The notes beneath the pieces are model-generated. The model saw only the letters and a program-made list of their open reading frames with translations, had not been told where the DNA came from and did no database searches. 64,000 bases of DNA from Cellulomonas sp. WB94 (GTDB taxonomy: Bacteria; Actinomycetota; Actinomycetes; Actinomycetales; Cellulomonadaceae), in NCBI RefSeq assembly GCF_003115775.1, contig NZ_QEES01000005.1:124001-188000 (forward strand), given 5' to 3'. Both the position numbers and the translations under genes were made by a program. Every line of letters starts with the position of its first letter. The first letter of the stretch is position 1. Shown in pieces: positions 1-64,000 of this stretch.

Positions 1-292
1 AAGGATCGGCGCGCCCTCCGGTTCACTCACGGATCGAGCGGCTGAACGCCCGGCCCGCGCGCCACAGCCCGTCGCCGGCGACTCCTTCCCGACGCCGGTC
101 GGCGCCCGGTTTTCCTGATGGGGCTCACATGCTCAGCGCAAGCTCGGGATCGACGGCGGTAGGACAGCCACGCTCGAACCGCATGCGCTCGACAACTGAC
201 ACCACATGCCATGGGTCCGCATCGACGGCGGCCCGCTGACCTCGGTCCGGGGGGACATCGCACGCTCTGGTCCCGAGCTCATGCCTGGGAGC
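1..292. other. No recognisable gene
   Basis: I see no ORF with family-level similarity in this stretch. It is the upstream side of the copper island and ends at the first tandem-repeat box (293-312). The window boundary cuts off any context further left. Confidence 0.4.
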
Positions 293-312
293 GAACCTTC
301 AGCGAATCTCCA
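293..312 (-). promoter_or_regulatory. CopR-like tandem box A
   Basis: Read on the minus strand, this site is TGGAGATTC-GC-TGAAGGTTC: two 9-bp units separated by 2 bp. The layout matches the CopR box known from Corynebacterium glutamicum (TGAAGATTT-N2-TGAAGATTT, from memory) and the three other full boxes in this window. It lies about 150 bp upstream of the DUF2933-like gene at 465. That the local OmpR-type regulator binds here is inference. Confidence 0.6.
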
Positions 313-464
313 TCGACGCTGAGCAGGACGTATATGTCCGTGCAGTTGCATGACCGGTAACCGGAGGAATCTCCGGTGCGCGGCCGCGGCCGACTTGGGG
401 CGCATAGCCCCGTCGGGTGGACGTTGCCGCGGTCGTCGTCGACACATCACGGGACGGGTAGATC

Positions 465-794
465 ATGAAGCACAGCGGCGCGGGCCACCTCAAGGGGATG
501 GCACTGATAGCGGGCGGGGCCTTCGTTGTCCTCCTCCTGCTCGGCAAGCCGGCCGGCGAAGCCTTCAGCTACGCCCTGGCTCTCGCATGCCCGCTGATGA
601 TGGTCGGCATGATGTTTGGCGGGCACGGTGGGCACGGTGGCAGCGAGGACAACGCCGGACATGACGGTCATGCAGGTCACGGTGGCGCAAGGGGTAGCGA
701 GACAGATCTCGGCGCGCGGCAGGCTGTCCCGGGAGACACCGGGATCATCGACGCCCCCGCGACGAGCGATCGCGCCCAGGGCCACCACCACTAG
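465..794 (+). CDS. DUF2933-like small His/Gly-rich membrane protein
   Basis: This 109-residue protein has one or two hydrophobic segments (about residues 10-45). They are followed by a LACPLMMVGMM motif and a GGHGGHGG stretch, then a His/Gly/Asp-rich hydrophilic tail ending in GHHH. The LACPLM...GGHGGHGG pattern is typical of DUF2933 proteins, small membrane proteins often found beside copper or silver efflux genes. The His-rich tail suggests metal binding, but no function is established. A CopR-like box lies upstream at 293-312 and the Lgt-like gene follows on the same strand. The ATG at 465 is chosen because the hydrophobic segment starts soon after it; the ribosome binding site is weak. 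Confidence 0.7.
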   Translation: MKHSGAGHLKGMALIAGGAFVVLLLLGKPAGEAFSYALALACPLMMVGMMFGGHGGHGGSEDNAGHDGHAGHGGARGSETDLGARQAVPGDTGIIDAPATSDRAQGHHH

Positions 795-918
795 CCGCTC
801 TGGCTCGTGACGTCGGCGACGCCTGCGTGGAGACGCTCAGGCGTTTCCACAGCGGCTGGTCGACTCATTCGACGACGCCTAGCGGCCTCGGTGTCGGAGC
901 CGTGCGCTGGCTACCGCT

Positions 919-961
919 GCATCTTCATTGAAGAACCATCGATCCTGTGGACGAACCTTCA
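919..961. promoter_or_regulatory. Degenerate CopR-like half-sites
   Basis: Three copies of the TGAAG core occur here: TGAAGATGC read on the minus strand (919-927), TGAAGAACC on the plus strand (929-937) and TGAAGGTTC on the minus strand (953-961). None forms a clean 9-2-9 tandem. The cluster is 70-110 bp upstream of the Lgt-like start, so it may be a decayed or alternative regulator site. Confidence 0.3.
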
Positions 962-1029
962 TTTCACCCGGCGACGATGTAGCGGGTTCGGACCTGTGCG
1001 ACCGCATCAGACCCCGCCGTATACCCCCG

Positions 1030-1842
1030 ATGATCGGAGACCTTGTGCGTCCGGTGCTGTTCTCGATCTTTGGCCTTGACTTCTCGTCCTACGGCGCAAG
1101 CAAGGCTATTGCCGCGCTTGTCGCGGCGTACCTGCTCGGCCGCGCTTTCGAGCGAGTCGGACTCCGCCGTGACTCGGCCCACTCGCTCGTGCTGTGGGCC
1201 ACCGTGTGGGGCTTTGTGGGCGCGAAGATCTACTACCTCCTCGAGCACATCGACACCCTCAGCCTGCATCATTTTGGTGGGATGGGATTCACCTGGTATG
1301 GCGGCCTCATCGGCGGTGTCATCGCCGCTCTCGTCATCATCCGACGCCACCATCTTCCGCTCGGAGTTGTCGCCGGCGCCACGGCCATTCCGCTGACTCT
1401 TGCCTACGGCATCGGGCGCATCGGCTGCCTGCTCTCCGGCGACGGCACCTACGGCAAGCCGACCTCGCTGCCCTGGGCCATGACGTTCTCCAGCGGAGTT
1501 GTCCCCACGACCGTCCCCGTTCACCCCACTCCCCTGTACGAGGCCTTGGCGTCGCTCGTGATCGCCGCCGTGCTGTGGGCGCTTGCCCGACGGTGGAACC
1601 CTCCGACCATCTTCGGCGCCTACCTGATCCTCAGCGGGATCTCACGGTTCCTTGTCGAGATGCTGCGCATCAATGAACCTGCGCTCTTCGGCTTGACCCA
1701 GCCTCAGCTGTGGTCGATCGTCTCGATCGCGGCCGGCGCTCTACTGATCGCCCGCACGAACCGCTCGATCGGCGCTCGGACGACAGTCGCGGCGGGCACT
1801 GAGCCCCTGATCACCGAGAGCTCGTCAGCCTCCCGCGGATGA
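1030..1842 (+). CDS. Prolipoprotein diacylglyceryl transferase family (Lgt-like) paralogue
   Basis: This 270-residue polytopic membrane protein has about seven hydrophobic segments and Lgt-family landmarks: a YGGLIGG motif, a YGIGRIGCLL motif followed by a GDGTYG stretch, VHPTPLYE, and RFLVEMLR near the C terminus. Canonical Lgt moves diacylglycerol from phosphatidylglycerol to the lipobox cysteine of prolipoproteins. Here the usual HGGL motif is YGGL and the conserved Asn after GRIG is Cys, so it looks like the second, non-canonical Lgt type rather than the housekeeping enzyme. The ATG at 1030 is preferred over the in-frame ATG at 928 because the extra residues are not Lgt-like. It sits inside the copper island behind degenerate regulator half-sites. 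Confidence 0.75.
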   Translation: MIGDLVRPVLFSIFGLDFSSYGASKAIAALVAAYLLGRAFERVGLRRDSAHSLVLWATVWGFVGAKIYYLLEHIDTLSLHHFGGMGFTWYGGLIGGVIAALVIIRRHHLPLGVVAGATAIPLTLAYGIGRIGCLLSGDGTYGKPTSLPWAMTFSSGVVPTTVPVHPTPLYEALASLVIAAVLWALARRWNPPTIFGAYLILSGISRFLVEMLRINEPALFGLTQPQLWSIVSIAAGALLIARTNRSIGARTTVAAGTEPLITESSSASRG

Positions 1843-1933
1843 CTGGCCCCTCGGGTCTGCGCATGGCCTTCCGGGGCGGCTGCAGGTGTGGTCCGAGGTA
1901 CGGAGACCACGGGCAGGCGGGCGAGTCAGGCGT

Positions 1934-2047
1934 CTCGGCGATCAGGTTGGTGGCCTCGGTCCCGTCGTTGGTCACGCCGCCGGAGTCGACGTAGGCCAGG
2001 ACCTGGGCCCGCCAGGCTCGTAGGGTTCGTCCGAGGCGAGCGACTCG
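1934..2047 (-). pseudogene. ISL3-family transposase C-terminal remnant
   Basis: A 38-codon stretch reads VARLGRTLRAW followed by DSGGVTNDGTEATNLI. This corresponds to the conserved C-terminal part of ISL3-family transposases (R-LGRTL--W---L-Y---GG-SN--TEA-NL-I). Flanking sequence is out of frame and unrecognisable, and no terminal repeats could be found. It is a small relic of an element that once sat between the Lgt-like gene and the thiol-redox operon. Confidence 0.6.
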
Positions 2048-2429
2048 GGGATGGGCCAACTGGGCAGGTCTGCGAAGAGGTCGGCAGCGACGCGCTCGCC
2101 GGTGGCCGCTGGTGCGCCGGCGGTGGATCAAGCCCACCGCGCTGACAGCAGCTCCCGGCGATGGTCACCCGCCGGGCCAGGCCGTCGACCTCCAGAGCTG
2201 TGGAGAGCCAGGCCGCCTGGCGTGTGCTGTCCGCTGAGCAGGTCGACGCGCTTGGTCGACCACGGCCGTTGCGAGCGTGACCACGGGTATCGCCTTCAGC
2301 ACTGCGACGTTGTCTGACGTCTGGGACAGCCGCGTGACTCTCGGGCGTCGCGACGGCGCCTCGCGCATCGATGGAGATGCGGAGGCGCCCTACGAGGCAT
2401 CCGGACACTCCGTGAGACAGGCGCAGCCC

Positions 2430-2516
2430 GTCTTCAGCAGGCTTCTGTCGCTCCCGCCCGCCGCCGTACTGGTCTGCTCACTGATGATGGTCGGGATCGT
2501 ATGCATGAGCAACGGC
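2430..2516 (+). pseudogene. Possible second DUF2933-like remnant
   Basis: The reading here contains VLVCSLMMVGIV, which resembles LALACPLMMVGMM of the gene at 465. At DNA level the two share a run around ctgatgatggtcgg. The His/Gly tail is absent and the frame is otherwise featureless. This may be a decayed duplicate of the small metal-associated gene, but chance similarity of a short hydrophobic stretch cannot be excluded. Confidence 0.3.
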
Positions 2517-2830
2517 CGACGGAATTCTGGAAAGCATGCAGGCCGTCATCGTGCTGGGCCGTCCAGGCATGCCGACGCGAGCCGATAGGCACGCGGCACA
2601 CAGCTGCGCCGCCCAGCTTCAGCCGGGCGGCGCGGGTCGCAGACTGCGAGGTGTCGCTAATTGCGGACTTCTGCAACCGCAGCTTCTGTATTGTCATGTC
2701 CGCAGGCACATGCGTGGGTCGATTCGAGCTTCACCGTGCCACTCGAGCAGCACGTCGCGTCGTCCGTGCGATTGTTGCAGCAGTCATCCATGAGGGTCTC
2801 CGATTGTTGGGGAATGGTGCGCTGGACAGC

Positions 2831-3457
2831 TCAGAGTCGCGCCTTGACCTCGGTGAGCAGGTCGGCGGGTGCGATCCACATGGAGGGGTAGTCGGCGGAC
2901 CACTTCTGGACGCCCTGGGCGTCGATGAGGACGAAGCCGTGGCCGGGCAGGCCCTCGTGCATGCCCTTGCCGAGGGTGTCGTAGGCCTTGGACGTGGTGC
3001 CGTCGTCGAGAAGGAACGGGGTCGTGACCCCGAGCCGGGTCATGTCGGGGGTGATCTGCGCGGCGGTGTTCATGACGATGGGCAGGACCTTGATGCCGGT
3101 CGCGGTGAAGGCCGGGTCGCTCTCGATCTTGGCCATCTGCACCAGGCAGGCGTCGCAGCCGGCCCCCTCGCTGAAGTACAGGAGCACGGGCGTACCGCGC
3201 AGGGACGCCAGCGAGATGCTCGTGCCGTCGGTCGCCGGGAGGGTGAACTCGGGTGCCGTGCGCGCCTCGGAGGACTGCGTCGGTCGCGCGGACACCAGCC
3301 CGGCCACGACGAGGCCGACCACCACGAGCAGTCCCGTCGTCCAGGCGATGATCGCCAGCCGTCGACGCCGCGCGGCCGCGGCCCCCTGCTGCTTCTTGGC
3401 CGCATCCAGCGCGGCCTGGCGCTCGTGCTCGCGTCTGCTGGCGGTCCCGGAGGTCAT
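2831..3457 (-). CDS. Membrane-anchored thioredoxin-fold (TlpA/AhpC-like) protein
   Basis: This 208-residue protein has a charged N terminus, one transmembrane anchor (about residues 34-56) and an extracytoplasmic thioredoxin/peroxiredoxin-like domain. The domain starts at APEFTLPATDG and carries a CDAC motif near residues 101-104. Such proteins reduce disulfides on the outer face of the membrane, usually with electrons from a CcdA-type transporter. The ATG at 3457 overlaps the stop of the ccdA-like gene as ATGA, which decides the start. It is the last gene of a three-gene minus-strand operon behind CopR-like box B, suggesting that it protects or reduces secreted thiols under copper stress. 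Confidence 0.8.
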   Translation of the reverse strand: MTSGTASRREHERQAALDAAKKQQGAAAARRRRLAIIAWTTGLLVVVGLVVAGLVSARPTQSSEARTAPEFTLPATDGTSISLASLRGTPVLLYFSEGAGCDACLVQMAKIESDPAFTATGIKVLPIVMNTAAQITPDMTRLGVTTPFLLDDGTTSKAYDTLGKGMHEGLPGHGFVLIDAQGVQKWSADYPSMWIAPADLLTEVKARL

Positions 3458-4395
3458 CGACCACTCCCTTGGCTTGTCGAGGTGTCGTGGCACGACGGGG
3501 CGTCGTCGCCATCTGTGGGCACATCACCCGTCGGCCGGACGGGGCGTCGGTGCCGGCCGACCAGCGTGGCCCAGACGAACACGGCCGCGAGGGCCAGCAG
3601 GGCGAGTCCCAGCACCGGCTCGGTCCACCGTTGGATCCGCAGGAAGACGTCGGCCAGGGCCTGGCCCGCGGAGGCCTGGAAGGCGGTCCCGCCGGTCATG
3701 TCGGCACTGCCGGCCAGCGCGATGATGAAGCCGCCCATGACGACGAACGCGACCGCGACCCCCACGTTGAGCGTGTTCGTCACCAGGAGCCTGGCGCCCA
3801 GGCGGATGCGGACCAGCTTCGCCCGGAACAGCTTGCGCTCCCCCAGCCGCGCCCGGTCCCACAGCAGGGCCATGACGAACAGCGGGAAGACCATGCCGAA
3901 CACGAACGCCAGCCCGAGCGCGAGGCCGCCGATCGCCGACCCGGACAGCGCGGACAACGTCATCACCCCGACCAGGACGGGGGCGCAGCAGCTGGACGCG
4001 ATCCCCGAGAAGACCCCGAGGGCGAAGAAGCTCGCCGAGTCCCCCCGCGTCGTGTCGGGCGTGCGCATGACGCTGGGCAACGACCACATCTTCCCCGACA
4101 GCGCCAGGAGCGCGAGGACGATCATCAAGGTCCCGCCCGCGTAGTACAACGGCGCGTGGTAGCGGGCGATCGCCCCCGCGAGCAGGCTCATCCCCATGGT
4201 CAGCGGGACCAGGACGAGCGCCAGGCCGGCGGCGAAGATGAACGTCAGCGGCAGCAGTCGCCACAGCCGGTTCTTGACGGCACCGGCCAGGTAGCTCGGC
4301 GCGAGGAACACGATGCAGCAGGGTGCGAACAGCGCCACCCCACCGGCGAAGAACGCCGCGATGATGCTGCCGGTCGTGAGCAGGTCGGCTCCCAC
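3454..4395 (-). CDS. CcdA-type thiol-disulfide electron transporter
   Basis: This 313-residue protein has about seven or eight hydrophobic segments. Paired cysteines occur in the first segment (FAPCC, Cys26/27) and in a later one (SSCCAP, Cys136/137), the arrangement expected of CcdA/DsbD-beta proteins that carry reducing equivalents across the membrane. The C-terminal tail of about 35 residues is hydrophilic. The gene is 3 bp downstream of the glutaredoxin-like gene and overlaps the thioredoxin-fold gene by 4 bp, so the three probably form one electron path: cytoplasmic thiol, membrane carrier, external thioredoxin. CC pairs instead of single cysteines could also bind metal; that is speculation. 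Confidence 0.82.
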   Translation of the reverse strand: MGADLLTTGSIIAAFFAGGVALFAPCCIVFLAPSYLAGAVKNRLWRLLPLTFIFAAGLALVLVPLTMGMSLLAGAIARYHAPLYYAGGTLMIVLALLALSGKMWSLPSVMRTPDTTRGDSASFFALGVFSGIASSCCAPVLVGVMTLSALSGSAIGGLALGLAFVFGMVFPLFVMALLWDRARLGERKLFRAKLVRIRLGARLLVTNTLNVGVAVAFVVMGGFIIALAGSADMTGGTAFQASAGQALADVFLRIQRWTEPVLGLALLALAAVFVWATLVGRHRRPVRPTGDVPTDGDDAPSCHDTSTSQGSGR

Positions 4396-4398
4396 GAC

Positions 4399-4722
4399 TC
4401 AGTGCCCCACCGGCGCGGCGCCCGTGACTGCGTCGAGCGCCGCCACGGACGTGCGAGCGGCGAGCAGCCGCATGAACTTCTTGCGCGGCAGGCGGCCCGA
4501 GCTGAAGTACACCCCGTCGACCAGCACCAGTGGGTTCATGGCAGGACGGTGCAGATCCACCAGGCTGCGACCCTCCGCGGAGTCGAGCGGGACCACCCGC
4601 ACCGCGAGCGCGAACTGCTCGGCCAACCCGGCGAGCTCACGCTCGGCCTCGTCGCAGAAGTGGCACGCCTCGGCGTGGACCACGGTCACCGGGATCGGTG
4701 ACGTGTCGAGCTGAACCACCAC
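4399..4722 (-). CDS. Glutaredoxin/thioredoxin-like protein
   Basis: This 107-residue protein starts with a beta strand (VTVVHAEAC) leading into CHFC at about residues 20-23, then an alpha helix rich in Glu and Ala, then a VRVVPLDS strand and NPLVLVDGVYFSSG. This is a glutaredoxin-type fold with a CxxC active site and a cis-Pro-like NP. A GTG at 4722 is preferred as start because GGAGG lies 5 bp before it. It is the first gene of the redox operon, with ccdA immediately downstream and CopR-like box B about 75-95 bp upstream. It could supply electrons to, or take them from, the CcdA-type protein. Confidence 0.75.
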   Translation of the reverse strand: MVVQLDTSPIPVTVVHAEACHFCDEAERELAGLAEQFALAVRVVPLDSAEGRSLVDLHRPAMNPLVLVDGVYFSSGRLPRKKFMRLLAARTSVAALDAVTGAAPVGH

Positions 4723-4795
4723 GAGAGCCTCCTGCGCGCGTCGGTCGGACACCCCACCTTCGACCCGCACCCCTGCTCAACCGATCGACGTTCGA

Positions 4796-4815
4796 TCAAG
4801 ATCCGATGAAGACTT
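4796..4815 (+). promoter_or_regulatory. CopR-like tandem box B
   Basis: The site reads TCAAGATCC-GA-TGAAGACTT on the plus strand, two 9-bp units with a 2-bp gap. It is located 74 bp upstream of the GTG start of the minus-strand redox operon (4722). Geometry and core agree with boxes A, C and D. Confidence 0.65.
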
Positions 4816-4891
4816 CCTGTGGCACCCAGCGCGGATCGCACGGCGCACGTCGCACGAGGACGCACTCGGACTCGGACCGGGACTGTCGGAC

Positions 4892-5122
4892 TTAGATCGA
4901 CGTGCGGGCGGGACGGTCCAGCTCGGACCGGATCCGCTCGTAGGTCGCCAGGTCGATCGTCCCGGCCGCGAGGCGGGCGTCGAGCACAGTGAATGAATCG
5001 TCGTCCGCTCGCGCTGGGAAGAGATGAGCGACCCCCCACACCACCAGACCCACCACGAGGACCCAGAGGGCGACCATCGCGATCCAGCCACCCACGCCCG
5101 TCTGCGCGCACCACAGGCTCAC
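4892..5122 (-). CDS. SHOCT-domain small membrane protein
   Basis: This 76-residue protein has one transmembrane helix (GWIAMVALWVLVV and following residues). It ends in a SHOCT domain of the form LDARLAAGTIDLATYERIRSEL, a short C-terminal motif common in small bacterial membrane proteins. The GTG at 5122 is chosen because GGGGAG precedes it. An upstream in-frame start at 5203 would put codons against box C. It is divergent from copZ, with a CopR-like box between them, so joint copper control is likely. The molecular role of SHOCT proteins in copper operons is not known to me. Confidence 0.75.
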   Translation of the reverse strand: MSLWCAQTGVGGWIAMVALWVLVVGLVVWGVAHLFPARADDDSFTVLDARLAAGTIDLATYERIRSELDRPARTSI

Positions 5123-5209
5123 AGCCGTCTCCCCACCGTCGCAACCGGTACCCAGCGGCACCTGACACCCACGGTCCGGGCCCGCCATCAACAACTGACC
5201 CACGAACGA

Positions 5210-5229
5210 TGAAGAGTTGCTGAAGATCC
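5210..5229 (+). promoter_or_regulatory. CopR-like tandem box C (copZ/SHOCT divergent promoter region)
   Basis: The site is TGAAGAGTT-GC-TGAAGATCC on the plus strand, the best match in the window to the tandem CopR site (both units carry TGAAGA). It lies between the divergent SHOCT gene (start 5122) and copZ (start 5355) and could control both. Confidence 0.75.
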
Positions 5230-5354
5230 TCGCCTAAGCGCTCCACATCGCCGGCGGTGCGTCCCGGCGGGCCTACCGTCGAAAGGCGGCGCGAGGATCC
5301 GTGGCGATGCACCGCGAGACCGCCCGCGCCAGCCGACCGAAATGGAGTCCAACT

Positions 5355-5573
5355 GTGACGACTGCCACGACCTACGACGTCGCCGGGATGACCTGCGAGC
5401 ACTGCGTGCGCGCCATCACGACCGAGGTCAGCGCCCTCGGATCTGTGGACGACGTTGCGGTCGACCTGCCACAAGGACGCGTCACGGTGATCTCGACGGC
5501 ACCGTTGGAGCTGGCGACGGTGCGGGCAGCGATCGACGCCGCCGGCTACGAGCTGACCGGCGTCCACGCGTGA
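5355..5573 (+). CDS. copZ: Copper chaperone, heavy-metal-associated (HMA) domain
   Basis: This 72-residue single-domain protein has the HMA metal-binding loop GMTCEHC (Cys14, Cys17) and the beta-alpha-beta-beta-alpha-beta pattern ending in IDAAGYEL. CopZ-type chaperones carry Cu(I) in the cytoplasm and pass it to the CopA ATPase. The GTG at 5355 is chosen because GGAG lies 7 bp upstream; an earlier in-frame ATG at 5301 would add a non-conserved extension. Its stop overlaps the GTG of the following mini-gene, and copA follows at 5681, so the three are probably one transcript starting downstream of box C. Confidence 0.88.
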   Translation: MTTATTYDVAGMTCEHCVRAITTEVSALGSVDDVAVDLPQGRVTVISTAPLELATVRAAIDAAGYELTGVHA

Positions 5574-5668
5574 CGCGCGCCGCGATCGGGACGCTTGTTC
5601 TCTATGCCCTTGCCCTCGCTGCCGCCTTCACGCTTGCGTACGTCCTCGGCGTCGCACTGCGGCCTTGA
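5570..5668 (+). CDS. 32-residue single-helix membrane mini-protein
   Basis: A 32-codon gene starts with the GTG that overlaps the copZ stop (GTGA) and ends 12 bp before copA. The product is almost entirely one transmembrane helix (AIGTLVLYALALAAAFTLAY, then VLGVALRP). The helix resembles the N-terminal membrane segment of longer actinobacterial proteins sometimes encoded near copper ATPases, so it may be a truncated relative or a true small subunit. Translational coupling at both ends argues that it is expressed. No function can be assigned from sequence. Confidence 0.6.
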   Translation: MTRAAIGTLVLYALALAAAFTLAYVLGVALRP

Positions 5669-5680
5669 GGAGGCGACACG

Positions 5681-7996
5681 ATGGCAGAGATCGAGACGGC
5701 CGCCGTGACCGCCGCCCGCTCCGTGGAGCTGACGATCGGTGGGATGACCTGCGCGTCGTGCGCCGCTAGGATCGAGAAGAAGCTCAACAAGGTGGTCGGC
5801 GTCTCCGCGACGGTGAACTTCGCCATGGAATCGGCGAAGGTGAGCTACGCCGATCACGTCACCATCGCCGACCTCGTCGCCGCCGTCGAGGAGGTCGGCT
5901 ATACCGCAGCTCCTCCGGCCGCTCCAGAAGCGCGCACTGCGGGCGAACCGGACGCGCCCGTCCACGACGCGGTGGACGCCCTGCGTGATCGGCTGACGAT
6001 CTCCGCAGTGCTGACCGCACCGGTCTTGGCGCTGGCGATGGTGCCCGCGCTTCAGTTCGACAACTGGCAATGGCTATCTCTCACGTTGACGGCGCCTGTC
6101 GTCGTCTGGGGCGCCCTGCCCTTCCATCGTGCGGCTCTCAAGAACTTGCGCCACGCCAGCGCCACGATGGACACGCTCATCTCGATGGGAGTGACTGCCG
6201 CGTTCGGCTGGTCGCTGTGGGCTCTGTTCGTGGGCGACGCGGGGACACCGAGCATGCGGATGGGCTTCACGCTCATCCCCCAAGCCGGGTCGGGGACCAG
6301 TGAGATCTACCTCGAGATCGCTGCTGGACTGACCGTGTTCATCCTGCTGGGCAGGTATTTCGAGGCCCACGCCAAGCGTCGGTCCGGTGCGGCCCTTCAT
6401 ACGCTCCTCGAGATGGGCGCCAAGGACGTCGCGGTGCTTCGCGCGACTCCTGACGGCGACACTGAGCACCGCATCCCGATCGAAGAGCTCGGCGTCGGCG
6501 ACCGATTCGTCGTTCGACCCGGCGAGAAGGTCGCGACGGACGGCGTTGTCGTCGAAGGCACTTCTGCCATCGATGCCGCTCTCTTGACGGGAGAATCGGT
6601 ACCGGTCGAGGTCGCACCCGGCGACACAGTGACCGGGGCAACCGTGAACGCCGGCGGACGCTTGGTTGTCCGGGCGACTCGTGTCGGAGCGGACACCCAG
6701 CTGGCCCAGATCGCGCGACTCGTCGTGGATGCCCAGTCCGGCAAGGCGGCAGTCCAGCGTCTGGCAGATCGCCTGTCAGCAGTCTTCGTGCCGATCGTGA
6801 TCGGCCTCGCAGTCGTCACGCTCGGGTTCTGGCTCGGTCGAAGCGGTGAACCAGCAATTGCGTTCACCGCAGCCGTGGCAGTCCTGATCATCGCGTGCCC
6901 ATGCGCGCTGGGACTCGCGACACCTACCGCACTTCTCGTCGGCACGGGTCGCGGAGCCCAGCTCGGGATCTTGATCAAGGGCCCAGAGGTGCTCGAGTCC
7001 ACCCGCAAGGTCGACACGATCGTTCTGGACAAGACGGGAACGGTGACGACGGGGAAGATGTCGCTCGTGCACGTCGTGCCCGCGACCGGTGTCGACGCCA
7101 CCGAGGCACTCCAGCTCGCGGCAGCACTTGAAGATGCATCTGAGCACCCCATTGCCGCTGCGATCGTCGCGGCAGCGCGGGAGGCAGGGATTGCTGTCCC
7201 TGCCGTGGAGGGATTCCTGTCGACACCCGGCCAGGGAGTGCGCGGATCCATCGGCGGACGCGAGGTACTCGCCGGCCGAGCCACGTGGCTCATCAGTCAG
7301 GGTTCTCCGGTGCCAGTCGAGCTCGTCGCTGCGCTGGACGAGGCCGAGCAGGCCGGGCGCACAGCGGTGCTGACCGGCTGGGATGGCGCGGCGCGCGCAG
7401 TGCTTGTCGTTGCGGACACCATCAAGCCCACGTCCGCCGAGGCGATCGCACAGCTCAGAGCCCTGGGGCTCAAGCCTGTGCTTCTGACCGGGGACAACGA
7501 TCGCGCGGCCCGCGCCGTGGCCGGCCAGCTGGGGATCGACGACGTCTTCGCGGAAGTCCTCCCCGAGGACAAGGTGGCTGTCATCACACGGCTGCAGGGA
7601 GAGGGACGCGTCGTCGCCATGGTGGGCGACGGGGTCAACGACGCCGCCGCATTGGCTCAGGCAGACCTCGGCCTGTCGATGGGAACCGGAACCGATGCCG
7701 CCATCGAGGCATCCGATCTGACCCTGGTGCGTGGAGACCTACGGACAGCTGCGGACGCCATCCGTCTGGCTCGACGCACCCTCGCCACCATCAAGGGCAA
7801 CCTGTTCTGGGCGCTCGCCTACAACGTCGCTGCACTTCCCCTGGCGGCCTCGGGTCGACTCAATCCGCTGCTTGCTGGCGCCGCCATGGCCTTCTCCAGT
7901 GTCTTTGTCGTGTCCAACTCCCTGCGCCTGCGACGCTTTGCGGCCTGGTCCACCCTGGACGCCCAGACCGCCGACTCGCCTGTTCCCCACGCGTGA
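5681..7996 (+). CDS. copA: Cu(I)-exporting P1B-type ATPase CopA
   Basis: This 771-residue protein pumps Cu(I) out of the cytoplasm using ATP. Domains in order: one N-terminal HMA domain (GMTCASC, Cys24 and Cys27), two plus two membrane helices, the actuator domain with TGES, the CPC transport motif in IACPCALG (about residues 404-411), the phosphorylated DKTGT (Asp450), the SEHP nucleotide motif, the GDGVNDAAAL hinge, and final helices with YN and MAFSS. The CPC plus YN plus MxxSS set marks the Cu(I) P1B-1 subgroup. A strong ribosome binding site (GAGGAGG) lies 7 bp before the ATG. It is the last gene of the copZ operon and is followed by the two-component system. Confidence 0.95.
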   Translation: MAEIETAAVTAARSVELTIGGMTCASCAARIEKKLNKVVGVSATVNFAMESAKVSYADHVTIADLVAAVEEVGYTAAPPAAPEARTAGEPDAPVHDAVDALRDRLTISAVLTAPVLALAMVPALQFDNWQWLSLTLTAPVVVWGALPFHRAALKNLRHASATMDTLISMGVTAAFGWSLWALFVGDAGTPSMRMGFTLIPQAGSGTSEIYLEIAAGLTVFILLGRYFEAHAKRRSGAALHTLLEMGAKDVAVLRATPDGDTEHRIPIEELGVGDRFVVRPGEKVATDGVVVEGTSAIDAALLTGESVPVEVAPGDTVTGATVNAGGRLVVRATRVGADTQLAQIARLVVDAQSGKAAVQRLADRLSAVFVPIVIGLAVVTLGFWLGRSGEPAIAFTAAVAVLIIACPCALGLATPTALLVGTGRGAQLGILIKGPEVLESTRKVDTIVLDKTGTVTTGKMSLVHVVPATGVDATEALQLAAALEDASEHPIAAAIVAAAREAGIAVPAVEGFLSTPGQGVRGSIGGREVLAGRATWLISQGSPVPVELVAALDEAEQAGRTAVLTGWDGAARAVLVVADTIKPTSAEAIAQLRALGLKPVLLTGDNDRAARAVAGQLGIDDVFAEVLPEDKVAVITRLQGEGRVVAMVGDGVNDAAALAQADLGLSMGTGTDAAIEASDLTLVRGDLRTAADAIRLARRTLATIKGNLFWALAYNVAALPLAASGRLNPLLAGAAMAFSSVFVVSNSLRLRRFAAWSTLDAQTADSPVPHA

Positions 7997-8121
7997 GGCC
8001 ATCGCGACGCACCGAGCGCACGACGTTCATCCGAAGTGGCATTGCCGAGAATGGACTCAACAGTGACCTGTCTCCCTGACGTGCGAGTCAACGCCAGTAT
8101 TCGACCGCACGGGTCGGCACA

Positions 8122-8868
8122 ATGGGCCCCATGACGCCGGCGCCCGCCGCGGGGCCCGCTGCCCATCGCGCTCTCGTCGTCGACGACGAGGAGCCGCTGG
8201 CCCGGTTGGTGGCCGGCTACCTGGAACGTGACGGGTTCGAGGTGCACGTGGCGTTCGACGGTCTCGATGCCCTGGAGCTGGCCAGGTCGGTCGACCCGGA
8301 CGTCGTCGTCCTGGACCTCGGCCTGCCGGGCATGGACGGCGTCGAGGTCTGCCGCGAGCTGCGGACCTTCTCCGACTGCTACGTGGTGATGCTCACGGCA
8401 CGCGCGGACGAGGTCGACACCCTCATCGGGCTCGCGGTGGGTGCCGACGACTACGTGACCAAGCCGTTCAGCCCGCGTGAGCTGACGGCGCGCGTCGGCG
8501 TGATGCTGCGCCGGCCCCGACGGTCGACGGCAGGTACCCCAGGCCCCGAGAGCGCGCCGCCCGCACCACCGCTCGTGATCGGATCTGTCTCTATCGACAC
8601 CGTTGCTCGCGAGGTGCACGTCGACGGGACCCTCGCTGACCTGACCCGCACCGAGTTCGACGTCCTTGCAGCCCTCGCGAGCCGACCTCACATGGCCTTC
8701 AGTCGACGCGCGCTGATCGAGGCGGTCTGGGGTGACCACTGGGTCGGCGACGAGCACCTCGTCGACGTCCACGTCCTGCACGTCCGGCGCAAGCTCGGGG
8801 ACACCGCCGAAGAGCAGCGCTTCGTGCGGACCGTGCGCGGGGTGGGTTACCGCATGGGTCAGGGCTGA
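8122..8868 (+). CDS. copR: OmpR-family response regulator, probable copper regulator
   Basis: This 248-residue protein has a receiver domain (acidic pair DD at 21-22, phospho-acceptor Asp65 in VVLDLGLPG, Thr in MLTA, Lys in VTKPF). After a Pro/Ala linker comes a C-terminal winged-helix DNA-binding domain ending in VRTVRGVGYRMG. It overlaps the histidine kinase start as TGATG, the classic two-component arrangement. Context (copA upstream, tandem CopR-like boxes at four neighbouring promoters) makes it the likely binder of those boxes. A second ATG at 8131 is an equally possible start. No clear box is seen before this gene itself. Confidence 0.85.
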   Translation: MGPMTPAPAAGPAAHRALVVDDEEPLARLVAGYLERDGFEVHVAFDGLDALELARSVDPDVVVLDLGLPGMDGVEVCRELRTFSDCYVVMLTARADEVDTLIGLAVGADDYVTKPFSPRELTARVGVMLRRPRRSTAGTPGPESAPPAPPLVIGSVSIDTVAREVHVDGTLADLTRTEFDVLAALASRPHMAFSRRALIEAVWGDHWVGDEHLVDVHVLHVRRKLGDTAEEQRFVRTVRGVGYRMGQG

Positions 8869-9998
8869 TGGTCGCCCCGGACCCGCGACGAGGCCGGTCC
8901 GGGCTGGCCTCCCGGCTCCTGGCAGCCATCGCGCTCGTGGTGGTCACCGCCGGCGTCACCGCCTGGCTGGTTGCCGGGGCGATCGGACCTGCGACGTTCC
9001 ACAGCCACATGCTCCAAGCCGGTGCGAGCCACGACCCGGTCGCGGTGCTGCACGCCGAGGAGGCGTTCCGGTCGGCCAGCGCCCTCTCGCTGACCGTGGC
9101 CCTCGCGGCGGCGGTCCTGGCCGCGCTCGCCGTCAGCCTGTTCCTGACCCGGCGCATCGGCAGGTCCCTGGCGGCCTTGTCGACCGCCGCCGCGCGGGTG
9201 GCCGGTGGGCGGTTCGACGCCCACGTCACCAACCCCCACCTGGGGGTCGAGTTCGACGAGCTCGCCGATGCGTTCAATGCCATGTCGGCGCGCCTCCACG
9301 ACTCCGAGGCGCTCCGGCAGCGCCTGCTCGCCGACGTCGCCCACGAGCTCCGCACCCCGGTGGCGACCCTCACGGCCTACCTGGAGGGACTGGAAGACGG
9401 TGTCGAGTCGCTGACTCCGGCGACGGTCGCGGTCCTGCGCGCGCAAGCCTCTCGCCTGACCCTGCTCGCCCACGATCTCGCCGCCGTCACTCAGGCCGAG
9501 AGCGGCGAGCTCGTGCTGCAGCGCGCGCTCGTCACCCCGCAGGAGATCGTCGCAGCGGCCACCCTGTCCGCCGGCGACCGGTTCGCGGCACGCGGCGTGG
9601 AGCTCACCAACAGTGTCGACCCCGACCTGTCGCCGCTCGACGTAGACCGCGACCGCATGGGACAGGTGCTCGGCAACCTCCTCGACAACGCACTGCGACA
9701 CACACCCCCCGGAGGGGTCGTGACTGTCAGCGCCCGATCCGTCGACCCCGGGGCGGTGCGGATCGTCGTCGAGGACACCGGGGAGGGCATCGACCCCCAG
9801 CACCTTCCCCACCTCTTCGAACGCTTCTACCGGGTCGACACCGCCCGCGACCGCACCCACGGCGGCTCGGGCATCGGGCTCGCGATCACCAAGGCGCTCG
9901 TCGAAGCCCACGGCGGAACCATCACTGCCACCAGCGCCGGACCCGGCCACGGCAGCCGCTTCGAGATCCTCCTCCTGGCAGCCAACGCCGCCAGCTGA
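8868..9998 (+). CDS. copS: Sensor histidine kinase, probable copper sensor
   Basis: This 376-residue membrane kinase has a first helix at about residues 17-39, a short extracytoplasmic sensor loop of about 35 residues rich in His and Met (FHSHM and VLHAEEAF), a second helix at about 68-91, HAMP, a dimerisation H-box (DVAHELRTP) and a HATPase domain with DNALRHTP, DTGEGI and a GGSGIGLAI G-box. The tiny His/Met loop fits direct sensing of metal outside the membrane, which is inference. It is translationally coupled to the response regulator. Confidence 0.87.
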   Translation: MVAPDPRRGRSGLASRLLAAIALVVVTAGVTAWLVAGAIGPATFHSHMLQAGASHDPVAVLHAEEAFRSASALSLTVALAAAVLAALAVSLFLTRRIGRSLAALSTAAARVAGGRFDAHVTNPHLGVEFDELADAFNAMSARLHDSEALRQRLLADVAHELRTPVATLTAYLEGLEDGVESLTPATVAVLRAQASRLTLLAHDLAAVTQAESGELVLQRALVTPQEIVAAATLSAGDRFAARGVELTNSVDPDLSPLDVDRDRMGQVLGNLLDNALRHTPPGGVVTVSARSVDPGAVRIVVEDTGEGIDPQHLPHLFERFYRVDTARDRTHGGSGIGLAITKALVEAHGGTITATSAGPGHGSRFEILLLAANAAS

Positions 9999-10408
9999 GG
10001 CGGACGGGTCGAGAAGGTGCGGCCCACCGTCGCAAGCCGCTCCTCGACGTGTTTACAGGTGCGCATCCCCTGGTCCGCCGCCTTCTTGATCGAACCTTCA
10101 TCGCAAGTTGATCGGAAGCGATTCGTCGATGCCGATCCTTGATAGGAGGTCACGCAGGACGATTCACGATGGCGGTCGACACCGCGTCGAGGCGATGCCG
10201 TTGCTCGCCGTTCAGTCGCTGCACGACAAGGCCGACAGGACGGAGCAGAGTCATCGAATCGCAGCCCTCCTCCCCGGATGGTCCACATCGAACATGCCCG
10301 GTCGAGCCCGGTGAGGCAACCCTTACGCGACGCTCCCTGCGCGAGGCGTCGCGGTCGCCGGGTGGTCACGCACAGCGCTCGTCAGGCGTTGACCCTGACC
10401 ACTCGGGA
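9999..10408. other. Intergenic region with regulator box
   Basis: There is no convincing gene between the kinase and the VanY-like pseudogene. The only recognised feature is CopR-like box D at 10081-10100. Confidence 0.5.
10081..10100 (-). promoter_or_regulatory. CopR-like tandem box D
   Basis: Read on the minus strand the site is TGAAGGTTC-GA-TCAAGAAGG, again 9-2-9. It lies about 310 bp upstream of the proposed start of the VanY-like gene, in the space after copS. It could control that gene or an unseen transcript. Confidence 0.55.
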
Positions 10409-11151
10409 ATGCGAGACAGGACCGGCCCTCAGCGAGCGGGCCGCGGCCTTGGCCGCTTGGGGCGGGGCTCCGCGCGCACGGTCCTGCTGCTGGCCCTGGT
10501 GATCTCGATCTCCGGCACCGCCTACCGGGTTGGCACTGCTCCGGCGGCGGCTCAGCCGCAGGCCCGCGCAACAATCAGCACCGTTGACGCCCTCTCGGTC
10601 CAACTCGCATTCACTCCACCGTCCTCGCTCGCCGCTCCGAGCCCCGGACCATCAGCGGTCGAACGAGCGTCGCGCGGCGTCGAGCGAAGCGCGATTCCCG
10701 GCTGCGACGGGATAGCGACCGGCAAGGGCACCAATGGTCGGCTCCCACCGTCCGAGCTGTGCGACCTCTGCATGCCCCATACAAGGCCCGCGCTGACGCC
10801 GCAGTCACCCTGATCGCACTCAACGGCGCCTACTTCGCACGGTTCGGTACCGACATCTGCTTGAGCTCCGGATACCGAACGTTTGAACAACAACTCGCGC
10901 TTCGCGCTGCCAAGGGCGCAATCGCGGCGGGCGCAGGTCAGAGCAACCACGGCTGGGGGCTCGCCGTCGACCTGTGCCCTGCCGCCTACGCGGGCACCCG
11001 AGGCGTGTGGCTCCACGACGTGGGCCGGGCATATGGATGGGCGAATCCGGCCTGGGCCCATCGCGGCGGCGGCGGATCCTATGAACCGTGGCACTGGGAG
11101 TACGTCCCGGGAGTTGACGCCCTCACGGCCGGTGGCGGCGCAGACTCCTGA
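10409..11151 (+). pseudogene. VanY-like M15 peptidase (D-Ala-D-Ala carboxypeptidase), frameshifted
   Basis: The first part encodes a positively charged N terminus, a membrane anchor (RTVLLLALVISISG), a low-complexity linker, and PGCDG...NGRLPPSELCDL, the usual start of the actinobacterial VanY domain. The reading frame then shifts near 10769. The next frame continues with HAPYKARADAAVTL, the FGTDICLSSGYRTF motif, SNHGWGLAVDLC and EPWHWEYV, the zinc and catalytic motifs of M15B peptidases. Restoring one base (a Trp codon, TGG, after CDL) rebuilds a continuous protein. This is either a real single-base deletion or a sequencing error. If intact it would trim peptidoglycan peptides outside the membrane. 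CopR-like box D lies upstream. Confidence 0.75.
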
Positions 11152-11423
11152 CCGGAAGGCGCGGCTGGGCTGCTATCGCCGTACGACCGACAGGGGGCAG
11201 GGGGCCGCCGACGCGGAGCAGATATCAGTGCGTGGGCCTCGGGCCAGAGGCGCTGACTCTCGGCCCAGTAGCGCGGCTGACATGCGCTGGATTCACTGAA
11301 CGCCCGCGCTCCTGGAATCGAGCATCCTGGTGATCGTGACCTCGGCACACCCCGCGCCGTGGAATAACGTGGAATAGGCCACCCTACGCGGCGTTCACCA
11401 CCACGCCACAGCGTGCCGGGTCT
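11152..11423. other. No recognisable gene
   Basis: Spacer between the VanY-like pseudogene and the IS3-family element; nothing supportable is seen in it. Confidence 0.4.
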
Positions 11424-11460
11424 ACGGGGCTTGACCCCGGTGGTGGACACGCGGTGGGTT

Positions 11461-12360
11461 TCACGCGGCGGTGGCCAGCGTAGCCGCGTAGTGGGTGTTC
11501 TCGTAGGTGATGGGGCTGAGGTAGTCGCAGTAGGAGTGGCGGCGGCGGGTGTTGTAGCGGGTGATCCACGCGAACACGACCCGACGTGCGGTGGTCGCGT
11601 CGGGCCACCCGTGGGAGCCGGCGAGGGTCTCGCGCTTGAGGGAGGCGTTGAAGGACTCGGCCATTGCGTTGTCCGCAGAGGTCCCCACGGCGCCCATGGA
11701 GCGGGTCACGCCCAGCCGCTCGCAGAGCGCGGTGTAGTCCTTGGCGACGTACTGACCGCCGTGGTCGCTGTGAAAGATCGCCCCGGCCAGCGACCCGCGT
11801 TCTCGGGCGGCTGCGCGCAGGGCGTCGGCGACCAGGTCGGTGCGCATGTGGTCGGCGATCGACCAGCCGACCAGGCGCCGGGAGTAGCAGTCGATCACGG
11901 TGGCCAGGTAGAGGAACTGCCCGGCCCCGCAGGGCAGGTAGGTGATGTCCCCGACGTACTTCGTGTTCGGTGCGTGGGCCGTGAAGTCACGCTCGAGCAG
12001 GTCCGGGACCAGCTGGCCGTCCGGGTCGGGCACGGTGGTGCGCACCCGTCGGCGCAGCCGGATCCCGGCGATGTGATGGGCGCGCATCACCCGGGCGACG
12101 CGCTTGTGGTTGACACGCTCCTGCTCGCCGGCGCCGTCGTTGAGCTCGGCGGTGATCCGCGGCGCCCCGCACGCACTGTCGGTGGCGTGCACCGCGGCGA
12201 TCCGCGCGGCCAGGGCCGCATCGGCCGTCTGGCGTGCCGCGCGGGCCGGGGCTGCGGACAGCCATTTGTAGAACGAGGACCGTGCGACCTGAACGACCTG
12301 GCACAACCGCTTCACCTCGAAGGTGGACTGGTGGTCGGCGACGAACTGGAAGCGGCTCAC
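11461..12360 (-). CDS. IS3-family transposase orfB (DDE integrase)
   Basis: This 299-residue protein has an N-terminal HTH_21-like segment (RSSFYKWL) followed by an rve integrase core. The DDE residues are visible in YVGDITYLP (first D), HSDHGGQYVA (second D) and NAMAESFNASLKRE (E). The ATG overlaps the orfA stop as ATGA, so orfB can be translated by coupling as well as by frameshifting. Length is normal for the family and no damage is seen. Confidence 0.92.
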   Translation of the reverse strand: MSRFQFVADHQSTFEVKRLCQVVQVARSSFYKWLSAAPARAARQTADAALAARIAAVHATDSACGAPRITAELNDGAGEQERVNHKRVARVMRAHHIAGIRLRRRVRTTVPDPDGQLVPDLLERDFTAHAPNTKYVGDITYLPCGAGQFLYLATVIDCYSRRLVGWSIADHMRTDLVADALRAAARERGSLAGAIFHSDHGGQYVAKDYTALCERLGVTRSMGAVGTSADNAMAESFNASLKRETLAGSHGWPDATTARRVVFAWITRYNTRRRHSYCDYLSPITYENTHYAATLATAA

Positions 12361-12686
12361 CAGTTCGTCTCCCCGGCGAAATACTTCGCCGCCGCGCGCA
12401 AGATCTCCCGCTCGGTGCTCAGCTTGCGCTCGGAGTCCTCCAGCTCACGCACCCGCGAGCGAAGTCGCACGAGCTCCTGCTCGGGTGTCTCACCCGGCGG
12501 CGGGGCCGTCGATGCCGGCCGGGACTGCCCGCGGATCGCCACCCCAGCGGCCTTGATCCAACCCGACAGGGTCGTGTCCATGATCCCCAGATCAGCCGCG
12601 ATCCCCGCGACCGTCGCTGTCGGCGTCGAGCGGTACAGCTCGACCGCATCGCGGCGGAACTCCGCCGAGTACGTCTTCCTCGCCAT
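12357..12686 (-). CDS. IS3-family transposase orfA (HTH)
   Basis: This 109-residue protein starts MARKTYSAEFRRDAVELY, the typical helix-turn-helix of IS3 OrfA. It then has a Pro-rich linker and a C-terminal leucine-zipper-like helix with regularly spaced Leu and Glu (VRLRSRVRELEDSE). It binds the terminal repeats and dimerises with OrfB. The start at 12686 is preferred over an upstream in-frame one because the family begins at MARK/MPRK. Confidence 0.88.
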   Translation of the reverse strand: MARKTYSAEFRRDAVELYRSTPTATVAGIAADLGIMDTTLSGWIKAAGVAIRGQSRPASTAPPPGETPEQELVRLRSRVRELEDSERKLSTEREILRAAAKYFAGETNW

Positions 12687-12814
12687 GATCAGATCTTCTC
12701 GCTTCCTCCAGGCCAGACCTGGAATCAGCGTGTCCACCCTCAGGGGTCAAGGCCCTACCACCTGATCAGAGGCACAATCGGCGAACGTGAAGCCGTTCCA
12801 TTCCGCACCCCTAC

Positions 12815-12852
12815 AGCACTGAAAGACGGTTCGAATCCCACTCGGGGCACCA
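12815..12852 (+). tRNA. tRNA 3'-end fragment / candidate attachment site
   Basis: The sequence contains a T-loop-like ggttcgaatccc followed by actcggggcacca, i.e. the 3' half of a T-arm, the acceptor strand and CCA. The 5' T-stem strand (gacgg) does not pair with the 3' strand (cccac), and no D-arm, anticodon arm or 5' acceptor is present. It is therefore only a 3' fragment. Such fragments are left where integrative elements recombine into tRNA genes, which fits the relaxase and ArdC remnants nearby. A partner copy was not found in the window. Confidence 0.4.
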
Positions 12853-12884
12853 TCTCAACGCTCTGACCTGCAGGTTTGCTGTGG

Positions 12885-14584
12885 CTAACCCGGATCTTTC
12901 ATGGAGCTCGGTCGGTCTGGAGCGCGGCGTCGTTGTCGGCGTTCGGTGCTGATTGTGGCATCGGGGTGCGACGAAGGGCCGCGTGTCGTCGCGGTGGGCG
13001 CCGGTTCCGGCCGGTCGTGCGGGTGCTGGTGGCGGTCAGAGACGAGGTCGACGGCTCAGGGCGGGGCGGGTAGGGCGGTCAGTCGTTGGTGACCGGTGGT
13101 CAGGACCTCGGCCCAGGGGTGGGTGTCCTTGACGTGCAGGATCAGGGTGCGGGCGTGCCGGGCCAGCGTCGCGGGCACGTGCAGGAGCCGGGTTCGTAGG
13201 CGTTTGGGTTCCCAGCGGCGGGCCGCGGTGGTGGCGAACGCGAGCAGCTGGGTCCAGGCCGTCAGGTCCGAGGCCAGTGCCACGATCGCGCACCAGATCT
13301 GGTTGGCGCCGAAGTTCTTCAGCGGCAGGTTCCGCAGTCCTGTGTCTTTGGCGGCGCGGATCCGGTCCTCGCAGCGGGCGCGGCGGCGGTGCCGCAGCTC
13401 CAGGTCCTGCAGCTGCCCGGTCGTGGTGTTCGTGACGAACGCGGTCAGCCGGTAGCCGCCCGCGTCGTCCAGGCGCCCCTGGGACACCCCGGCTCCGGGG
13501 TGGGGTCGTTCGCGGCGCACGATCACGCGCATGTGGGCCGGCCATCCGCCCAGGTGGCCGCCGGCGGCGAGCAGGTCGGTGATGTCGGCGACGTCCGCGC
13601 CGTCGCGGGCCGCACCGTCGCCGTTGAGGGCCGCCGTCCAGGCCGCCGGGGGGATCTGGGCGTAGATGCCCTGCATGTGGGCCCACGGCAGGGTCCACCC
13701 GATCGAGTAGGAGACCCCGCGGCCGGCCAGCCAGGTGACGTAGTCCTTCGTCCCGCCACCGCCGTCGGTGCGGATCAGGACCTTGCGACCTGGGCGGGAG
13801 GGGTTGATCCCGGGGACAGCGGCCAGCGCGGCGCGGGTGACCTCGATGTGGTCCGCGGCGGTGTTCGAGCCCGCGTTGCCCGCCCGCAGGCTCATCGCCA
13901 GCAGCTCGCCGGTTCCCTCGGCGCCGTGGTCGGCGAACGCGCACAGCGGGTGGAACCCGAAGCCCCGCTTGAACGTCGGGGCGGCTTGATCCTTCTCCGA
14001 GTGGGCGGTGATCAGCGTGGCGTCCAGGTCGATCACCAACGGCGCGGCAGCGCTGATCTGGTGCGTCGGGGCGTGCTCGCCGGCCGCGGCCCAGACCGCG
14101 GCCCGGGCCTGCTTCCTGGCCCGGGCGATCTGGGCCAGGACCTTGTCCGCATCGACCCCCAGCGCCGCCACCGCCCGGGAGACCGTCGCCTCGGAGGCCA
14201 CCGACCCGAACAGCTCTGCCTCGCCGCGCAGCAGCGCGGCGTCGGCCAGGCAGTCCCCGCCCAGCACCAGCGCCACCGCGAGATCAGTCAGGACCTTCGC
14301 GGGGTCGTGCACCGCGAACGGTGAGCGCCACCGGTCCAACGCCTGCGACAGCGCGACGTCCAGACCCGCGGCCCGCACCGTCTGGGTCAGCAGCACCCCG
14401 CCGGCCGATCCGGCCGCGGCCACCGGCGCAGCATCGACTCGGACACGCGGGTAGAACCCGATAGCGTTCACCTGGAAGGTGCTCCTCGAACTGGTCTGAT
14501 CTGTCCCTCGCAAGACACATCATCCCAGGTCAGGAGCACTTTCCTCGTCTACGCCACGACCGCGCCGTGAAATCTCCAGGCTAA
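12885..14584 (-). mobile_element. IS1380-family insertion sequence with CTAA target duplication
   Basis: The element runs 12889-14580 (1692 bp) with terminal inverted repeats CCCGGATCTTTCATGG (left) and, read inwards from the right end, CCTGGAGATTTCACGG. It is bounded on both sides by the direct repeat CTAA (12885-12888 and 14581-14584). Four-base duplications are normal for IS1380. The single transposase is intact. It inserted next to the tRNA fragment and in front of the relaxase remnant. Confidence 0.88.
13056..14513 (-). CDS. IS1380-family transposase
   Basis: This 485-residue DDE transposase shows an N-terminal VRVDA segment, the catalytic region VIDLDATLITAHSEK (first D), a FGFHPLCAF motif typical of IS1380, LIRTDGGGGTKDYV (second D) and a C-terminal RCEDRIRAAKDTGLRNLP region. 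Size and motif order are normal. It occupies nearly all of the element, as expected for this family. Confidence 0.9.
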   Translation of the reverse strand: MRGTDQTSSRSTFQVNAIGFYPRVRVDAAPVAAAGSAGGVLLTQTVRAAGLDVALSQALDRWRSPFAVHDPAKVLTDLAVALVLGGDCLADAALLRGEAELFGSVASEATVSRAVAALGVDADKVLAQIARARKQARAAVWAAAGEHAPTHQISAAAPLVIDLDATLITAHSEKDQAAPTFKRGFGFHPLCAFADHGAEGTGELLAMSLRAGNAGSNTAADHIEVTRAALAAVPGINPSRPGRKVLIRTDGGGGTKDYVTWLAGRGVSYSIGWTLPWAHMQGIYAQIPPAAWTAALNGDGAARDGADVADITDLLAAGGHLGGWPAHMRVIVRRERPHPGAGVSQGRLDDAGGYRLTAFVTNTTTGQLQDLELRHRRRARCEDRIRAAKDTGLRNLPLKNFGANQIWCAIVALASDLTAWTQLLAFATTAARRWEPKRLRTRLLHVPATLARHARTLILHVKDTHPWAEVLTTGHQRLTALPAPP

Positions 14585-14590
14585 TGAGCC

Positions 14591-15375
14591 GTCCAGCGTC
14601 CGAGACTTGATCCGGTCACCGCTCACTCACCGAAAACCATCCCGGCTGACCACCGACGCTCGGGCGGGCCACACCGACCGGGTCACCGACGGGACCGTCG
14701 CCCCCACCGGCATCACGACCGCGTCCGGGGCGCTGATCGGTGCCGGGGACCGGGTCCTGACCCGGCAGAACGCCCGCCGCCTACGCACGAGCGGCGGCAC
14801 GTACGTACGCAACGGCGACCTCTGGGACGTGGTCGCCACCCACCCCGACGGGTCCCTCACCGTGCTCCGGGCACACCGATCTGGCTCCGGCCCCGCCGGC
14901 AACGACGAGCGGTCGGGCACGCTGCGGCTGGCGCCCGACTACGTGGCCGAATACGTCGACCTTGGGTACGCCACCACCACTCACCGCGCCCAGGGCATTA
15001 CCGTCGATCAGGCCCACGTCCTGCCCGCACCAGGAATGACCCGGGAGAACCTCTACGTGGCCATGACCCGCGGGAGCACGCGGAACCACGCCTACGTGGC
15101 CATCGACGGCGTCGACGCGGCGTGCGACCGGCTGCCCGACCCCGCCGGAGACTCCCCCGGCCGCGACATCCTCACCCGCATCCTGGCCACCGAAGGCGCC
15201 GAACTGTCCGCCACCCAGACCCTGGCCCGCGCCCTGGACGACGCCGAATCCCTGCACCACCTCGAACCCATCCGCCAAACCCTCGCCACCGACGCCGCCA
15301 CCCGCCGCTGGCACACCCTACTGCCCGCCTGCCACCTCGACCCCAAGCAGATCGCCGCGATCTCGGGCCGGGTGA
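14591..15375 (+). pseudogene. MobF/TraA-type relaxase-helicase, C-terminal fragment
   Basis: The reading encodes a UvrD/RecD-like helicase end: GDRVLTRQNARRLRT, GDLWDVV, then TTTHRAQGITVDQAH and ENLYVAMTRG, which correspond to superfamily 1 helicase motifs V and VI of TraA/MobF conjugative relaxases. The relaxase domain and helicase N-terminal half are missing; the fragment begins right after the IS1380 right end. After about 15375 the frame departs from the family. It is a relic of a conjugative plasmid or integrative element. Confidence 0.7.
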
Positions 15376-15499
15376 ATCGCTCACAGCCGCCCTCAGGGAG
15401 CTGGGCTGTGAGGTGTGGGTCGCCGAAGCGGTCCAGCGCATCCACGAGCGCACTGGTCACCCGGCCGTCGAGATCTTCCCGGTCCCGGTCGCGGTCTAG
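15376..15499 (+). pseudogene. Short unidentified coding remnant
   Basis: One frame reads ESLTAALRELGCEVWVAEAV then QRIHERTGHPAVEIFPVPVAV to a stop at 15499. The composition looks like real protein and the frame differs from the relaxase fragment just before it, so it appears to be the tail of another broken gene. I do not recognise the family. Confidence 0.3.
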
Positions 15500-15597
15500 C
15501 CGCTGGATGTCAGGGCTGGCACCTCGTTCGTGCGGGGACGTCAGTCGCTGCCCGGGGCCAGGCTGGCACCTTTCGGTTGAACTTGAGATCGCAACGT

Positions 15598-15636
15598 GCG
15601 CTCACGGGCGACGGAGTCAGCGCCGCCCGTGAGCGC
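15598..15636 (-). terminator. Hairpin terminator of the isomerase operon
   Basis: A perfect 13-bp stem (GCGCTCACGGGCG at 15598-15610 pairing with CGCCCGTGAGCGC at 15624-15636) lies 5 bp beyond the stop of the isomerase gene. There is no clear U-tract, which is common in high-GC actinobacteria. It could also end transcription coming from the relaxase-remnant side. Confidence 0.7.
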
Positions 15637-15640
15637 TGCC

Positions 15641-16645
15641 TCACCGCGAGCTAAAGGCGGCGTCAAACGCGGCCGTCGGCGCGTCGAAGGCCAGCTTCCG
15701 GACGAAGTCCAACGCCTCGGGTGCACCGATCAGCCGGTCCATGCCGGCGTCCTCCCACTCGATCGACAATGGACCGTCATAGCCGATCGTGGCGAGCATG
15801 CGGAACGCGTCCTCCCACGGCACGTCTCCATGGCCCGTGGAGATGAAGTCCCAACCCCGACGGGGGTCGGCCCACGCCAGGTGGGAGCTGAGCCGGCCAT
15901 TGCGACCGTTCGTCATGCGCTTCTTCGTGTCCTTGCAGTCGACGTGATAGATCCGGTCCTTGAAGTCCCACAGGAAGCTGACCGGGTCGAGGTCTTGCCA
16001 CACGAAGTGGCTCGGATCCCAGTTGAGCCCGAACGCCTCGCGGTGCCCGATCGCCTCGAGCGCGCGCGTCGTGGTCCAGTAGTCGTAGGCGATCTCGCTC
16101 GGGTGGACCTCGTGCGCGAATCTGACTCCAACCTCGTCGAACACGTCGAGGATGGGGTTCCACCGGTCGGCAAAGTCGCGGTATCCGGCGTCCACGAGCT
16201 CCTGGGACACCGGCGGGAACATCGCGATGTACTTCCAGATCGACGAGCCCGTGAAGCCGATCACCGTCTTGACCCCGAGCCGTGCCGCGGTGCGCGCGGT
16301 GAGCTTCATCTCCTCGGCGGCGCGCTGCCGCACGCCTTCGGGGTCGCCGTCGCCCCACACGATGTCGGGCAGCATGTCACGGTGCCGTTGGTCGATCGGG
16401 TCGTCGCAGACCGCTTGGCCCTTCAGGTGGTTCGAGATCGCGTAGACCTTCAGGTTGTACTTCTCCAGAATGTCGAGCTTGCCCTGGATGTAGGCGTCGT
16501 CGTCGGCGCCCCGCCATGGGTCGAGGTGATCGCCCCAGCAGGCGATCTCCAGGCCGTCGTAGCCCCAGCCCGACGCGAGACGGGCAACCTCCTCGAAGGG
16601 GAGGTCCGCCCACTGCCCGGTGAAGAGGGTGATCGGTCGTGACAT
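15641..16645 (-). CDS. Sugar phosphate isomerase/epimerase (AP endonuclease 2-like TIM barrel)
   Basis: This 334-residue protein begins [20 protein letters not shown] and follows the xylose-isomerase-like TIM-barrel pattern. Metal-ligand candidates are seen in [40 protein letters not shown] and SIEWED. Members interconvert keto and aldo sugars or act on inosose-type intermediates. It is the last gene of the ABC-transporter/dehydrogenase operon, 11 bp after the Gfo/Idh/MocA gene, so it probably acts on the dehydrogenase product. The ATG at 16645 has a family-typical N terminus; longer in-frame starts would run into the preceding gene. Confidence 0.82.
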
Positions 16646-16656
16646 GTCGTTGCTCC

Positions 16657-17859
16657 TCAGTGCGTTGTGACGGGTTGACCGTGCTCGACAGCGGTCCAGG
16701 CGCTGTTGGCCGTGCTGCTGTCCTCGACGGCGGCCAGCACGCGTTGCACCTGGAGACCGTCCGCGAACGTCGGCGCGGGGTTCTCGTGGGTAGCGATCCC
16801 GCGCACGAGGTCCACGACCTGATGGGTGAAGGCATGCTCGTAGCCGAGGCCGTGGCCGGCGGGCCACCAGGACGCGATGTAGGCGTGGGCAGGGTCGGTG
16901 ACGACGACGCGGCGGAACCCTGCCTCGGCCGCCGGGTCAGCGGCGTCGAAGAAGTGCAGGACGTTCATGTCTTCAAAATCGAAGGCCACTGACCCGCGCG
17001 AGCCGTTGACCTCAATCCGGATTGCATTCTTACGTCCCCAGGCGAACCGGGTCGCCTCGAACGAGGCCAGTCCCCCGCCGCTCATGCGCCCGACGAAGAT
17101 CGCTGCGTCGTCGACCGTGACCGGTCCGCGAGCCGACCCCGCTGTGCCGTGCAGGCCGGAGAACTCTGCCGCGACGGGCCGCTCGTGCACGAACGTCTCG
17201 AGGATGGCGGCGACGCCGGTGACCGACTCACCGGTGATGAACTGCGCAAGGTCGATGACGTGCGCTCCGATGTCGCCGAGCGCGCCCGATCCGGCCTTCT
17301 GTTTGTCGAGCCGCCACGACAGGGGAGCTTCGGGGTCGGCGAGCCAGTCCTGCAGATACTGGGCCCTCACGTGGTGCACGGTGCCGACGCGACCATCAGC
17401 AACGAGCTGACGGGCGAGCTGGATCGCTGGAACCCGACGGTAGGTGAAGCCCACCATGGCCACCACGCCGCGGGCGGCGGCCCTCTCGGCGGCCGCGGCC
17501 ATCAGCTCGGCCTCGGCCACCGAGTTGGCCAGCGGCTTCTCGCACAGCACGTGCTTGCCTGCCTCGAGCGCGGTGATCGCCATCTCGGCGTGTGTGTCGC
17601 CCGGGGAGCAGATGTCGACGAGGTCGACGTCGTCGCGCTCGACCAGCCGGCGCCATTCGGTCTCGACCCCGTCCCAGCCGAGCGTCTGTGCGGCTGCGCG
17701 GGCGGCGGACTCGTGGCGGCCCGCCAGGACTGTCATCTCCGGGTGCAGGGGTAGCTCGAAGAACCGCGGGGCTGTCCGCCAGGCGTGCGAGTGCGCCTTG
17801 CCCATGAACGCGTAGCCGATCATGCCCACGCCGAGGCGAGGCGGTAGGTCGTGTGCCAT
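16657..17859 (-). CDS. Gfo/Idh/MocA-family oxidoreductase
   Basis: This 400-residue protein has an N-terminal Rossmann fold ([19 protein letters not shown]), the conserved CEKPLANS motif used for cofactor and substrate binding, [12 protein letters not shown], and the [12 protein letters not shown] motif with the catalytic Asp/His pair. Such enzymes oxidise sugars, inositols or related polyols with NAD(P). It lies between the binding-protein gene (after a strong hairpin) and the isomerase. The substrate is unknown; myo-inositol-type or rare-sugar catabolism would fit the operon. Confidence 0.85.
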
Positions 17860-17914
17860 CAGTGGCTTCCTCACTGTGTGCGCCCGGATCCGCTGCCTGG
17901 TGCAGGAACCCGGG

Positions 17915-17947
17915 GGTGCGGTGCGGGACCGTTCCCCGCACCGCACC
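17915..17947 (-). terminator. Intra-operon hairpin after the binding-protein gene
   Basis: A 13-bp perfect stem (GGTGCGGTGCGGG pairing with CCCGCACCGCACC, 7-base loop) begins 9 bp after the stop of the binding-protein gene. In transporter operons such hairpins often stabilise the upstream mRNA and reduce expression of downstream enzymes; it may equally be a full terminator. Confidence 0.6.
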
Positions 17948-17955
17948 GGGGTTGA

Positions 17956-19017
17956 TCAGGACTCGAACGCGGACCCGAGGTACTGGTCGACGTTGTCCTT
18001 GGTGACAACGGGCGCATACAGCTGCACCACGCGCGGCACCTGTGCCTCGACAAGGTCGCCCAGCGCCTTGCCCTGGGCGAGCAGCCGGGCGAGTCGGATG
18101 CCGTCGGCGGCCTGCGTGGACGGGTAGATGACGGTCGCCTTGAGAACGGAGTCGCCGGCCTTGATCGACCGCATGACGTTCGCCGAGCCGGCGCCGCCGA
18201 CCATGAAGAACTCGCTGCGGTTCGCTGCCTGGATGGCGGCGAGGACTCCGACGCCCTGGTCGTCGTCGTGGTTCCAGATGGCGTCGATCTTCGGTGCCGC
18301 CTGGAGCAGGTTGGCCGTGGCAGCCTCGCCGCCCTGGATCGTGAAGTCGGCGGCGACCCGGTTGTTGACCTTCAGCCCGCAGGCCGCGAGGGACTCGGCG
18401 AAGCCCTTGCTGCGCGCCTGTGTCAGGGGCAGGGAGTCGATGCCTGCGATCTCTGCGACGACGGCGTCCTTCTTGTCCTTGAGCTGGGTGCAGATGTACG
18501 TGCCCGCGCTGACGCCCATGCCGTAGTTGTCGCCCAGGATCGTCGTGCGGGCGCCGAACGTGCTGGAGAACTCACGGTCGACGTTGATCACCGGGATCCC
18601 TGCGTTCATCGCCTTGATCGCAACGTCGGTCAGTGCGGCGCCGTCGGTCGGCAGGAGAACGATCGCGTCGACCTTGTCATTGATGAACGTCTCGACCTGG
18701 CTGATCTGCAGGTTCGCGTCGTTGGTGCCCTCGGCGACCTTGAGGTCGATGTCGGAGTACTTGGCGGCCTCAGCGAGCGCAGCCTTGTTGATCGCACCCA
18801 TCCAGCCATGGTCGGCGGCGGGTCCCGAGAAGCCGATGACGACCTTCTCTCCGAGAGTGTCGTTGCCGCCGGCCACGGCCACCGTGCCGCCGGCGGGCGC
18901 GCTGGTTGTCGCGGGAGCGGGCGTGTTCGAGGTGCACCCGGATGCGAGCAGTGCGACAGCGGCTGCAGATCCGGCGACGATCGCGAACCTGCGGCGCAGA
19001 GTCGATGATGCGGACAT
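17956..19017 (-). CDS. Sugar ABC transporter substrate-binding lipoprotein (type I periplasmic-binding fold)
   Basis: This 353-residue protein has a lipoprotein signal peptide ending in LLASGC (lipobox) and a Thr/Pro/Ala linker. A Peripla_BP_4 domain follows, with VVIGFSGPAADHGWMGAIN, DAIVLLPTDGAALTDVAI and IPVINVDREF. It captures a monosaccharide or polyol outside the membrane and delivers it to the permease encoded upstream in the transcript. It is distinct from the ribose-binding protein at 45215. The ATG at 19017 has the run of positive charges expected of a signal peptide. Confidence 0.88.
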   Translation of the reverse strand: MSASSTLRRRFAIVAGSAAAVALLASGCTSNTPAPATTSAPAGGTVAVAGGNDTLGEKVVIGFSGPAADHGWMGAINKAALAEAAKYSDIDLKVAEGTNDANLQISQVETFINDKVDAIVLLPTDGAALTDVAIKAMNAGIPVINVDREFSSTFGARTTILGDNYGMGVSAGTYICTQLKDKKDAVVAEIAGIDSLPLTQARSKGFAESLAACGLKVNNRVAADFTIQGGEAATANLLQAAPKIDAIWNHDDDQGVGVLAAIQAANRSEFFMVGGAGSANVMRSIKAGDSVLKATVIYPSTQAADGIRLARLLAQGKALGDLVEAQVPRVVQLYAPVVTKDNVDQYLGSAFES

Positions 19018-19101
19018 GACGATCCTCCTTGATCGGGTGGTGCGGTGTGCTGGGGGTGGCGCTGGTGACCCGGAGCCGACCGGTCCGGGAGTGCGGTCGC
19101 G

Positions 19102-20148
19102 TCAGGTGACGCTGCGGCTGCGGGACGCGATCTGCTGCTGGAGCAGCACGGCGGCGACGATGATGACGCCCTTGGCGACGGCCTGTGCCGAGGTGGACAG
19201 GTTGTTCTGCGTGAACACGTTCGTCAGGGTGGAGAAGATCAGGACGCCGAAGACGGTTCCGACGATGGTTCCGCGCCCACCGATCAGCAGGGTCCCGCCG
19301 ACGACGACGGCGGCGATGGCGTCCATCTCGTAGAGCTGACCGTGCGTCGATGTCCCCGCAGTCGTCCGGGCGAGCATCATGACACCGCCGATCCCGGCGG
19401 TCAGGCCCGCCAGGCCATACAGGTACACCATGTGGCGACGGACGTTGATGCCGGCGAGTCGTGCGGCTTCAGGGTTGCCGCCGACGGCGACTGTGCGTCG
19501 ACCGAACGTCGTCCGGTTGAGCAGGACCCACCCGGCGACGGCGACGACGGCGAACATCCAGATCAGGATGGGTACACCGAGAAGGTCGGAGCGGAAGAAG
19601 TCGAGGAAGCCCTGCACCTTGACGATCTGCGTCTGGCGGTTGGAGATCATCTCGGCCAGTCCGCGGGCTCCGACCATCATCGCGAGCGTGGCCATGAACG
19701 CGACGACCTTGCCGTACGCGATGAGCGCCCCGTTCACGAGCCCGCACACCGTTCCGACAGCGAGAGCGGCGCCCACCATGACGATCCAGCTCGTGTCTTG
19801 CGCCATGGTCTGCGTCGCGAGGGTCGTGGCCCAGACGGACGAGAGGCCCACCACGGCACCGACCGACAGGTCGATGCCGCCGGCGGTGATGACAAAGGTC
19901 ATCCCGACGCTCAGCACACCGATGACGGCGGCCAGGCGCAGGATCGTCATGATGTTGTCAACGCTGGCGAACCGGTCGCCAGCGGTGGCGATGCCGACGA
20001 CGCACAGGGCGATGAAGGCGATCACCAGGCCGAGGTTGCGACCCACCGATCCGCCGAAGATCTTGTGGAAGCGGGTGGTCGTCGTCGCCGTCGCCTTGCG
20101 TGCGGCGTGTTCCGGGGCGATCCCCTGGGTGACGCTCTGGTCGCTCAC
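19102..20148 (-). CDS. Sugar ABC transporter permease (RbsC-like)
   Basis: This 348-residue polytopic protein has about eight to ten hydrophobic helices and the BPD_transp_2 signature: SVGMTFVITAGGIDLSVGAV, and a C-terminal segment with AARLAGINVRRHMVYLYGLAG and IAAVVVGGTLLIGGRGT. It forms the membrane channel for the sugar bound by the lipoprotein encoded next. The start overlaps the ATPase stop as ATGA, indicating translational coupling. Confidence 0.9.
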   Translation of the reverse strand: MSDQSVTQGIAPEHAARKATATTTTRFHKIFGGSVGRNLGLVIAFIALCVVGIATAGDRFASVDNIMTILRLAAVIGVLSVGMTFVITAGGIDLSVGAVVGLSSVWATTLATQTMAQDTSWIVMVGAALAVGTVCGLVNGALIAYGKVVAFMATLAMMVGARGLAEMISNRQTQIVKVQGFLDFFRSDLLGVPILIWMFAVVAVAGWVLLNRTTFGRRTVAVGGNPEAARLAGINVRRHMVYLYGLAGLTAGIGGVMMLARTTAGTSTHGQLYEMDAIAAVVVGGTLLIGGRGTIVGTVFGVLIFSTLTNVFTQNNLSTSAQAVAKGVIIVAAVLLQQQIASRSRSVT

Positions 20149-21665
20149 GCGGCACTTCCTTCCATCACGAGGTCGAGTACTCGGTGCTCGTCGATATCGG
20201 CCGCAGGCCCGGAGTGCACGACCCGGCCCTCCGAGACGACGAGCACCGTGTCGGACAGGCCGAGCACCTCCTCGATCTCACTCGACACGACGACGACCGC
20301 CGCGCCGGCGGCCGACAGGTCACGGATCAGCGCATAGATCTCGGACCTCGCGCCGACGTCGACGCCGCGGGTGGGTTCGTCGAGGAGCAGCACACGGCAC
20401 CCGTGCACGAGCCAGCGCGCGAGCAGGACTTTCTGCTGGTTGCCGCCCGAGAGCGTCCGCGCGGGGCGGTCCGGGTCCGCCGGTCGCAGGTCGAGCGCCG
20501 CGATCTGCATGCTCGCTGCGGCACGCTCGGCTCGCTCGTCGAGCAGCGCGGCGTGCGCAAACCTGGCGAACGTGGACAAGGTGACGTTCCGATAGATCGG
20601 CTCGTCGAGCAGGAGTCCCTGACTCTTGCGTTCTTCGGGGCACAGCCCGATGCCAGCGCGGACCGCCGTGGGGACCGAGCCCGAGCGGAGCGAGGCGTCG
20701 TCGACCTCGACCCGGCCGGACGTCGCACGGCGAGCTCCGAAGATCGTCTCGAGGATCTCCGAGCGTCCCGACCCCACCAGACCTGCCAGGCCGACGACCT
20801 CGCCGGGCCGCACCTCGAAGGACACGTCCGAGAAGACTCCGCGCAGCCCAAGGCCCTCCACGCGGAGCACGGGGCGCCGGTCAGCGGAGATCGCTGGGCG
20901 CGCCGGGAAGGCGTGCTCGAGCGTGCGCCCGGTCATGAGCCTGATCAGGTCCGACGTCGACGTGCCAGCGACCGGGAGCCCGCTCGCCACGGTGCGCCCG
21001 TCCTTCAGCACCGTGATCCGGTCACCGATCTGACGGATCTCCTCGAGCCGGTGCGAGATGTACACCACCGCCACGCCTGCGGCAGCGAGCTCGCGCACGA
21101 CCCGGAACAGGTTGGCCACCTCCTTGGAGTCCAGCACCGCCGACGGCTCGTCCATCACGATGACTCGAGCGTCATGCGACAGCGCGCGCGCCATGCTCAC
21201 CACCTGCTTGCCGGCGGCGGACAGACGTCCCACCTCCTGGTGAGGCGAGATGTCGCCGTGCCCGAGCCGGCTCAGGAGGTTGTGGGTGTGCTGGCGCGCC
21301 GCGCGCCGCTGGGAGAAACCCCCCGTGGCGAGCTCGTGGCCCAGGAAGATGTTCTCGGCCACGGTCAAACCGTCCACCACATCAAGCTCTTGGTACATCG
21401 TGGCCACGCCGTGTCGGAGCGCTGCGACCGGGTTCGGCAGGGTCACGAGCACGCCGTCGATCAGGATCTCGCCCGCGTCGGGCTGGTGCGCACCGGCGAG
21501 CACCTTGATCAGCGTCGACTTCCCCGCACCATTCTGACCAAGCAGGCAGTGCACCTCGCCGGACCGGATGTCGAGGTCGACACCGTCCAGAGCGCGAGCG
21601 CCCGGGAACACCTTCACGATGCCGCGCATCTGCAGGAAGGGGTGAGCGGGGTCTGCTGTGACCAT
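20145..21665 (-). CDS. Sugar ABC transporter ATP-binding protein (RbsA-like, double ABC)
   Basis: This protein of about 506 residues has two fused ABC cassettes. The first has Walker A GQNGAGKST, a degenerate signature (LSAAGKQ) and Walker B VIVMDEPSAVL. The second has a degenerate Walker A region (GLVGSGRSE), LSGGNQQKV and VLLLDEPTRGVD. This asymmetry is standard for RbsA/MglA-type importers. The ATG at 21665 is preferred to an upstream in-frame start at 21701 because the latter would cover the promoter region shared with the ROK regulator. It is the first gene of the minus-strand operon. Confidence 0.9.
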   Translation of the reverse strand: MVTADPAHPFLQMRGIVKVFPGARALDGVDLDIRSGEVHCLLGQNGAGKSTLIKVLAGAHQPDAGEILIDGVLVTLPNPVAALRHGVATMYQELDVVDGLTVAENIFLGHELATGGFSQRRAARQHTHNLLSRLGHGDISPHQEVGRLSAAGKQVVSMARALSHDARVIVMDEPSAVLDSKEVANLFRVVRELAAAGVAVVYISHRLEEIRQIGDRITVLKDGRTVASGLPVAGTSTSDLIRLMTGRTLEHAFPARPAISADRRPVLRVEGLGLRGVFSDVSFEVRPGEVVGLAGLVGSGRSEILETIFGARRATSGRVEVDDASLRSGSVPTAVRAGIGLCPEERKSQGLLLDEPIYRNVTLSTFARFAHAALLDERAERAAASMQIAALDLRPADPDRPARTLSGGNQQKVLLARWLVHGCRVLLLDEPTRGVDVGARSEIYALIRDLSAAGAAVVVVSSEIEEVLGLSDTVLVVSEGRVVHSGPAADIDEHRVLDLVMEGSAA

Positions 21666-21722
21666 GCGGAGCAACCTACGGAGACTTCTGTCGGGTGTCA
21701 ATCAAAAGCCGCGCACCGAACG

Positions 21723-21742
21723 TCACAGTTGCGTAACTGTGA
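21723..21742. promoter_or_regulatory. Palindromic operator between ABC operon and ROK regulator
   Basis: TCACAGTT-GCGT-AACTGTGA is a perfect inverted repeat with 8-bp arms. It lies between the divergent ATPase start (21665) and ROK start (21775). Position and symmetry fit an operator through which the ROK protein controls the operon and itself. Confidence 0.72.
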
Positions 21743-21774
21743 ACGACGGAAGCCGACGTGGTTCACTGACCCCT

Positions 21775-22959
21775 ATGGCCGAGGAGAACGTGAAGTTCGC
21801 GACCCGCCCGACCGGCGTGGGCGAGATGTTCCAGCTGCTGCGCGACGGGCAGCCACGCACGCGGGCCGACCTTGCCGCTACGACCGGACAGGCTCGCTCG
21901 ACCATCGCCGCGCGAGTCGACCTTCTCCTCGCAGCGGGCCTCGTGACCCCGACCGGCGAGGCCGCCTCGACCGGCGGCCGCCCCCCCGCGACCTTCGCGT
22001 TCAATCCCGGCGCACGGGTCGTACTCGCCGTCGACCTGGGTGCGACGCACGTACGGCTCGCCGTCACAGACCTGGCCGGCACCGTGCTGTCCGAGCACCA
22101 CGAACCCCTCGCGATCGCGGACGGGCCGGACATCGTGCTCGACCGCGTCGCGACGATCGCGCTCAGACTGATCGGCAACGCGGGGCGCCGCGTGGCTGAT
22201 CTCGCCGGCGTCGGAGTCGGGCTTCCCGGCCCCGTTGAGCACTCCAGCGGGCGCCCGATCAACCCACCGATCATGCCCGGCTGGGACGACGCCGACGTCC
22301 CCGGTCACCTGGGTCAACTGCTGGGCGTCCCCGTACTGGTGGACAACGACGTCAACATCATGGCGCTCGGCGAGCACGCCACCGAATATCCCCTGGTCGA
22401 CCACCTGCTCTTCGTCAAGGTCGCCACCGGGATCGGCGCGGGGATCATCAGCGACGGCCACATCCTGCGCGGCGCGCAGGGAGCAGCCGGGGACCTCGGG
22501 CACATCGCCGCCCCCGGCGGATCGGATGTGCCGTGTAGATGCGGCAACGCTGGCTGCCTCGAGGCGGTAGCGAGCGGACAGGCCGTTGCCACGAGCCTGC
22601 GAGCACAGGGCTTCGAGGTCGCCAACAGCGTCGACGTCGTCGCCCTGGTCCGCGGCGGGAACCTCGTCGCCAGCCAAGCCGTCCGCGAGGCCGGCCGCGA
22701 GATCGGTGGCGTCCTCGCAGCGTGCGTCAGCATGCTCAACCCGTCGATGATCGTCATCGGCGGCGTCCTCGCCGAGGCCGGGGAGCACCTCCTGGCCGGC
22801 ATCCGCGAGGTCATCTACACCCGATCGCTGCCCCTCGCGACGCAACACCTGCGCATCGTGGCGAGCCACACCAAGGGCCGGGCCGGCGTCCTCGGGGCGA
22901 GCGCCATGGCCGCCGAGCACTTCCTGTCATCCGAGGCGATCGACAACCTCATCAACTGA
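21775..22959 (+). CDS. ROK-family transcriptional regulator
   Basis: This 394-residue protein has an N-terminal winged helix (RADLAATTGQARSTIAARVD) followed by a sugar-kinase-like ROK domain: AVDLGATHVRLAV, the GVGVGLPGPV motif, DNDVNIMALGE, GIGAGIISDG, and a zinc-binding CRCGNAGCLE motif. ROK regulators sense sugars or sugar phosphates and usually repress transport operons. It is divergent from the ABC operon with a perfect palindrome between them, which marks it as the local regulator. The ATG at 21775 is the start nearest to the conserved domain. Confidence 0.88.
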   Translation: MAEENVKFATRPTGVGEMFQLLRDGQPRTRADLAATTGQARSTIAARVDLLLAAGLVTPTGEAASTGGRPPATFAFNPGARVVLAVDLGATHVRLAVTDLAGTVLSEHHEPLAIADGPDIVLDRVATIALRLIGNAGRRVADLAGVGVGLPGPVEHSSGRPINPPIMPGWDDADVPGHLGQLLGVPVLVDNDVNIMALGEHATEYPLVDHLLFVKVATGIGAGIISDGHILRGAQGAAGDLGHIAAPGGSDVPCRCGNAGCLEAVASGQAVATSLRAQGFEVANSVDVVALVRGGNLVASQAVREAGREIGGVLAACVSMLNPSMIVIGGVLAEAGEHLLAGIREVIYTRSLPLATQHLRIVASHTKGRAGVLGASAMAAEHFLSSEAIDNLIN

Positions 22960-23590
22960 CCTGCAGTGGTACGGACTAACACCGAGCGCAGCGCGCCATT
23001 CACGACGGATGAGAGATCGCCTGTGCGACCGCGGCAGGTCCTGGGCACTCGCGCGCAACGCGCCAGTTGCGGCACGCGTCCGGTCCGCGGCATTCACCCG
23101 ATCATCGACGCCTGCCAGCGCGTCGTTGATCTGTCGCACGGTCCCGAGGACCTGGGCCGCGGTGTGCCTGATCCCCGTGACGTCGTCGGGCAGCCACGCC
23201 GCGATGTAGGGCACCGAGTAGCTCGGTGACTCAAGCCCGGCAGCGGATGTCACGAGGTAGGCGATGGACTCGGCCTCGATCTCGGCCTGCCCCGACAGGC
23301 GCGATCAGTGGCGTAGTCGGGGAAGCGGTTCTCGTGATCGGCGTGGATGTGGCCGATCTCGTGGGCGAGTGTCTTGACCGCTTGGGCTGGGTCCACGTCG
23401 TCGCGGATCCGCACCAATCGCTGCGCGAACGAGGTGTACCCATTGGCGCCTCCGCACGGCCCTCGTTCGATCCGATAGCCGTCGGCCTCGGCCAGACAAG
23501 CGAGGCGTTCCCACAGGTGGTCCGGTGCCGGGCCGACGAGGAGTTCAGGGGGAACCTCTGGTAGGGGTTCCCAGTCGGTCTGGGTGACGT
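22927..23590 (-). pseudogene. ArdC-like antirestriction protein, C-terminal half, frameshifted
   Basis: The upstream part reads PPELLVGPAPDHLWERLAC, a CGGANGYTSFAQRLVRI segment, and KTLAHEIGHIHADH with the metalloprotease HExxH motif. The frame then slips near 23290, and the next frame continues AEIEAESIAYLVTSAAGLES and SVPYIAAWLPDD. Together this is the C-terminal ImmA/IrrE-like half of actinobacterial ArdC-type proteins carried by conjugative elements. One missing base rebuilds CRGQAEIEAES. The N-terminal DNA-binding half is absent where the recombinase transposon begins. Its 3' end overlaps the end of the ROK gene on the opposite strand. Confidence 0.7.
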
Positions 23591-23675
23591 CTTCTCTCGA
23601 GATTTCGTGGTCTTGGTCTGAGGTTCCCGTGGACGCGGGGTTGTTCGTAGCGTCCGGCGTCGAGTAGGAACGGTC

Positions 23676-24878
23676 ATGACCATCGAGTTCGGTGTACCGG
23701 CACAGGTTGTCGAGGAGTTCTTGGAGCATCTGGCCCGCCGGGGCCGCGGGTCGTACACGACCCGCGCGTACCGACTGGGCTTGCAGGACTTCGGTTGCTG
23801 GCTTACTGAGCGTGAGCAGTCGCTGGAGGGTGTCTCCCGCGCAGATGTGGAGGCCTACGTCGATGCGTTCGCCCGCGGCCACCGCACCGGTGGGCGACCG
23901 CCACGCGAGCAGCGCACGTCGGTCGTCGAGCTGAGGTCCAAGCAGCCCAGGGGTTCCGATGGACGGCGCGCGCCCCGCACGGTGAACCATCGGCTGAGCG
24001 TGTTGGGGTCGTTCTTCGGCTACCTGATCGACCGCGACACCGAGGCGGGTGAGGGCACCTGGGCTGACAGGGTCAGCCCGGTGCCGCAGGCCCCGGCTGT
24101 CGGTCCACGGCACGGGCGTCCGGGTGGCGGTGACGCACCGGTACGTGGTCGCGCTGAGCTGCGTCGGCGCGAGCCCCGCAAGTTGCCACGTGATCTGGAC
24201 CCGGCGGACGTGCAACGACTGATCGACGCGGCGCCATCCGCGCGTGACCGGGCGTTGTTGATCCTGTTGTCGCGCACCGGTCAGCGGATCGGTGACTGGA
24301 GCACCGAGCACGGCCGGCACGGTGTGCTCGGGATGACCCTGGCCGATCTGGACCGGCGCACCTCGACCGTGACCGTGCTGTTGAAGGGTGCGCGCGATGA
24401 GCATCGCGTTCCGGTCACCGCACCGTTCTGGGTCGCGTTCGACCGTTACCTGACCGACGAGCGCGGCGACCCACCCACCCAGGCGGTGTGGGTCGGTGCG
24501 CGACGTGGCCGTGGTCGGCCGTTGTCGTATGGGGCGTTCGAGGCCGGGCTGCGGCACCTGGGCGGCAAGGTCGGGATCCCGGTGACAGCGCACATGTTCC
24601 GTCACACCGTCGCGACTGCTCTGGTGGAGCACTCCGGTGTCGCGGTCGCCCAAGCCGTCCTGGGACATCGTCACGTCGGGACCACTGTCGATGTCTATGC
24701 CCACGTCGACCGCAACAGTCTCGTCGAGGCCGTGTCGGCGTTTGAGCAGCGGCCGGTGATCGATCGCGCGAGAAGCCACGCAGGCCACGAGAAGTACGCG
24801 TTCCATTACGACCTTCGCACGATCGAGGAACTCGACGCACTCGCCCATCCGCGACTGGTCAACAAGGAGCAGCGATGA
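23676..24878 (+). CDS. Tyrosine recombinase (TnpA-like)
   Basis: This 400-residue protein has an N-terminal SAM-like core-binding domain (EEFLEHLARRGRGSYTTRAY) and a C-terminal catalytic domain. Visible catalytic residues: Arg in RTGQRIGDW, HMFRHT (His-x-x-Arg), His in LGHRHVGTT, and the Tyr nucleophile in VDVYAHV. It cuts and joins DNA through a 3'-phosphotyrosine. The start at 23676 follows weak GGAACGG. Its stop overlaps the second recombinase start (ATGA), so the two are made together and probably act as a pair. Confidence 0.85.
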   Translation: MTIEFGVPAQVVEEFLEHLARRGRGSYTTRAYRLGLQDFGCWLTEREQSLEGVSRADVEAYVDAFARGHRTGGRPPREQRTSVVELRSKQPRGSDGRRAPRTVNHRLSVLGSFFGYLIDRDTEAGEGTWADRVSPVPQAPAVGPRHGRPGGGDAPVRGRAELRRREPRKLPRDLDPADVQRLIDAAPSARDRALLILLSRTGQRIGDWSTEHGRHGVLGMTLADLDRRTSTVTVLLKGARDEHRVPVTAPFWVAFDRYLTDERGDPPTQAVWVGARRGRGRPLSYGAFEAGLRHLGGKVGIPVTAHMFRHTVATALVEHSGVAVAQAVLGHRHVGTTVDVYAHVDRNSLVEAVSAFEQRPVIDRARSHAGHEKYAFHYDLRTIEELDALAHPRLVNKEQR

Positions 24879-27082
24879 CCGGGCGCGCCGCGCAGCTGGC
24901 CGCCGCCCGGCAACTCGCCGTGGCTCCCTACGACCGCGCTGGCGTGCTCGCGCACCTGGGTGCGGAGGTCGCCGGCTACCGGTTTCGTCATCGGTCTGAG
25001 GGGCAGCGGATGCTGCGCGCGACCGGGTTCACCCTGGACGCGCTCGACCGGCTGCCCGGCGAGCGGCTGGCCGATCGCTGGGAGGCGTTCGAGGCGCAGG
25101 TTTGGCCGCGGTGGCTCACCGGTGACGGGAGGCCGCCGGTGCACGACACCTGGACGTGGGGGATGTGGGCGTTGGTGACCTCGCGGCTGGTCCGACCGTC
25201 GTGGCCGTTCCTCACCTGGACCCGCACCACGCAGTGGGTCGCACGTCTTCCTTTTGACGACCCCATGACCAGCGCGCATGAGCAGCTGGTGACCGCAACG
25301 GCGGCGTTGCCGTTCGGGACACCGATGTACGCGATGAACGCTGTCAATCGCGGACTGCGGGCGCTGCTCCGCTGCGGTGTTGATGAGCTGTCGGGGCTGA
25401 CTGAGGCGGATCTGCGCGCCGCCGGTCGGGGCAAAGGCGCCGACGTCCTGGACGCTGCGCTCTGCCAGCTCGGGGTGTTCACCCGGACCCCGCAGCGCGG
25501 CACCTTGCGCTGGAGAAGCGTTGGACGGCGCGAGCCAGCAGACCTCGCTGGTGTCGCGGGCGTCCCGGAGATGTTCCGGCAGGTCGCTGGTCTGTACTTG
25601 GAGCACTACTCCCGGCGGCTGTCGGACAACTACGCGACGTTGCAGCACAAGGCCCGGGCCTTGGCGCACTTCTTCACCTACCTTCAGGCCACCCATCCGC
25701 AGGTGACGTCGTGCGCGCAGATCACCCCGGCACAGGCGCGTGGCTTCGTCGGCCATGCGGTGGAGCAGGCCAGGACCGTGCAACGCGGACGGCACAAGGG
25801 CAGCGGGGACACCACCAGCGCCCACGCCTGGCTGGTCGATGTCCGGTGCTTCTTCGCCGACCTGTGCACCTGGGCCACCGAAGCTGACTCGCCGTTCGCC
25901 GCGCACTGCCCGAGCGTGGTCCCGCTGACCCGCCACGACCTGCTCGACAGCGGCTTCGCCGACGCCCGCAAGCGCACCGAAGCCCGGCTCACCCGGACCG
26001 TGCTGGACCTGGAACGGGAGATCCCGAACATCCGGGCGTTCGCGTTGCGTCGCTGGCATGAGACCCAGCAGGCCCTGACGCTCGACGAGAGCGGCGAGGG
26101 GTTGCAGCGTGCGGAACGGATCGCGTTCTGGGACTGGGCGCTGCTGGAGTTGCTGCTGACCAGCGGGCTGCGGATCGAGGAGGCCTGCGAGCTGACCACC
26201 TTCGACATCCTCAAGCGGGCGCTGCCCGACGGCAGGTTGTACTACCTGCTGCACGTCAAACCCTCGAAGTTCGACCGGGCCCGGGTGATCCCGATCGGAG
26301 ACCAGCTCGGCCGGGTGATCGCCGAGATCATCCGGCACGTGCGTGGCTTCTACGGCAGCGACCACGTCCCGGCCTGCGACCGCAGGGATGAGCACGAGAA
26401 GCGGGCACTGGCGTGCGCGCCCTACCTGCTGCAGGGCCGAACCCACCCGAGCACGCTGAACAGCCAGACCATCCGGGGCCGGTTGAGCGCCCTGTCGCTG
26501 GCCGCCGGCGCCACCCACAGCGACGGTCGGCCGCTGGCCCTGACCCCGCACGACTGCCGGCGGGTGTTCGCCTCCGAACACCTCAACAGCAACACCCCGG
26601 TACACGTCATCCAGGCGCTGCTCGGACACGCCACGGTGAACACCGTGATGATCTACGCCAAGCTCTACCCGACCCAGCTCGTCGAGGAGTACCGCCGCGC
26701 GATGCGGGGCCTGTACGGCGATGTCTACGGACCCGAGGCCAGCCGTGCGCCGACAGACCAGGAGTGGGCGGTGTTCACCGCGAACTGCTCGATGCGTGAC
26801 ATGGGCACCCACATGTGTGCGCTGCCGACCGGTGAGCACTGCCCGCGCGGGCTGGTCTGCCTGGGTTGCGGGCACGCCCAGCCGAAGAAGAGCGCCACCC
26901 CGATCTTCCGGCGGATGCTCCTGTCCCACACGCGCGCGCTCGAGCGGGCCCGCGAGGCCGGTGAACCCGCCGGACAGCTCGCTGCCCGCGAACTGGAGGT
27001 CGAGCGGATCAGCAGTGCGCTCCAGCGCGCCCAGGAGCTCACCGCAGACGCGGCTGCGGCGTTGGAAGCCGCCGCGGTCTGA
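24875..27082 (+). CDS. Large tyrosine recombinase (TnpB-like) with C-terminal Cys motif
   Basis: This 735-residue protein has a long N-terminal region of about 400 residues without a recognised domain, then a phage-integrase catalytic domain. Visible residues are Arg in LTSGLRIEEACELT, HDCRRVF (His-x-x-Arg), His in LLGHATVNT, and Tyr in VMIYAKLYP. After it comes a Cys/His cluster (CSMRDMGTHMC, HCPRGLVCLGCGH) resembling a zinc ribbon, and an Arg/Glu/Ala-rich helix. Two-recombinase transposons carry such a long second enzyme. It is coupled to the first recombinase and followed 12 bp later by the pRiA4b-like gene. Confidence 0.82.
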   Translation: MTGRAAQLAAARQLAVAPYDRAGVLAHLGAEVAGYRFRHRSEGQRMLRATGFTLDALDRLPGERLADRWEAFEAQVWPRWLTGDGRPPVHDTWTWGMWALVTSRLVRPSWPFLTWTRTTQWVARLPFDDPMTSAHEQLVTATAALPFGTPMYAMNAVNRGLRALLRCGVDELSGLTEADLRAAGRGKGADVLDAALCQLGVFTRTPQRGTLRWRSVGRREPADLAGVAGVPEMFRQVAGLYLEHYSRRLSDNYATLQHKARALAHFFTYLQATHPQVTSCAQITPAQARGFVGHAVEQARTVQRGRHKGSGDTTSAHAWLVDVRCFFADLCTWATEADSPFAAHCPSVVPLTRHDLLDSGFADARKRTEARLTRTVLDLEREIPNIRAFALRRWHETQQALTLDESGEGLQRAERIAFWDWALLELLLTSGLRIEEACELTTFDILKRALPDGRLYYLLHVKPSKFDRARVIPIGDQLGRVIAEIIRHVRGFYGSDHVPACDRRDEHEKRALACAPYLLQGRTHPSTLNSQTIRGRLSALSLAAGATHSDGRPLALTPHDCRRVFASEHLNSNTPVHVIQALLGHATVNTVMIYAKLYPTQLVEEYRRAMRGLYGDVYGPEASRAPTDQEWAVFTANCSMRDMGTHMCALPTGEHCPRGLVCLGCGHAQPKKSATPIFRRMLLSHTRALERAREAGEPAGQLAARELEVERISSALQRAQELTADAAAALEAAAV

Positions 27083-27094
27083 CACGATCAGAAC

Positions 27095-27622
27095 GTGAGC
27101 AGCACCTGGTTGTCGATCCGCGTCGACCTCGTCTCCGGTCGCGCCGATGAGTTGTGGCCCCGACCGGGACGGATCTTCGCTGCCGCCCGCAGCCACACGT
27201 TCAACCAGCTCGCCACGGCGATCGATGACGCGTTCGCCCGCTGGGACCGCTCGCATCTGCACCAGTTCTACCTCGCCGACGGTCCCCGGATTGGTGACCC
27301 GCAGTGGGCTGACGACGTCGACGACGAGGTCCTCGACGGGGCACGGCTGACCCTCGGTCGGCTCAAGGCGGGCGATAAGTTCGTCTACGAGTTCGACCTC
27401 GGTGACAGCTGGCTGCACCTGTGCACCGTCGCCCCGCGGCGCATCGACCCGGCCGAGCAGCTCGGCATCGTCCCGACCCGGCCGTTGCCCTACTGGGGCT
27501 GGGGATCCATCCCCGACCAGTACGGCCGAGCCTGGGACGGGGACGACGGCGAAGACCCCACGCCCAAGAACACCAAGGGTGTCGACCTGCCCAGCATCGG
27601 ACCATGGCAGCGGCAGCGGTGA
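27095..27622 (+). CDS. Plasmid pRiA4b ORF-3-family (IS1096 TnpR-like) protein
   Basis: This 175-residue protein has the motif set FNQLATAIDDAFARWDRSHL, and GDKFVYEFDLGDSWLHLCTV typical of plasmid pRiA4b ORF-3 domains, which are carried as accessory proteins in IS1096/ISL3 and other elements. Biochemical function is unknown. The GTG at 27095 is 12 bp after the large recombinase, so it is probably co-transcribed as the third transposon gene. Confidence 0.75.
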   Translation: MSSTWLSIRVDLVSGRADELWPRPGRIFAAARSHTFNQLATAIDDAFARWDRSHLHQFYLADGPRIGDPQWADDVDDEVLDGARLTLGRLKAGDKFVYEFDLGDSWLHLCTVAPRRIDPAEQLGIVPTRPLPYWGWGSIPDQYGRAWDGDDGEDPTPKNTKGVDLPSIGPWQRQR

Positions 27623-27631
27623 CAACGGGCC

Positions 27632-27785
27632 ATGACCATGCAGATCCGTCGCTACCAACACTCTGATCACGACCAGGTCATCAACCTGCACAAGGTCGTG
27701 CTCGAAGCCGTCGGCGCTGATGCCGGGGCCTGGCACGAACCCCACCCTGGCGCCAGGGACATGCAGACCACCCAGAACGTGTTAC
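27632..27785 (+). pseudogene. GNAT acetyltransferase, N-terminal fragment
   Basis: The reading starts MTMQIRRYQHSDHDQVINLH and continues KVVLEAVGADAGAWHEP, matching the first 35-50 residues of GNAT acetyltransferases of the IRRYRPSDHDAV type. The remaining GNAT motifs, including the acetyl-CoA loop, are absent, and the frame runs into DNA antisense to the next gene. It is a truncated fragment at the right edge of the recombinase transposon. Confidence 0.55.
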
Positions 27786-28009
27786 GGATGGCGTGCCGGG
27801 CGCTGGGGGCGCCCGAGCTGGAGCCACATCACGCCCCCGACCACGTTGAAGAACACCAGCACGACCATCCACATCGGCTTGGTAAAGGTGCGCATCCGTT
27901 GCTCGTCGGTCCGGGTGAAGTCGACCAGGCAGTAGGCCCACAACGCGACCAGGGGGAGGACCACCACGACCCCGGCGAGTACCGAGGCTTCGCTGCTCGC
28001 CATGACCAT
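27782..28009 (-). CDS. PLDc_N-domain small membrane protein
   Basis: A product of about 75 residues starts MVMASSEASVLAGVVVVLPL. It has two hydrophobic helices separated by DFTRTDEQRMRTFTKPMWM and ends in GGVMWLQLGRPQ. This is the PLD nuclease N-terminal (PLDc_N) pattern of small two-helix proteins, whose function is not known. The start at 28009 is set by a GGACGG ahead of it and the family length. The 3' end touches the truncated acetyltransferase. Confidence 0.65.
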   Translation of the reverse strand: MVMASSEASVLAGVVVVLPLVALWAYCLVDFTRTDEQRMRTFTKPMWMVVLVFFNVVGGVMWLQLGRPQRPARHP

Positions 28010-28080
28010 CCCGTCCTCGGACACGAACCCGCGGCTGGCGGCCGCCCCAATCTGCCGGGTGCACGTCTCCCGACCGGGCA

Positions 28081-28110
28081 CCGCACCGCACTGCACTGCA
28101 CTGCACTGCA
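28081..28110. repeat. Short tandem repeat of 5-bp units
   Basis: Six consecutive 5-bp units occur: two of ccgca and four of ctgca. It lies between the DoxX/methyltransferase fusion (stop at 28141) and the PLDc_N gene. Such a tract could vary in copy number by slippage, but it is outside coding sequence. Confidence 0.8.
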
Positions 28111-28140
28111 TCAGAGCCTAGGTCTGCTCTCGCCGAGATG

Positions 28141-29133
28141 TCAGCCCGCGCTCGATGCGCCGGCGTCGCCGTTGCCGACCTCGGGGTGCTCCGGGTCGCT
28201 CGGGGTCCAGGGGTGCAGCCGAGGATGCCAGGCGGGCACCGCGCGACGGTAGGCCTCGTAGTCCGCACCGAACCGGGCGGCCAGCGCGGGTTCTTCGTAC
28301 CAGCGCACGAAGGCTGCCGCCCCGACCCACACCGCGATCGCGTAGATGACCAGGCTGAGCTGTCCGAGCAGCAGCGCCTCCCCGATGAAGACGGTCATCG
28401 CTGCCAGGTAGATCGGGTTGCGCACGTACCGGTTGAAGCCCGTCACCACCAGGTGCTCGGTCATCGCGCCGGGCAGCGGTGTCCCGCCCGCCCGCACGAA
28501 CGCAATGAACACGCCCGCTGCCACGACCAGACCCGCGAGGATCAGCACGACGCCCACCGCCTCGGCCGTCGACCACCAGGCCAGCGGGCGCAGCACCTGC
28601 CAACCGGTCAGCCACCACGGCACCAGCACGGCACCGACCCCGCCAGTGACCACGAACCACGCCGCGCTCGTGATCGCAGCCGCGGACCTTCCCATGGCCG
28701 CTCCTCCTGTCGGCTGGACCGTCGGTGCGGACAGTCGGCGGCTGCCTGGGCGGTAGGCCCAGGAGGTGAGGGCGATGACAGCGAAGACCAGGGGCGGTAC
28801 GTAGTCCCCGGGGCCGTTGCCGACAGCGATCTGCGAGGCCGCTGCGCCGAGCATGTTGATCAGGATGCCCGCGTAGGCCCATTCCTTGAGCCGGGGCAGG
28901 CGGGGAAGGCTCAGGGTGAGGCCGGCGAGGATCTTGGCGCTTCCGAGGATGGTGGCCAGGTACGCCGGGTAGCCGAGCGGGGCCAGCATCGCGAAGAACG
29001 GGTCGAGGCGAAACAGGTCGTAGGTGCCGCCGACGAGGGACTCTGTCACGAGGAGCACGGTCGCGGTCCAGTACGCGATGGCGCGCCGGCGCGAGTGCCC
29101 CTTCACGGGGGCGACGAGCTGGGTGGCGGTCAT
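28141..29133 (-). CDS. DoxX_2 / isoprenylcysteine methyltransferase-like fusion membrane protein
   Basis: This 330-residue protein joins two membrane domains. Residues about 20-130 match DoxX_2 (LVTESLVGGTYDLF, GYPAYLATILGSAKILAGL, LKEWAYAGILIN). Residues about 145-320 match the ICMT/NnrU-type methyltransferase family, with GFNRYVRNPIYLAAMTVFIG and EEPALAARFGADYEAYRRAVPAW, the usual SAM and lipid-binding C terminus. The two domains are commonly separate genes; here they are in one frame, with a linker around residues 130-150 containing an internal Met that could be a second start. It overlaps the AhpD-like gene by ATGA and is probably controlled by the divergent TetR regulator. Confidence 0.78.
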   Translation of the reverse strand: MTATQLVAPVKGHSRRRAIAYWTATVLLVTESLVGGTYDLFRLDPFFAMLAPLGYPAYLATILGSAKILAGLTLSLPRLPRLKEWAYAGILINMLGAAASQIAVGNGPGDYVPPLVFAVIALTSWAYRPGSRRLSAPTVQPTGGAAMGRSAAAITSAAWFVVTGGVGAVLVPWWLTGWQVLRPLAWWSTAEAVGVVLILAGLVVAAGVFIAFVRAGGTPLPGAMTEHLVVTGFNRYVRNPIYLAAMTVFIGEALLLGQLSLVIYAIAVWVGAAAFVRWYEEPALAARFGADYEAYRRAVPAWHPRLHPWTPSDPEHPEVGNGDAGASSAG

Positions 29134-29738
29134 GAATTCTGATGGCTGATGGCCGGGGCAGGGACGGCGCAGGCAGCGCCGGCGCTGAACCCGGCGGCGC
29201 CGATCGCCAGGGCCAGGTTGAAGCGGCCACGATGGTTCTCCAGAGCGATGACGTGGGTGAGCTCAAGGAGCTGGGCGTCGTCGAGGTGCTCACGTAAGGC
29301 CGTGAAGAGCTCGTCGGGCACGACGACAGGGGTGCTGCTCATCGCTGTGGCGTAGTCGAGGACAACCTTCTCGAGGCCGCTGAACAACGGGCTTGACCGG
29401 TAGGTCGCCAGGGCGAGGATCTCCTCATCGGTCAGGCCCCACCGCCGCGCGACCTGGGAGCCGAGGTCGATGCAGAACGGGCACGCGATCATCGTTGCGG
29501 CCCGTAGCTCGGCAAGGGCCCGTAGCCGTTTGGGCAGGGCGTGGAGCCCGGCTGTGGCGCGTTCGATCGCGGCATACCCGCGCAGCAGCCGAGGATTACG
29601 GGCATAGACCTGGATCGGTTCAATCATCGCCTCCAGCCGCCGGTCGGTGAGCCGTTCGATGGCCCGGGCGGTGAACCAGTAGGTGATCCGAAGCCATCCC
29701 TTGGCGGTGGCGGTGCGGACGGGTGCGAGGCGGGTCAT
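29130..29738 (-). CDS. Carboxymuconolactone decarboxylase / AhpD-like protein
   Basis: This 202-residue protein has LRALAELRAATMIACPFC then IDLGSQVARRWGLTDEEI, the alkylhydroperoxidase-D core with its CxxC. The usual His six residues after the second Cys is not obvious (RRW is at that place), so peroxidase activity is uncertain. Members are small antioxidant or oxidoreductase proteins. It is the first gene of a two-gene minus operon with the DoxX_2 fusion, divergent from a TetR regulator. DoxX and AhpD-like proteins are both linked to thiol or organic-hydroperoxide stress, which may be the shared theme. Confidence 0.82.
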   Translation of the reverse strand: MTRLAPVRTATAKGWLRITYWFTARAIERLTDRRLEAMIEPIQVYARNPRLLRGYAAIERATAGLHALPKRLRALAELRAATMIACPFCIDLGSQVARRWGLTDEEILALATYRSSPLFSGLEKVVLDYATAMSSTPVVVPDELFTALREHLDDAQLLELTHVIALENHRGRFNLALAIGAAGFSAGAACAVPAPAISHQNS

Positions 29739-29758
29739 GGCATCTTCCCAGCGCTAAC

Positions 29759-29774
29759 GATACGATTGCGTTTC
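29759..29774. promoter_or_regulatory. Imperfect palindrome, candidate TetR operator
   Basis: GATACGATTGCGTTTC has inverted symmetry in five of eight pairs, with an ACG-N4-CGT core. It lies in the 76-bp space between the divergent AhpD-like gene (29738) and TetR gene (29815). TetR-type operators often look like this, but the site is only predicted. Confidence 0.4.
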
Positions 29775-29814
29775 GATCATGACTGTACGCCCGCGTGCCG
29801 ATGAAAGGTCAACC

Positions 29815-30462
29815 ATGGCGGCGACTTCTGCTCCAGGCATGGCGAGTCTCACCCCTCCCACGCTCGTGCCGGGCGAGGTCCGACCCGAGCCGACCGGCCG
29901 GGGTGAGCATGCCCGCCGTCGCGTCATGGCCGCCGCCTTGGAGCAGCTCGCCGAGGAAGGTTCAGCCGGGTTCACCATGGAGGCCATCGCCCGCCGGGCC
30001 GGCGCCAGCAAAGCGACCCTGTACCGGCACTGGCCCTCGGCATCCGCGCTGCTCGTCGACGCGATGACCACGACGTTCGCCACACTCCCGGTTCCGAACA
30101 CGGGAGCCTTCCGCACCGATGTCGTTGCGCTGCTCCAGATGGCAGCGGCGCTCCTTGAGGGCCCGCGCTTTCCCCGGCTCATGGCGGCGGTCGTCGATCT
30201 CGCCGAGCGCGACCCCGCGCTGGCCGGTCTGCATGTCGACCTCACCTCGAGCCGGCGCGGCCCAGTCCTCGAGGTGCTCCGACGCGGCCGGGACATCGGC
30301 GAAATCTCCCCGCAAGCCGACCTCGAGGTTCTCGTCGACCTGCTCACCGCGCCGTTCTTCTACCGGCGGCTGATCGCCCACCGGCCCATCCCACCGTCCC
30401 TCCCCGAGGCCATCGTCAACCAGGTCTTCCCCCCCAAGCTGACCGCCCGAGCCCGGCGCTGA
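29815..30462 (+). CDS. TetR-family transcriptional regulator
   Basis: This protein of about 215 residues has an N-terminal TetR helix-turn-helix (RRRVMAAALEQLAEEGSAGF, ARRAGASKATLYRHWPS) and a C-terminal ligand/dimerisation domain of the TetR_C type (EVLVDLLTAPFFYRRLI). The ATG at 29815 follows AAAGG; an in-frame ATG at 29779 is possible but would overlap the candidate operator region. It most likely represses the divergent AhpD-like/DoxX_2 pair and itself. The ligand is unknown. Confidence 0.88.
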   Translation: MAATSAPGMASLTPPTLVPGEVRPEPTGRGEHARRRVMAAALEQLAEEGSAGFTMEAIARRAGASKATLYRHWPSASALLVDAMTTTFATLPVPNTGAFRTDVVALLQMAAALLEGPRFPRLMAAVVDLAERDPALAGLHVDLTSSRRGPVLEVLRRGRDIGEISPQADLEVLVDLLTAPFFYRRLIAHRPIPPSLPEAIVNQVFPPKLTARARR

Positions 30463-30589
30463 TCGATTGGCTCGATGCCACTATTCCTCGCCAGGACACG
30501 CTCAACCGCGTCTCCGACCAACCATGCGCACGCCACACCGGGGTGGGGCGCCACTTGGCACTGTGGTCCCGAGACCGGACGAGGACAAC

Positions 30590-31408
30590 TTGCCAGTTCG
30601 CCGACCCTGTTCTTCCGCAGACCCCTTGCTCCTGCGATAATCGAGAGCGCACTCGCCGGCGTGGTGAATGGCAGACCGGGAACGACATTCTCGGGATAAC
30701 GGGTCGAAGACGTGCACCACGCGGAACCCGCGCAGCTCCCGACGTGTCGTCGCATCGTCGAGACCGGCGCGCGCGTCGGCGCCGTTCTCGACGAGCTGTG
30801 CGCCCTCAGGAGCCGCCCGGTCCGGAGTCGGTCCCTCGACGGCCCTACCGTTTGACCCGTGGTGACAACCGACGTCGTGCGCGCCGCGAAGGCTGAGGCG
30901 CAGCGCCTCCTGAGCATGGACGATCAGCGCTTGGCTCAGCTTGACGACGACCTGGAACCCCGACGGGGTCCGTTCCACCGCTTCAACCGTCGTGGTGCGT
31001 CGCACCTCGATCCCGGCCGCGGCGCTCCGCGCGACCAGGATCCCGACGAGATCGGGGTCGAAGGCTCTCAGCGGGCGAGGGACCTCGGTCGATGATGACC
31101 ACTGAGCTGCCGGCACGTGCTGCGATGTGGCGAACTCGAACGAGATGAATCCGCCACCGACGAAGAGGATCCGAGACGGGAGAGCCTCGAGGTCGAGGAA
31201 CTGGGTGCTGTCGATCAGGTGGTCGTGCCCGGGGAAGTCGAGGGCGCGCGCGCTGGCACCGGTGGCGATCAGGAAGTGCTTCGCGTTGTGGCTCTCACCG
31301 TTGATCTCGAGGCGGTTCGTGCCCGTGAACCTTGCGTCACCGTGCAAGGTCTCCACGCCGTTGCGCGCAAGACCCGCCTCTATGCTGCCCGGCACCGGAT
31401 CGGTAAAG
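30590..31408 (-). pseudogene. MerA-like FAD/NAD(P) disulfide oxidoreductase, C-terminal part, decayed
   Basis: From the repeat (31302-31408) the frame reads FTDPVPGS...GDARFTGTNRLEI, then HFLIATGASARALDFPG, STQFLDLEALPSRILFVGGG and FISFEFA, typical of class I pyridine-nucleotide disulfide oxidoreductases (NAD-binding GGGFI motif). After about 30920 the frame breaks. A later segment, VPGLPFTTPASALS near 30670, recalls the FTTPALA motif at the start of the dimerisation domain. The N-terminal FAD domain with the redox CxxxxC is not here; a matching N-terminal piece lies at 37901-38268. Several frameshifts make it non-functional. Confidence 0.65.
31302..31408. repeat. 107-bp direct repeat, left copy
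   Basis: This segment is identical at 105 of 107 positions, by eye, to 37901-38007 in the same orientation. Both copies code, on the minus strand, for the same stretch of a MerA-like flavoprotein (FTDPVPGS to TNRLEI). Sequence on both sides differs between the copies apart from a few bases at the left edge. Confidence 0.9.
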
Positions 31409-31632
31409 GACCACCCGGATCGACGCGACCCGCGTGATGACCCGCAACACCCACGGCACCGGATGCACCTTCTCGGCAGCGATCGCTGCCCTCCGCCCGG
31501 GCCGACCAGATCCCGGAACGTCTGCTGATGTCCTCGGGCTCGGGCACATGAGTCGAGCAGGTGCGTTCGCGGTCGACAGGTGCGCATGCCCGGGGTCGTG
31601 CGCCATGCGACGCGATCATGTCGCGGAACGGC
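31409..31632. other. Unrecognised spacer beyond the left repeat
   Basis: Between the direct repeat and the end of ptsI I find no gene. The minus strand can be read into the flavoprotein fragment but has no family resemblance. It marks the junction between the flavoprotein remnant and the PTS locus. Confidence 0.4.
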
Positions 31633-33351
31633 TCAGAGTCTCAGCAGGTCCCGAACCGTCGGGTCGAGAAGGTCCGCGGCTGCGCGGCGTGCCTCGACGG
31701 CCGAGTCTGATGCGAGCGCGGCGTCCGCCATCTGGCGGCACACGGCCAGCGTGTGACGACGAAGTGCGTGCCGGACGGCCGGAACCGCAGCGCCCGCCAT
31801 CGACAGGCTGGTGACGCCCAGACCGGTCAGGACGAGGGCCATCAGGGGGTCCGACGCGGACTCTCCGCAGATGCCGACAGGCTTGCCGGCCTCGACGCCC
31901 GCGCGGGCCGTCGCAGCGACAAGGTCGAGGACGGCGGGCTGCCACGGGTCGAGCAGGTCGGCGAGCTCGCCGCGCAGCCGGTCCGTCGCCATCGTGTATT
32001 GAGCGAGGTCGTTCGTGCCGAGCGAGACGAAGTCGACCTCGGCGAGGATCTCCCGAGCTCGCAGTGCTGCCGCCGGAACTTCCACCATGACCCCGACAGT
32101 CGCGACGCCGTGGGTGCGCGCCGCCGTCGCGAACGCCCGGGCCTCACCCGGTGTGGCGATCATCGGCGCCATCACCCACGGGGCCACGCCGGTGTCCCGC
32201 TGCGCACGGGCGAGCGCGGCGAGCTGGGTGTCGAGGAGCTCGGGGTGCGTGCGCGCCAGGCGATAGCCGCGCACGCCCAGCGCGGGGTTCTCCTCATCTG
32301 GCTGTGTCGCGAAGCCCAGGGGCTTGTCGGCGCCGGCGTCGAGCGTCCGCACGACGACCTTGCGTCCCCCGAGGGCACGCAGCGCCTGGGCGTAGACCTG
32401 CGCCTGCTCGGACTCGGTCGGGGCGGTGGCCCGTTCGAGGAACAGCACCTCGGTGCGGAACAGCCCGACGCCCTCCACCGCGCCGGCGGCGACACGCTCG
32501 GCGTCGGCGGCCGTCCCGATGTTGGCGAGCAGCGCGACCGCGTGCCCGTCGGCGGTTCCACCGGCCGCGATGTCCTCGGCGAGGGCATGCTCCGCCGTCG
32601 CGCGCCGAGAGATCTCTGTGCGCAGATCCTCGTCGGGCCAGGTCGTCACTGTGCCGGCGGACGCGTCGACGGCGACCTCGACTCCCTCTGGCAGCTCCGT
32701 CGCGCCTGCGACCCGCACAATGCACGGCAGCCCGAGCTGCCCCGCGATGATCGCGGTGTGCCCGGTCGGGCCGCCGAGCTCGGTGACGATCGCGAGGACG
32801 TGGTCGAGGTCGAGCGCTGCAGTGTCCGCCGGCGCGAGGTCCCGGGCGACCACGACAGACGGCACCAGCAGCTCCGGAACACCCGGGTCCGGCAGGCTCA
32901 GTGCACGGGCGACCACCCGGTCACGCACGCTGAGCAGGTCCGTCACCCGTTCGGCAAGATATCCGCCGGCCTGCTCGAACATCGCAGCGAAGGTCGCCAC
33001 CACGGCGTCGATCGCCGCGACCGGCGGCTCCCCCGCCTCGACGCGGGTGAGCACCTGACCAAGCCACGCACGATCGGCGGCCATCTGTGCGGTCGCGGCG
33101 AGCACGTCGCGGATCGTGCCCGTCGCACGGTCCGACTGCGACTGCAGGTCGGCAGCGACGCCCGTGAAGGCTGCCTCGAGCGTCGCCCGGGTCGTCGCCG
33201 CATCCGCCGGTACCCCGTCGACCAGCACGCGGGCGTCGGGCGACACGGCCGGCGCCTGCCGCGCGTGGGCGACGGGTCCGACGACGCCGCCACGCCCGAC
33301 CCCGACGCCGTGCAGGACCTGGCTGCTGGTGGCAGCCGGCGGCGGGGTCAC
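31633..33351 (-). CDS. ptsI: PTS enzyme I (phosphoenolpyruvate-protein phosphotransferase)
   Basis: This 572-residue protein has the N-terminal HPr-binding and phosphohistidine domains with the active-site GGPTGHTAII (His198). The C-terminal PEP-binding TIM barrel shows GLFRTEVLFLER, GADKPLGF, RGYRLARTHPELLDTQL, and SLGTNDLAQYTMATDR followed by GICGE with the catalytic Cys. It takes phosphate from PEP and passes it to HPr. The start overlaps the HPr stop, so the two general PTS proteins are made together, here inside the fructose locus. Confidence 0.93.
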   Translation of the reverse strand: MTPPPAATSSQVLHGVGVGRGGVVGPVAHARQAPAVSPDARVLVDGVPADAATTRATLEAAFTGVAADLQSQSDRATGTIRDVLAATAQMAADRAWLGQVLTRVEAGEPPVAAIDAVVATFAAMFEQAGGYLAERVTDLLSVRDRVVARALSLPDPGVPELLVPSVVVARDLAPADTAALDLDHVLAIVTELGGPTGHTAIIAGQLGLPCIVRVAGATELPEGVEVAVDASAGTVTTWPDEDLRTEISRRATAEHALAEDIAAGGTADGHAVALLANIGTAADAERVAAGAVEGVGLFRTEVLFLERATAPTESEQAQVYAQALRALGGRKVVVRTLDAGADKPLGFATQPDEENPALGVRGYRLARTHPELLDTQLAALARAQRDTGVAPWVMAPMIATPGEARAFATAARTHGVATVGVMVEVPAAALRAREILAEVDFVSLGTNDLAQYTMATDRLRGELADLLDPWQPAVLDLVAATARAGVEAGKPVGICGESASDPLMALVLTGLGVTSLSMAGAAVPAVRHALRRHTLAVCRQMADAALASDSAVEARRAAADLLDPTVRDLLRL

Positions 33352-33668
33352 GACACGACCGCCGATTGCCCGCCACCTGCCTGCGGGGCACCCGAACTGT
33401 CTGGCGCGTCGAGGTCGGTCGCGAGCAGCGCCACCAGCTCGGCGAGAACACCCTCGGCCCCCGGCCCGTCGGCGGTCAGCGTGACCTCCTCGCCGTTCGG
33501 CACGCCGAGCGACATGACGAACATGATGCTGGCCGCGTCGACGGGCTCACCGCCGGGACGGGCGATCGTGACGGCGAGCCCGCTTGCTGCGGCAGCCTGA
33601 GTGAAGAGCATCGCGGGGCGGGCGTGCAGCCCGACCCGGGACGCGACGATGACGGTGCGCTCGACCAT
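33348..33668 (-). CDS. ptsH: PTS phosphocarrier protein HPr
   Basis: This 106-residue protein has the HPr motif VGLHARPA with phospho-acceptor His15 and the ASIMFVMSLGV segment around the regulatory-serine position. It relays phosphate from enzyme I to the fructose IIA domain. The ATG at 33668 is fixed by the family N terminus (MVERTVIVAS). The C-terminal tail of about 20 residues rich in Gly, Ala and Ser is longer than usual. It is preceded by a strong hairpin after fruA and overlaps ptsI. Confidence 0.92.
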   Translation of the reverse strand: MVERTVIVASRVGLHARPAMLFTQAAAASGLAVTIARPGGEPVDAASIMFVMSLGVPNGEEVTLTADGPGAEGVLAELVALLATDLDAPDSSGAPQAGGGQSAVVS

Positions 33669-33725
33669 GACAGGGGTCCTTCCGATGCGCGTGACGCGCT
33701 GAGGTGCAGGGACATTGAGGATGTG

Positions 33726-33762
33726 CACGGTGCCCGACGGCGCAGAGCCGCCGGGCACCGTG
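33726..33762 (-). terminator. Hairpin between fruA and ptsH
   Basis: An 11-bp perfect outer stem (CACGGTGCCCG pairing with CGGGCACCGTG), with a further GGC/GCC pair inside, starts 4 bp after the fruA stop. It could end most fruA transcription or act as a processing/stability element, so that ptsH-ptsI are expressed at a different level from the sugar-specific genes. Confidence 0.65.
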
Positions 33763-33766
33763 CGGG

Positions 33767-35251
33767 TCAGGCGACGGCGCCCATGGTGGCCGGGACTGCG
33801 GCATCCACGGTCGGGCTGCGGCGCGCGCCCTTGACGATGACCACCGCGGCCGCCGTGACGACGGTGCCGATGAGGACAGCCGCCAGGAACCCGAGCGGCT
33901 GACCGATAAGCGGCGAGACCCAGACACCACCGTGCGGCGCCCTCAGGGTCGATCCGAAGGCCATCACGAGACCGCCGGTGAGACCCGAGCCGAGCATCAG
34001 GGACGGGATGACGCGCAGCGGGTCGGCGGCCGCAAACGGGATCGCTCCCTCGGTGATGAACGACGCCCCGAGCAGCCAGGCGGCCTTGCCGTTCTCCCGC
34101 TCCTCCTCGGTGAACAGCGCACCGCGCACGGAGGTCGCCAGCGCGAGGCCGAGCGGCGGCGTCATGCCGGCAGCCATGACTGCCGCCATGATCTTGAACT
34201 GCGTCGCGTCGGTCGTCGGGTTGGCGAGCACTGCCTGGAGACCGGTCGTGGCGAACACGTATGCCACCTTGTTGAGCGGGCCGCCCATGTCAAACGCCAT
34301 CATCAGCCCGAGGATCACTCCGAGAATGACGATGTTGGCGCCGCTCATCCCGTTGAGCCAGCTGCTCAGCGCCTCCATCAGAGCGGCGATCGGACGTCCG
34401 AGGACGAGGTACATCATCAGGGCCGTCCCGACCACGGCAAGAAGGGGAGTGACGACCACCGGCATGATGCCGCGCACGCCCTTCGGGACCTTCCAGCGGG
34501 AGATCCAGAGTGCGAGGAACCCGGCGATGAATCCGGAGGCCAGACCACCGAGGAACCCGGCGCCAACAGTCGCCGAGATAAGACCGCCGACGAACCCGGG
34601 GGTGATTCCAGGTCGGTCGGCGATCGCGTAGGCGATGTATCCCGACAGAGCGGGCACCAGGAAGAAGAAAGCCGCCTTGCCGGCCCAGAACAGCAGGGCG
34701 CCCCAGGCCATCTTCGAGGTCGGGCTGAAGTCACCGTTGAACAGGCTCGTCTCGGCGAACTCGTAGACCTTGTAGCCGCCGAGCATGAAGCCCAGGCCGA
34801 TCAAGATCCCACCCGCAGCGACGAACGGGATCATGTGCGAGACACCGGTCATCAGGTACTGGCGAATCCGAGTGCCGACGCCGATCTTGCGTGCCGCCGG
34901 CGCCGGTGCGGGCGCAGCAGCTGCTCCCGCGACCTTCTTGGGCGCGGCCTCGACCGCGGCGACAGCCATGGCGATCACCTCGACGGGGTCGTGGACGGCC
35001 TTCTTGACGCCGACGTCGATCGTGGGCTTGCCGGCGAACCGACCCTTGTCCTTGACCTCGAGGTCCGCCGCGTAGATGACGCCGTCGGCGTCGGCGATGA
35101 TCTGCGGATCCAACGGCGTCGAGCCGGCGGCTCCCTGGGTCTCGACGAAGACCTCGTGGCCGGCTGCCTTGCCGGCCTGTTCGAGTGCCTCAGCGGCCAT
35201 GTAGGTGTGGGCGATCCCCGTGGGGCACGAGGAGACGGCGACGAACTTCAT
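33767..35251 (-). CDS. fruA: PTS fructose transporter subunit IIBC
   Basis: This 494-residue protein starts with a IIB domain whose phospho-acceptor is Cys9 in SSCPTGIAHTYMAAEAL. It ends near residue 105, and an Ala/Pro linker follows. The IIC membrane domain (GVSHMIPFVAAGGILIGLGF and about eight further helices, with DMGGPLNKVAYVF) carries fructose across the membrane while phosphorylating it to fructose 1-phosphate. The IIA is a separate gene immediately upstream, overlapping by 4 bp. Confidence 0.92.
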   Translation of the reverse strand: MKFVAVSSCPTGIAHTYMAAEALEQAGKAAGHEVFVETQGAAGSTPLDPQIIADADGVIYAADLEVKDKGRFAGKPTIDVGVKKAVHDPVEVIAMAVAAVEAAPKKVAGAAAAPAPAPAARKIGVGTRIRQYLMTGVSHMIPFVAAGGILIGLGFMLGGYKVYEFAETSLFNGDFSPTSKMAWGALLFWAGKAAFFFLVPALSGYIAYAIADRPGITPGFVGGLISATVGAGFLGGLASGFIAGFLALWISRWKVPKGVRGIMPVVVTPLLAVVGTALMMYLVLGRPIAALMEALSSWLNGMSGANIVILGVILGLMMAFDMGGPLNKVAYVFATTGLQAVLANPTTDATQFKIMAAVMAAGMTPPLGLALATSVRGALFTEEERENGKAAWLLGASFITEGAIPFAAADPLRVIPSLMLGSGLTGGLVMAFGSTLRAPHGGVWVSPLIGQPLGFLAAVLIGTVVTAAAVVIVKGARRSPTVDAAVPATMGAVA

Positions 35252-35703
35252 GAGGGGACGACCTCTCGGGTGATGATGTCGGCGACTGTGCCGGCGTCGG
35301 TGGCCTGGTGCAGGGATGTCCGGAACGACTCGTGGACAAGACGCCGCGCGAGAGCGGCGAGGATCTGGAGGTGGTCGCTGTCCCCCGCGGCGGGAGCCGC
35401 GATCAGGAACACGAGCGTGGCCGGGCCGTCAGGGGCGCCGAAGTCGACACCCGCCGGGACCTTGGCGACGGCCAGGCTCGGCACGGTGACGAAGGCCGAG
35501 CGCGCATGCGGCAGCCCGATCCCGCCGGGCATGCCGGTGGCCATCTGGGCCTCGCGGGCACGCACGTCGGCGTGGAATCCCTCGGCGTCCGTCACCCGAC
35601 CGGCGGCGACGAGCAGATCGATGAGCCGACGAGTGACCTCATCGCGGTCTGTGGCGACGACGTCGACGGCGACGAGGTCGGCGGTGATGAGCGGGGTGTT
35701 CAT
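35248..35703 (-). CDS. PTS fructose IIA subunit
   Basis: This 151-residue protein has the PTS_EIIA type-2 fold, with the phosphohistidine in GGIGLPHARSAF (His66) and VFLIAAPAAGDSDHLQIL. It takes phosphate from HPr and gives it to the IIB domain of FruA. The gene lies 1 bp after fruK and overlaps fruA, so all fructose genes form one transcription unit. Confidence 0.9.
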   Translation of the reverse strand: MNTPLITADLVAVDVVATDRDEVTRRLIDLLVAAGRVTDAEGFHADVRAREAQMATGMPGGIGLPHARSAFVTVPSLAVAKVPAGVDFGAPDGPATLVFLIAAPAAGDSDHLQILAALARRLVHESFRTSLHQATDAGTVADIITREVVPS

Positions 35704-35704
35704 G

Positions 35705-36652
35705 TCACAGCTCCTTCAGGGTGAGACGCGGATCGGGGGTGTCGATGACTCGGACGGTCCCGGCATCGATGTCTGTGGGCGAGGGCACCGCGCTGCCGGG
35801 CAGCTGGACGGCTGCGCGGCCCCAGGCGACGGCGGTACGGAGGCGCTCTGCGGGCGACCCGGTGGCACCGAGGTAGCCCGCGAGGGTCGTGTCCCCCGCA
35901 CCGACCGTCGAGACCGCTGCAAGCGGCGGGCCGCCGGCCCACCAGGTCCCGGTGACGGTCACGAGCAGCGCACCGTGCGCACCGAGGCTCACGAGAACGT
36001 CGCCGTTGCCGGCCGCGATCACTTCGCGAGCCGCCTCGACGACGTGGCCGACGGTCGTAAGCTCACCGCCGGCGAGCTCGGCAAGCTCGTCGTCGTTGGG
36101 CTTGACGACGCGCAAGCCCCCGGCGCGGACGGCACGCACGAGCGGCACACCCGAGGTGTCGAGCGCAAGGGGCACGCCGTACCGGTCGGCGAGCCCGGCG
36201 GCCCGGACGAAGAACGCGTCGCCAGTACCGGGCGGAAGGCTGCCTGCGGCGACGAGCCAACGCGGCCCCCCCGCGAGCTGCTCCTCGACGGCCGCCAGCA
36301 GCGCATCGATCTCTTCGAGACCCAGGGACGTTCCCGGAGCGTTGATCTTGGTCGTCACCCCCGCGTGCTCGACGACGGTGATGTTCGTCCGGGTCGGGCC
36401 GACCACCGGGACGGGCACGGTCCGGACGCCCTGCTCCGCTAGCAGGGTGACGAGCTGCTCGCCCGGCGCGCCGCCGACCGGCAGGACCGCGAGCGAGGCG
36501 ATTCCCTGCGCGACCAGTGCACGCGAGACGTTGATTCCCTTGCCGCCCGGGTGAACGTGCACGGCAGCGGCCCGGTTCACCTCGCCCAGGGCGAGGCGAT
36601 CGAGGTCGAGCGCCCGGTCGAGGCTCGGGTTGGGGGTGAGCGTGACGATCAT
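35705..36652 (-). CDS. fruK: 1-phosphofructokinase
   Basis: This 315-residue PfkB-family kinase starts MIVTLTPNPSLDRALDLDRL. It has the first signature GGKGINVSRAL and the second signature VSTVGAGDTTLAGYLGA with the catalytic Asp near residue 245. It converts fructose 1-phosphate, the product of the PTS, to fructose 1,6-bisphosphate. The start overlaps the regulator stop as ATGA. Confidence 0.92.
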   Translation of the reverse strand: MIVTLTPNPSLDRALDLDRLALGEVNRAAAVHVHPGGKGINVSRALVAQGIASLAVLPVGGAPGEQLVTLLAEQGVRTVPVPVVGPTRTNITVVEHAGVTTKINAPGTSLGLEEIDALLAAVEEQLAGGPRWLVAAGSLPPGTGDAFFVRAAGLADRYGVPLALDTSGVPLVRAVRAGGLRVVKPNDDELAELAGGELTTVGHVVEAAREVIAAGNGDVLVSLGAHGALLVTVTGTWWAGGPPLAAVSTVGAGDTTLAGYLGATGSPAERLRTAVAWGRAAVQLPGSAVPSPTDIDAGTVRVIDTPDPRLTLKEL

Positions 36653-37410
36653 GCGCGCACCACCCGCGGCCCCGCCGTCTCGATCTCCTCGACGAGCTCA
36701 GGAGCCACCCCGGTGTCGGTGATCACGGTGTCGACGTCCGAGAGGGGCGCGACGCACGCGAAGTCGGCTCGGCCCATCTTCGTGTGGTCGGCGAGGACGA
36801 CGACGCGCCGGGCTGCGGCGACGAGCGCGCGTTTGACCGCGGCCTCCGCGAGGTCCGGCGTCGTCAGTCCGTGCTCGACCGTCAGACCGTTCGTGCCGAG
36901 AAAGACGACGTCCGCCTGGATGTCCGCGAGGTCGCGCAGCGCCCAGGAGCCGACTGCGGCGAGCGTCCGCCCGCGCACGGAGCCGCCGACAAGGTGCAGC
37001 GCGATGCCCGGCCTGGTCGCCAGGACGATCGCGACAGGCAGCGCGTGAGTGACGACCGTCAGCTCGCGGTCGGTCGGCAGCATCTCCGCGAGCCGGACCG
37101 TCGTTGTGCCCGCGTCGAGGATGATCGAGCCGCCGTCCGGCAGCTCGTCGAGCGCGGCCTTGGCGATGAGCTCCTTCTCGACCGAGAGCAGACCCTCGCG
37201 ATCGGCGAGGCCGGGCTCGAAGCCGAGGCGCTCGACGGGGATGGCACCGCCGTGGACGCGGTGCACGAGGCCATGACGCTCCAGCGTCGAGAGGTCGCGC
37301 CGGACGGTCTCCGGTGTGACCTCGAGCTCGTGGGCTAGGGCGCTGACATCGACCCGACCGTCGGCGCGGGCGCGTCCCAGGATCTGCTGGTACCGCTCGG
37401 TTGCGAACAC
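36649..37410 (-). CDS. DeoR-family regulator of the fructose operon
   Basis: This 253-residue protein has the DeoR helix-turn-helix (DVSALAHELEVTPETVRRDL then STLERHGLVHRVHGG) and a DeoRC sugar-phosphate-sensing domain with ILDAGTTTVRLAEML, LHLVGGSVRGRTLA and VFLGTNGLTVEHGLTTPD. DeoR regulators of fructose loci usually respond to fructose 1-phosphate. It is the first gene of the operon, so its own promoter drives the set. Confidence 0.88.
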   Translation of the reverse strand: MFATERYQQILGRARADGRVDVSALAHELEVTPETVRRDLSTLERHGLVHRVHGGAIPVERLGFEPGLADREGLLSVEKELIAKAALDELPDGGSIILDAGTTTVRLAEMLPTDRELTVVTHALPVAIVLATRPGIALHLVGGSVRGRTLAAVGSWALRDLADIQADVVFLGTNGLTVEHGLTTPDLAEAAVKRALVAAARRVVVLADHTKMGRADFACVAPLSDVDTVITDTGVAPELVEEIETAGPRVVRA

Positions 37411-37439
37411 ATCAACTCCGTCGTCTGTGTCGTCGGTGC

Positions 37440-37500
37440 TCCCACCGGCGTCGCGTAACGGAAACGGTGACGCAAATCCCGACCGATGTCAACTCATTCG
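37440..37500 (-). promoter_or_regulatory. Candidate promoter of the fructose operon
   Basis: On the minus strand a TTGACA (complement of 37487-37492) lies about 77 bp before the regulator ATG. It is followed after about 17 bp by a poor -10 (CACCGT). The remaining space up to 37560 has no gene. The -35 match is exact but the -10 is weak, so this is tentative. Confidence 0.35.
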
Positions 37501-37572
37501 GACACATGCGGGGGCAAACAAACCTTCGAACGGGCATCTGCGCAGGTGAACGCACCACCGGGACAGACGAGT

Positions 37573-37612
37573 GCCCCGCCCTTCAGCGGGCATGCCTGCT
37601 GCAGGGCGGGGC
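37573..37612 (-). terminator. Hairpin terminator downstream of the guaB1-like fragment
   Basis: A perfect 10-bp GC stem (GCCCCGCCCT pairing with AGGGCGGGGC, loop 20 bases) lies about 45 bp beyond the stop of the guaB1-like 3' fragment and upstream of the fructose operon. It appears to be the native terminator of the guaB1 gene and would insulate the fructose promoter. Confidence 0.65.
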
Positions 37613-37655
37613 AACGGTCGTTCCGTGACAGCCGGGCGCTCGCCCGCTGCTCGCG

Positions 37656-37900
37656 TCAGACAGGCCGGTTGAGCGGCTGGTACGGCGAGACGACGACCTC
37701 GACGCGCTGGAACTCCTTGAGGTCGGAGTAGCCGGTCGTGGCCATGGCCCGTCGCAGGGCGCCGATGAGGTTGAGCGTGCCGTCGGCCGTCCGGCCCGGG
37801 CCGAACAGGATCTCCGAGAGCGTGCCGGCCGTCCCCACGCGCACGCGCTCGCCGCGGGGCAGCTTCGGGTGGTGCGCCTCGGGGCCCCAGTGCCCGCCGC
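37656..37900 (-). pseudogene. guaB1-like (IMP dehydrogenase/GMP reductase family) C-terminal fragment
   Basis: The last 80 codons read GHWGPEAHHPKLPRGERVRV, GTLSEILFGPGRTADGTLN, LIGALRRAMATTGYSDLKEF and QRVEVVVSPYQ, the C terminus of the actinobacterial GuaB1-type GMP reductase/IMPDH-related protein (about 480 residues when complete). Nothing upstream of this segment belongs to that family: at 37901 the sequence switches, in frame, to the MerA-like flavoprotein. The catalytic loop and CBS region are gone. Confidence 0.75.
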
Positions 37901-38007
37901 TGATCTCGAGGCGGTTCGTGCCCGTGAACCTTGCGTCGCCGTGCAAGGTCTCCACGCCGTTGCGCGCAAGACCCGCCTCCATGCTGCCCGGCACCGGATC
38001 GGTAAAG
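37901..38007. repeat. 107-bp direct repeat, right copy
   Basis: Counterpart of 31302-31408 with two mismatches. It is the point where the MerA-like N-terminal fragment ends and the guaB1-like fragment begins. The two copies bracket the entire fructose PTS locus. Confidence 0.9.
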
Positions 38008-38268
38008 CGGTGCTTGTGTTTCATCAGGTCGGCCCAGCTGATCGCCAGCCCCGCGTCCTCGATCCCCTTGCCGCGCATGAGTCGGGCGGCGTCGATGATC
38101 TCAGCGCCGCGGCGCAGGATCTTCTTCGGGTCACAACCGCGCAGCGCGCACGTCCCGCCGTACCGCGTCGACGATCGCGACATCCCAGCCTTGCGTCGCG
38201 CACTTGTTGGCTGCCGTCACGCCGGCCATGCCGGCGCCGATCACGATCAGGTCGCGAGCCGTGGTCAT
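37901..38268 (-). pseudogene. MerA-like FAD/NAD(P) disulfide oxidoreductase, N-terminal part, frameshifted
   Basis: From the ATG at 38268 the reading is MTTARDLIVIGAGMAGVTAA, then NKCATQGWDVAIVDA, an FAD-binding GxGxxG start. The frame slips near 38160 and the next frame continues YGGTCALRGCDPKKIL, the redox-active CxxxxC of this enzyme class, then GDARFTGTNRLEI. It ends at the repeat edge, joined in frame to the guaB1 fragment. The missing remainder is represented by 30590-31408. Beside merR and a thioredoxin-fold gene, it was probably a mercuric-reductase-like or related metal/thiol reductase. Confidence 0.7.
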
Positions 38269-38282
38269 CTCAATGTGTCCTC

Positions 38283-38639
38283 TCAGGAGGGTTCGGTCGC
38301 GCCCGGGGCCGCGCCGGCCGCGATGCCGTAGCCGATGTGCCCGGCGTCAGGCACCGCCTCACGGAGCTGTTCGAGCGTCGGTGCACCCGCCAGGCCCTCC
38401 GGCGTGGCGTAGAGGCGGCACGCGAGGCCGACCCCGGCAACGGGACCCGCGAACGCGTCGACTCCGTTGACCAGGATGCTCGGCGACCCATGAAATCCGG
38501 TCCGTTCGGCTTCCTCCGTGGTCTCCACCCGATGCCGGGTCACGGTGACGCTGGGACGTTCCGAGGCGATCTGAGCGAGCCGCTGGTCGGCGATCTCCCA
38601 GTTGGGGCAGCCATCGAAATACAGCAAAGTGATCTCCAT
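38283..38639 (-). CDS. Thioredoxin-fold protein with FDGCPNW motif (mer-associated)
   Basis: This 118-residue protein starts MEITLLYFDGCPNWEIADQR, a motif of small thioredoxin-like proteins often annotated as alkylmercury lyase-like or glutaredoxin-like and found with merR and merA. It has a GFHGSPSILVNGVD cis-Pro segment. Only one cysteine lies in the active-site region. It is divergent from merR, with the MerR operator between them, and leads into the broken MerA-like gene. A redox or metal-handling role is inference. Confidence 0.75.
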   Translation of the reverse strand: MEITLLYFDGCPNWEIADQRLAQIASERPSVTVTRHRVETTEEAERTGFHGSPSILVNGVDAFAGPVAGVGLACRLYATPEGLAGAPTLEQLREAVPDAGHIGYGIAAGAAPGATEPS

Positions 38640-38651
38640 GCCCGGACGCTA

Positions 38652-38675
38652 GACCTTGATCCGTGCTACAAGGTC
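38652..38675. promoter_or_regulatory. MerR operator / stretched promoter
   Basis: GACCTTG (38652-38658) and CAAGGTC (38669-38675) form a perfect 7-bp dyad with a 10-bp centre. On the minus strand TTGACC is followed after about 19-20 bp by TAGCGT, the over-long spacer that MerR-type activators correct. It sits between merR and the thioredoxin-fold gene. Confidence 0.75.
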
Positions 38676-38693
38676 AATGGGTACATTGGACCG

Positions 38694-39095
38694 ATGCTGA
38701 TCGGAGCGCTCGCACAGACCGTCGGTCTGCCTAGCCAGACCATCCGCTTCTACGAGCGACGAGGCCTCCTTCATCCGCCTATACGTGGCGGCAACGGATA
38801 CCGCTGCTACGACGACGCCGCCATCACGCGGCTGGACCTCATCCGCGCCGCCCAGGCCGCCGGACTCACCCTCGCCCAGATCCGCGGCATCGTCGATCTC
38901 CGAGACCACGGCGAGGCCCCATGCACCCACGTGGCTGAGCTCATCGACAGCAAGCTCGTCGACGTCCGACGGCGCCTCAGCGAGCTCACAGCCTTGGAGG
39001 CAGAGCTCGAACAGCTCCGCGAACGCGGCCGACGACTCGATCCGGCCGACTGCACCAACACCGACGTCTGCCACATCCTCGCCCGCCACGGCTAG
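38694..39095 (+). CDS. merR: MerR-family metal-responsive regulator
   Basis: This 133-residue protein has an N-terminal MerR winged helix (IGALAQTVGLPSQTIRFYER and a GYRCYD turn), a dimerisation helix, and three metal-ligand cysteines: Cys77 in EAPCTHV and Cys120/Cys126 in DCTNTDVCHIL. This resembles the Hg(II)/Zn(II)-type MerR set. Divergent from the thioredoxin-fold gene with a canonical operator between. Target genes include the now-broken MerA-like flavoprotein, so it may have lost its main partner. The exact metal cannot be told from sequence. Confidence 0.85.
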   Translation: MLIGALAQTVGLPSQTIRFYERRGLLHPPIRGGNGYRCYDDAAITRLDLIRAAQAAGLTLAQIRGIVDLRDHGEAPCTHVAELIDSKLVDVRRRLSELTALEAELEQLRERGRRLDPADCTNTDVCHILARHG

Positions 39096-39150
39096 ACCGG
39101 GCGCACACCCGACAAGCAGAAGGGTCACGCCTCGTGCGCATTGACTTGGG

Positions 39151-39387
39151 TCAAGCCCCTGGCGGTTCGGCATCGGCGTTGTCGATCCAGACCCGTAGTC
39201 GGGCTTCCATGTCGGCTACCAGCGCTGCTCGGGCGTCGTCGAGCGCGGCGGGCGCGTCTTCGCCGAGCCGGCGCAGGACCTCGGCCAACTGGTCGTCGGG
39301 TGTGGTGCTGGTCCACGCCGGGTCGTGTTGCACATCGGCGATTGCTTGAGCTAGGCGCAGTCCAAGCAACCCACTGCCTTCGTCCAT
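39151..39387 (-). CDS. Small hypothetical protein
   Basis: This 78-residue acidic protein (MDEGSGLLGLRLAQAIADVQ; Ala/Asp/Leu rich, helical) matches no family I recognise. Its start is only 6 bp from the left end of the IS630 element, so the promoter, and possibly an N-terminal extension, may have been displaced by the insertion. Confidence 0.4.
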   Translation of the reverse strand: MDEGSGLLGLRLAQAIADVQHDPAWTSTTPDDQLAEVLRRLGEDAPAALDDARAALVADMEARLRVWIDNADAEPPGA

Positions 39388-39391
39388 ACTG

Positions 39392-40465
39392 CTAGTGTCC
39401 CGTCTCTGAAGTGGTTGGACGCTTGGCCTTCTTGAGGATCTGGTCGGCGGGTTTGGTCCAGGTGAACGGTTCGCAGTCGGTGTTGTAGTGGTCGATGAAC
39501 CTGCGGATCGTGGTCGTGAGCTCGCGGACCGAGCGGAACGTGCCGCGTCGGATGGCTTGGCGTTCGGCGATGCCGAAGAAGATCTCGACCATGTTCATCC
39601 ACGAGGCGTGGGTGGGGGTGAAGTGGGCGTGGATCCGCGGGTTGTCGGCGAGCCAGTCCTTGACGGCGGGGTGCTTGTGGGTGGCGTAGTTGTCCATCAC
39701 CAGGTGCAGCTCGACGCCCGGGTAGGCGCGGGCGACCTGGCGGCAGAACACCAGGAACTCCTGGTGGCGGTGGCGTGGCTGACAGCGGGCGGTGATCTTT
39801 CCGGTCGCGGTGTTCAGCGCCGCGAACAGCGTCGTGGTCCCGTTGCGGACGTAGTCCGGTGAGCGGCGCTCGATCAGGTGCGGGGCCATCGGCAGCACCG
39901 GAGCAGTGCGGTCCAGAGCCTGGATCTGCGACTTCTCATCGACGCAGAGCACGACGGCATTCTGCGGCGGGTCCAAGTACAGGCCCACGACGTCGATGAC
40001 CTTGGCCTCGAGCTCGGGGTCGGTGCAGAACCGGAACCCCTCCGACCGCCACGGCTGGATGCCATGCTCACGCCAGATCCGCGCGACCGTGGCGTTGCCG
40101 ATCTTCAGCTTCTTCGCCAGCTCGCGCGACGACCAATGTGTCAGCCCGGTCGACTTCGCCGGCGGCGTCAACGTCGCAGTGATGACCTTGCGCGCGTCCA
40201 CCTCCCGCGGACGACCCGAACGTTCCCGATCACCCAGGCCGGCCAACCCGGACTGGGCGTACCGCGACCGCCAGGACAGCACGCTCTGGCGCGCCACGCC
40301 GACCCGCTCGGCGATCTCGGTGTTCGCCATCCCCTCGGACGCGAGCAGCACGATCCGTGCCCGCTGCGCGAGCCCGGCCCGCACCGCCGAGGACCGCACC
40401 CAGCGTCTCAGCTCGTCCTCGTCGCCCTCACGAAGGACCAGCGCAGGAGCCGGAGCATGTGCCAT
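39392..40465 (-). CDS. IS630-family transposase
   Basis: This 357-residue protein has two N-terminal HTH segments (IAERVGVARQSVLSWRSRYA) and a DDE superfamily domain with VLCVDEKSQIQAL (first D), HLVMDNYATHK (second D) and THASWMNMVEIFF (E). A C-terminal region, TTTIRRFIDHYN, follows. Length and motif spacing are normal, so it should be functional. Confidence 0.92.
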   Translation of the reverse strand: MAHAPAPALVLREGDEDELRRWVRSSAVRAGLAQRARIVLLASEGMANTEIAERVGVARQSVLSWRSRYAQSGLAGLGDRERSGRPREVDARKVITATLTPPAKSTGLTHWSSRELAKKLKIGNATVARIWREHGIQPWRSEGFRFCTDPELEAKVIDVVGLYLDPPQNAVVLCVDEKSQIQALDRTAPVLPMAPHLIERRSPDYVRNGTTTLFAALNTATGKITARCQPRHRHQEFLVFCRQVARAYPGVELHLVMDNYATHKHPAVKDWLADNPRIHAHFTPTHASWMNMVEIFFGIAERQAIRRGTFRSVRELTTTIRRFIDHYNTDCEPFTWTKPADQILKKAKRPTTSETGH

Positions 40466-40518
40466 ACCCCATTCTTGCGAACCACCAACTGTCTAACCAC
40501 TAACGACACGCAACACTA
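39393..40518 (-). mobile_element. IS630-family insertion sequence
   Basis: The element runs about 39395-40516 (1122 bp). Both ends share CTAGTGT, then after a few changes GT...AGTGGTT, as an inverted repeat. It is bounded by TA on each side (39393-39394, 40517-40518), the usual TA target of IS630/Tc1 elements. The single transposase is intact. Confidence 0.85.
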
Positions 40519-40618
40519 GATGCTCCTCCATGCGTCGAACAAGCCGGTTGTCTGCATCTGCTGATCGATCGTGACAGCTCAGAATTGCCTCAGTCGGTTG
40601 AATGAGCGGGGCGAGCGT

Positions 40619-41812
40619 TCAGCCGGTGGTGCCTGTGTTCGTCTTGATCAGCGGTGGTGGGCAGGGCCGTCCGAGATGGTAGCCCTGGCCGTAGCTGCAG
40701 CCCAGGGCCCGCAGAGTTTCGAGCTGTGCGGGGCGTTCGATACCCTCCGCGATGGTCGATGCTCCGAGCGCCCGGGCTAGCTGGATGATTCCCGCGACGA
40801 GAGTAGCGCTCTTCTGATCGGTATCGACGGTACTGATGAACGATAGGTCGATCTTGAGGACGTCGACGGGAAAGTCTTGCAGGTAGGCAAGTGAGGCTTG
40901 TCCGGTCCCGAAGTCGTCAAGGGCAATGCAGACGCCCATGTCGTGCAGGGCGTTGATGTGTTGCAGCGCTGTGGGTCGGTCGCGGACTATCGCGGTCTCA
41001 GTGATCTCGATGCACAGCTGCGAAGGCCTGAGGCCGGCGTCGTGGAGCACGTCGCGGACTTGCGTGAAGAAGTCCGGTTGGCTCAGCTGGTGAGCGGAGA
41101 CGTTGACGGCGACGATCAGGTCACCGACCCCGTCCGCCTCCCACGTGGCGCATTGCTGGGCGGCCTCTCGAAGCACGAATGCACCGATCGGGATGATTGT
41201 GCCGGTGCGTTCGGCGAGTGGAATGAACGCCGAGGGCGGGACGGTCCCGCGGGCCGGATCCTGCCACCGGCAGAGCGCCTCGAACCCCGTGGTGCGCCCC
41301 GTTCGCAAGTTGACTATGGGCTGGTAGTGGACGTCGAACTCGAACCGGTCGAGGGCGCGGCGCAGGTTGTGGGCCCCGCGTGCGTCGAGCGCGGAGCTGA
41401 TGATCGAGTCGCTCGACTCCCCCGAGAGCCACGCCACCAGCAGACCAATCGTCAGGAACATGAGGAGTCGTGCAGCCCACGCGGCAACGGATTGCGGGGT
41501 GCCAGCGATGACATCGAGTGGCATCACCGGTCCGGCCAGCACACCCGCAACGACCGCGGTGACAAGGGTGCCTCGCCAGCCGAAGCGGCTCGCCGCGAAG
41601 ACAATCGGCAGGTAGAACAGTTGTGGGAGGACGGTCTTGGTTCCCCCCGCCTCATACGTGCCGAGCCAGGCGGCCGCGACCCCGAGAACCACGAGAGCCG
41701 TCGCAAAGCTGGCGCCCGTTCTCAATGAGGTATCGAATCCTCGACCAATACGCTCGCGGACTCGCGATGTTGTCTGAGGGCGAGCGGCCTCCGTCAATTT
41801 CTGGGTTGGCAT
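40619..41812 (-). CDS. Membrane-anchored EAL-domain c-di-GMP phosphodiesterase
   Basis: This 397-residue protein has an N-terminal membrane region of about four helices (TALVVLGVAAAWLG; VLPQLFYLPIVFAA; LVTAVVAGVLAGPV; LLMFLTIGLLVAWL), similar to MASE/DUF4118-type sensors. The EAL domain has all main catalytic residues visible: FEALCRW (near residue 177), NVSAHQL, IEITETA, DDFGTGQASL, KIDLSFI, AEGIERP and GQGYHLGRP. It should hydrolyse c-di-GMP. The ATG at 41812 follows GAGGGG. It is 172 bp downstream of a second EAL gene on the same strand. Confidence 0.87.
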   Translation of the reverse strand: MPTQKLTEAARPQTTSRVRERIGRGFDTSLRTGASFATALVVLGVAAAWLGTYEAGGTKTVLPQLFYLPIVFAASRFGWRGTLVTAVVAGVLAGPVMPLDVIAGTPQSVAAWAARLLMFLTIGLLVAWLSGESSDSIISSALDARGAHNLRRALDRFEFDVHYQPIVNLRTGRTTGFEALCRWQDPARGTVPPSAFIPLAERTGTIIPIGAFVLREAAQQCATWEADGVGDLIVAVNVSAHQLSQPDFFTQVRDVLHDAGLRPSQLCIEITETAIVRDRPTALQHINALHDMGVCIALDDFGTGQASLAYLQDFPVDVLKIDLSFISTVDTDQKSATLVAGIIQLARALGASTIAEGIERPAQLETLRALGCSYGQGYHLGRPCPPPLIKTNTGTTG

Positions 41813-41984
41813 GCGTATCCCCTCGGTGCCACGGGGACTGGGTCCACAGCTGAATTGGGATTCGCGAGCCTGCCACGAGCCGACGACCACGGAGAGTGTG
41901 CAACGCGGCACGGCGAGGGCTGCGTGGAGGTGCACCGCGTGGTTCCGGCGCACGATTCGAGGCCAACCGCAGCCACATGCGTAG

Positions 41985-43382
41985 TCACGAGCGTCGCCGC
42001 CAGCCCCGCTTCGACGGGGCCACAGGCGCAGCCGGGTCCTCCTGCTCGAAACGTTCCCGTTCGCGGGCCGGAACACGGAGTGCACTGTCGCCGTGACCCG
42101 GACCGGGCACCCGGCGGATCAGGTGGTGCGCGATGACGTGGACAAGTTCTGGATCCTGGGTGACGGTCACGTCAAAGAACCCATCGGACGAGCTTCGTGC
42201 CAGAACGGCGATCGGCGCCTGGTCGCTGAGGATGATGAGGAATCTCTCGTCGGCGAGCGGGTCCTGCGGGTCGACATGAACGATGCGCACGCCCGGTGCC
42301 GGCTCGCTGAGAGGGCCAGCACCGAAGATCACACACAGCGGGGCCTGGCTGCGTCCCATCGCGCGCTCGGCCATGGCCTGGCTGAGCTCATGGTCCCGGC
42401 CGACGCAGCCGAGGACGACCGGCCAGGCGCCCGTGAGGCCGCGGCCGGGTGGAGCGATCACCTGCGCCAGCTGGCGCAGGTGTTCCCCGTCCATCCGTTC
42501 GTGGACACGATCCGCCACCAGCTCAAAGGGTGAACCGACCCGGGGGTCTGCCCAGGCGACCTGGATCAGGGGCACAGGAGCCCGTGGCGGGAGGTACTGG
42601 TCGTCCAGCGGCGCGGGAGCGCCCAGGTAGATCCCTTGGCCGTAGCTGGCGCCCAGCGTGCGCGCCCACTGGGCGTCGCTCTCGCTCTCGATGCCCTCGA
42701 CCAGCAACGATGCGCCGGTCCTCTCCACGTGGCGCAGCACACTGGTGATGACTGCCGCGGAGTCCTCGGCGCTTGCCTCGTTCAGAAGCCTCAGGTCGAG
42801 CTTGACGAGATCAGCGTGCACGATCGGCAGCATGGCCAAGCGCGCACGGCTGGCGCCGACGTCGTCGAGGATGATCCCCCAACCCGTCTGACGCGCCCGG
42901 TCGACCGCTGCCAGGACGCCACCAGGATCGGCTGTCAGTGCCCGGTCGTTGACCTCGACGAACACGCGGAGCACGGATTCGGCTCGAGCCACGAGGTGCA
43001 CGAGATCTGGGGGGCACTCGTTCGCGAACGCTTCCGGTTCGATGTTGACGAAAAGGGACATCGCCGGCGGAATGTCCGCCGCCAAGAACGCGTGGTAGGC
43101 GGCGGCGCGACAAACCCAATCGAGCTCTGCCACCCGATCGCACCGACGCGCCGCATCGAACAAGGCTCGCGGGGTCTCGAACGGTGATGACAGCGGTCCG
43201 CGGGCCAGCGCCTCCAACGCGACAGTCTCACCAGAGCGAAGGTCCAGCACCGGCTGAAACACGACGTGCACGTTGCGGCGCTCAAGTAAGCCAACGAACT
43301 CGTGTCCCGCCAGGTCGCCGGCGGTCTCCGCCTCATCGTCGGACGGACCGTGGGCGGTCGAAGCATCCCCATGGCCGGACAT
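41985..43382 (-). CDS. EAL-DICT domain protein
   Basis: This 465-residue cytoplasmic protein has an EAL domain (residues about 30-255) with divergent but mostly conserved motifs: LEALARG, NIEPEAF, VEVNDRAL in place of EITE, DDVGASRARL in place of DDFGTG, KLDLRLL, EGIESESDA and GQGIYLGAP. A DICT sensory domain follows (about 280-430; MDGEHLRQLAQVIAPPGRGL). DICT is found in light- or signal-responsive c-di-GMP proteins. The altered motifs suggest weak phosphodiesterase or binding-only function. A GGAGAGG ribosome binding site precedes the ATG. Confidence 0.8.
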   Translation of the reverse strand: MSGHGDASTAHGPSDDEAETAGDLAGHEFVGLLERRNVHVVFQPVLDLRSGETVALEALARGPLSSPFETPRALFDAARRCDRVAELDWVCRAAAYHAFLAADIPPAMSLFVNIEPEAFANECPPDLVHLVARAESVLRVFVEVNDRALTADPGGVLAAVDRARQTGWGIILDDVGASRARLAMLPIVHADLVKLDLRLLNEASAEDSAAVITSVLRHVERTGASLLVEGIESESDAQWARTLGASYGQGIYLGAPAPLDDQYLPPRAPVPLIQVAWADPRVGSPFELVADRVHERMDGEHLRQLAQVIAPPGRGLTGAWPVVLGCVGRDHELSQAMAERAMGRSQAPLCVIFGAGPLSEPAPGVRIVHVDPQDPLADERFLIILSDQAPIAVLARSSSDGFFDVTVTQDPELVHVIAHHLIRRVPGPGHGDSALRVPARERERFEQEDPAAPVAPSKRGWRRRS

Positions 43383-43765
43383 CGTTGTCCGCCTCTCCTG
43401 GTCTAGCGGGTTCTCAGCCCGATCTGCTGCCCCGAACTTGAAGACAGTGTTATGTCGCGGATGCGCAATGAGCCCGAAGTCAGCCGCGATCGAGACTAGT
43501 CGACATTGCCAGTGTTGTCGCTGGCGACGTCAAGTCGCGGAAGAAATGACACGACTTCGGAGGATTCTCGAGATTGAGTCCGAGGTTCGCGCCGTCGTTC
43601 ACTTGCGGCGTCCACGGCGAGGTGCGCGCCGTGGGACGCGGGGCTGGGCGGGAGACAGCGCGAGCACCGCCGCGTGGGTGCGTTGGCGCACGGCGACGGC
43701 TTGGTCGCACGAGGCCAGCATGGCCCTGCTGACCAGGCAGCCGGCGCCGATGACGTTCGGATGCG
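43383..43765. other. Intergenic region, no gene recognised
   Basis: The space between the EAL-DICT gene start and the end of rbsD contains no family-level ORF. A minus-strand reading continues beyond rbsD, but I cannot link it to a protein family. Confidence 0.4.
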
Positions 43766-44155
43766 TCAGAACGGCACGCCACAGTGCAGGATCGCGTTGG
43801 CGTGAGCGGTGGCTTCTCCGGTGCGGATGAACAGCTGTGCCGTCGCCGACTCGGCCTTGAGCTCTTCGTGCGACACGAGCTGGGGCACGCCGAAATGGTC
43901 GGTCAGAAGGGCCAGCACCGCAGGGTTGGTCACCGTCGCTTCGCGGGCGGCCGTCACGTGCTCGACGACGAGCTCTTGCGCGAGGGCTTCGATGACCTGG
44001 GCGAAGGTCGGGATCCCGAAGGTCAGCGCGAGATCGACGACGGGCACGCCGTGGGGGCGGGGCATCCCGCAGTCGGCGACGACGACGCGATGGGTGTGTC
44101 CGAGCTCGGCCAGCGCGCCGGACAGTGCGCTGTTCAGGATGCCGCGCTTCTTCAT
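43766..44155 (-). CDS. rbsD: D-ribose pyranase
   Basis: This 129-residue protein starts MKKRGILNSALSGALAELGH with the catalytic His20, and has VVADCGMPRP and DLALTFGIPTF. It converts beta-pyranose to beta-furanose ribose so that ribokinase can use it. It is the last gene of the rbs operon, overlapping rbsK by ATGA. Confidence 0.93.
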   Translation of the reverse strand: MKKRGILNSALSGALAELGHTHRVVVADCGMPRPHGVPVVDLALTFGIPTFAQVIEALAQELVVEHVTAAREATVTNPAVLALLTDHFGVPQLVSHEELKAESATAQLFIRTGEATAHANAILHCGVPF

Positions 44156-45117
44156 CGGTTGATCTCCTCGCGGGTGGGGTAGGACTCCTGCGCGCCGCGG
44201 CGCGTGACAGCGATAGCTGCGACGTCGTTGGCGCGGCGCACGGCTTCCTCCAGGTCCACACCGTCGGACAGGTGTGCGGCCAGTGCGCCGACGAAGGCGT
44301 CACCGGCGCCGGTGGTGTCGACGACTTCGACGGTGTGGCCCGGGACGTGGACGACGTCCTGCGAAGCGGCCACGCGCGCACTGTCGCGACCCACGGTGTC
44401 GCGCGACCGCTCGACGAGCACGGCGCCGGCGCCGCCGAGTGTGAGCACGACGGACCGTGGCCCGAGGGCCAAGAGAGCCTTCGCGACATCGCCGGGGTCC
44501 ACGATCGCGGCATCGGGGGGCGCCGTGCTGGCGCGCGCCAGAAGGAAGGCTGCCTCTGACTCGTTGACGACGAGCGGATCGGCGACGCTCAGGACCCCGT
44601 CGGGCAGGACCGCGGCGGGTGCCGCGTTGAGCACGACGCGGGTGCCGGATCTGTGCGCCTCGGGGAGCAACGAGGCGATGGTCTCCAGCGGTATCTCCAG
44701 CTGGGCCACGAGCACTGAGGCGCCGGCCCACACGGGCTTCAGTTCGTCCACGAGGGCCGGGGTGAGGAAGCGGTTTGCTGCCGGCGACACGATGATCGAG
44801 TTCTCACCGTCCGGTGTGACCAAGATGATGGCATTACCGGTCGGCGCGTCCACGACGCGCACGCCGTCGAGGTCGACGCCCGCGCTTGTCAACGAGGCGC
44901 GGAGGAGCTCGCCGTGGGAGTCGGCGCCGATGCAGCCCACGAAGGCGACGTCGAACCCTAGGCGCCCGGCCGCGACGGCTTGGTTGGCACCTTTGCCACC
45001 GGCGGTCGTGACGACGTCGGAGCCGAGGACGGTCTCGCCGGCAGCAGGCCGGTGGTCGATGTCGAGCACGAGGTCAGCGTTGGCCGACCCGACGACGACG
45101 ACCTTGTGCGCGCTCAT
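44152..45117 (-). CDS. rbsK: Ribokinase
   Basis: This 321-residue PfkB-family kinase has VVVGSANADLVLDID, the N-terminal signature TTAGGKGANQAVAAGRLG, and the C-terminal DTTGAGDAFVGALAAHL with the catalytic Asp. It phosphorylates ribose to ribose 5-phosphate. The ATG at 45117 follows AAGGAG; it is separated from rbsB by a hairpin and overlaps rbsD. Confidence 0.93.
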   Translation of the reverse strand: MSAHKVVVVGSANADLVLDIDHRPAAGETVLGSDVVTTAGGKGANQAVAAGRLGFDVAFVGCIGADSHGELLRASLTSAGVDLDGVRVVDAPTGNAIILVTPDGENSIIVSPAANRFLTPALVDELKPVWAGASVLVAQLEIPLETIASLLPEAHRSGTRVVLNAAPAAVLPDGVLSVADPLVVNESEAAFLLARASTAPPDAAIVDPGDVAKALLALGPRSVVLTLGGAGAVLVERSRDTVGRDSARVAASQDVVHVPGHTVEVVDTTGAGDAFVGALAAHLSDGVDLEEAVRRANDVAAIAVTRRGAQESYPTREEINR

Positions 45118-45140
45118 GTTGAGTCTCCTTGTGATCGGAT

Positions 45141-45179
45141 GGTTCACCGCGGGGCGTGCTCGACGCACCGCGGTGAACC
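45141..45179 (-). terminator. Hairpin between rbsB and rbsK
   Basis: GGTTCACCGCGG pairs perfectly with CCGCGGTGAACC (12 bp, 15-base loop), 36 bp after the rbsB stop. This is probably a stability or attenuation element that lets the binding protein be made in excess over ribokinase. Confidence 0.65.
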
Positions 45180-45214
45180 ACCGCGCTGAACGGCTGGGCC
45201 CGGTGGGGTCTGGA

Positions 45215-46171
45215 CTACGCGTTGTCCTTGGTGAGGACGACGACCGGGACACCGATGGTCTTCTCGGCGGTCTTGCCGTCGATCAGGGCCAGGAGGGTGG
45301 TGACTGCGGACTTCCCCAGCTCCTCGGGCTGCTGAGCGATCGAGGCGGCCATGGTGCCCGCCTTGATCGCCGCGACCCCGTCGGCCGTGCCGTCGAACCC
45401 GACGACGAAGACGCTCTTGCCGGCGCGGTCGCCGAGGGCCTGAATCGCGCCCAAAGCCATCTCGTCGTTCTCGGCGAAGATGCCGACGGCGTCGGGCTGG
45501 GCCTGCAAGAGGTTGGTGGCGACGTCGAGCCCCTTGGTGCGGTCGAAGTCGGCGGGCTGGGTCGCGACCACCTGGATGTTCGGGTGCTTCTTGATGCCGT
45601 CAGTGAACCCCTTGCCGCGGTCGCGCGAGGCCGAGGTTCCCGCGACGCCCTGGAGGACGATGACCTTGCCCTTGTCCCCGATCGCCTTGGCCAGTGCGTC
45701 GGCGGCCAGAGCGCCACCGGCGACGTTGTCCGAGGCGATGAAGGAGTCGACCGTCGCGCCGTTGACCGCGCGGTCCACCGCGACGACCGGCGTCTTGGCT
45801 GCGATCAGCGGCGCGACGATGGGACCGGCGGCGTCAGAGTCGACCGCATTGATGATGACACCGCTGAGCTTCTGGGCCTGGAAGTTCTGCACCTGGTTCG
45901 CCTGCTGGGTGGCGTCGTCGCGGGCGTCGGTCACGACAAGCTTGACGCCGGCGGCGTCGGCCGCCGCCTGTGCGCCGTCCCGCAACGACACGAAGAACGG
46001 GTTGTTGAGGGTGGACAGCGCCAGACCGATGCTGACGTCGGAGGACTTGCTGCCGGCGGATGCACCGCCGGTGGCAGTAGAGCTGCCGGTGGTCGAACCT
46101 GAACCGCATGCGGCGAGCAGCAGCGCGCTGACGGCGGTGAGGGTGAGGAGCTTCATGGCGGGCTTCTTCAT
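45215..46171 (-). CDS. rbsB: Ribose ABC transporter substrate-binding lipoprotein
   Basis: This 318-residue protein has a lipoprotein signal ending LLLAACG, a Ser/Thr/Gly linker, and the ribose-binding fold: IGLALSTLNNPFFVSLRDGA, KLSGVIINAVDSDAAG, and VVAVDRAVNG. Start at 46171 follows AGGAAAGG. It captures ribose for RbsA/RbsC. The gene order matches rbs operons of actinobacteria. Confidence 0.92.
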   Translation of the reverse strand: MKKPAMKLLTLTAVSALLLAACGSGSTTGSSTATGGASAGSKSSDVSIGLALSTLNNPFFVSLRDGAQAAADAAGVKLVVTDARDDATQQANQVQNFQAQKLSGVIINAVDSDAAGPIVAPLIAAKTPVVAVDRAVNGATVDSFIASDNVAGGALAADALAKAIGDKGKVIVLQGVAGTSASRDRGKGFTDGIKKHPNIQVVATQPADFDRTKGLDVATNLLQAQPDAVGIFAENDEMALGAIQALGDRAGKSVFVVGFDGTADGVAAIKAGTMAASIAQQPEELGKSAVTTLLALIDGKTAEKTIGVPVVVLTKDNA

Positions 46172-46251
46172 CGAAACCTTTCCTTCCTGGTTGGTCCGGG
46201 AGTTGTTCCCGGGGTCGTGCCTGTGAGTGAGGGCAGGGGTGTCTGTGGTGT

Positions 46252-47241
46252 TCAGGCCCGGCGGCGGCGCAGGGTGTCGGTGAGCACCGCGAGGGCGATG
46301 ACGGCACCGATGACCACCTGCTGCCAGAACGACGAGACGTTCAGGAGGTTCAGGCCGTTGCGGATCACGGCGAGCACGAGGGCTCCGACGAACGTGCCGA
46401 ACGCCCGTCCGGTCCCGCCTGCCAGGCTCGCTCCACCGATGACGACGGCGGCGATCGAGTCGAGCTCGTACCCAGACGCGGCCTGCGGCTGCGCGGAGAC
46501 GAGGCGGCCGGCCAGCACCAGCCCGGCAACGGCCGCGAAGAGTCCCGAGAGCGCGTAGATGATCAGCTTCTGCCGCCGCACGTTGATGCCCGACAGGCGC
46601 GCGGCTTCCTCGTTGCCGCCGATCGCGTACATGGCGCGGCCTGTGTACGTGCGCCCGAGGATGAAGGATGCGAGAACCCCGAGGACGACCATGATCACGA
46701 CAGGCATCGGCAGCCATCCACCAACCGTCTTGCCGAACCAGGCCACCGCGCTCGGCTGCGCCAGAGGGACACCCTGGGACAGCACGAGGGCAAGGCCTCT
46801 GGCGATGGACAGCATCGCCATGGTGGCGATGAACGCCGGAAGCCGGCCGTAGGAGACCAAGACTCCTGAGGCCAGACCGGCCAGGATGCCGGTGATCATG
46901 CCGAACAGGATCGCGATCACGGGGTTGAGGCCCATCATCGTGGCTCCGTACCCGGTCACGACTGCTGCGAGGGCTGCGACCGAGCCCACGGACAGATCAA
47001 TGCCGGCCGAGACGATCACGAACGTCTGGCCGAACGCGAGGATGGCGACCACAGCTGCCTGGATCCCGACGTTGAGCATGTTCTGTGCCGTGAAGAAGAC
47101 CGGGCTGAGGAGGGACATCACGGCCCAGAGCAGGATCAGCGCCACCAAGGCGCCGTTCTGGCCGGCGATGGTCTGCACGCGCGTGAGGAGGCCACGAGTC
47201 CGCACGGACGCGGGGCGAGGGGCAGCAGTCTCAGTTGACAC
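46252..47241 (-). CDS. rbsC: Ribose ABC transporter permease
   Basis: This protein of about 329 residues has eight to ten helices with the permease signatures FGQTFVIVSAGIDLSVGSVA, AARLSGINVRRQKLIIYALS and IAAVVIGGASLAGGTGRAFG. A GTG at 47241 overlaps the rbsA C-terminal codons and is preferred; a more distant ATG at 47265 is also in frame. It forms the ribose channel. Confidence 0.9.
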   Translation of the reverse strand: MSTETAAPRPASVRTRGLLTRVQTIAGQNGALVALILLWAVMSLLSPVFFTAQNMLNVGIQAAVVAILAFGQTFVIVSAGIDLSVGSVAALAAVVTGYGATMMGLNPVIAILFGMITGILAGLASGVLVSYGRLPAFIATMAMLSIARGLALVLSQGVPLAQPSAVAWFGKTVGGWLPMPVVIMVVLGVLASFILGRTYTGRAMYAIGGNEEAARLSGINVRRQKLIIYALSGLFAAVAGLVLAGRLVSAQPQAASGYELDSIAAVVIGGASLAGGTGRAFGTFVGALVLAVIRNGLNLLNVSSFWQQVVIGAVIALAVLTDTLRRRRA

Positions 47242-48760
47242 GGGTGGGCTCCACATCTTTGACAACCAGTGCCATGACGGCGTCCTGGGTAGCTTCCTGG
47301 TGGGTGAGCTCGCCGACGATGCGGCCCTGCGCCATGACGAGGATTCGGTCGCACATCCCGAGCACCTCGGGCAGGTCGGAGGAGACCATCAGGACGCCTC
47401 GACCCGAGCTCGTGAGCTTGTTGACGAGCTGGTAGATCTCGACCCTGGCGCCGACATCGACGCCGCGGGTCGGCTCGTCGAGGAGCAGGACCGCAGGGTC
47501 GGCAGAGAGCCACTTGCCCATGACGACCTTCTGCTGGTTGCCCCCGGACAGGTTCTTGACCAGGACCTGCGTGTTCGGGGTCCGGATGCTCAGGTCATCA
47601 ACGGTGTCGGCGGCCAGCTGCCACAACCAGCGCCGGTTGACGATCCCCCGCTTTGTGGCTCGGCCGAGCGCGACCAGACCAAGGTTCTCCCCCACGGAGG
47701 CGCCGAGGACGAGTCCCTGGGCCTTGCGGTCTTCAGGGACGAGCCCGAGACCCGCGCCGATGGCGGCCTGGACGTCGTGACGCGGCAGTGTCTTGCCGCG
47801 CACGGCGACGCTGCCTGCGTCGTAGGCGTCGGCGCCGAAGATCGCGCGGAGCACCTCCGTTCGCCCCGCCCCCACCAGGCCGGCGATGCCGACGACCTCA
47901 CCGGCGCGGACGCTCAGCGAGATGTCGTCGAACCGGCCATGGGACGTCAGGTGCTCGACACGCAACAGCTCGTCTCCGGCGTCGCCACGCTCGCGCGGGT
48001 ACTGCTGTTCGATCGACCTGCCCACCATCATCCGGACGAGCTCATCGGTGGACGTGCTGGCAGGGACCGTCCCGACCGAGTTGCCGTCCCGCAGCACCGT
48101 GACCCGGTCGCCGATGCGCCGGATCTCATCGAGGTGGTGCGAGATGAAGATCAGGCCCACACCGTGCGCCCGCAGCTCGTCCATCAGCTCGAGCAGCCGG
48201 TCCACCTCGGCATCAGTCAACGCCGCGGTCGGTTCGTCAAGGATCAAGACGCGGGCATCCAGGCTCAGAGCCTTGGCGATCTCGACGAGCTGTTGGCGAG
48301 CGACGCCCAGACCCGCGACAGGAGTGCGAGGGTCGAGATCAAGGCCGACCCAGGCCATCGCGACGCGGGCTTCGGCATACATGCGCCGCTTGTCCACGAG
48401 TCCGAGCTTGCGAGGCTGACGTCCCAGGAGCACGTTCTCGGCGATGCTGAGCTGCGGGACGAGATTGAACTCCTGGTGGATCGTGGCGATTCCCAGGGCT
48501 TCAGCGCGCGCGCTCGTCGTGATGCTCACCCGTCGGCCGTCGACGACGACCTGTCCGCCGTCCGGTTGATACACCCCGGCCAGGCACTTGATCAAGGTTG
48601 ACTTGCCGGCGCCGTTCTCGCCGAGCAGCACGTGCACCTCCCCCGCGTGCAGGTCGAACGAGACCCCGCCCAACGCAACTACCCCGGGGAACTTCTTGAC
48701 CAGGCCCTCGACCCGCAGGAGCTCCGGTCCAACGGGCGCGACAGTCGGGCTCTCGGTCAT
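47231..48760 (-). CDS. rbsA: Ribose ABC transporter ATP-binding protein
   Basis: This 509-residue protein has two ABC cassettes: Walker A GENGAGKST, VLILDEPTAAL, and in the second half GLVGAGRTE, LSGGNQQKV and VLLLDEPTRGVD. It energises ribose uptake. The ATG at 48760 has a strong GAGGAGGA ribosome binding site and overlaps the lacI-type regulator stop. Confidence 0.92.
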   Translation of the reverse strand: MTESPTVAPVGPELLRVEGLVKKFPGVVALGGVSFDLHAGEVHVLLGENGAGKSTLIKCLAGVYQPDGGQVVVDGRRVSITTSARAEALGIATIHQEFNLVPQLSIAENVLLGRQPRKLGLVDKRRMYAEARVAMAWVGLDLDPRTPVAGLGVARQQLVEIAKALSLDARVLILDEPTAALTDAEVDRLLELMDELRAHGVGLIFISHHLDEIRRIGDRVTVLRDGNSVGTVPASTSTDELVRMMVGRSIEQQYPRERGDAGDELLRVEHLTSHGRFDDISLSVRAGEVVGIAGLVGAGRTEVLRAIFGADAYDAGSVAVRGKTLPRHDVQAAIGAGLGLVPEDRKAQGLVLGASVGENLGLVALGRATKRGIVNRRWLWQLAADTVDDLSIRTPNTQVLVKNLSGGNQQKVVMGKWLSADPAVLLLDEPTRGVDVGARVEIYQLVNKLTSSGRGVLMVSSDLPEVLGMCDRILVMAQGRIVGELTHQEATQDAVMALVVKDVEPTRVN

Positions 48761-49767
48761 GAGTTCCTCCTCTGGGTGGACTCCCGCAGCTCCAGCCGGC
48801 AGGCGATGCGTTCGTCCTCGACGTCCTTGCCGCCGATCCGGTCGAGGAGCATCTGCATGGCGCGCTCGCCGAGCAGCGAGGTCGGCTGGGCGATGGCGGT
48901 GAGGGTGGGGCGGAGCAGCGTGAACCACGGCATGTCGTCGAAGACGGCCAGCGCAAGGTCGTTCGGGATCCTCACCCGCGAGGAACCTTGGTGTTCGCTG
49001 AGCAGCTGCAGTGCTCCGAGCGCCATCGGACCGTTCGCTACGAACACCGCGTCCGGGACATCCGGCAAGGCAAGCAGGGACGCCAAGGCGTCGTGCCCGG
49101 ACCCGGCCCTGAAGTCACCGTGCACGACGAACGCGTCAGGGAGGTCGAAACCATGGCCCGCGAGGGCCGCGCGGAACGCGACCAACCGCTCGCGCGACGT
49201 GCCGGCCTGGTCAGGACCAGTGACGATGGCCAGGCGGCGGCGACCCGTTGCTACGAGGTGGTCGACCAGATCGTGGATAGCAGCAGAACCGTCCGCCATG
49301 ACGATCGGCGCATGCACATCCGCGGCCGGTCGGTCTACGAGAACCAGCGGATGCCCCTGCTCTGCCGCCTCACGCAGCAACGGCGACGTCTCGACGGTCG
49401 GGACGACGATGAGTCCGTCCACCTGACGCTCGAGCAGGATCCGGACGTAATGGTCCTGCTGGGTCGGGTCCTCGTCGGCGTTGCCGACGATCACGGAGAA
49501 CCCGGCGGCCCGTGCGGTGTCCTCGACCGCTCGGGCGAGCTCAGTGAAGAACGGGTTGAGCAGGTCCGAGACCACGAGGCCGACGGTCCGCGTGCCGGTG
49601 GTCCGCAGCGAACGCGCCACGGCGTTGGGCCGGAAGTTCAAGTCGGCTGCGGCGGCAAGCACACGCTTGCGCATGGCTTCAGACGAGCTTGGGTGCCCAC
49701 TGAGCACTCGGGACACGGAAGCAGTCGAGACGTTCGCCGCCTGCGCCACGTCCTTGATCGTCGCCAT
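48757..49767 (-). CDS. LacI-family repressor of the ribose operon
   Basis: This 336-residue protein has the LacI helix-turn-helix (MATIKDVAQAANVSTASVSR then VLSGHPSSSEAMRKRV) and a periplasmic-binding-like effector domain (VGLVVSDLLNPFFTELARAV, DGLIVVPTVETSP). It is the first gene of the operon and lies just downstream of a 32-bp perfect palindrome (49819-49850). Ribose or ribose 5-phosphate is the expected effector. Confidence 0.9.
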   Translation of the reverse strand: MATIKDVAQAANVSTASVSRVLSGHPSSSEAMRKRVLAAAADLNFRPNAVARSLRTTGTRTVGLVVSDLLNPFFTELARAVEDTARAAGFSVIVGNADEDPTQQDHYVRILLERQVDGLIVVPTVETSPLLREAAEQGHPLVLVDRPAADVHAPIVMADGSAAIHDLVDHLVATGRRRLAIVTGPDQAGTSRERLVAFRAALAGHGFDLPDAFVVHGDFRAGSGHDALASLLALPDVPDAVFVANGPMALGALQLLSEHQGSSRVRIPNDLALAVFDDMPWFTLLRPTLTAIAQPTSLLGERAMQMLLDRIGGKDVEDERIACRLELRESTQRRNS

Positions 49768-49818
49768 CAACGTCCTTCCCTCGCGCCACACTGCGCCAGC
49801 CCTCACGGTCACGACCGT

Positions 49819-49850
49819 CATGCAATCGATTACATGTAATCGATTGCATG
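49819..49850. promoter_or_regulatory. Double LacI-type operator (32-bp perfect palindrome)
   Basis: The 32 bp are perfectly self-complementary. They consist of two adjacent 14-mers of LacI type, TGCAATCGATTACA (49821-49834) and TGTAATCGATTGCA (49835-49848), each with the central CG. The site is 52 bp before the repressor ATG, where it can block the rbs promoter. Confidence 0.85.
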
Positions 49851-50090
49851 AAGATACTTCAGAGCTGCGCATCCGTCAAGCGGTCCGAGCCGCTCACGCA
49901 GATCCGATGACATCTCCATCGCAGCAGGCCGCAGCCAGCACTGGCATCAACGCCGACGATGTCTTGCAGCAGTCTCGGCGACCTGCGCGCGCAGAACGGC
50001 GCCGTAGAGGGCCGATGGTCCCGGCCCTCAGGACCGGACTGCCACTACGTTGACGAGCGCGATCAATGATGAGGGATGCGGAGAGCAACG
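49851..50090. other. Intergenic region upstream of the CoA-binding gene
   Basis: No gene is visible. It contains the divergent promoter space between the rbs operon and the gene at 50091. Confidence 0.4.
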
Positions 50091-50567
50091 ATGACGAGCA
50101 TCAAGGCCGCAGCCGAGCAGTTCCTCGCAGCCAAGCGGATCGCGGTCACCGGGGTCTCGCGCACCCCGGGAAGCCACGGCGGCAACGTCGTCTACCAGCG
50201 ACTGCGAGACACCGGGTACGAGGTGTTCGCGGTCAACCCCAACGCCGACACCGTCGAGGGCGACCCCTGCTACCCGGACCTGAGTTCGATCCCCGGTGGA
50301 GTCGAAGCGGTCGTGATCGCCACCCGCCCCGCCCATACCGCAGCGACCGTCCGGGAGGCAGCAGACCTGGGCATCAAGCATGTGTGGATGCACCGCTCGG
50401 TCGACGCCGGAAGCGTCGACGCGGAGGCCACCACCTACGGCCGCGCCCACGGCGTGACGGTGATCGACGGTGGGTGTCCCCTAATGTTCGGGCCTCCATC
50501 TGACCGCACGCACCGGGTGATGTGCCGACTCATGACCTTGACAGGTCGCGTACCCCGCACCGTCTGA
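50091..50567 (+). CDS. CoA-binding domain protein (YccU-like)
   Basis: This 158-residue protein has a Rossmann-type CoA_binding_2 domain: AAKRIAVTGVSRTPGSHGGN, GYEVFAVNPNADTVEG, DPCYPDLSSIP and a VEAVVIATRP strand, ending in GGCPLMFG. Such proteins bind CoA; their cellular role is not established. The ATG at 50091 has GGAGAG in front. It is divergent from the rbs operon and shows no clear link to it. Confidence 0.85.
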   Translation: MTSIKAAAEQFLAAKRIAVTGVSRTPGSHGGNVVYQRLRDTGYEVFAVNPNADTVEGDPCYPDLSSIPGGVEAVVIATRPAHTAATVREAADLGIKHVWMHRSVDAGSVDAEATTYGRAHGVTVIDGGCPLMFGPPSDRTHRVMCRLMTLTGRVPRTV

Positions 50568-51047
50568 GGCCCGTCGGCGGCCGCCAGGCATCGCAGACCC
50601 GGCAAGCAGATCAAGAGTCACTACTTCGGACCACAACGCCAGGCGCAACGTGGTCACCGACTTCGCTCGGACCTCCGCCGTACCGCACAACCCGTCGAAC
50701 GTGACCTGCTCCATACCTCGCCCGGACGCGCTCACAGCGGATGCGACGCGGACCCACGTCACAAGGTTGCCGTGCTCACGGCGGGCCAATCTCCTCGGGC
50801 CACCCGTCGACGAACGCGAGCAGGGCCTGAAGAGCTGAGCGACAACGACTCCGAAGGCCGGCGCGGTCACATCAAGGAACCATCGTCTGGGGCCCGCACA
50901 ACGGACGCCGAAAACGGGCAACACCCTCGTCCGAATCGCATCCAGCGCCGCGCGGTTGGGCGCCGTTCAGGACGGTGATGAGCCCCGTTGTTCGACGTCA
51001 GGCACCGGCGTAGAGTCGAGTGGATCACTCGATCGAGGAGGCTTCTG
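50568..51047. other. Intergenic region, no gene recognised
   Basis: 480 bp without an ORF that resembles any family on either strand. The end contains the GAGGAGG ribosome binding site for the cupin gene. Confidence 0.4.
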
Positions 51048-51416
51048 ATGGCTGGACTGGAGTCGAAGAGTTTCGATGCACCTGATGACGTTCGTCCGTT
51101 CACGGACAAGGGTGCGGCGCAGGTCGTGACGCTGGCCGGCAGCACGGTGGTCAAGGCCCGGTTTGAACCAGGCTGGCGGTGGTCAGAACACCTCCGCCCT
51201 ATTGCTGGCACGGACAGCTGCCAGTCACCCCATTTCCTCTACGTGATCTCTGGGCGGATGAAGGTGGAGATGAACGACGGCACGCAAGCCGAGGCCGCGC
51301 CCAACGACGTCGTGCGCATCGAACCAGGCCACGACGCCTGGGTCATCGGTGACGAGCCCTGCATCACCGTCGACTTCGGGGCGTCCCCGGCCTACGCCAC
51401 CACGCACAGCGCCTGA
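51048..51416 (+). CDS. Cupin-domain protein
   Basis: This 122-residue single cupin has the first motif in the region GWRWSEHLRPIAGTDSCQSP and the second in HFLYVISGRMKVEMNDGT, NDVVRIEPGHDAWVIGDEP. His and Glu positions are compatible with metal binding, but the substrate is unknown. The ATG at 51048 follows GAGGAGG at good spacing. It stands alone and is followed by a hairpin. Confidence 0.8.
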   Translation: MAGLESKSFDAPDDVRPFTDKGAAQVVTLAGSTVVKARFEPGWRWSEHLRPIAGTDSCQSPHFLYVISGRMKVEMNDGTQAEAAPNDVVRIEPGHDAWVIGDEPCITVDFGASPAYATTHSA

Positions 51417-51437
51417 TCAGCGGTAGAACCGACGGGA

Positions 51438-51461
51438 GCCGGCGCCCATCGCGGCGCCGGC
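51438..51461 (+). terminator. Hairpin terminator of the cupin gene
   Basis: GCCGGCGCC pairs perfectly with GGCGCCGGC (9 bp, 6-base loop), 21 bp after the stop. Confidence 0.65.
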
Positions 51462-52865
51462 CACCCGGCAGCTCCGTCGTACCCAAGCCCACGGACGTTC
51501 ACCGCGGGATGCACGCGATGACCCGAAGGCCCCGAGAGTTGCGCACCAGGGAAGAGTGCCGGCCGCTTGAGCGTGTCTCCAACATGCGCGTCCAGATGAT
51601 GCGGGCTGACAGCACGACGGGGCGCGGTAGGCGGGGTCGTCACCCGTCGGTGCCGCACGCCGGACACACCAGAACCTCTATCGAAGTCGACACGAGACAC
51701 ACCGCCGACACACGGCTCCTCGAAGCCGTGCTGGAAAGCAACACGGTGTGCACAGACAACCGCGCTCGGCCGCGCACACGCCCGGCCTGGATCCTGGCGG
51801 ACAAAGGCCCACACGTCCTCAGCGAACCGCGACTGCCTGACCGGGCGCGGCTTCAAGGGCCACCATCCCCGTGCGCGCGGACCAGTAGCAGAACCGGGCC
51901 GATCGACGGGCCTCCACATCGAACACCGGCCGCACGGCAGATTAACCCCGGCTCTCCCCAGTTCTACTCCCGATCAAGCGCTGTGAACAGGGCGCACGAT
52001 CGAGCTCCATGGCGCCTTTTGCGCAGCGTGTGCATGGGTCCAAACCCAACGTCGCGAGGACGCCGTGCCCTCCGCGAAGCGGCGCGCCGAACAGCGACCG
52101 CGCTCGACCAGGCTGGAAGCTGAGTCCGCTATCGGTCCCACGCCACAACGTCGATCGTCAGGACCGTCCCGGGCATGGGGATCAGCTCGACCCGAGGTGT
52201 CAACCGCGGCACGTCAGCTCCGAATGGTGGGCCGAACCGAGCACGGACGAACAGCGCCAACGTGAACCCGATCCCGTTGGTCGCGCCGGTCTACGGGCTG
52301 CTGGGCTGAGGGCTCATGGGCGGCGTCCTCCCGTCTGTGGATGCGGTTCTCGGGGCGATAGCTGACGTAGATCGTCACGTTGTCGACCGCGGGCCCGACG
52401 TCGAGCAGACGCCCATCGCTAGGTCGAGCCGTGTCGAGCGTTCCCACGACATAGCGTTTCTGAGGTTGCCCGAGTCCTTCACAAGGGCTCGGTCCAAAGG
52501 TCCAAGACGATGTCGCCATAGACGAGCATGTCAGTGGTGTAGGCGCCCGGCTGCTCGGGACGTCGAGGTCGAGGCATGAGCGCGCATACGTCCAGCTCTA
52601 GCCTCGGCCCAGCTGCCCGACCCCCTCATTTCGACGAGGGACAAACGGCGCGCACGCGGTCCCCCGCGCTGCGTTCGCCTGGATCACGTGTGACCCCATC
52701 CGCCACCGCTACTCCACCTGCGGCTACCGCAGCCCCCGTCACCGACGAGCACGCCACCGCCGCGGCTACCCTGCAGGTGGCCGCGTAACCACAAATCGCG
52801 TCTACGTCTCGGGGTCAAGCCCCCACAGCGAAATAGTCATAGTCCCGCATGGCCCCCTTCACCCG
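51462..52865. other. Gene-poor stretch with a decayed coding remnant
   Basis: About 1.4 kb without an intact gene. The only protein-like reading is on the minus strand around 52128-52480, described separately. The rest is open in several frames by GC bias but not family-like. Confidence 0.4.
52128..52480 (-). pseudogene. Unidentified decayed coding region
   Basis: On the minus strand one frame reads KRYVVGTLDTARPSDGRLLD and VGPAVDNVTIYVSYRPENRI. After a frame change and an in-frame stop it continues TNGIGFTLALFVRARFG and VELIPMPGTVLTIDVVAWDR, ending at a stop. The amino-acid composition and strong third-position GC suggest a real but broken gene. I do not recognise the family. Confidence 0.3.
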
Positions 52866-55079
52866 GTGATTGGCGCAATGATGACCAAAGACGAGCCCAT
52901 GGACGCGGCGCTGTGCGCCGACCCGCGGCTGAGCGTGGATCTGATCTGTGCGCACAATCTCCTGGATTCCCCGTGGGCGATTATCTATTTCAAGGACCTG
53001 GAGAGCCGGTTCATCAAGGTGAGCGTGGACTGCGCCCGGGTGAACGACATGACCCAGGGCGAGATGATCGGGCTCACCGACTTCGACTTGACCGACTACG
53101 CCAACGCGAGCGCGCTCCTCGCGGACGAGCAGCGCATCATCGCCACCGGTGTGCCAATGATCGACAAGGAGGAGGTCGACCGGTTCGTCGACCAGCCAGG
53201 GACCTGGGTCGAGACGAGCAAGTTCCCGCTGCGCGACGCAGACGGAAGCATCATTGGGACCTTCGGCATCTCCCGAGACGTCACCCGGCGCGAGTTCGCC
53301 GAGCAGCAGTCGATATGGATGGCGGAGGAGGCGGCAGAGGCCCACGCCGCAGTGGCCCGCGCGGAGGCTCAGCTTCGTGCTGTCCTGGATGGCTCCACCG
53401 ATGCGATCGCCAAGTACGACGAGGGGCTCCGGTACCAGTACATCAACCCCGCCGGTGAACGGCTGCGCGGTTTGTCGCTCGCCGAGCTGGAAGGTCGCAC
53501 GGACCGGCAGACCGGCATGGCGGAGAGCTCGCTGTGGATATGGGAAGCGGCCTTGAATCGCGTGCTGGGGACCGGTGAGCCGAACGACGTGGAGTTCTCC
53601 TCGCCGGATGCCCCGGACGAGAGTTCGGTGTGGTTCCACGTCTCGCTGTCACCGGACCGCGACGACACCGGCGCTGTCGTCGGCGTGTTCAGCTCGACGC
53701 GCGACATCACTGATCTCAAACGCGCCGAGCATGCCTTGGCTCACCAGGCCATGCACGACTCCCTGACGGGTCTCGCGAATCGGTACCTTCTGACCGACCG
53801 TTTGAGCCACGCCCTGGAGCGCAAGGAACGATCCTCGGCCAGCGTGGCGCTGTTCTTCATCGACCTCGACCACTTCAAGGACGTCAACGACGCCTACGGC
53901 CACGAGGTCGGGGACCGCGTGCTCGTGGACGTAGCTCGACGGTTGGAACATGTCGCGCGCCGAGGTGACACCGTCGCCCGGCTCGGCGGGGATGAGTTCA
54001 TCCTGCTCCTCGACGACGAGATGACCGACGACGACGTCCCCGAGATCGCCGAGCGCATCGTCGCGGCGTTTGCCCGACCCTTCTCTGATGGAGCCGTGAC
54101 GTTCCAGTTATCGGCGAGCGTGGGAGCGGCGATCGCAGAGGACCCGACCATCGGCGCATCGGGGCTCCTGCAAAGAGCGGACTCCGCGATGTACCGGGCC
54201 AAAGTGGCCGGTCGCAGCCGCTTCGAGGTCTTCGACCCGAGGACACGCTCGGACTCATCTACCAGCAACGCACTCGAGGTCGAGCTCAGATCTGCCCTCG
54301 AGGCCCACGAGCTCAAGCTCCTCTACCAGCCGAGGCTCGCGCTCGGCGACCGCCAGATCCTGGGATTCGAGGCCCTGCTGCGCTGGGATCACCCCGAGCG
54401 CGGCACGCTAGGCCCCGCCGACTTCCTCGCCGCCGCGGAGTTCAGCGGACTGATCATCCCGATCGGCGCATGGGTGCTGAACACCGCGTGTGCCCAGCTT
54501 GGTGCATGGACATCTGGGCAGCACCCCGCCGCAACCACACTCGCCATGGCGGTCAACGTGTCCGGACGTCAAGTGCGCGAGCCCCACTTCGCGGAACTCG
54601 TCTCCGACACCCTCAACCACCACGGGATCGCACCCTGGCAGCTGTGCCTGGAGATCACCGAACGCGAACTGGCCATCGACAACCCGACTGCACGCGAGAC
54701 CCTCACGGCTCTCGCCGCCCTCGGCGTCCAGCTCGCCGTCGACAACTTCGGTGCCACCTATACGTCGCTCTCACGGCTGCCGCAATTCCCGGTCAGCGTC
54801 GTCAAGCTCGAGAAGCTGTCCGCGAGCGCCCATGATCGCCGGATCGCCGCGATGGTCATCGCGATGGCGCACGGCCTGGGCATGAGGGTCGTCGGAGAGC
54901 GAATCGAGACGACCACCCAGCTCAACAACCTCGAAGAGCTCACCTGCGACGACGGCCAGGGCTACCTGCTCGGTCGACCGATGTCGACCGACGACGTGGA
55001 CCGCATGCTGCAGGGCGAAGCCCGAACTCCCACCGCCGGCCTTGACGACGCCGTCATGCCACAGGATCCGAGCGCCTGA
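52866..55079 (+). CDS. PAS-PAS-GGDEF-EAL c-di-GMP signalling protein
   Basis: This 737-residue protein has a PAS domain (about residues 30-145), a second PAS (about 165-290), a GGDEF domain with an intact GGDEF near residue 373 and an RxxD inhibitory site (RRGD) five residues before it, and an EAL domain from about 480. EAL motifs: FEALLRW (near 502), NVSGRQV, LEITERE, KLEKLS, GERIETT and GQGYLLGRP. The key DD pair is Asp626-Asn627 (VDNFGAT), so one metal-ligand Asp is replaced. It is therefore probably a cyclase with a weak or inactive phosphodiesterase domain. A GTG at 52866 or an ATG at 52878 could start it. Confidence 0.88.
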   Translation: MIGAMMTKDEPMDAALCADPRLSVDLICAHNLLDSPWAIIYFKDLESRFIKVSVDCARVNDMTQGEMIGLTDFDLTDYANASALLADEQRIIATGVPMIDKEEVDRFVDQPGTWVETSKFPLRDADGSIIGTFGISRDVTRREFAEQQSIWMAEEAAEAHAAVARAEAQLRAVLDGSTDAIAKYDEGLRYQYINPAGERLRGLSLAELEGRTDRQTGMAESSLWIWEAALNRVLGTGEPNDVEFSSPDAPDESSVWFHVSLSPDRDDTGAVVGVFSSTRDITDLKRAEHALAHQAMHDSLTGLANRYLLTDRLSHALERKERSSASVALFFIDLDHFKDVNDAYGHEVGDRVLVDVARRLEHVARRGDTVARLGGDEFILLLDDEMTDDDVPEIAERIVAAFARPFSDGAVTFQLSASVGAAIAEDPTIGASGLLQRADSAMYRAKVAGRSRFEVFDPRTRSDSSTSNALEVELRSALEAHELKLLYQPRLALGDRQILGFEALLRWDHPERGTLGPADFLAAAEFSGLIIPIGAWVLNTACAQLGAWTSGQHPAATTLAMAVNVSGRQVREPHFAELVSDTLNHHGIAPWQLCLEITERELAIDNPTARETLTALAALGVQLAVDNFGATYTSLSRLPQFPVSVVKLEKLSASAHDRRIAAMVIAMAHGLGMRVVGERIETTTQLNNLEELTCDDGQGYLLGRPMSTDDVDRMLQGEARTPTAGLDDAVMPQDPSA

Positions 55080-56034
55080 TCGCCGGAACAGTCCTCGGCC
55101 GGACGCCCATTGAGCGGCCCCAGCCATCGAAGGAGCGTGGCTCCAGAGCCAGCGCACCCTGGCGCTCGGCGCCGACCACAACGTGCGACCCCTGCACGCG
55201 CGCAACTACTTCATGCTCAGCGCCGCCGACGTGGACGTCGCCATGTGGAACCCATCATCGCCGAAGCAACCTCACCTGCTTTCGCGCAACCGTCGTGGCC
55301 ACTCGGCACAGCGTTCGGCCACTCAACTCGTCGCGGTTCCCATGCCACCTGTCGCCCCTACACGACGCGTAACCCAACCGCGTCATGGCCACCCTCATCC
55401 GGTGATGTCTGCCTGTGCCTACCGCCGACTGACCTGCACAGACGCGCACGGACGGATCTCGGCGGACGCGTTTGCCTGTGTGCCCTGACACGGCGGGGGT
55501 CGGATGCAAGATCCGGCCCCCGCCGCTCCGCGCGGTCCGGATCGGTCCGTGGAACGTGGGGTCTTCCCCCGGCCGACATCGCCGGCCACCCGCGCGGCGA
55601 GCCGCCACCCAGCGTCGGACAGCGTCTCGACGCTGTCTCCTCCGCGGCCGTGGCGCTGACCACGGCACGGCCCAGGTGCCCGTCAATGCGTTCCCACTTC
55701 AGGCGCGGCCCCCGAGCACTGACCGCACCCGTCCTGTCGCTGCCGCGGCGGCCCGGTGGCGGGCGTCGCCGCCGAGAGCCCGACGACCATCACGGTCCAC
55801 CTGTCGCCGACCCGGAGGCGGCGCGACCCGGGCGGTGCGGCGCTGGTGCGCAAGTGCTGCCACGCCGTTGACGCTCCCGATCGTTTGGGACATGCGCTCC
55901 GATGACCTGGGCCGGGGCCCCATCCGACACACCGTGCCGTTGCCTACGGTTGCCTGATCATGGGAGCTGCGGACCCCTACCTCATGTCACTGGTGGAGGC
56001 TCGGGTCTCAGCCCGTCGGGCTGGCCGGGACGCG
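55080..56034. other. Intergenic region, no gene recognised
   Basis: Nearly 1 kb with GC-biased open frames but none with family resemblance. A short protein-like reading (RPLHARNYFMLSAADVDVAM near 55190) could be a relic. Confidence 0.4.
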
Positions 56035-56967
56035 TCAGGGCACCGCGTACCCAGCGGCCCGGAACAGCTCGTACCACTCGGCCCGGGTCAGCGGCAGGTC
56101 GGACCCGGCGACCGCGTCGGCCACCCGTTGCGGTGTGGTGGTGCCGAGGACGACCTGCATGCGGGCGGGGTGGCGTGTGATCCACGCGGTGGCGATCGCG
56201 AGGGGCGGCACCCCGTAGCGGGCGGCGAGGCGGTCGATGACGGCGTTGAGCTCGGGGTACTCGGGCGAGCCGAGGAACGGTCCGGTGAAGAAGCCCGCCT
56301 GGAGCGGTGACCAGGCCTGGATGGTGATGTCGTGCAGGCGGCAGTAGTCGAGCATGCCGTTGTCACGGTCGACGGACTGGTTCAGCCCCGCCATGTTCGC
56401 CGCGACGCCGTGTGCGACGAGTGGGGCGTGGGTGATCGAGAGCTGGACCTGGTTGGCGACGATGGGCTGGCGCACGTACCGGCGGAGCAGGTCGATCTGC
56501 CCCGGGGTGTGGTTGGACACGCCGAACGCCCGCACCTTGCCGGCGGCGTGCAACGCGTCGAAGGCCTCGGCAACCTCCTCCGGCTCCACCAGGGCGTCCG
56601 GGCGATGCAGGAGCAGGATGTCGATGTAGTCGGTCCCGAGCGCGTCGAGCGACCCATCGACTGACTCGAGGATGTGCTGGGCGGAGAAGTCGAAGTACGG
56701 GCCTGAGCGAACGATCCCGCACTTGGTCTGAAGGACGATCTCCGCGCGTTGCGCCGGGCTCAACCGCGTCGCCTCAGCGAACCGGCGTTCGCAGCCGTGC
56801 TCGGGCGTGCCGTACACGTCGGCGTGGTCGAAGAAGTCGATGCCGTTGTCCAGGGCGGTGCCGACGAGGGTGCGGATCTCCTCGTCGGTCTTGTCCTGGA
56901 TCCGCATCAGGCCCAGCACGACGTTGGGCACGGTCACGTCGGAGTCGGACAGTGGAACTCTGCGCAC
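56035..56967 (-). CDS. Aldo/keto reductase
   Basis: A protein of about 310 residues begins RRVPLSDSDVTVPNVVLGLM. It shows the (alpha/beta)8-barrel catalytic set: DFFDHADVYG (Asp/Tyr), LQTKCG (Lys), DILLLHRPDAL (His) and a C-terminal VVLGTTTPQRV nucleotide motif. It resembles the YdhF/oxidoreductase subgroup and reduces carbonyls with NADPH. The GTG at 56967 has GAGGAG 8 bp ahead. It is the last gene of a four-gene minus-strand cluster. Confidence 0.85.
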   Translation of the reverse strand: MRRVPLSDSDVTVPNVVLGLMRIQDKTDEEIRTLVGTALDNGIDFFDHADVYGTPEHGCERRFAEATRLSPAQRAEIVLQTKCGIVRSGPYFDFSAQHILESVDGSLDALGTDYIDILLLHRPDALVEPEEVAEAFDALHAAGKVRAFGVSNHTPGQIDLLRRYVRQPIVANQVQLSITHAPLVAHGVAANMAGLNQSVDRDNGMLDYCRLHDITIQAWSPLQAGFFTGPFLGSPEYPELNAVIDRLAARYGVPPLAIATAWITRHPARMQVVLGTTTPQRVADAVAGSDLPLTRAEWYELFRAAGYAVP

Positions 56968-57029
56968 GGGTGGTGCTCCTCGATCAGGGTGGGCCGCGAA
57001 GGGCGGGCGCCCTCGGGCTGTGGTGACGG

Positions 57030-57890
57030 TCAGGCCTGGGAGAGCGCTGCGATCTCCGCGGGCGTCAGGCTCACGTCGGGCGCACCGGCCGAGTCGCGGA
57101 TCGACTCTGGACGGGAGGCGCCCGGGATGGGGATTACCACGGGGGCCAGGGCCAGCTCCCAGGCCAGGGTCACCTGATAGACGCTGACTCCGTGGTCGGC
57201 GGCGACCCGCGCGAACGCCTGCTGCCTGGTGGCTAGCTCTGCCGAACCGGCGATGCCACCGAGGGGGCTCCATGGCAGGAACGCGATGCCGCGCCGCGCG
57301 CAGTGCTCAAGCTCGCCGAGGCTCGAGCGGAACCGCGGTGAGAACTGGTTCTGGACCGAGACCAGGCGTCCGCCGAGGATCTCGTCGGCGAGGTCGATCT
57401 GCCCGACGTCGGCGTTCGATATCCCGGCGCGGACGATGACGCCCTCGTCGAGCAGCTCGACCAGGGCTCCGACGGAGTCGGCGTAGGGCACGCGCGTGTC
57501 CGGGCGGTGGAACTGGTACAGGCCGATGGCCTCGAGCCCGAGCCTCTTCGCCGACGCCTTGGCCGCCTCCTTGAGGTAGGCCGGGTCGCCGTTCTGCGTC
57601 CACGTGCCATCGCCCGGTCGCAGGTGTCCGCCCTTGGTCGCGACGATCACGTCGGAGGTGTCGGCGCCGTACTCGCGCAGGGCGCGGGCGATCAGCTCCT
57701 CGTTGTGTCCCACCTCTCCGGCGTCGCGGTGGTAGGCGTCGGCGGTGTCGATCAGGGTGACCCCGGCGTCCAGGGCGGCGTGGATCGTCGCGATCGAGCG
57801 AGCTTCGTCGGGCCGGCCCTCGATCGACATGGGCATGCCGCCCAGGCCGATCGCCGAGACCGTCCGCTCGCCGAGGGTGCGCTGCTGCAT
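57030..57890 (-). CDS. Aldo/keto reductase
   Basis: This 286-residue protein has GLGGMPMSIEGRPDE, LIDTADAYH (Asp/Tyr), VIVATKGG (Lys), LYQFHRPDTRVPYAD (His) and a VVIPIPGASRPESI cofactor motif. It is of a different subgroup from its neighbours (AKR of the pyridoxal-reductase/YajO kind). It follows the 3-hydroxyisobutyrate-dehydrogenase-like gene after about 150 bp and precedes the third reductase. Confidence 0.87.
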   Translation of the reverse strand: MQQRTLGERTVSAIGLGGMPMSIEGRPDEARSIATIHAALDAGVTLIDTADAYHRDAGEVGHNEELIARALREYGADTSDVIVATKGGHLRPGDGTWTQNGDPAYLKEAAKASAKRLGLEAIGLYQFHRPDTRVPYADSVGALVELLDEGVIVRAGISNADVGQIDLADEILGGRLVSVQNQFSPRFRSSLGELEHCARRGIAFLPWSPLGGIAGSAELATRQQAFARVAADHGVSVYQVTLAWELALAPVVIPIPGASRPESIRDSAGAPDVSLTPAEIAALSQA

Positions 57891-58040
57891 GGGAACTTCC
57901 TCACGTCGAAACGGCTGGGGACACCCGGGTCGGGCCCACCCGTGACGTTAGGGAGAGCCAACCTAGAAGTCCAACGACTGCACCAGATAAAGCGTAGAAG
58001 CGGAGTCGATCAATCAATCGGGAGCAGATGGCACCCGAAG

Positions 58041-58913
58041 TCATGCCCTGGCGTCGAGAGCGGCGAGGACGGCCGTGAGGTCCTGATTCCCGTATCCCTC
58101 ATCGACCGCGCGCTGCCACTGGGCCGACAGGGCCTCGAGAGTGGGGAGCGAGTCCGGTCCCGCCGCGTCGAGCGCCAGCCGGACGTCCTTGAGCGCGAGC
58201 GACAGGGCGAACTGCGCTGAGAAGTCGTCGGCGGCGATCCGGCGGAGCTTGGCGCCCTGCCATGCGCTGATGAGCGGACTGGCGTCCAGAGCCTCGAGGA
58301 CCGCGCTGGTCGCCAGGCCGAGCCGGTGCGCGAGGGACAGCGACGACGCGACGGCCTCGGTGGCGAGGGCGAGCCAGGTGTTGGCGACGAGCTTCATGCG
58401 CGATCCCGCGCCCGCTTCCCCGACCCAGACCGTGCGCTCCCCCACCGCGCCGAAGAGCGGTTCGAGCGCGACGCGTGCCGAGACAGGGCCGGACGCCGAC
58501 ACGGTCAGGGTCCCGTTCCGCGCGGGCTCCGCGCTGCCCGAGACGGGTGCGTCGACGAACACGACGTCCGGTCGCTCGGCGGCGACGAGCTCGATCAGTC
58601 CTGCTGTGCCTGCCACACCGATCGTGCTCATCTGCACCCAGATGGCGCCGGGGGCAAGGGCCGCGAGCATGCCGTGGTCTCGCGCGATCGTGAGGACCGC
58701 GTCAGCGTCGGCGACCATTGTGACGACGATCCCCGCGCTTGCGGCCGCCCCGGCAGCGGACGGGACCGCCTGCAGACCATCGAGCACGGCAGCGGGAGGT
58801 GGCGTGCGGTTCCAGACGACCGTGGGGATCCCAGCGTTGCGGACATTGAGCGCCATGGGCAGACCCATCGTGCCAAGGCCAAGGACGGCGACCGTCGTCG
58901 GCGTGGGGTCCAT
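58041..58913 (-). CDS. 3-Hydroxyisobutyrate dehydrogenase-family oxidoreductase
   Basis: This 290-residue protein has the Rossmann motif VAVLGLGTMGLPMALNVRNA, then DAPVSGSAEPARNGTL (substrate loop) and GAGSRMKLVANTWLA with the catalytic Lys. A C-terminal helical domain, LKDVRLALDAA, follows. It oxidises a beta-hydroxyacid or reduces a related semialdehyde, using NAD(P). A strong AGGAGGAGG precedes the ATG at 58913. Placed between two aldo/keto reductases, it suggests a catabolic route with sequential carbonyl reactions. Confidence 0.86.
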   Translation of the reverse strand: MDPTPTTVAVLGLGTMGLPMALNVRNAGIPTVVWNRTPPPAAVLDGLQAVPSAAGAAASAGIVVTMVADADAVLTIARDHGMLAALAPGAIWVQMSTIGVAGTAGLIELVAAERPDVVFVDAPVSGSAEPARNGTLTVSASGPVSARVALEPLFGAVGERTVWVGEAGAGSRMKLVANTWLALATEAVASSLSLAHRLGLATSAVLEALDASPLISAWQGAKLRRIAADDFSAQFALSLALKDVRLALDAAGPDSLPTLEALSAQWQRAVDEGYGNQDLTAVLAALDARA

Positions 58914-58968
58914 GGGTGCCTCCTCCTGAACGTGTTTCGCTGTCGATGTTCGTGGGCGCAGGTCCAGC

Positions 58969-60000
58969 TCACACCTCGCGCGACGTCGCCCACAGGTCCA
59001 CGTGGGCATCGACGGCATGCTCGTCGATGTTGGCGAGCTCCTCGGCGGTGAAGTCGAGGCGGTCGAGCGCCCCGACGTTCTGCTCGAGCTGGGCGACGCT
59101 GCTCGCCCCGACCAGGACCGAGGTCACGCGCGCGTCCCGCAACCCCCATGCGAGCGCCATCTGGGCCAGCGACTGGCCGCGACCGGCGGCGATGTCGTTG
59201 AGGGCTGCGACGTGGGCCAGGACGTCGGCGCTGAGGAACGTCGGGGACAGCGACGTCTGGCGGGCCGCGCGCGAGGTCTGTGGGATCCCGGCGAGGTACT
59301 TGTCGGTGAGCATGCCCTGGGCAAGCGGGGAGAAGGCGATGCACCCGGCGCCGACCTCGCTCAGCGCATCGAGCAGGCCCTCGGACTCGATCCACCGGTT
59401 GACCATCGAATACGACGGCTGGTGGATGAGCAGCGGAGTGCCCAGCTCACGCAAGATCCGGGCAGCCTCGCGGGTCTTGCGCGGGCTGTACGACGAGATG
59501 CCCGCATACAGCGCCCGCCCGGACCGCACCGCGGTGTCCAGGGCGCCCATCGTCTCCTCGAGCGGCGTCGTCGGGTCGAACCGGTGGGAGTAGAAGATGT
59601 CGACGTAGTCCACCCCCATCCGAGCCAACGACTGGTCGAGGCTCGCCAGCAGGTACTTGCGCGACCCACCCCCCTGGCCGTACGGCCCCGGCCACATGGC
59701 GTAGCCCGCCTTGGTGGAGATGATCAGCTCGTCACGGTGCGCGCGCAGATCCTGGGCAAGGATCCGCCCGAAGTTGCGCTCGGCTGCTCCCGCCTCAGGC
59801 CCGTAGTTGTTCGCCAGGTCGATGTGGGTGATGCCAAGATCGAAAGCCCGCCGCACAATGGCACGCTGGGTCTCGAACGGGGACAGGTCGCCGAAGTTCT
59901 GCCAGAGCCCGAGCGAGATGGCCGGCAGATCGAGGCCGGAGGCGCCCACGCGCCGGTAACGCATGGACTCGTACCGATCGGTGCGGGGCGTGAAGGTCAT
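58969..60000 (-). CDS. Aldo/keto reductase, YghZ (glyceraldehyde 3-phosphate reductase)-like
   Basis: This 343-residue protein has MRYRRVGASGLDLPAISLGL, ITHIDLANNYGPEAGAAE (Asp/Tyr), LIISTKAGY (Lys), YVDIFYSHRFDP (His), and LAQGMLTDKYLAG with VTSVLVGASSVAQLEQNV. This matches the YghZ/KCNAB-like AKR14 subgroup that reduces small aldehydes. The ATG at 60000 is preferred to an upstream in-frame one. It is first in the cluster, directly opposite the LysR gene. Confidence 0.87.
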   Translation of the reverse strand: MTFTPRTDRYESMRYRRVGASGLDLPAISLGLWQNFGDLSPFETQRAIVRRAFDLGITHIDLANNYGPEAGAAERNFGRILAQDLRAHRDELIISTKAGYAMWPGPYGQGGGSRKYLLASLDQSLARMGVDYVDIFYSHRFDPTTPLEETMGALDTAVRSGRALYAGISSYSPRKTREAARILRELGTPLLIHQPSYSMVNRWIESEGLLDALSEVGAGCIAFSPLAQGMLTDKYLAGIPQTSRAARQTSLSPTFLSADVLAHVAALNDIAAGRGQSLAQMALAWGLRDARVTSVLVGASSVAQLEQNVGALDRLDFTAEELANIDEHAVDAHVDLWATSREV

Positions 60001-60048
60001 GCACCCATGGTGGTCTCGGCCGAGCCACACGTCCAACAGGTCAGAACT

Positions 60049-60063
60049 ATCGGATTGTTCGAT
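60049..60063. promoter_or_regulatory. LysR-type box (T-N11-A)
   Basis: ATCG-GATTGTT-CGAT is a dyad containing T-N11-A with inverted ATC/GAT ends. It lies in the 89-bp divergent space between the YghZ-like gene (60000) and the LysR gene (60090). A second perfect palindrome, CCATCGATGG, follows at 60065-60074. Confidence 0.6.
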
Positions 60064-60089
60064 CCCATCGATGGATCTAGGCTGGCGCG

Positions 60090-60959
60090 ATGGAGCTACG
60101 CCAGCTGGAGCACTTCGTCGCCGTGGCCGAGGAACGCCACTTCACCCACGCGGCGGAGACGCTGCGCATCTCCCAGTCGGGCCTGTCGGCCTCGATCCGC
60201 GCCCTCGAGCTCGAGCTCGGCGCCGCCCTGTTCATCCGCACCACCCGGAGCGTCGAGCTCACCGCGGCGGGGCGCGCCCTGTTGGTTGAGTCGCATCGGA
60301 CCCTGGCCAGCGCCGCGGCGGCTCGCGACGCGGTCGAGGCCGTCTCGGGCGTGATGGGCGGCGCGATCGCGGTCGGCGCCGAGCAGTGCCTGGGAGCGGT
60401 CGACCTGCCCCGCGAGCTCGCGCGCTTCCGCGCCCGACACCCCGGCGTCGCCATCCGTCTCACCTTCAACGGGTCAGCGCTGCTGCTCGAGCAGGTCGGG
60501 TCCGGCCAGCTCGACCTCGCGATCGTCGCCGTCTGCGGTCCGATCCCCGCCGGCGTCCACCTCGAACCCATGGCGACCGACCGGCTCGTGGTCCTCACGC
60601 ACCCCGACTCCCCCATCGCCGCCCGCGCATCGGTGGCGCTCGCCGACCTCCAGGACGAGACGTTCATCGGCTTCAAACCCGACTGGGCCGCACGGGTCCT
60701 CGCGACCCGCGCGTTCGCCGCCGCCGACCTGCCGCACCGCGTCGAGCTCGAGGTCAACGACGTCCACACGATGCTCGACCTGATCGGGCAGAACCTCGGC
60801 ATCGCCATCGTGCCCGCGTCCATCGCCGCCAAGCGCCCCGACGTCTTGCACGCCACACCGCTGCACGGAGAACAGCCCGTGTGGACCGTGGCTGCAGCGG
60901 TGCCCGACCGACCAAGCCCCGCCGCCGCAGCCCTCCTCGACCTCCTGCGCGCAGGCTGA
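60090..60959 (+). CDS. LysR-family transcriptional regulator
   Basis: This 289-residue protein starts MELRQLEHFVAVAEERHFTH, continues AAETLRISQSGLSASIRALE (winged HTH), and has a periplasmic-binding-like effector domain (AVGAEQCLGAVDLPRELARF). It is divergent from the aldo/keto reductase cluster with a T-N11-A box between, so it is likely the activator of that cluster. The effector is unknown. Confidence 0.9.
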   Translation: MELRQLEHFVAVAEERHFTHAAETLRISQSGLSASIRALELELGAALFIRTTRSVELTAAGRALLVESHRTLASAAAARDAVEAVSGVMGGAIAVGAEQCLGAVDLPRELARFRARHPGVAIRLTFNGSALLLEQVGSGQLDLAIVAVCGPIPAGVHLEPMATDRLVVLTHPDSPIAARASVALADLQDETFIGFKPDWAARVLATRAFAAADLPHRVELEVNDVHTMLDLIGQNLGIAIVPASIAAKRPDVLHATPLHGEQPVWTVAAAVPDRPSPAAAALLDLLRAG

Positions 60960-61002
60960 GTACCGCAACATCGCACCGACGACGGGCCCCGCGCCCTCGC
61001 CC

Positions 61003-61626
61003 GTGAATCTGCGACGAGCACTGAGCGAGATCCGCCAGGTCCCCACCGCGAAGTTCGCCCTGACCGCGCTCGTCCTCGCGCACGTGGCGATGGTGTCGGT
61101 CATGACGATGACGCCGGTGAGCCTCGCGATGCACGGTCACTCGATCACCATCGTCGGCATCACGATCAGCGTGCATGTCCTGGGGATGTACGCCTTCGCC
61201 CCGCTGGTCGGGTCGGCGGCGGACCGGTTCGGCCGGATGCCCGTGATCCTCGCCGGTCAGGGCGTCCTCGCGCTGTCCGCCATTCTCAACGTGGCGGCAC
61301 CGTCGTCCGCCGGTGTCGTCGTCGTGGGCCTGTTCCTTCTGGGGCTCGGCTGGTCGATCGTCACCGTACCGGCCTCAACGATGCTGTCGCAGTCGGTGCC
61401 GGCGGCGTCGCGCCCATTGGTCCAGGGCGCCGGCGACTCGGCGATGAACGCCGCGGCGGCGCTCGGGGCGATCGGGTCCGGAGCGATCATGGTCTCGCTC
61501 GGCTTCGCGTGGCTCGCCGGGATCTCCGGCGCGCTGATCATCCCCGTCCTGTGGCTCGCGGCCCGGCACACACGTGGCGTCCGACGGTCAGCCAGGCTCA
61601 TGCCCGTACGTCATCGCGAGGTATGA
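61003..61626 (+). CDS. MFS transporter, six-helix half
   Basis: This 207-residue protein has about six membrane helices and an MFS cytoplasmic loop motif ADRFGRMPVI between helices 2 and 3, as in half of a 12-helix major facilitator. No other MFS half is encoded upstream or downstream in any frame that I can see. It is either a truncated pseudogene starting at a chance GTG or a rare half-size protein. It lies 44 bp after the LysR gene on the same strand. Confidence 0.6.
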   Translation: MNLRRALSEIRQVPTAKFALTALVLAHVAMVSVMTMTPVSLAMHGHSITIVGITISVHVLGMYAFAPLVGSAADRFGRMPVILAGQGVLALSAILNVAAPSSAGVVVVGLFLLGLGWSIVTVPASTMLSQSVPAASRPLVQGAGDSAMNAAAALGAIGSGAIMVSLGFAWLAGISGALIIPVLWLAARHTRGVRRSARLMPVRHREV

Positions 61627-62284
61627 GCTCGCCCGGTTCGACCGTCCAAGGCTCGGCCGCAAGCGAGCCGTCGATCTCGCCGGTCGCGATGGCGGACGGT
61701 GAACGTGCGGGGCTTCAGGGGAGGCGCTCGCTTCAGGAATGACCACTCTGGCGGTGAGCGCGGCAGACTCCACAGGGTGATGCATGCAGAGCGCGCTCCG
61801 CTGGTCGCCCAGATCCAGCTCGCTGCGTCCCGGGAGCTGCCTGAGCCTGTATTGCGTGCTGCTCAGCAAGAGGCAGATCGCGGCCAACGCTCCGTCACGG
61901 TCGCCGAACTCGAGCCCGCGAGGATTGACCGTCTCAGCAGACTGCTCAGCCTCCGGGTTGTTTGGCCGCCTCGACCAGTTAGGTGCGGCGACGGACCTCG
62001 CAATCGGACCCCTGGAAGCACAGTCCCGGGACCTCGGCGAACCGGCGTGCTGGGAGTGCTACTCCCCACCTGGCGCTCAAGGGACCAACGGCCCGATTTG
62101 TCCGAATCCTAAGTGCCGGCACCATCGGTCGCGTCGCGCGTCCAACAGTGGAAGTCTGGCTGTCAGGACGTGAGGCGACTGGTGCGATGGCTGAGTCTGC
62201 GCGTTGTGGAGGCGCTCGAATGTCGACTCCGATGAGGCGGCCGACCCCGATCTCCCGCTCCGGCGGACCGGGGCGACGACGGTG
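61627..62284. other. Intergenic region, no gene recognised
   Basis: About 650 bp with GC-biased open frames but nothing family-like on either strand. Confidence 0.4.
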
Positions 62285-63025
62285 ATGGATCGCGCCACGA
62301 AGGTCAACGTTCCCCGGGTGAACGCCGCTGAGCCGGCGGACCTGGACATGTCATGGGCGTCCTTGTACCGGGCCGGCGCTCTGTCGGCGCTGCTCTATGT
62401 GCTGCTCGTGCTGGTGCCGGTCGTGCTGGTCTTCGTCGCGCCCGTCCCGCCCACTGACGGACGCGAGCTGCTCGAGTACATCGCCGCCCACAAGGTCGTC
62501 TACCTGACCGAGCTGGTGTGCTTCGTCGGGCTGAGCGTGCCCGCACTCATCGTCTTCGGCGCCCTGGCTGTGGCGCTGGGGCGGTCGAACAAGAGCATGG
62601 CGGCCATCGGCGGTCTGTTCGGGATCGCCTCGGAGGCCATCGCACTTGCCCTGGGCAGCAGCCCTCAGTCCCTGCACGGCGGGCTGGTCGTGCTCAGCGA
62701 CTCCTACCTGGCGGCCGGTACGGACGCCGAACGGGCCGGCCCGGTCAGCGCGGCGGACGCACTCATCGCGGCCACCAACGCGGTGTCCTGGGCCGGGATC
62801 CTGACAGCGGCTGCGATCCTCGTCCTGTCCCTGATCATGCGGAAGGCGCACTTCGGCAGCGTGGTCGGAATCCTCGGGGTTGTCGCCGGCGCGGCCGGGA
62901 TCATCTCCGAGTCGCTGCGACCCATGATCGGGTCGGCCTACCTGTTGTATGGGCTCCTGCTGCCGACCTGGTTCGCTCTGGTGGGCTGGAAGCTCCTTCG
63001 ACTCGACCGTCGGCGCACCTCGTGA
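62285..63025 (+). CDS. Multi-pass membrane protein (DUF4386-like)
   Basis: This 247-residue protein has about six hydrophobic segments (LYVLLVLVPVVLVFVAP; VYLTELVCFVGLSVP; SAAYL-type helices in the middle; ILTAAAILVLSLIM; VVGILGVVAGAAGIIS; YLLYGLLLPTWFALVG). The pattern resembles DUF4386 membrane proteins, whose function is unknown. The ATG at 62285 lies just ahead of the charged start. Its stop overlaps the SRPBCC start as GTGA. Confidence 0.65.
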   Translation: MDRATKVNVPRVNAAEPADLDMSWASLYRAGALSALLYVLLVLVPVVLVFVAPVPPTDGRELLEYIAAHKVVYLTELVCFVGLSVPALIVFGALAVALGRSNKSMAAIGGLFGIASEAIALALGSSPQSLHGGLVVLSDSYLAAGTDAERAGPVSAADALIAATNAVSWAGILTAAAILVLSLIMRKAHFGSVVGILGVVAGAAGIISESLRPMIGSAYLLYGLLLPTWFALVGWKLLRLDRRRTS

Positions 63026-63462
63026 GCCGGGTGCGAGGAAGTCTGGACATCGCCCGCCCGGTCGAGGAGGTCTTCGACCTCGTCGCCGACCAACGCAACG
63101 AGCCGAGCTTCAACCCCAAGATGACCGAAGCGACCATGCTCACCGACGGCCCGCTCGGCGTCGGGACCCGTTTCGGTGCAAAGGTTCTCAGCCGCGGCAA
63201 GCCGCTCCCGGTGACGATCGAGTACACCGCCTTCGACCGCCCGCACCGCATCGTCAGCCGCAGCGTCATGGCAGACGCGATCGCCGAGGGGCACGTGCAG
63301 TGCGACCCGACCCCGAGCGGCACGCGGTTCTCCTGGGACTGGACCGTGACGGTCTCTGGACCCGGCCGGTTCGCCGGGCCGCTGGTCGGTGTGATCGGGC
63401 GACGCCAGGAGCGCACCATCTGGACGAGCCTCAAACACCACCTCGAGGGCCGGGACACGTAG
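63022..63462 (+). CDS. SRPBCC (polyketide cyclase/START-like) protein
   Basis: This 146-residue protein begins VSRVRGSLDIARPVEEVFDL, continues VADQRNEPSFNPKM and TIEYTAFDRPHRIVSRS, and ends SLKHHLEGRD, the START-like helix-grip fold of SRPBCC proteins that bind hydrophobic ligands. Translationally coupled to the membrane protein, it may be its soluble partner. The ligand is unknown. Confidence 0.82.
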   Translation: MSRVRGSLDIARPVEEVFDLVADQRNEPSFNPKMTEATMLTDGPLGVGTRFGAKVLSRGKPLPVTIEYTAFDRPHRIVSRSVMADAIAEGHVQCDPTPSGTRFSWDWTVTVSGPGRFAGPLVGVIGRRQERTIWTSLKHHLEGRDT

Positions 63463-63606
63463 ACCCGCGGCGGCGGCCACGACGGTTCATCGAGTGCGCC
63501 GGGAATGCGCGCCGGGCGCCCGTCAGGCTCACGGGCGGTCGTCGTGACGTGGCCCACTCGGGCTGAGCGTCGGGTGCGCACACCACGAGCGGTCACCCTT
63601 GGCCCA

Positions 63607-63918
63607 CTAGCCCATCGCGAATGGCGTGACCTCGTAGACGTCGATCCGGCCGCCCATCGCGGAGTGTGGGTGACCGGCGAGCAGAGCCAGCGCGGCGTCG
63701 TGGCTGTCGGCCTCCACGATCGAGTATCCGCCGACCGTCGGATCGGCATCCGCGCTGACCGGCGCCGTCGGATCGCCGAAGTCGACCATCGCTGACCCGA
63801 CCCGGTCCCGCCACCCGAACCACGCGGCCGACATCTCCTGCATCTGCTCCGGCGTCGGCTGCGGCATCGATGCCATCGCTGCCGGGTCCGCCCGGTAGAT
63901 GAGCAAGTAGTGCGACAT
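63607..63918 (-). CDS. YCII-domain protein
   Basis: This 103-residue protein starts MSHYLLIYRADPAAMASMPQ. It has a central FGDPTAPVSAD segment and VGGYSIVEADSHDAALALLA with the YCII fold seen in DGPF/YCII proteins (a His and Asp near SHDAA). The fold is used by small metal-dependent enzymes and by accessory proteins next to sigma factors; the latter are not seen here. The ATG at 63918 has GGAG before it. Confidence 0.85.
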   Translation of the reverse strand: MSHYLLIYRADPAAMASMPQPTPEQMQEMSAAWFGWRDRVGSAMVDFGDPTAPVSADADPTVGGYSIVEADSHDAALALLAGHPHSAMGGRIDVYEVTPFAMG

Positions 63919-64000
63919 GGCTGGCTCCTTTGCTGGTCCGCGGCCCGATGCCGACGCTTCCCAGTATGGAACGGGATGCCCGCCGCGCATCCGCGCACAT

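Follow-up and report, generated by a model that had tools for sequence, protein, structure and literature searches.

CopRS of Corynebacterium glutamicum is the described system with which the locus analysed here is most readily compared. According to the accessible text of the reports, it has an effect on copper and not on the other metals tested (PMC3140484; PMC3353115), its regulon includes tlpA, cg3289 (PMC3140484), and the sensing mechanism of CopS is called unclarified (PMC3353115). A similarity of 97% is reported between pLEW279b and the cop region of C. glutamicum (PMC3140484), and we found that pLEW279b carries TGAAGATTTGATGAAGGTTT at copR. No report of a CopR box outside C. glutamicum was found among the open-access matches listed. 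PhoP of Mycobacterium tuberculosis provides a second point of reference; in the part of the source available, it recognizes 7-bp repeats with a 4-bp spacer (PMC4832192), and like other members of the OmpR/PhoB family it binds head-to-tail repeats of 11 bp.

The DNA considered here is a stretch of 64,000 nucleotides from Cellulomonas sp. WB94, hereafter the window, whose position 1 corresponds to C5:124001. A preliminary description had proposed that four CopR-like boxes unite a copper island in the window into one regulon. The genes concerned, in window coordinates, are as follows.

465..794, plus strand: DUF2933 gene (PF11666, E 1.7e-5, over the cut-off)
1030..1842, plus strand: lgt-like gene, prolipoprotein diacylglyceryl transferase (PF01790)
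2831..3454, minus strand: TlpA/redoxin-like gene, third in the thiol-redox operon (PF00578)
3454..4395, minus strand: CcdA-like membrane thiol-redox gene (67% to the annotated CcdA of p110066)
4399..4725, minus strand: glutaredoxin-like (Grx) gene, first in the operon (47% over 93 residues to the annotated glutaredoxin of p110066)
4892..5203, minus strand: SHOCT-like small membrane protein gene (open reading frame, named from the preliminary description and homologues)
5355..5573, plus strand: copZ, HMA copper chaperone (PF00403, E 8.3e-16)
5681..7996, plus strand: copA, P-type copper ATPase (open reading frame; HMA match at C5:129729-129905; homologue of the relatives' CopA-type ATPases)
8122..8868, plus strand: copR, response regulator (receiver PF00072 plus Trans_reg_C PF00486)
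8868..9998, plus strand: copS, sensor kinase (PF00672, PF00512, PF02518; short outer loop FHSHM...HAEEAF)
10139..11151, plus strand: VanY-like gene (PF02557 in 10759-11148)

The domain matches bear out the earlier placement of a two-component system next to copA. The TlpA/redoxin-like protein shows 57% identity to an annotated redoxin of plasmid p110066. In profile searches, the CcdA-like and glutaredoxin-like genes gave no Pfam match and the SHOCT-like reading frame, which probably contains the true start internally, gave none over the cut-off; among its homologues, PF09851 was matched by 5 of 70 promoter-proximal proteins. The VanY-like reading frame is interrupted, with the N-terminal part and the VanY domain lying in two frames relative to the intact protein of L017, the closest relative.

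The boxes and their associated -10-like elements are listed below, half-sites being given on the strand that reads TSAAGR.

C5:123988-124004, plus strand: exact match TGAAGATCCGATCAAGG, overlapping window 1..4; the window holds its last four bases
293..312, minus strand: site 1, TGGAGATTC-GC-TGAAGGTTC, weak box with one mismatch, upstream of the DUF2933 gene
4756..4761, minus strand: -10-like element GAAGGT, 34 bp from site 2
4796..4815, plus strand: site 2, TCAAGATCC-GA-TGAAGACTT, exact match, predicted to drive Grx-CcdA-TlpA leftwards
5171..5176, minus strand: -10-like element GACCGT, 33 bp from site 3
5210..5229, plus strand: site 3, TGAAGAGTT-GC-TGAAGATCC, exact match between the divergent SHOCT-like gene and copZ
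10081..10100, minus strand: site 4, TGAAGGTTC-GA-TCAAGAAGG, exact match downstream of copS, towards the VanY-like gene
10134..10139, plus strand: -10-like element GATCCT, 33 bp from site 4

The four stretches singled out in the preliminary description were correctly located, and each consists of two 9-bp repeats 2 bp apart; the core TSAAGR ascribed to all of them is present in seven of the eight half-sites, site 1 departing from it once. Across the 3.87 Mb genome, TSAAGR-N5-TSAAGR has nine exact matches, compared with three for the pattern read backwards. Eight of the nine lie at copper genes, namely sites 2-4, three more upstream on contig C5 and a pair at another copper locus, on C2, which bears out the proposed genome-wide enrichment. 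One C5 box stands 85 bp before a multicopper oxidase gene, one C2 box lies in the divergent copR promoter, and the box overlapping the window edge precedes copZ2 (minus strand, beyond the window), with a -10-like pair at 34 bp. When gap lengths of 0-14 were scanned, TSAAG-type half-sites proved frequent in coding sequence, and the only 5-base gaps among the 100 of 121 places listed (up to C4) were the two C2 copper boxes. No box was found in the upstream gap of copR in the window (copR1), which could be transcribed by read-through from copZ-copA; the lgt-like gene of the window has no exact box.

Site 1 cannot be ranked with the other sites: it carries one mismatch, it has no -10-like pair at the distance of 33-34 bp kept by all eight exact copper-locus boxes, and by sequence alone it is background, inseparable from chance, because one-mismatch matches occur at the background rate (18 for a slightly narrower pattern, compared with 13 matches in all for the reversed control of that pattern). 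As a box for the DUF2933 gene it thus stands at background level here, while three of six DUF2933 genes in relatives do carry a box.

Two features that the search pattern did not impose were also conserved. In 107 distinct boxes, the gap and flanking bases follow A-TSAAGR-TTCG[A/C]-TSAAGR, and 73 of these boxes have an A-N3-T (-10-like) pair at 33/34 bp, where 3.9 were expected; this offset emerged from a scan of 47 offsets to either side of the box. Among held-out boxes from other genomes of the family, the pair accompanies 10 of the 14 new boxes that lie no more than 20 kb from CopR, 3 of the 9 at a large distance from it and 1 of the 8 whose genomes lack CopR. Orientation is equally constant in relatives: boxes run in the same direction as CopR (20/20) and CopZ (11/11) and opposite to Grx (14/14) and SHOCT-like genes (19/19 boxes), as sites 2 and 3 do here. 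Some promoters, a minority, have a third half-site 22 bp (two turns) closer to the -10 element. The conserved gap bases and -10-like spacing support a function for the boxes.

The association with CopR extends to relatives. Around 79 CopR-homologue loci, gathered with CopR1 as query, there were 99 matches in 59 loci and none for the control over 1.04 Mb, counts that overstate certainty because related loci are not independent; the exact box was absent from the other 20. Among 61 family genomes, a box occurs in 13 of the 15 that have CopR and in 6 of the 46 that lack it (Fisher P 3e-7); two genomes of the same genus with CopR homologues (G016, G055) have none. A strict 18-base pattern gave 10 matches in 6 of these 61 genomes (control 0), which was too narrow for counts, and the looser pattern was adopted. 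Promoter boxes before copper-defence genes are therefore real and recur in many related bacteria, consistent with the predicted single CopR-like regulon over the copper genes.

An open reading frame lay downstream of 109 boxes. For 58 of them it matched none of the 19 reference proteins, and 31 of the 58 belong to the 74 boxes with a -10-like pair; the codon-position gene picker mislabels some antisense reading frames beside boxes. Profiles were run for 70 of 72 distinct downstream proteins, two window entries being omitted (a CcdA piece and an implausible reading frame). A box within 350 bp upstream was found for 14 of 38 Grx, 16 of 28 SHOCT-like, 3 of 6 DUF2933 and 3 of 13 Lgt genes. This recurrence upholds the earlier inclusion of Grx/CcdA/TlpA and the SHOCT-like gene. 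VanY fared less well: none of seven VanY domains had a box within 350 bp, a distance measured from the domain start and blind to a promoter before the N-terminal part, and a box plus -10-like pair precedes the gene only in the window, where the frame is broken, and in L017, where it is intact, so that its membership is weakly supported.

The range of targets bears on what the system senses. It might answer another envelope or thiol stress, with the thiol-redox operon as main target and the copper genes as part of the response, given that Grx-CcdA-TlpA is among the commonest box targets and that boxes likewise precede genes for M23 peptidases, Lgt, VanY-like and DUF6803 proteins. We consider this unlikely, as the repeated neighbours of boxes include multicopper oxidase, CopZ, copper ATPases, DUF2933 and DUF305 (in G014, a multicopper oxidase gene 1.08 Mb from copR has both box and -10-like pair) and C. 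glutamicum CopRS affects copper specifically among the metals tested, as cited above.

Whether another regulator of the subfamily is the main user of the boxes depends on the paralogues. This genome encodes four CopR-like regulators: CopR1/CopS1 (8122-9998) is 89-90% identical to the C2 pair, which includes CopR2, and two further regulators, at C5:110501 (RR3) and C7:115227, are ~60% identical and might bind some of the boxes. The ninth exact match, C7:117089, is a doubtful member: flanked by a transporter and the SHOCT-like neighbour of the C7 regulator gene, it is ~1.1 kb distant from that gene and has a third half-site 22 bp away, which speaks against pure chance, but it has no -10-like pair at 33-34 bp. 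The boxes could accordingly be real and serve mainly the RR3 or C7 pair, with overlapping specificity. Against this, CopR1 and CopR2 have one and the same recognition-helix region, VGDEHLVDVHVLHVRRKL, whereas RR3 (FGEDRIVDIHLGHVRHKL) and the C7 regulator have different ones; on C5, the SHOCT-like/RR3 operon has no box before it; and the 79 loci that yielded the pattern were collected through CopR1, not RR3. We regard this assignment as quite improbable. CopR1 and the CopR of pLEW279b are 54% identical over 249 residues. The sensor motif FHxH[ML] showed no association with box presence (44/56 with a box, 14/22 without, P 0.25).

That chance matches and generic promoter sequence account for the pattern, with copper-gene clustering mimicking association, is barely credible: the motif is short and degenerate, one-mismatch matches are at background and half-sites are common in coding sequence, but the 99 versus 0 matches, the spacing with its held-out support, the conserved gap and orientation, and the co-occurrence with CopR stand against it.

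The boxes are thus very probably operators of a CopR-type regulator of the OmpR family, forming an expanded CopRS regulon. Evidence to the contrary consists of the CopR loci and genomes that lack a box, the missing boxes at copR1 and at the chromosomal copA, and the lack of a link between sensor motif and box. We infer that CopR is the binding protein, that copper is the signal, and that the outcome is activation rather than repression. CopR1/CopS1 and the C2 pair would sense extracytoplasmic copper by means of a short histidine loop (F-H-x-H-M ... H-x-E), and CopR, once phosphorylated, would bind the tandem half-sites head-to-tail. The main direction would be opposite to the TSAAGR reading, the box ending 33-34 bp before a weak -10 element, where bound CopR may replace the missing -35 contact and activate transcription; divergent genes such as copZ or copR would lie on the other side. 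The predicted regulon comprises the Grx-CcdA-TlpA operons (C5 and C2), SHOCT-like genes, copZ-copA, copZ2-copA2-csoR, the multicopper oxidase gene and a DUF3105 gene.

CsoR is the cytoplasmic copper repressor controlling copZA-type operons. A CsoR family gene (PF02583, E 1.5e-29) is located at L013:16483-16761, and a TACCCC...GGGGTA palindrome (TACCCCCCGGGGGGTA-type), which we take to be the CsoR operator pattern, at L013:19928, ~60 bp from the box at C5:123988-124004. Such CsoR-operator-like sites adjoin a CopR box in seven loci, including copZ2-copA2-csoR of this genome. In contrast, the chromosomal copA (C2, 1.56 Mb) has the palindrome alone, with no box in the genome scan.

A copper-sensing switch described at a single promoter of a single species thus probably commands a far larger gene set. 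On a broader and more tentative reading, somewhat less likely than not, CopRS would stand at the heart of an extensive copper regulon of Actinomycetes, mobile in part, in which a directional module recruits any gene that carries it; the module would consist of two half-sites, in some cases with a third at 22 bp, and of a weak -10 element at a fixed 33-34 bp. Its most constant output would be an outer line of thiol repair (Grx-CcdA-TlpA), not export alone, and copZ-copA promoters would form a two-signal gate, with CopR activation from outside and CsoR derepression from inside. If the module holds, the copper regulons of many actinomycetes and of plasmids become readable from sequence, as do functions of the DUF2933, DUF3105, DUF305, SHOCT-like and DUF6803 proteins beside boxes, and CopS sensing gains a conserved three-histidine motif as a testable element.

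The preliminary description had taken the box layout itself as a pointer to CopR. The 9-2-9 geometry alone does not serve as one, because direct repeats of 11 bp are a general property of this regulator family; PhoP differs from the boxes here in half-site sequence and target genes. As judged from sequence, the telling links to CopR are the half-site sequence and the sensor kinase. As far as the accessible reports describe it, C. glutamicum CopRS (cg3285/cg3284) shares an OmpR-type regulator, a two-helix kinase and a ~30-residue loop with three histidines (PMC3140484; PMC3353115), the loop FHSHMLQAGASHDPVAVLHAEEAF here having the same layout as LFHDHMLMTGREDPSLELFHAEQAYRDAN there (PMC3353115). 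Both systems have tandem TGAAG-type 9-bp repeats 2 bp apart: the core and spacing of the C. glutamicum operator, TGAAGATTT-nn-TGAAGATTT, are matched at sites 2-4 and five other boxes, site 1 giving no exact fit, whereas the outer bases and gap are TTCG-type here and ATTT there. In C. glutamicum the box lies between copR and a divergent operon, as at the C2 locus, and multicopper oxidase, TlpA and copper ATPase are targets in both systems. TlpA, counted earlier as an unexpected member, is therefore not one, cg3289 already belonging to the described regulon (PMC3140484). One binding site is reported for C. glutamicum in the text available, whereas the copper loci here, spread over two contigs, carry eight boxes. 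Beyond that system, the present one adds the locked -10 spacing, the occasional third half-site and further targets: Grx-CcdA, SHOCT-like, DUF2933 and DUF3105 in this genome, and DUF305 and Lgt in relatives.

A box, defined as two tandem half-sites of the form TSAAGR-N5-TSAAGR, was sought across the 3.87 Mb genome of Cellulomonas sp. WB94 (seven contigs, the window being C5:124001-188000), with the reversed pattern as control. The pattern scan returned nine exact matches versus three for the control, and eight of the nine lie at copper genes, bearing out the genome-wide enrichment anticipated in the preliminary description:

C2:2661331 and C2:2661420, two boxes between copR2 and a second Grx-CcdA-TlpA operon, itself followed by a copper-type ATPase gene
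C5:117403, C5:119271 and C5:123988, copper-gene boxes upstream of the window
Window 4796, box ahead of Grx-CcdA-TlpA
Window 5210, box between a SHOCT-like gene and copZ
Window 10084, box ahead of a VanY-like gene
C7:117089, ninth box, flanked by a transporter gene and by the SHOCT-like gene belonging to a CopR-like operon

Upstream of the window, one C5 box stands 38 bp ahead of the start called for a DUF3105 gene, one 85 bp ahead of a multicopper oxidase gene, and one ahead of copZ2, followed by copA2 and csoR. The four tandem boxes first described at 293, 4796, 5210 and 10081 were all found, the last three as exact matches and the first (293-312) off by one base. Allowing one mismatch in a slightly narrower pattern gave 27 matches versus 13 control matches genome-wide, so that one-mismatch matches, this first site among them, count as background unless other evidence helps. 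The proposal that four CopR boxes unite the copper island stands as regards real boxes at copper genes, and weakens at the first site, which is at background level on sequence. When gaps of 0-14 bases were allowed, 121 places matched genome-wide; among the first 100, ending on C4, the 5-base gap occurred solely at the two C2 copper boxes.

Features not imposed by the search were evaluated in 107 distinct boxes (113 with duplicates; locus L100 left out). The gap is mostly TTCG[A/C], the preceding base is A in 73%, and 18 of the 107 carry TSAAG as a third half-site 22 bp off on one side (neighbouring offsets 4 and 3, elsewhere at most 3). An A-N3-T pair resembling a -10 element begins 33 or 34 bp from 73 of the 107 boxes, versus 3.9 predicted from other offsets, on the side opposite to the box reading direction; no other offset there exceeded 10/107, and none on the other side exceeded 9. 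This pair accompanies all eight exact boxes of the C5 and C2 copper loci and was not found at the first site or the C7 box; the latter (L015:7089-7105) has a third half-site 22 bp off. As the 33/34-bp offset came from scanning, other family genomes supplied a test set of 35 distinct boxes (36 matches minus one identical copy). The pair accompanied 10 of the 14 new boxes that have CopR no more than 20 kb away and 3 of 4 previously seen boxes; it accompanied 3 of 9 boxes distant from CopR and 1 of 8 where the genome lacks CopR. One of the distant boxes with the pair (G014:C1:3857866, locus L110) precedes a multicopper oxidase gene with copR 1.08 Mb away on the same contig, a candidate for control at a distance.

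Across 61 family genomes, the form TSAAGRNYYGNTSAAGR occurred in 13 of 15 with a close CopR homologue versus 6 of 46 without (Fisher P 3.4e-7; with this genome left out, 12/14 and P 9.4e-7); control matches numbered seven in all 61. In the other CopR-bearing genomes, 19 of 28 box matches had CopR no more than 20 kb away. Counting against co-occurrence, G016 and G055, both of the same genus, carry CopR and no box of this form. In the best 80 of 428 homologue matches to CopR1, whose nearest named relatives there are Cellulomonas and Actinotalea, 79 loci were gathered (1,037,114 bases). Exact boxes numbered 99 in 59 of these, and the reversed control matched nowhere in them; the 20 loci without an exact box include Mycobacterium and Mycolicibacterium. 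The box set is real, and in all likelihood the boxes are functional.

Within these same 79 loci, a box lay at most 350 bp upstream of CopZ (10/17), SHOCT-like (16/28), DUF2933 (3/6), multicopper oxidase (3/7), Grx (14/38), CopR (20/81), Lgt (3/13), ATPase (5/27) and CopS (1/80) genes, and the control pattern never upstream of any tested class. CcdA (0/34), TlpA (0/33), CsoR (0/7), DUF3105 (0/5) and cupredoxin-like genes (0/2) scored zero, several of these being inner operon genes. Box orientation relative to neighbours is fixed: the same as CopR (20/20) and CopZ (11/11 boxes), and opposite to Grx (14/14) and SHOCT-like genes (19/19 boxes). A downstream ORF was present for 109 boxes, 74 of which had the -10-like pair; a family scan covered 70 of the 72 distinct proteins downstream of these 74 and found 8 DUF305, 8 multicopper oxidase, 5 SHOCT, 5 DUF2933, 4 DUF6803, 3 LGT, 3 M23 peptidase and 3 DsbD-type membrane proteins, plus others. 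Matching against our own reference proteins placed CcdA or Grx next after 16 of the 74. Pfam gave no match for the window Grx and CcdA, which take their names from annotated counterparts on the Cellulomonas plasmid p110066 (47% and 67% identical, respectively). The copper island of that plasmid (L097:15548-32411) has annotated M15, C40 and DD-metalloendopeptidase cell-wall enzymes and Lgt/Lnt; lipoprotein genes, like those for the cell wall, appear to move together with copper genes.

VanY was also proposed as a regulon member. Its box has the -10-like pair, and in the closest relative (L017, Cellulomonas sp. KJC.2) the box is followed after 39 bp by the start of an intact VanY-domain protein of 337 residues; compared with that protein, the window gene is interrupted, with its parts split between two frames, and support comes from two close relatives. 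The 350-bp test (0/7 VanY domains in the CopR1-gathered loci) is unsuited here because distance was taken from the domain start. The VanY-like gene may once have been a regulon member.

Among the copper genes of this genome the box is not universal: chromosomal copA (C2, 1.56 Mb) has no box and a CsoR-operator-like palindrome alone. Such a palindrome and a box stand no more than 250 bp apart in seven scanned loci, the copZ2 promoter of this genome included, which makes these candidates for double control. Beside csoR, short ORFs (L013:15625-16409) look like remnants of a disrupted P-type ATPase gene. On the right, the island is bounded by two transposase-like genes named from ORF reading (window 11461-14513; an IS3-type pair at 11461-12737 and another at 13056-14513).

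CopR1 (receiver and OmpR-type domains) and CopS1 (HAMP, HisKA, ATPase) occupy 8122-9998. copR1 possibly begins at ATG 8131, about 8 bp past CACAAT (window 8100-8135), which suggests a leaderless transcript; this arrangement is seen again in several relatives. CopR2 is 89-90% identical to CopR1 and shares its recognition-helix region, which differs in both further CopR-like regulators (~60% identity). One of these (L013:6498-8404, C5:110498-112404) is preceded by a cupredoxin-like gene and a SHOCT-like gene, and its kinase loop reads FQSHL in place of FHxHM; the other belongs to a CopR-like pair with a SHOCT-like gene at C7:110001-124000, where a transporter gene adjoins the box. Among the CopR1-gathered loci, FHxH[ML] occurs in 56 of 78 kinases and does not predict a box (44/56 with the motif versus 14/22 without). 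Box geometry, earlier taken as the pointer to CopR, is insufficient alone; what identifies CopR is the sequence of the half-sites together with the sensor loop and the gene neighbourhood. CopR binding, copper dependence and the direction of regulation at the boxes are predictions.

CopR1 and CopS1 are 54% and 45% identical to proteins of plasmid pLEW279b, for which a similarity of 97% to the cop region of C. glutamicum is reported (PMC3140484). At copR this plasmid carries TGAAGATTTGATGAAGGTTT, identical to the published C. glutamicum box at 19 of 20 bases. As copR is annotated on the plasmid, this box would lie just within the gene; the annotated start seems too far upstream, since in C. glutamicum the box is placed 59-78 bp ahead of copR (PMC3140484). 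In layout, the CopS1 loop (FHSHM...HAEEAF) agrees with the published loop of C. glutamicum. A second pLEW279b box (L096:6273-6289) precedes a four-helix-bundle copper-binding gene; for the related C. glutamicum region a single box was reported, with copR on one side and an operon running the opposite way on the other (PMC3140484). The C2 locus, with boxes between copR2 and Grx-CcdA-TlpA, reproduces that arrangement, and the predicted CopR regulon of this genome is an expanded variant of the known system.
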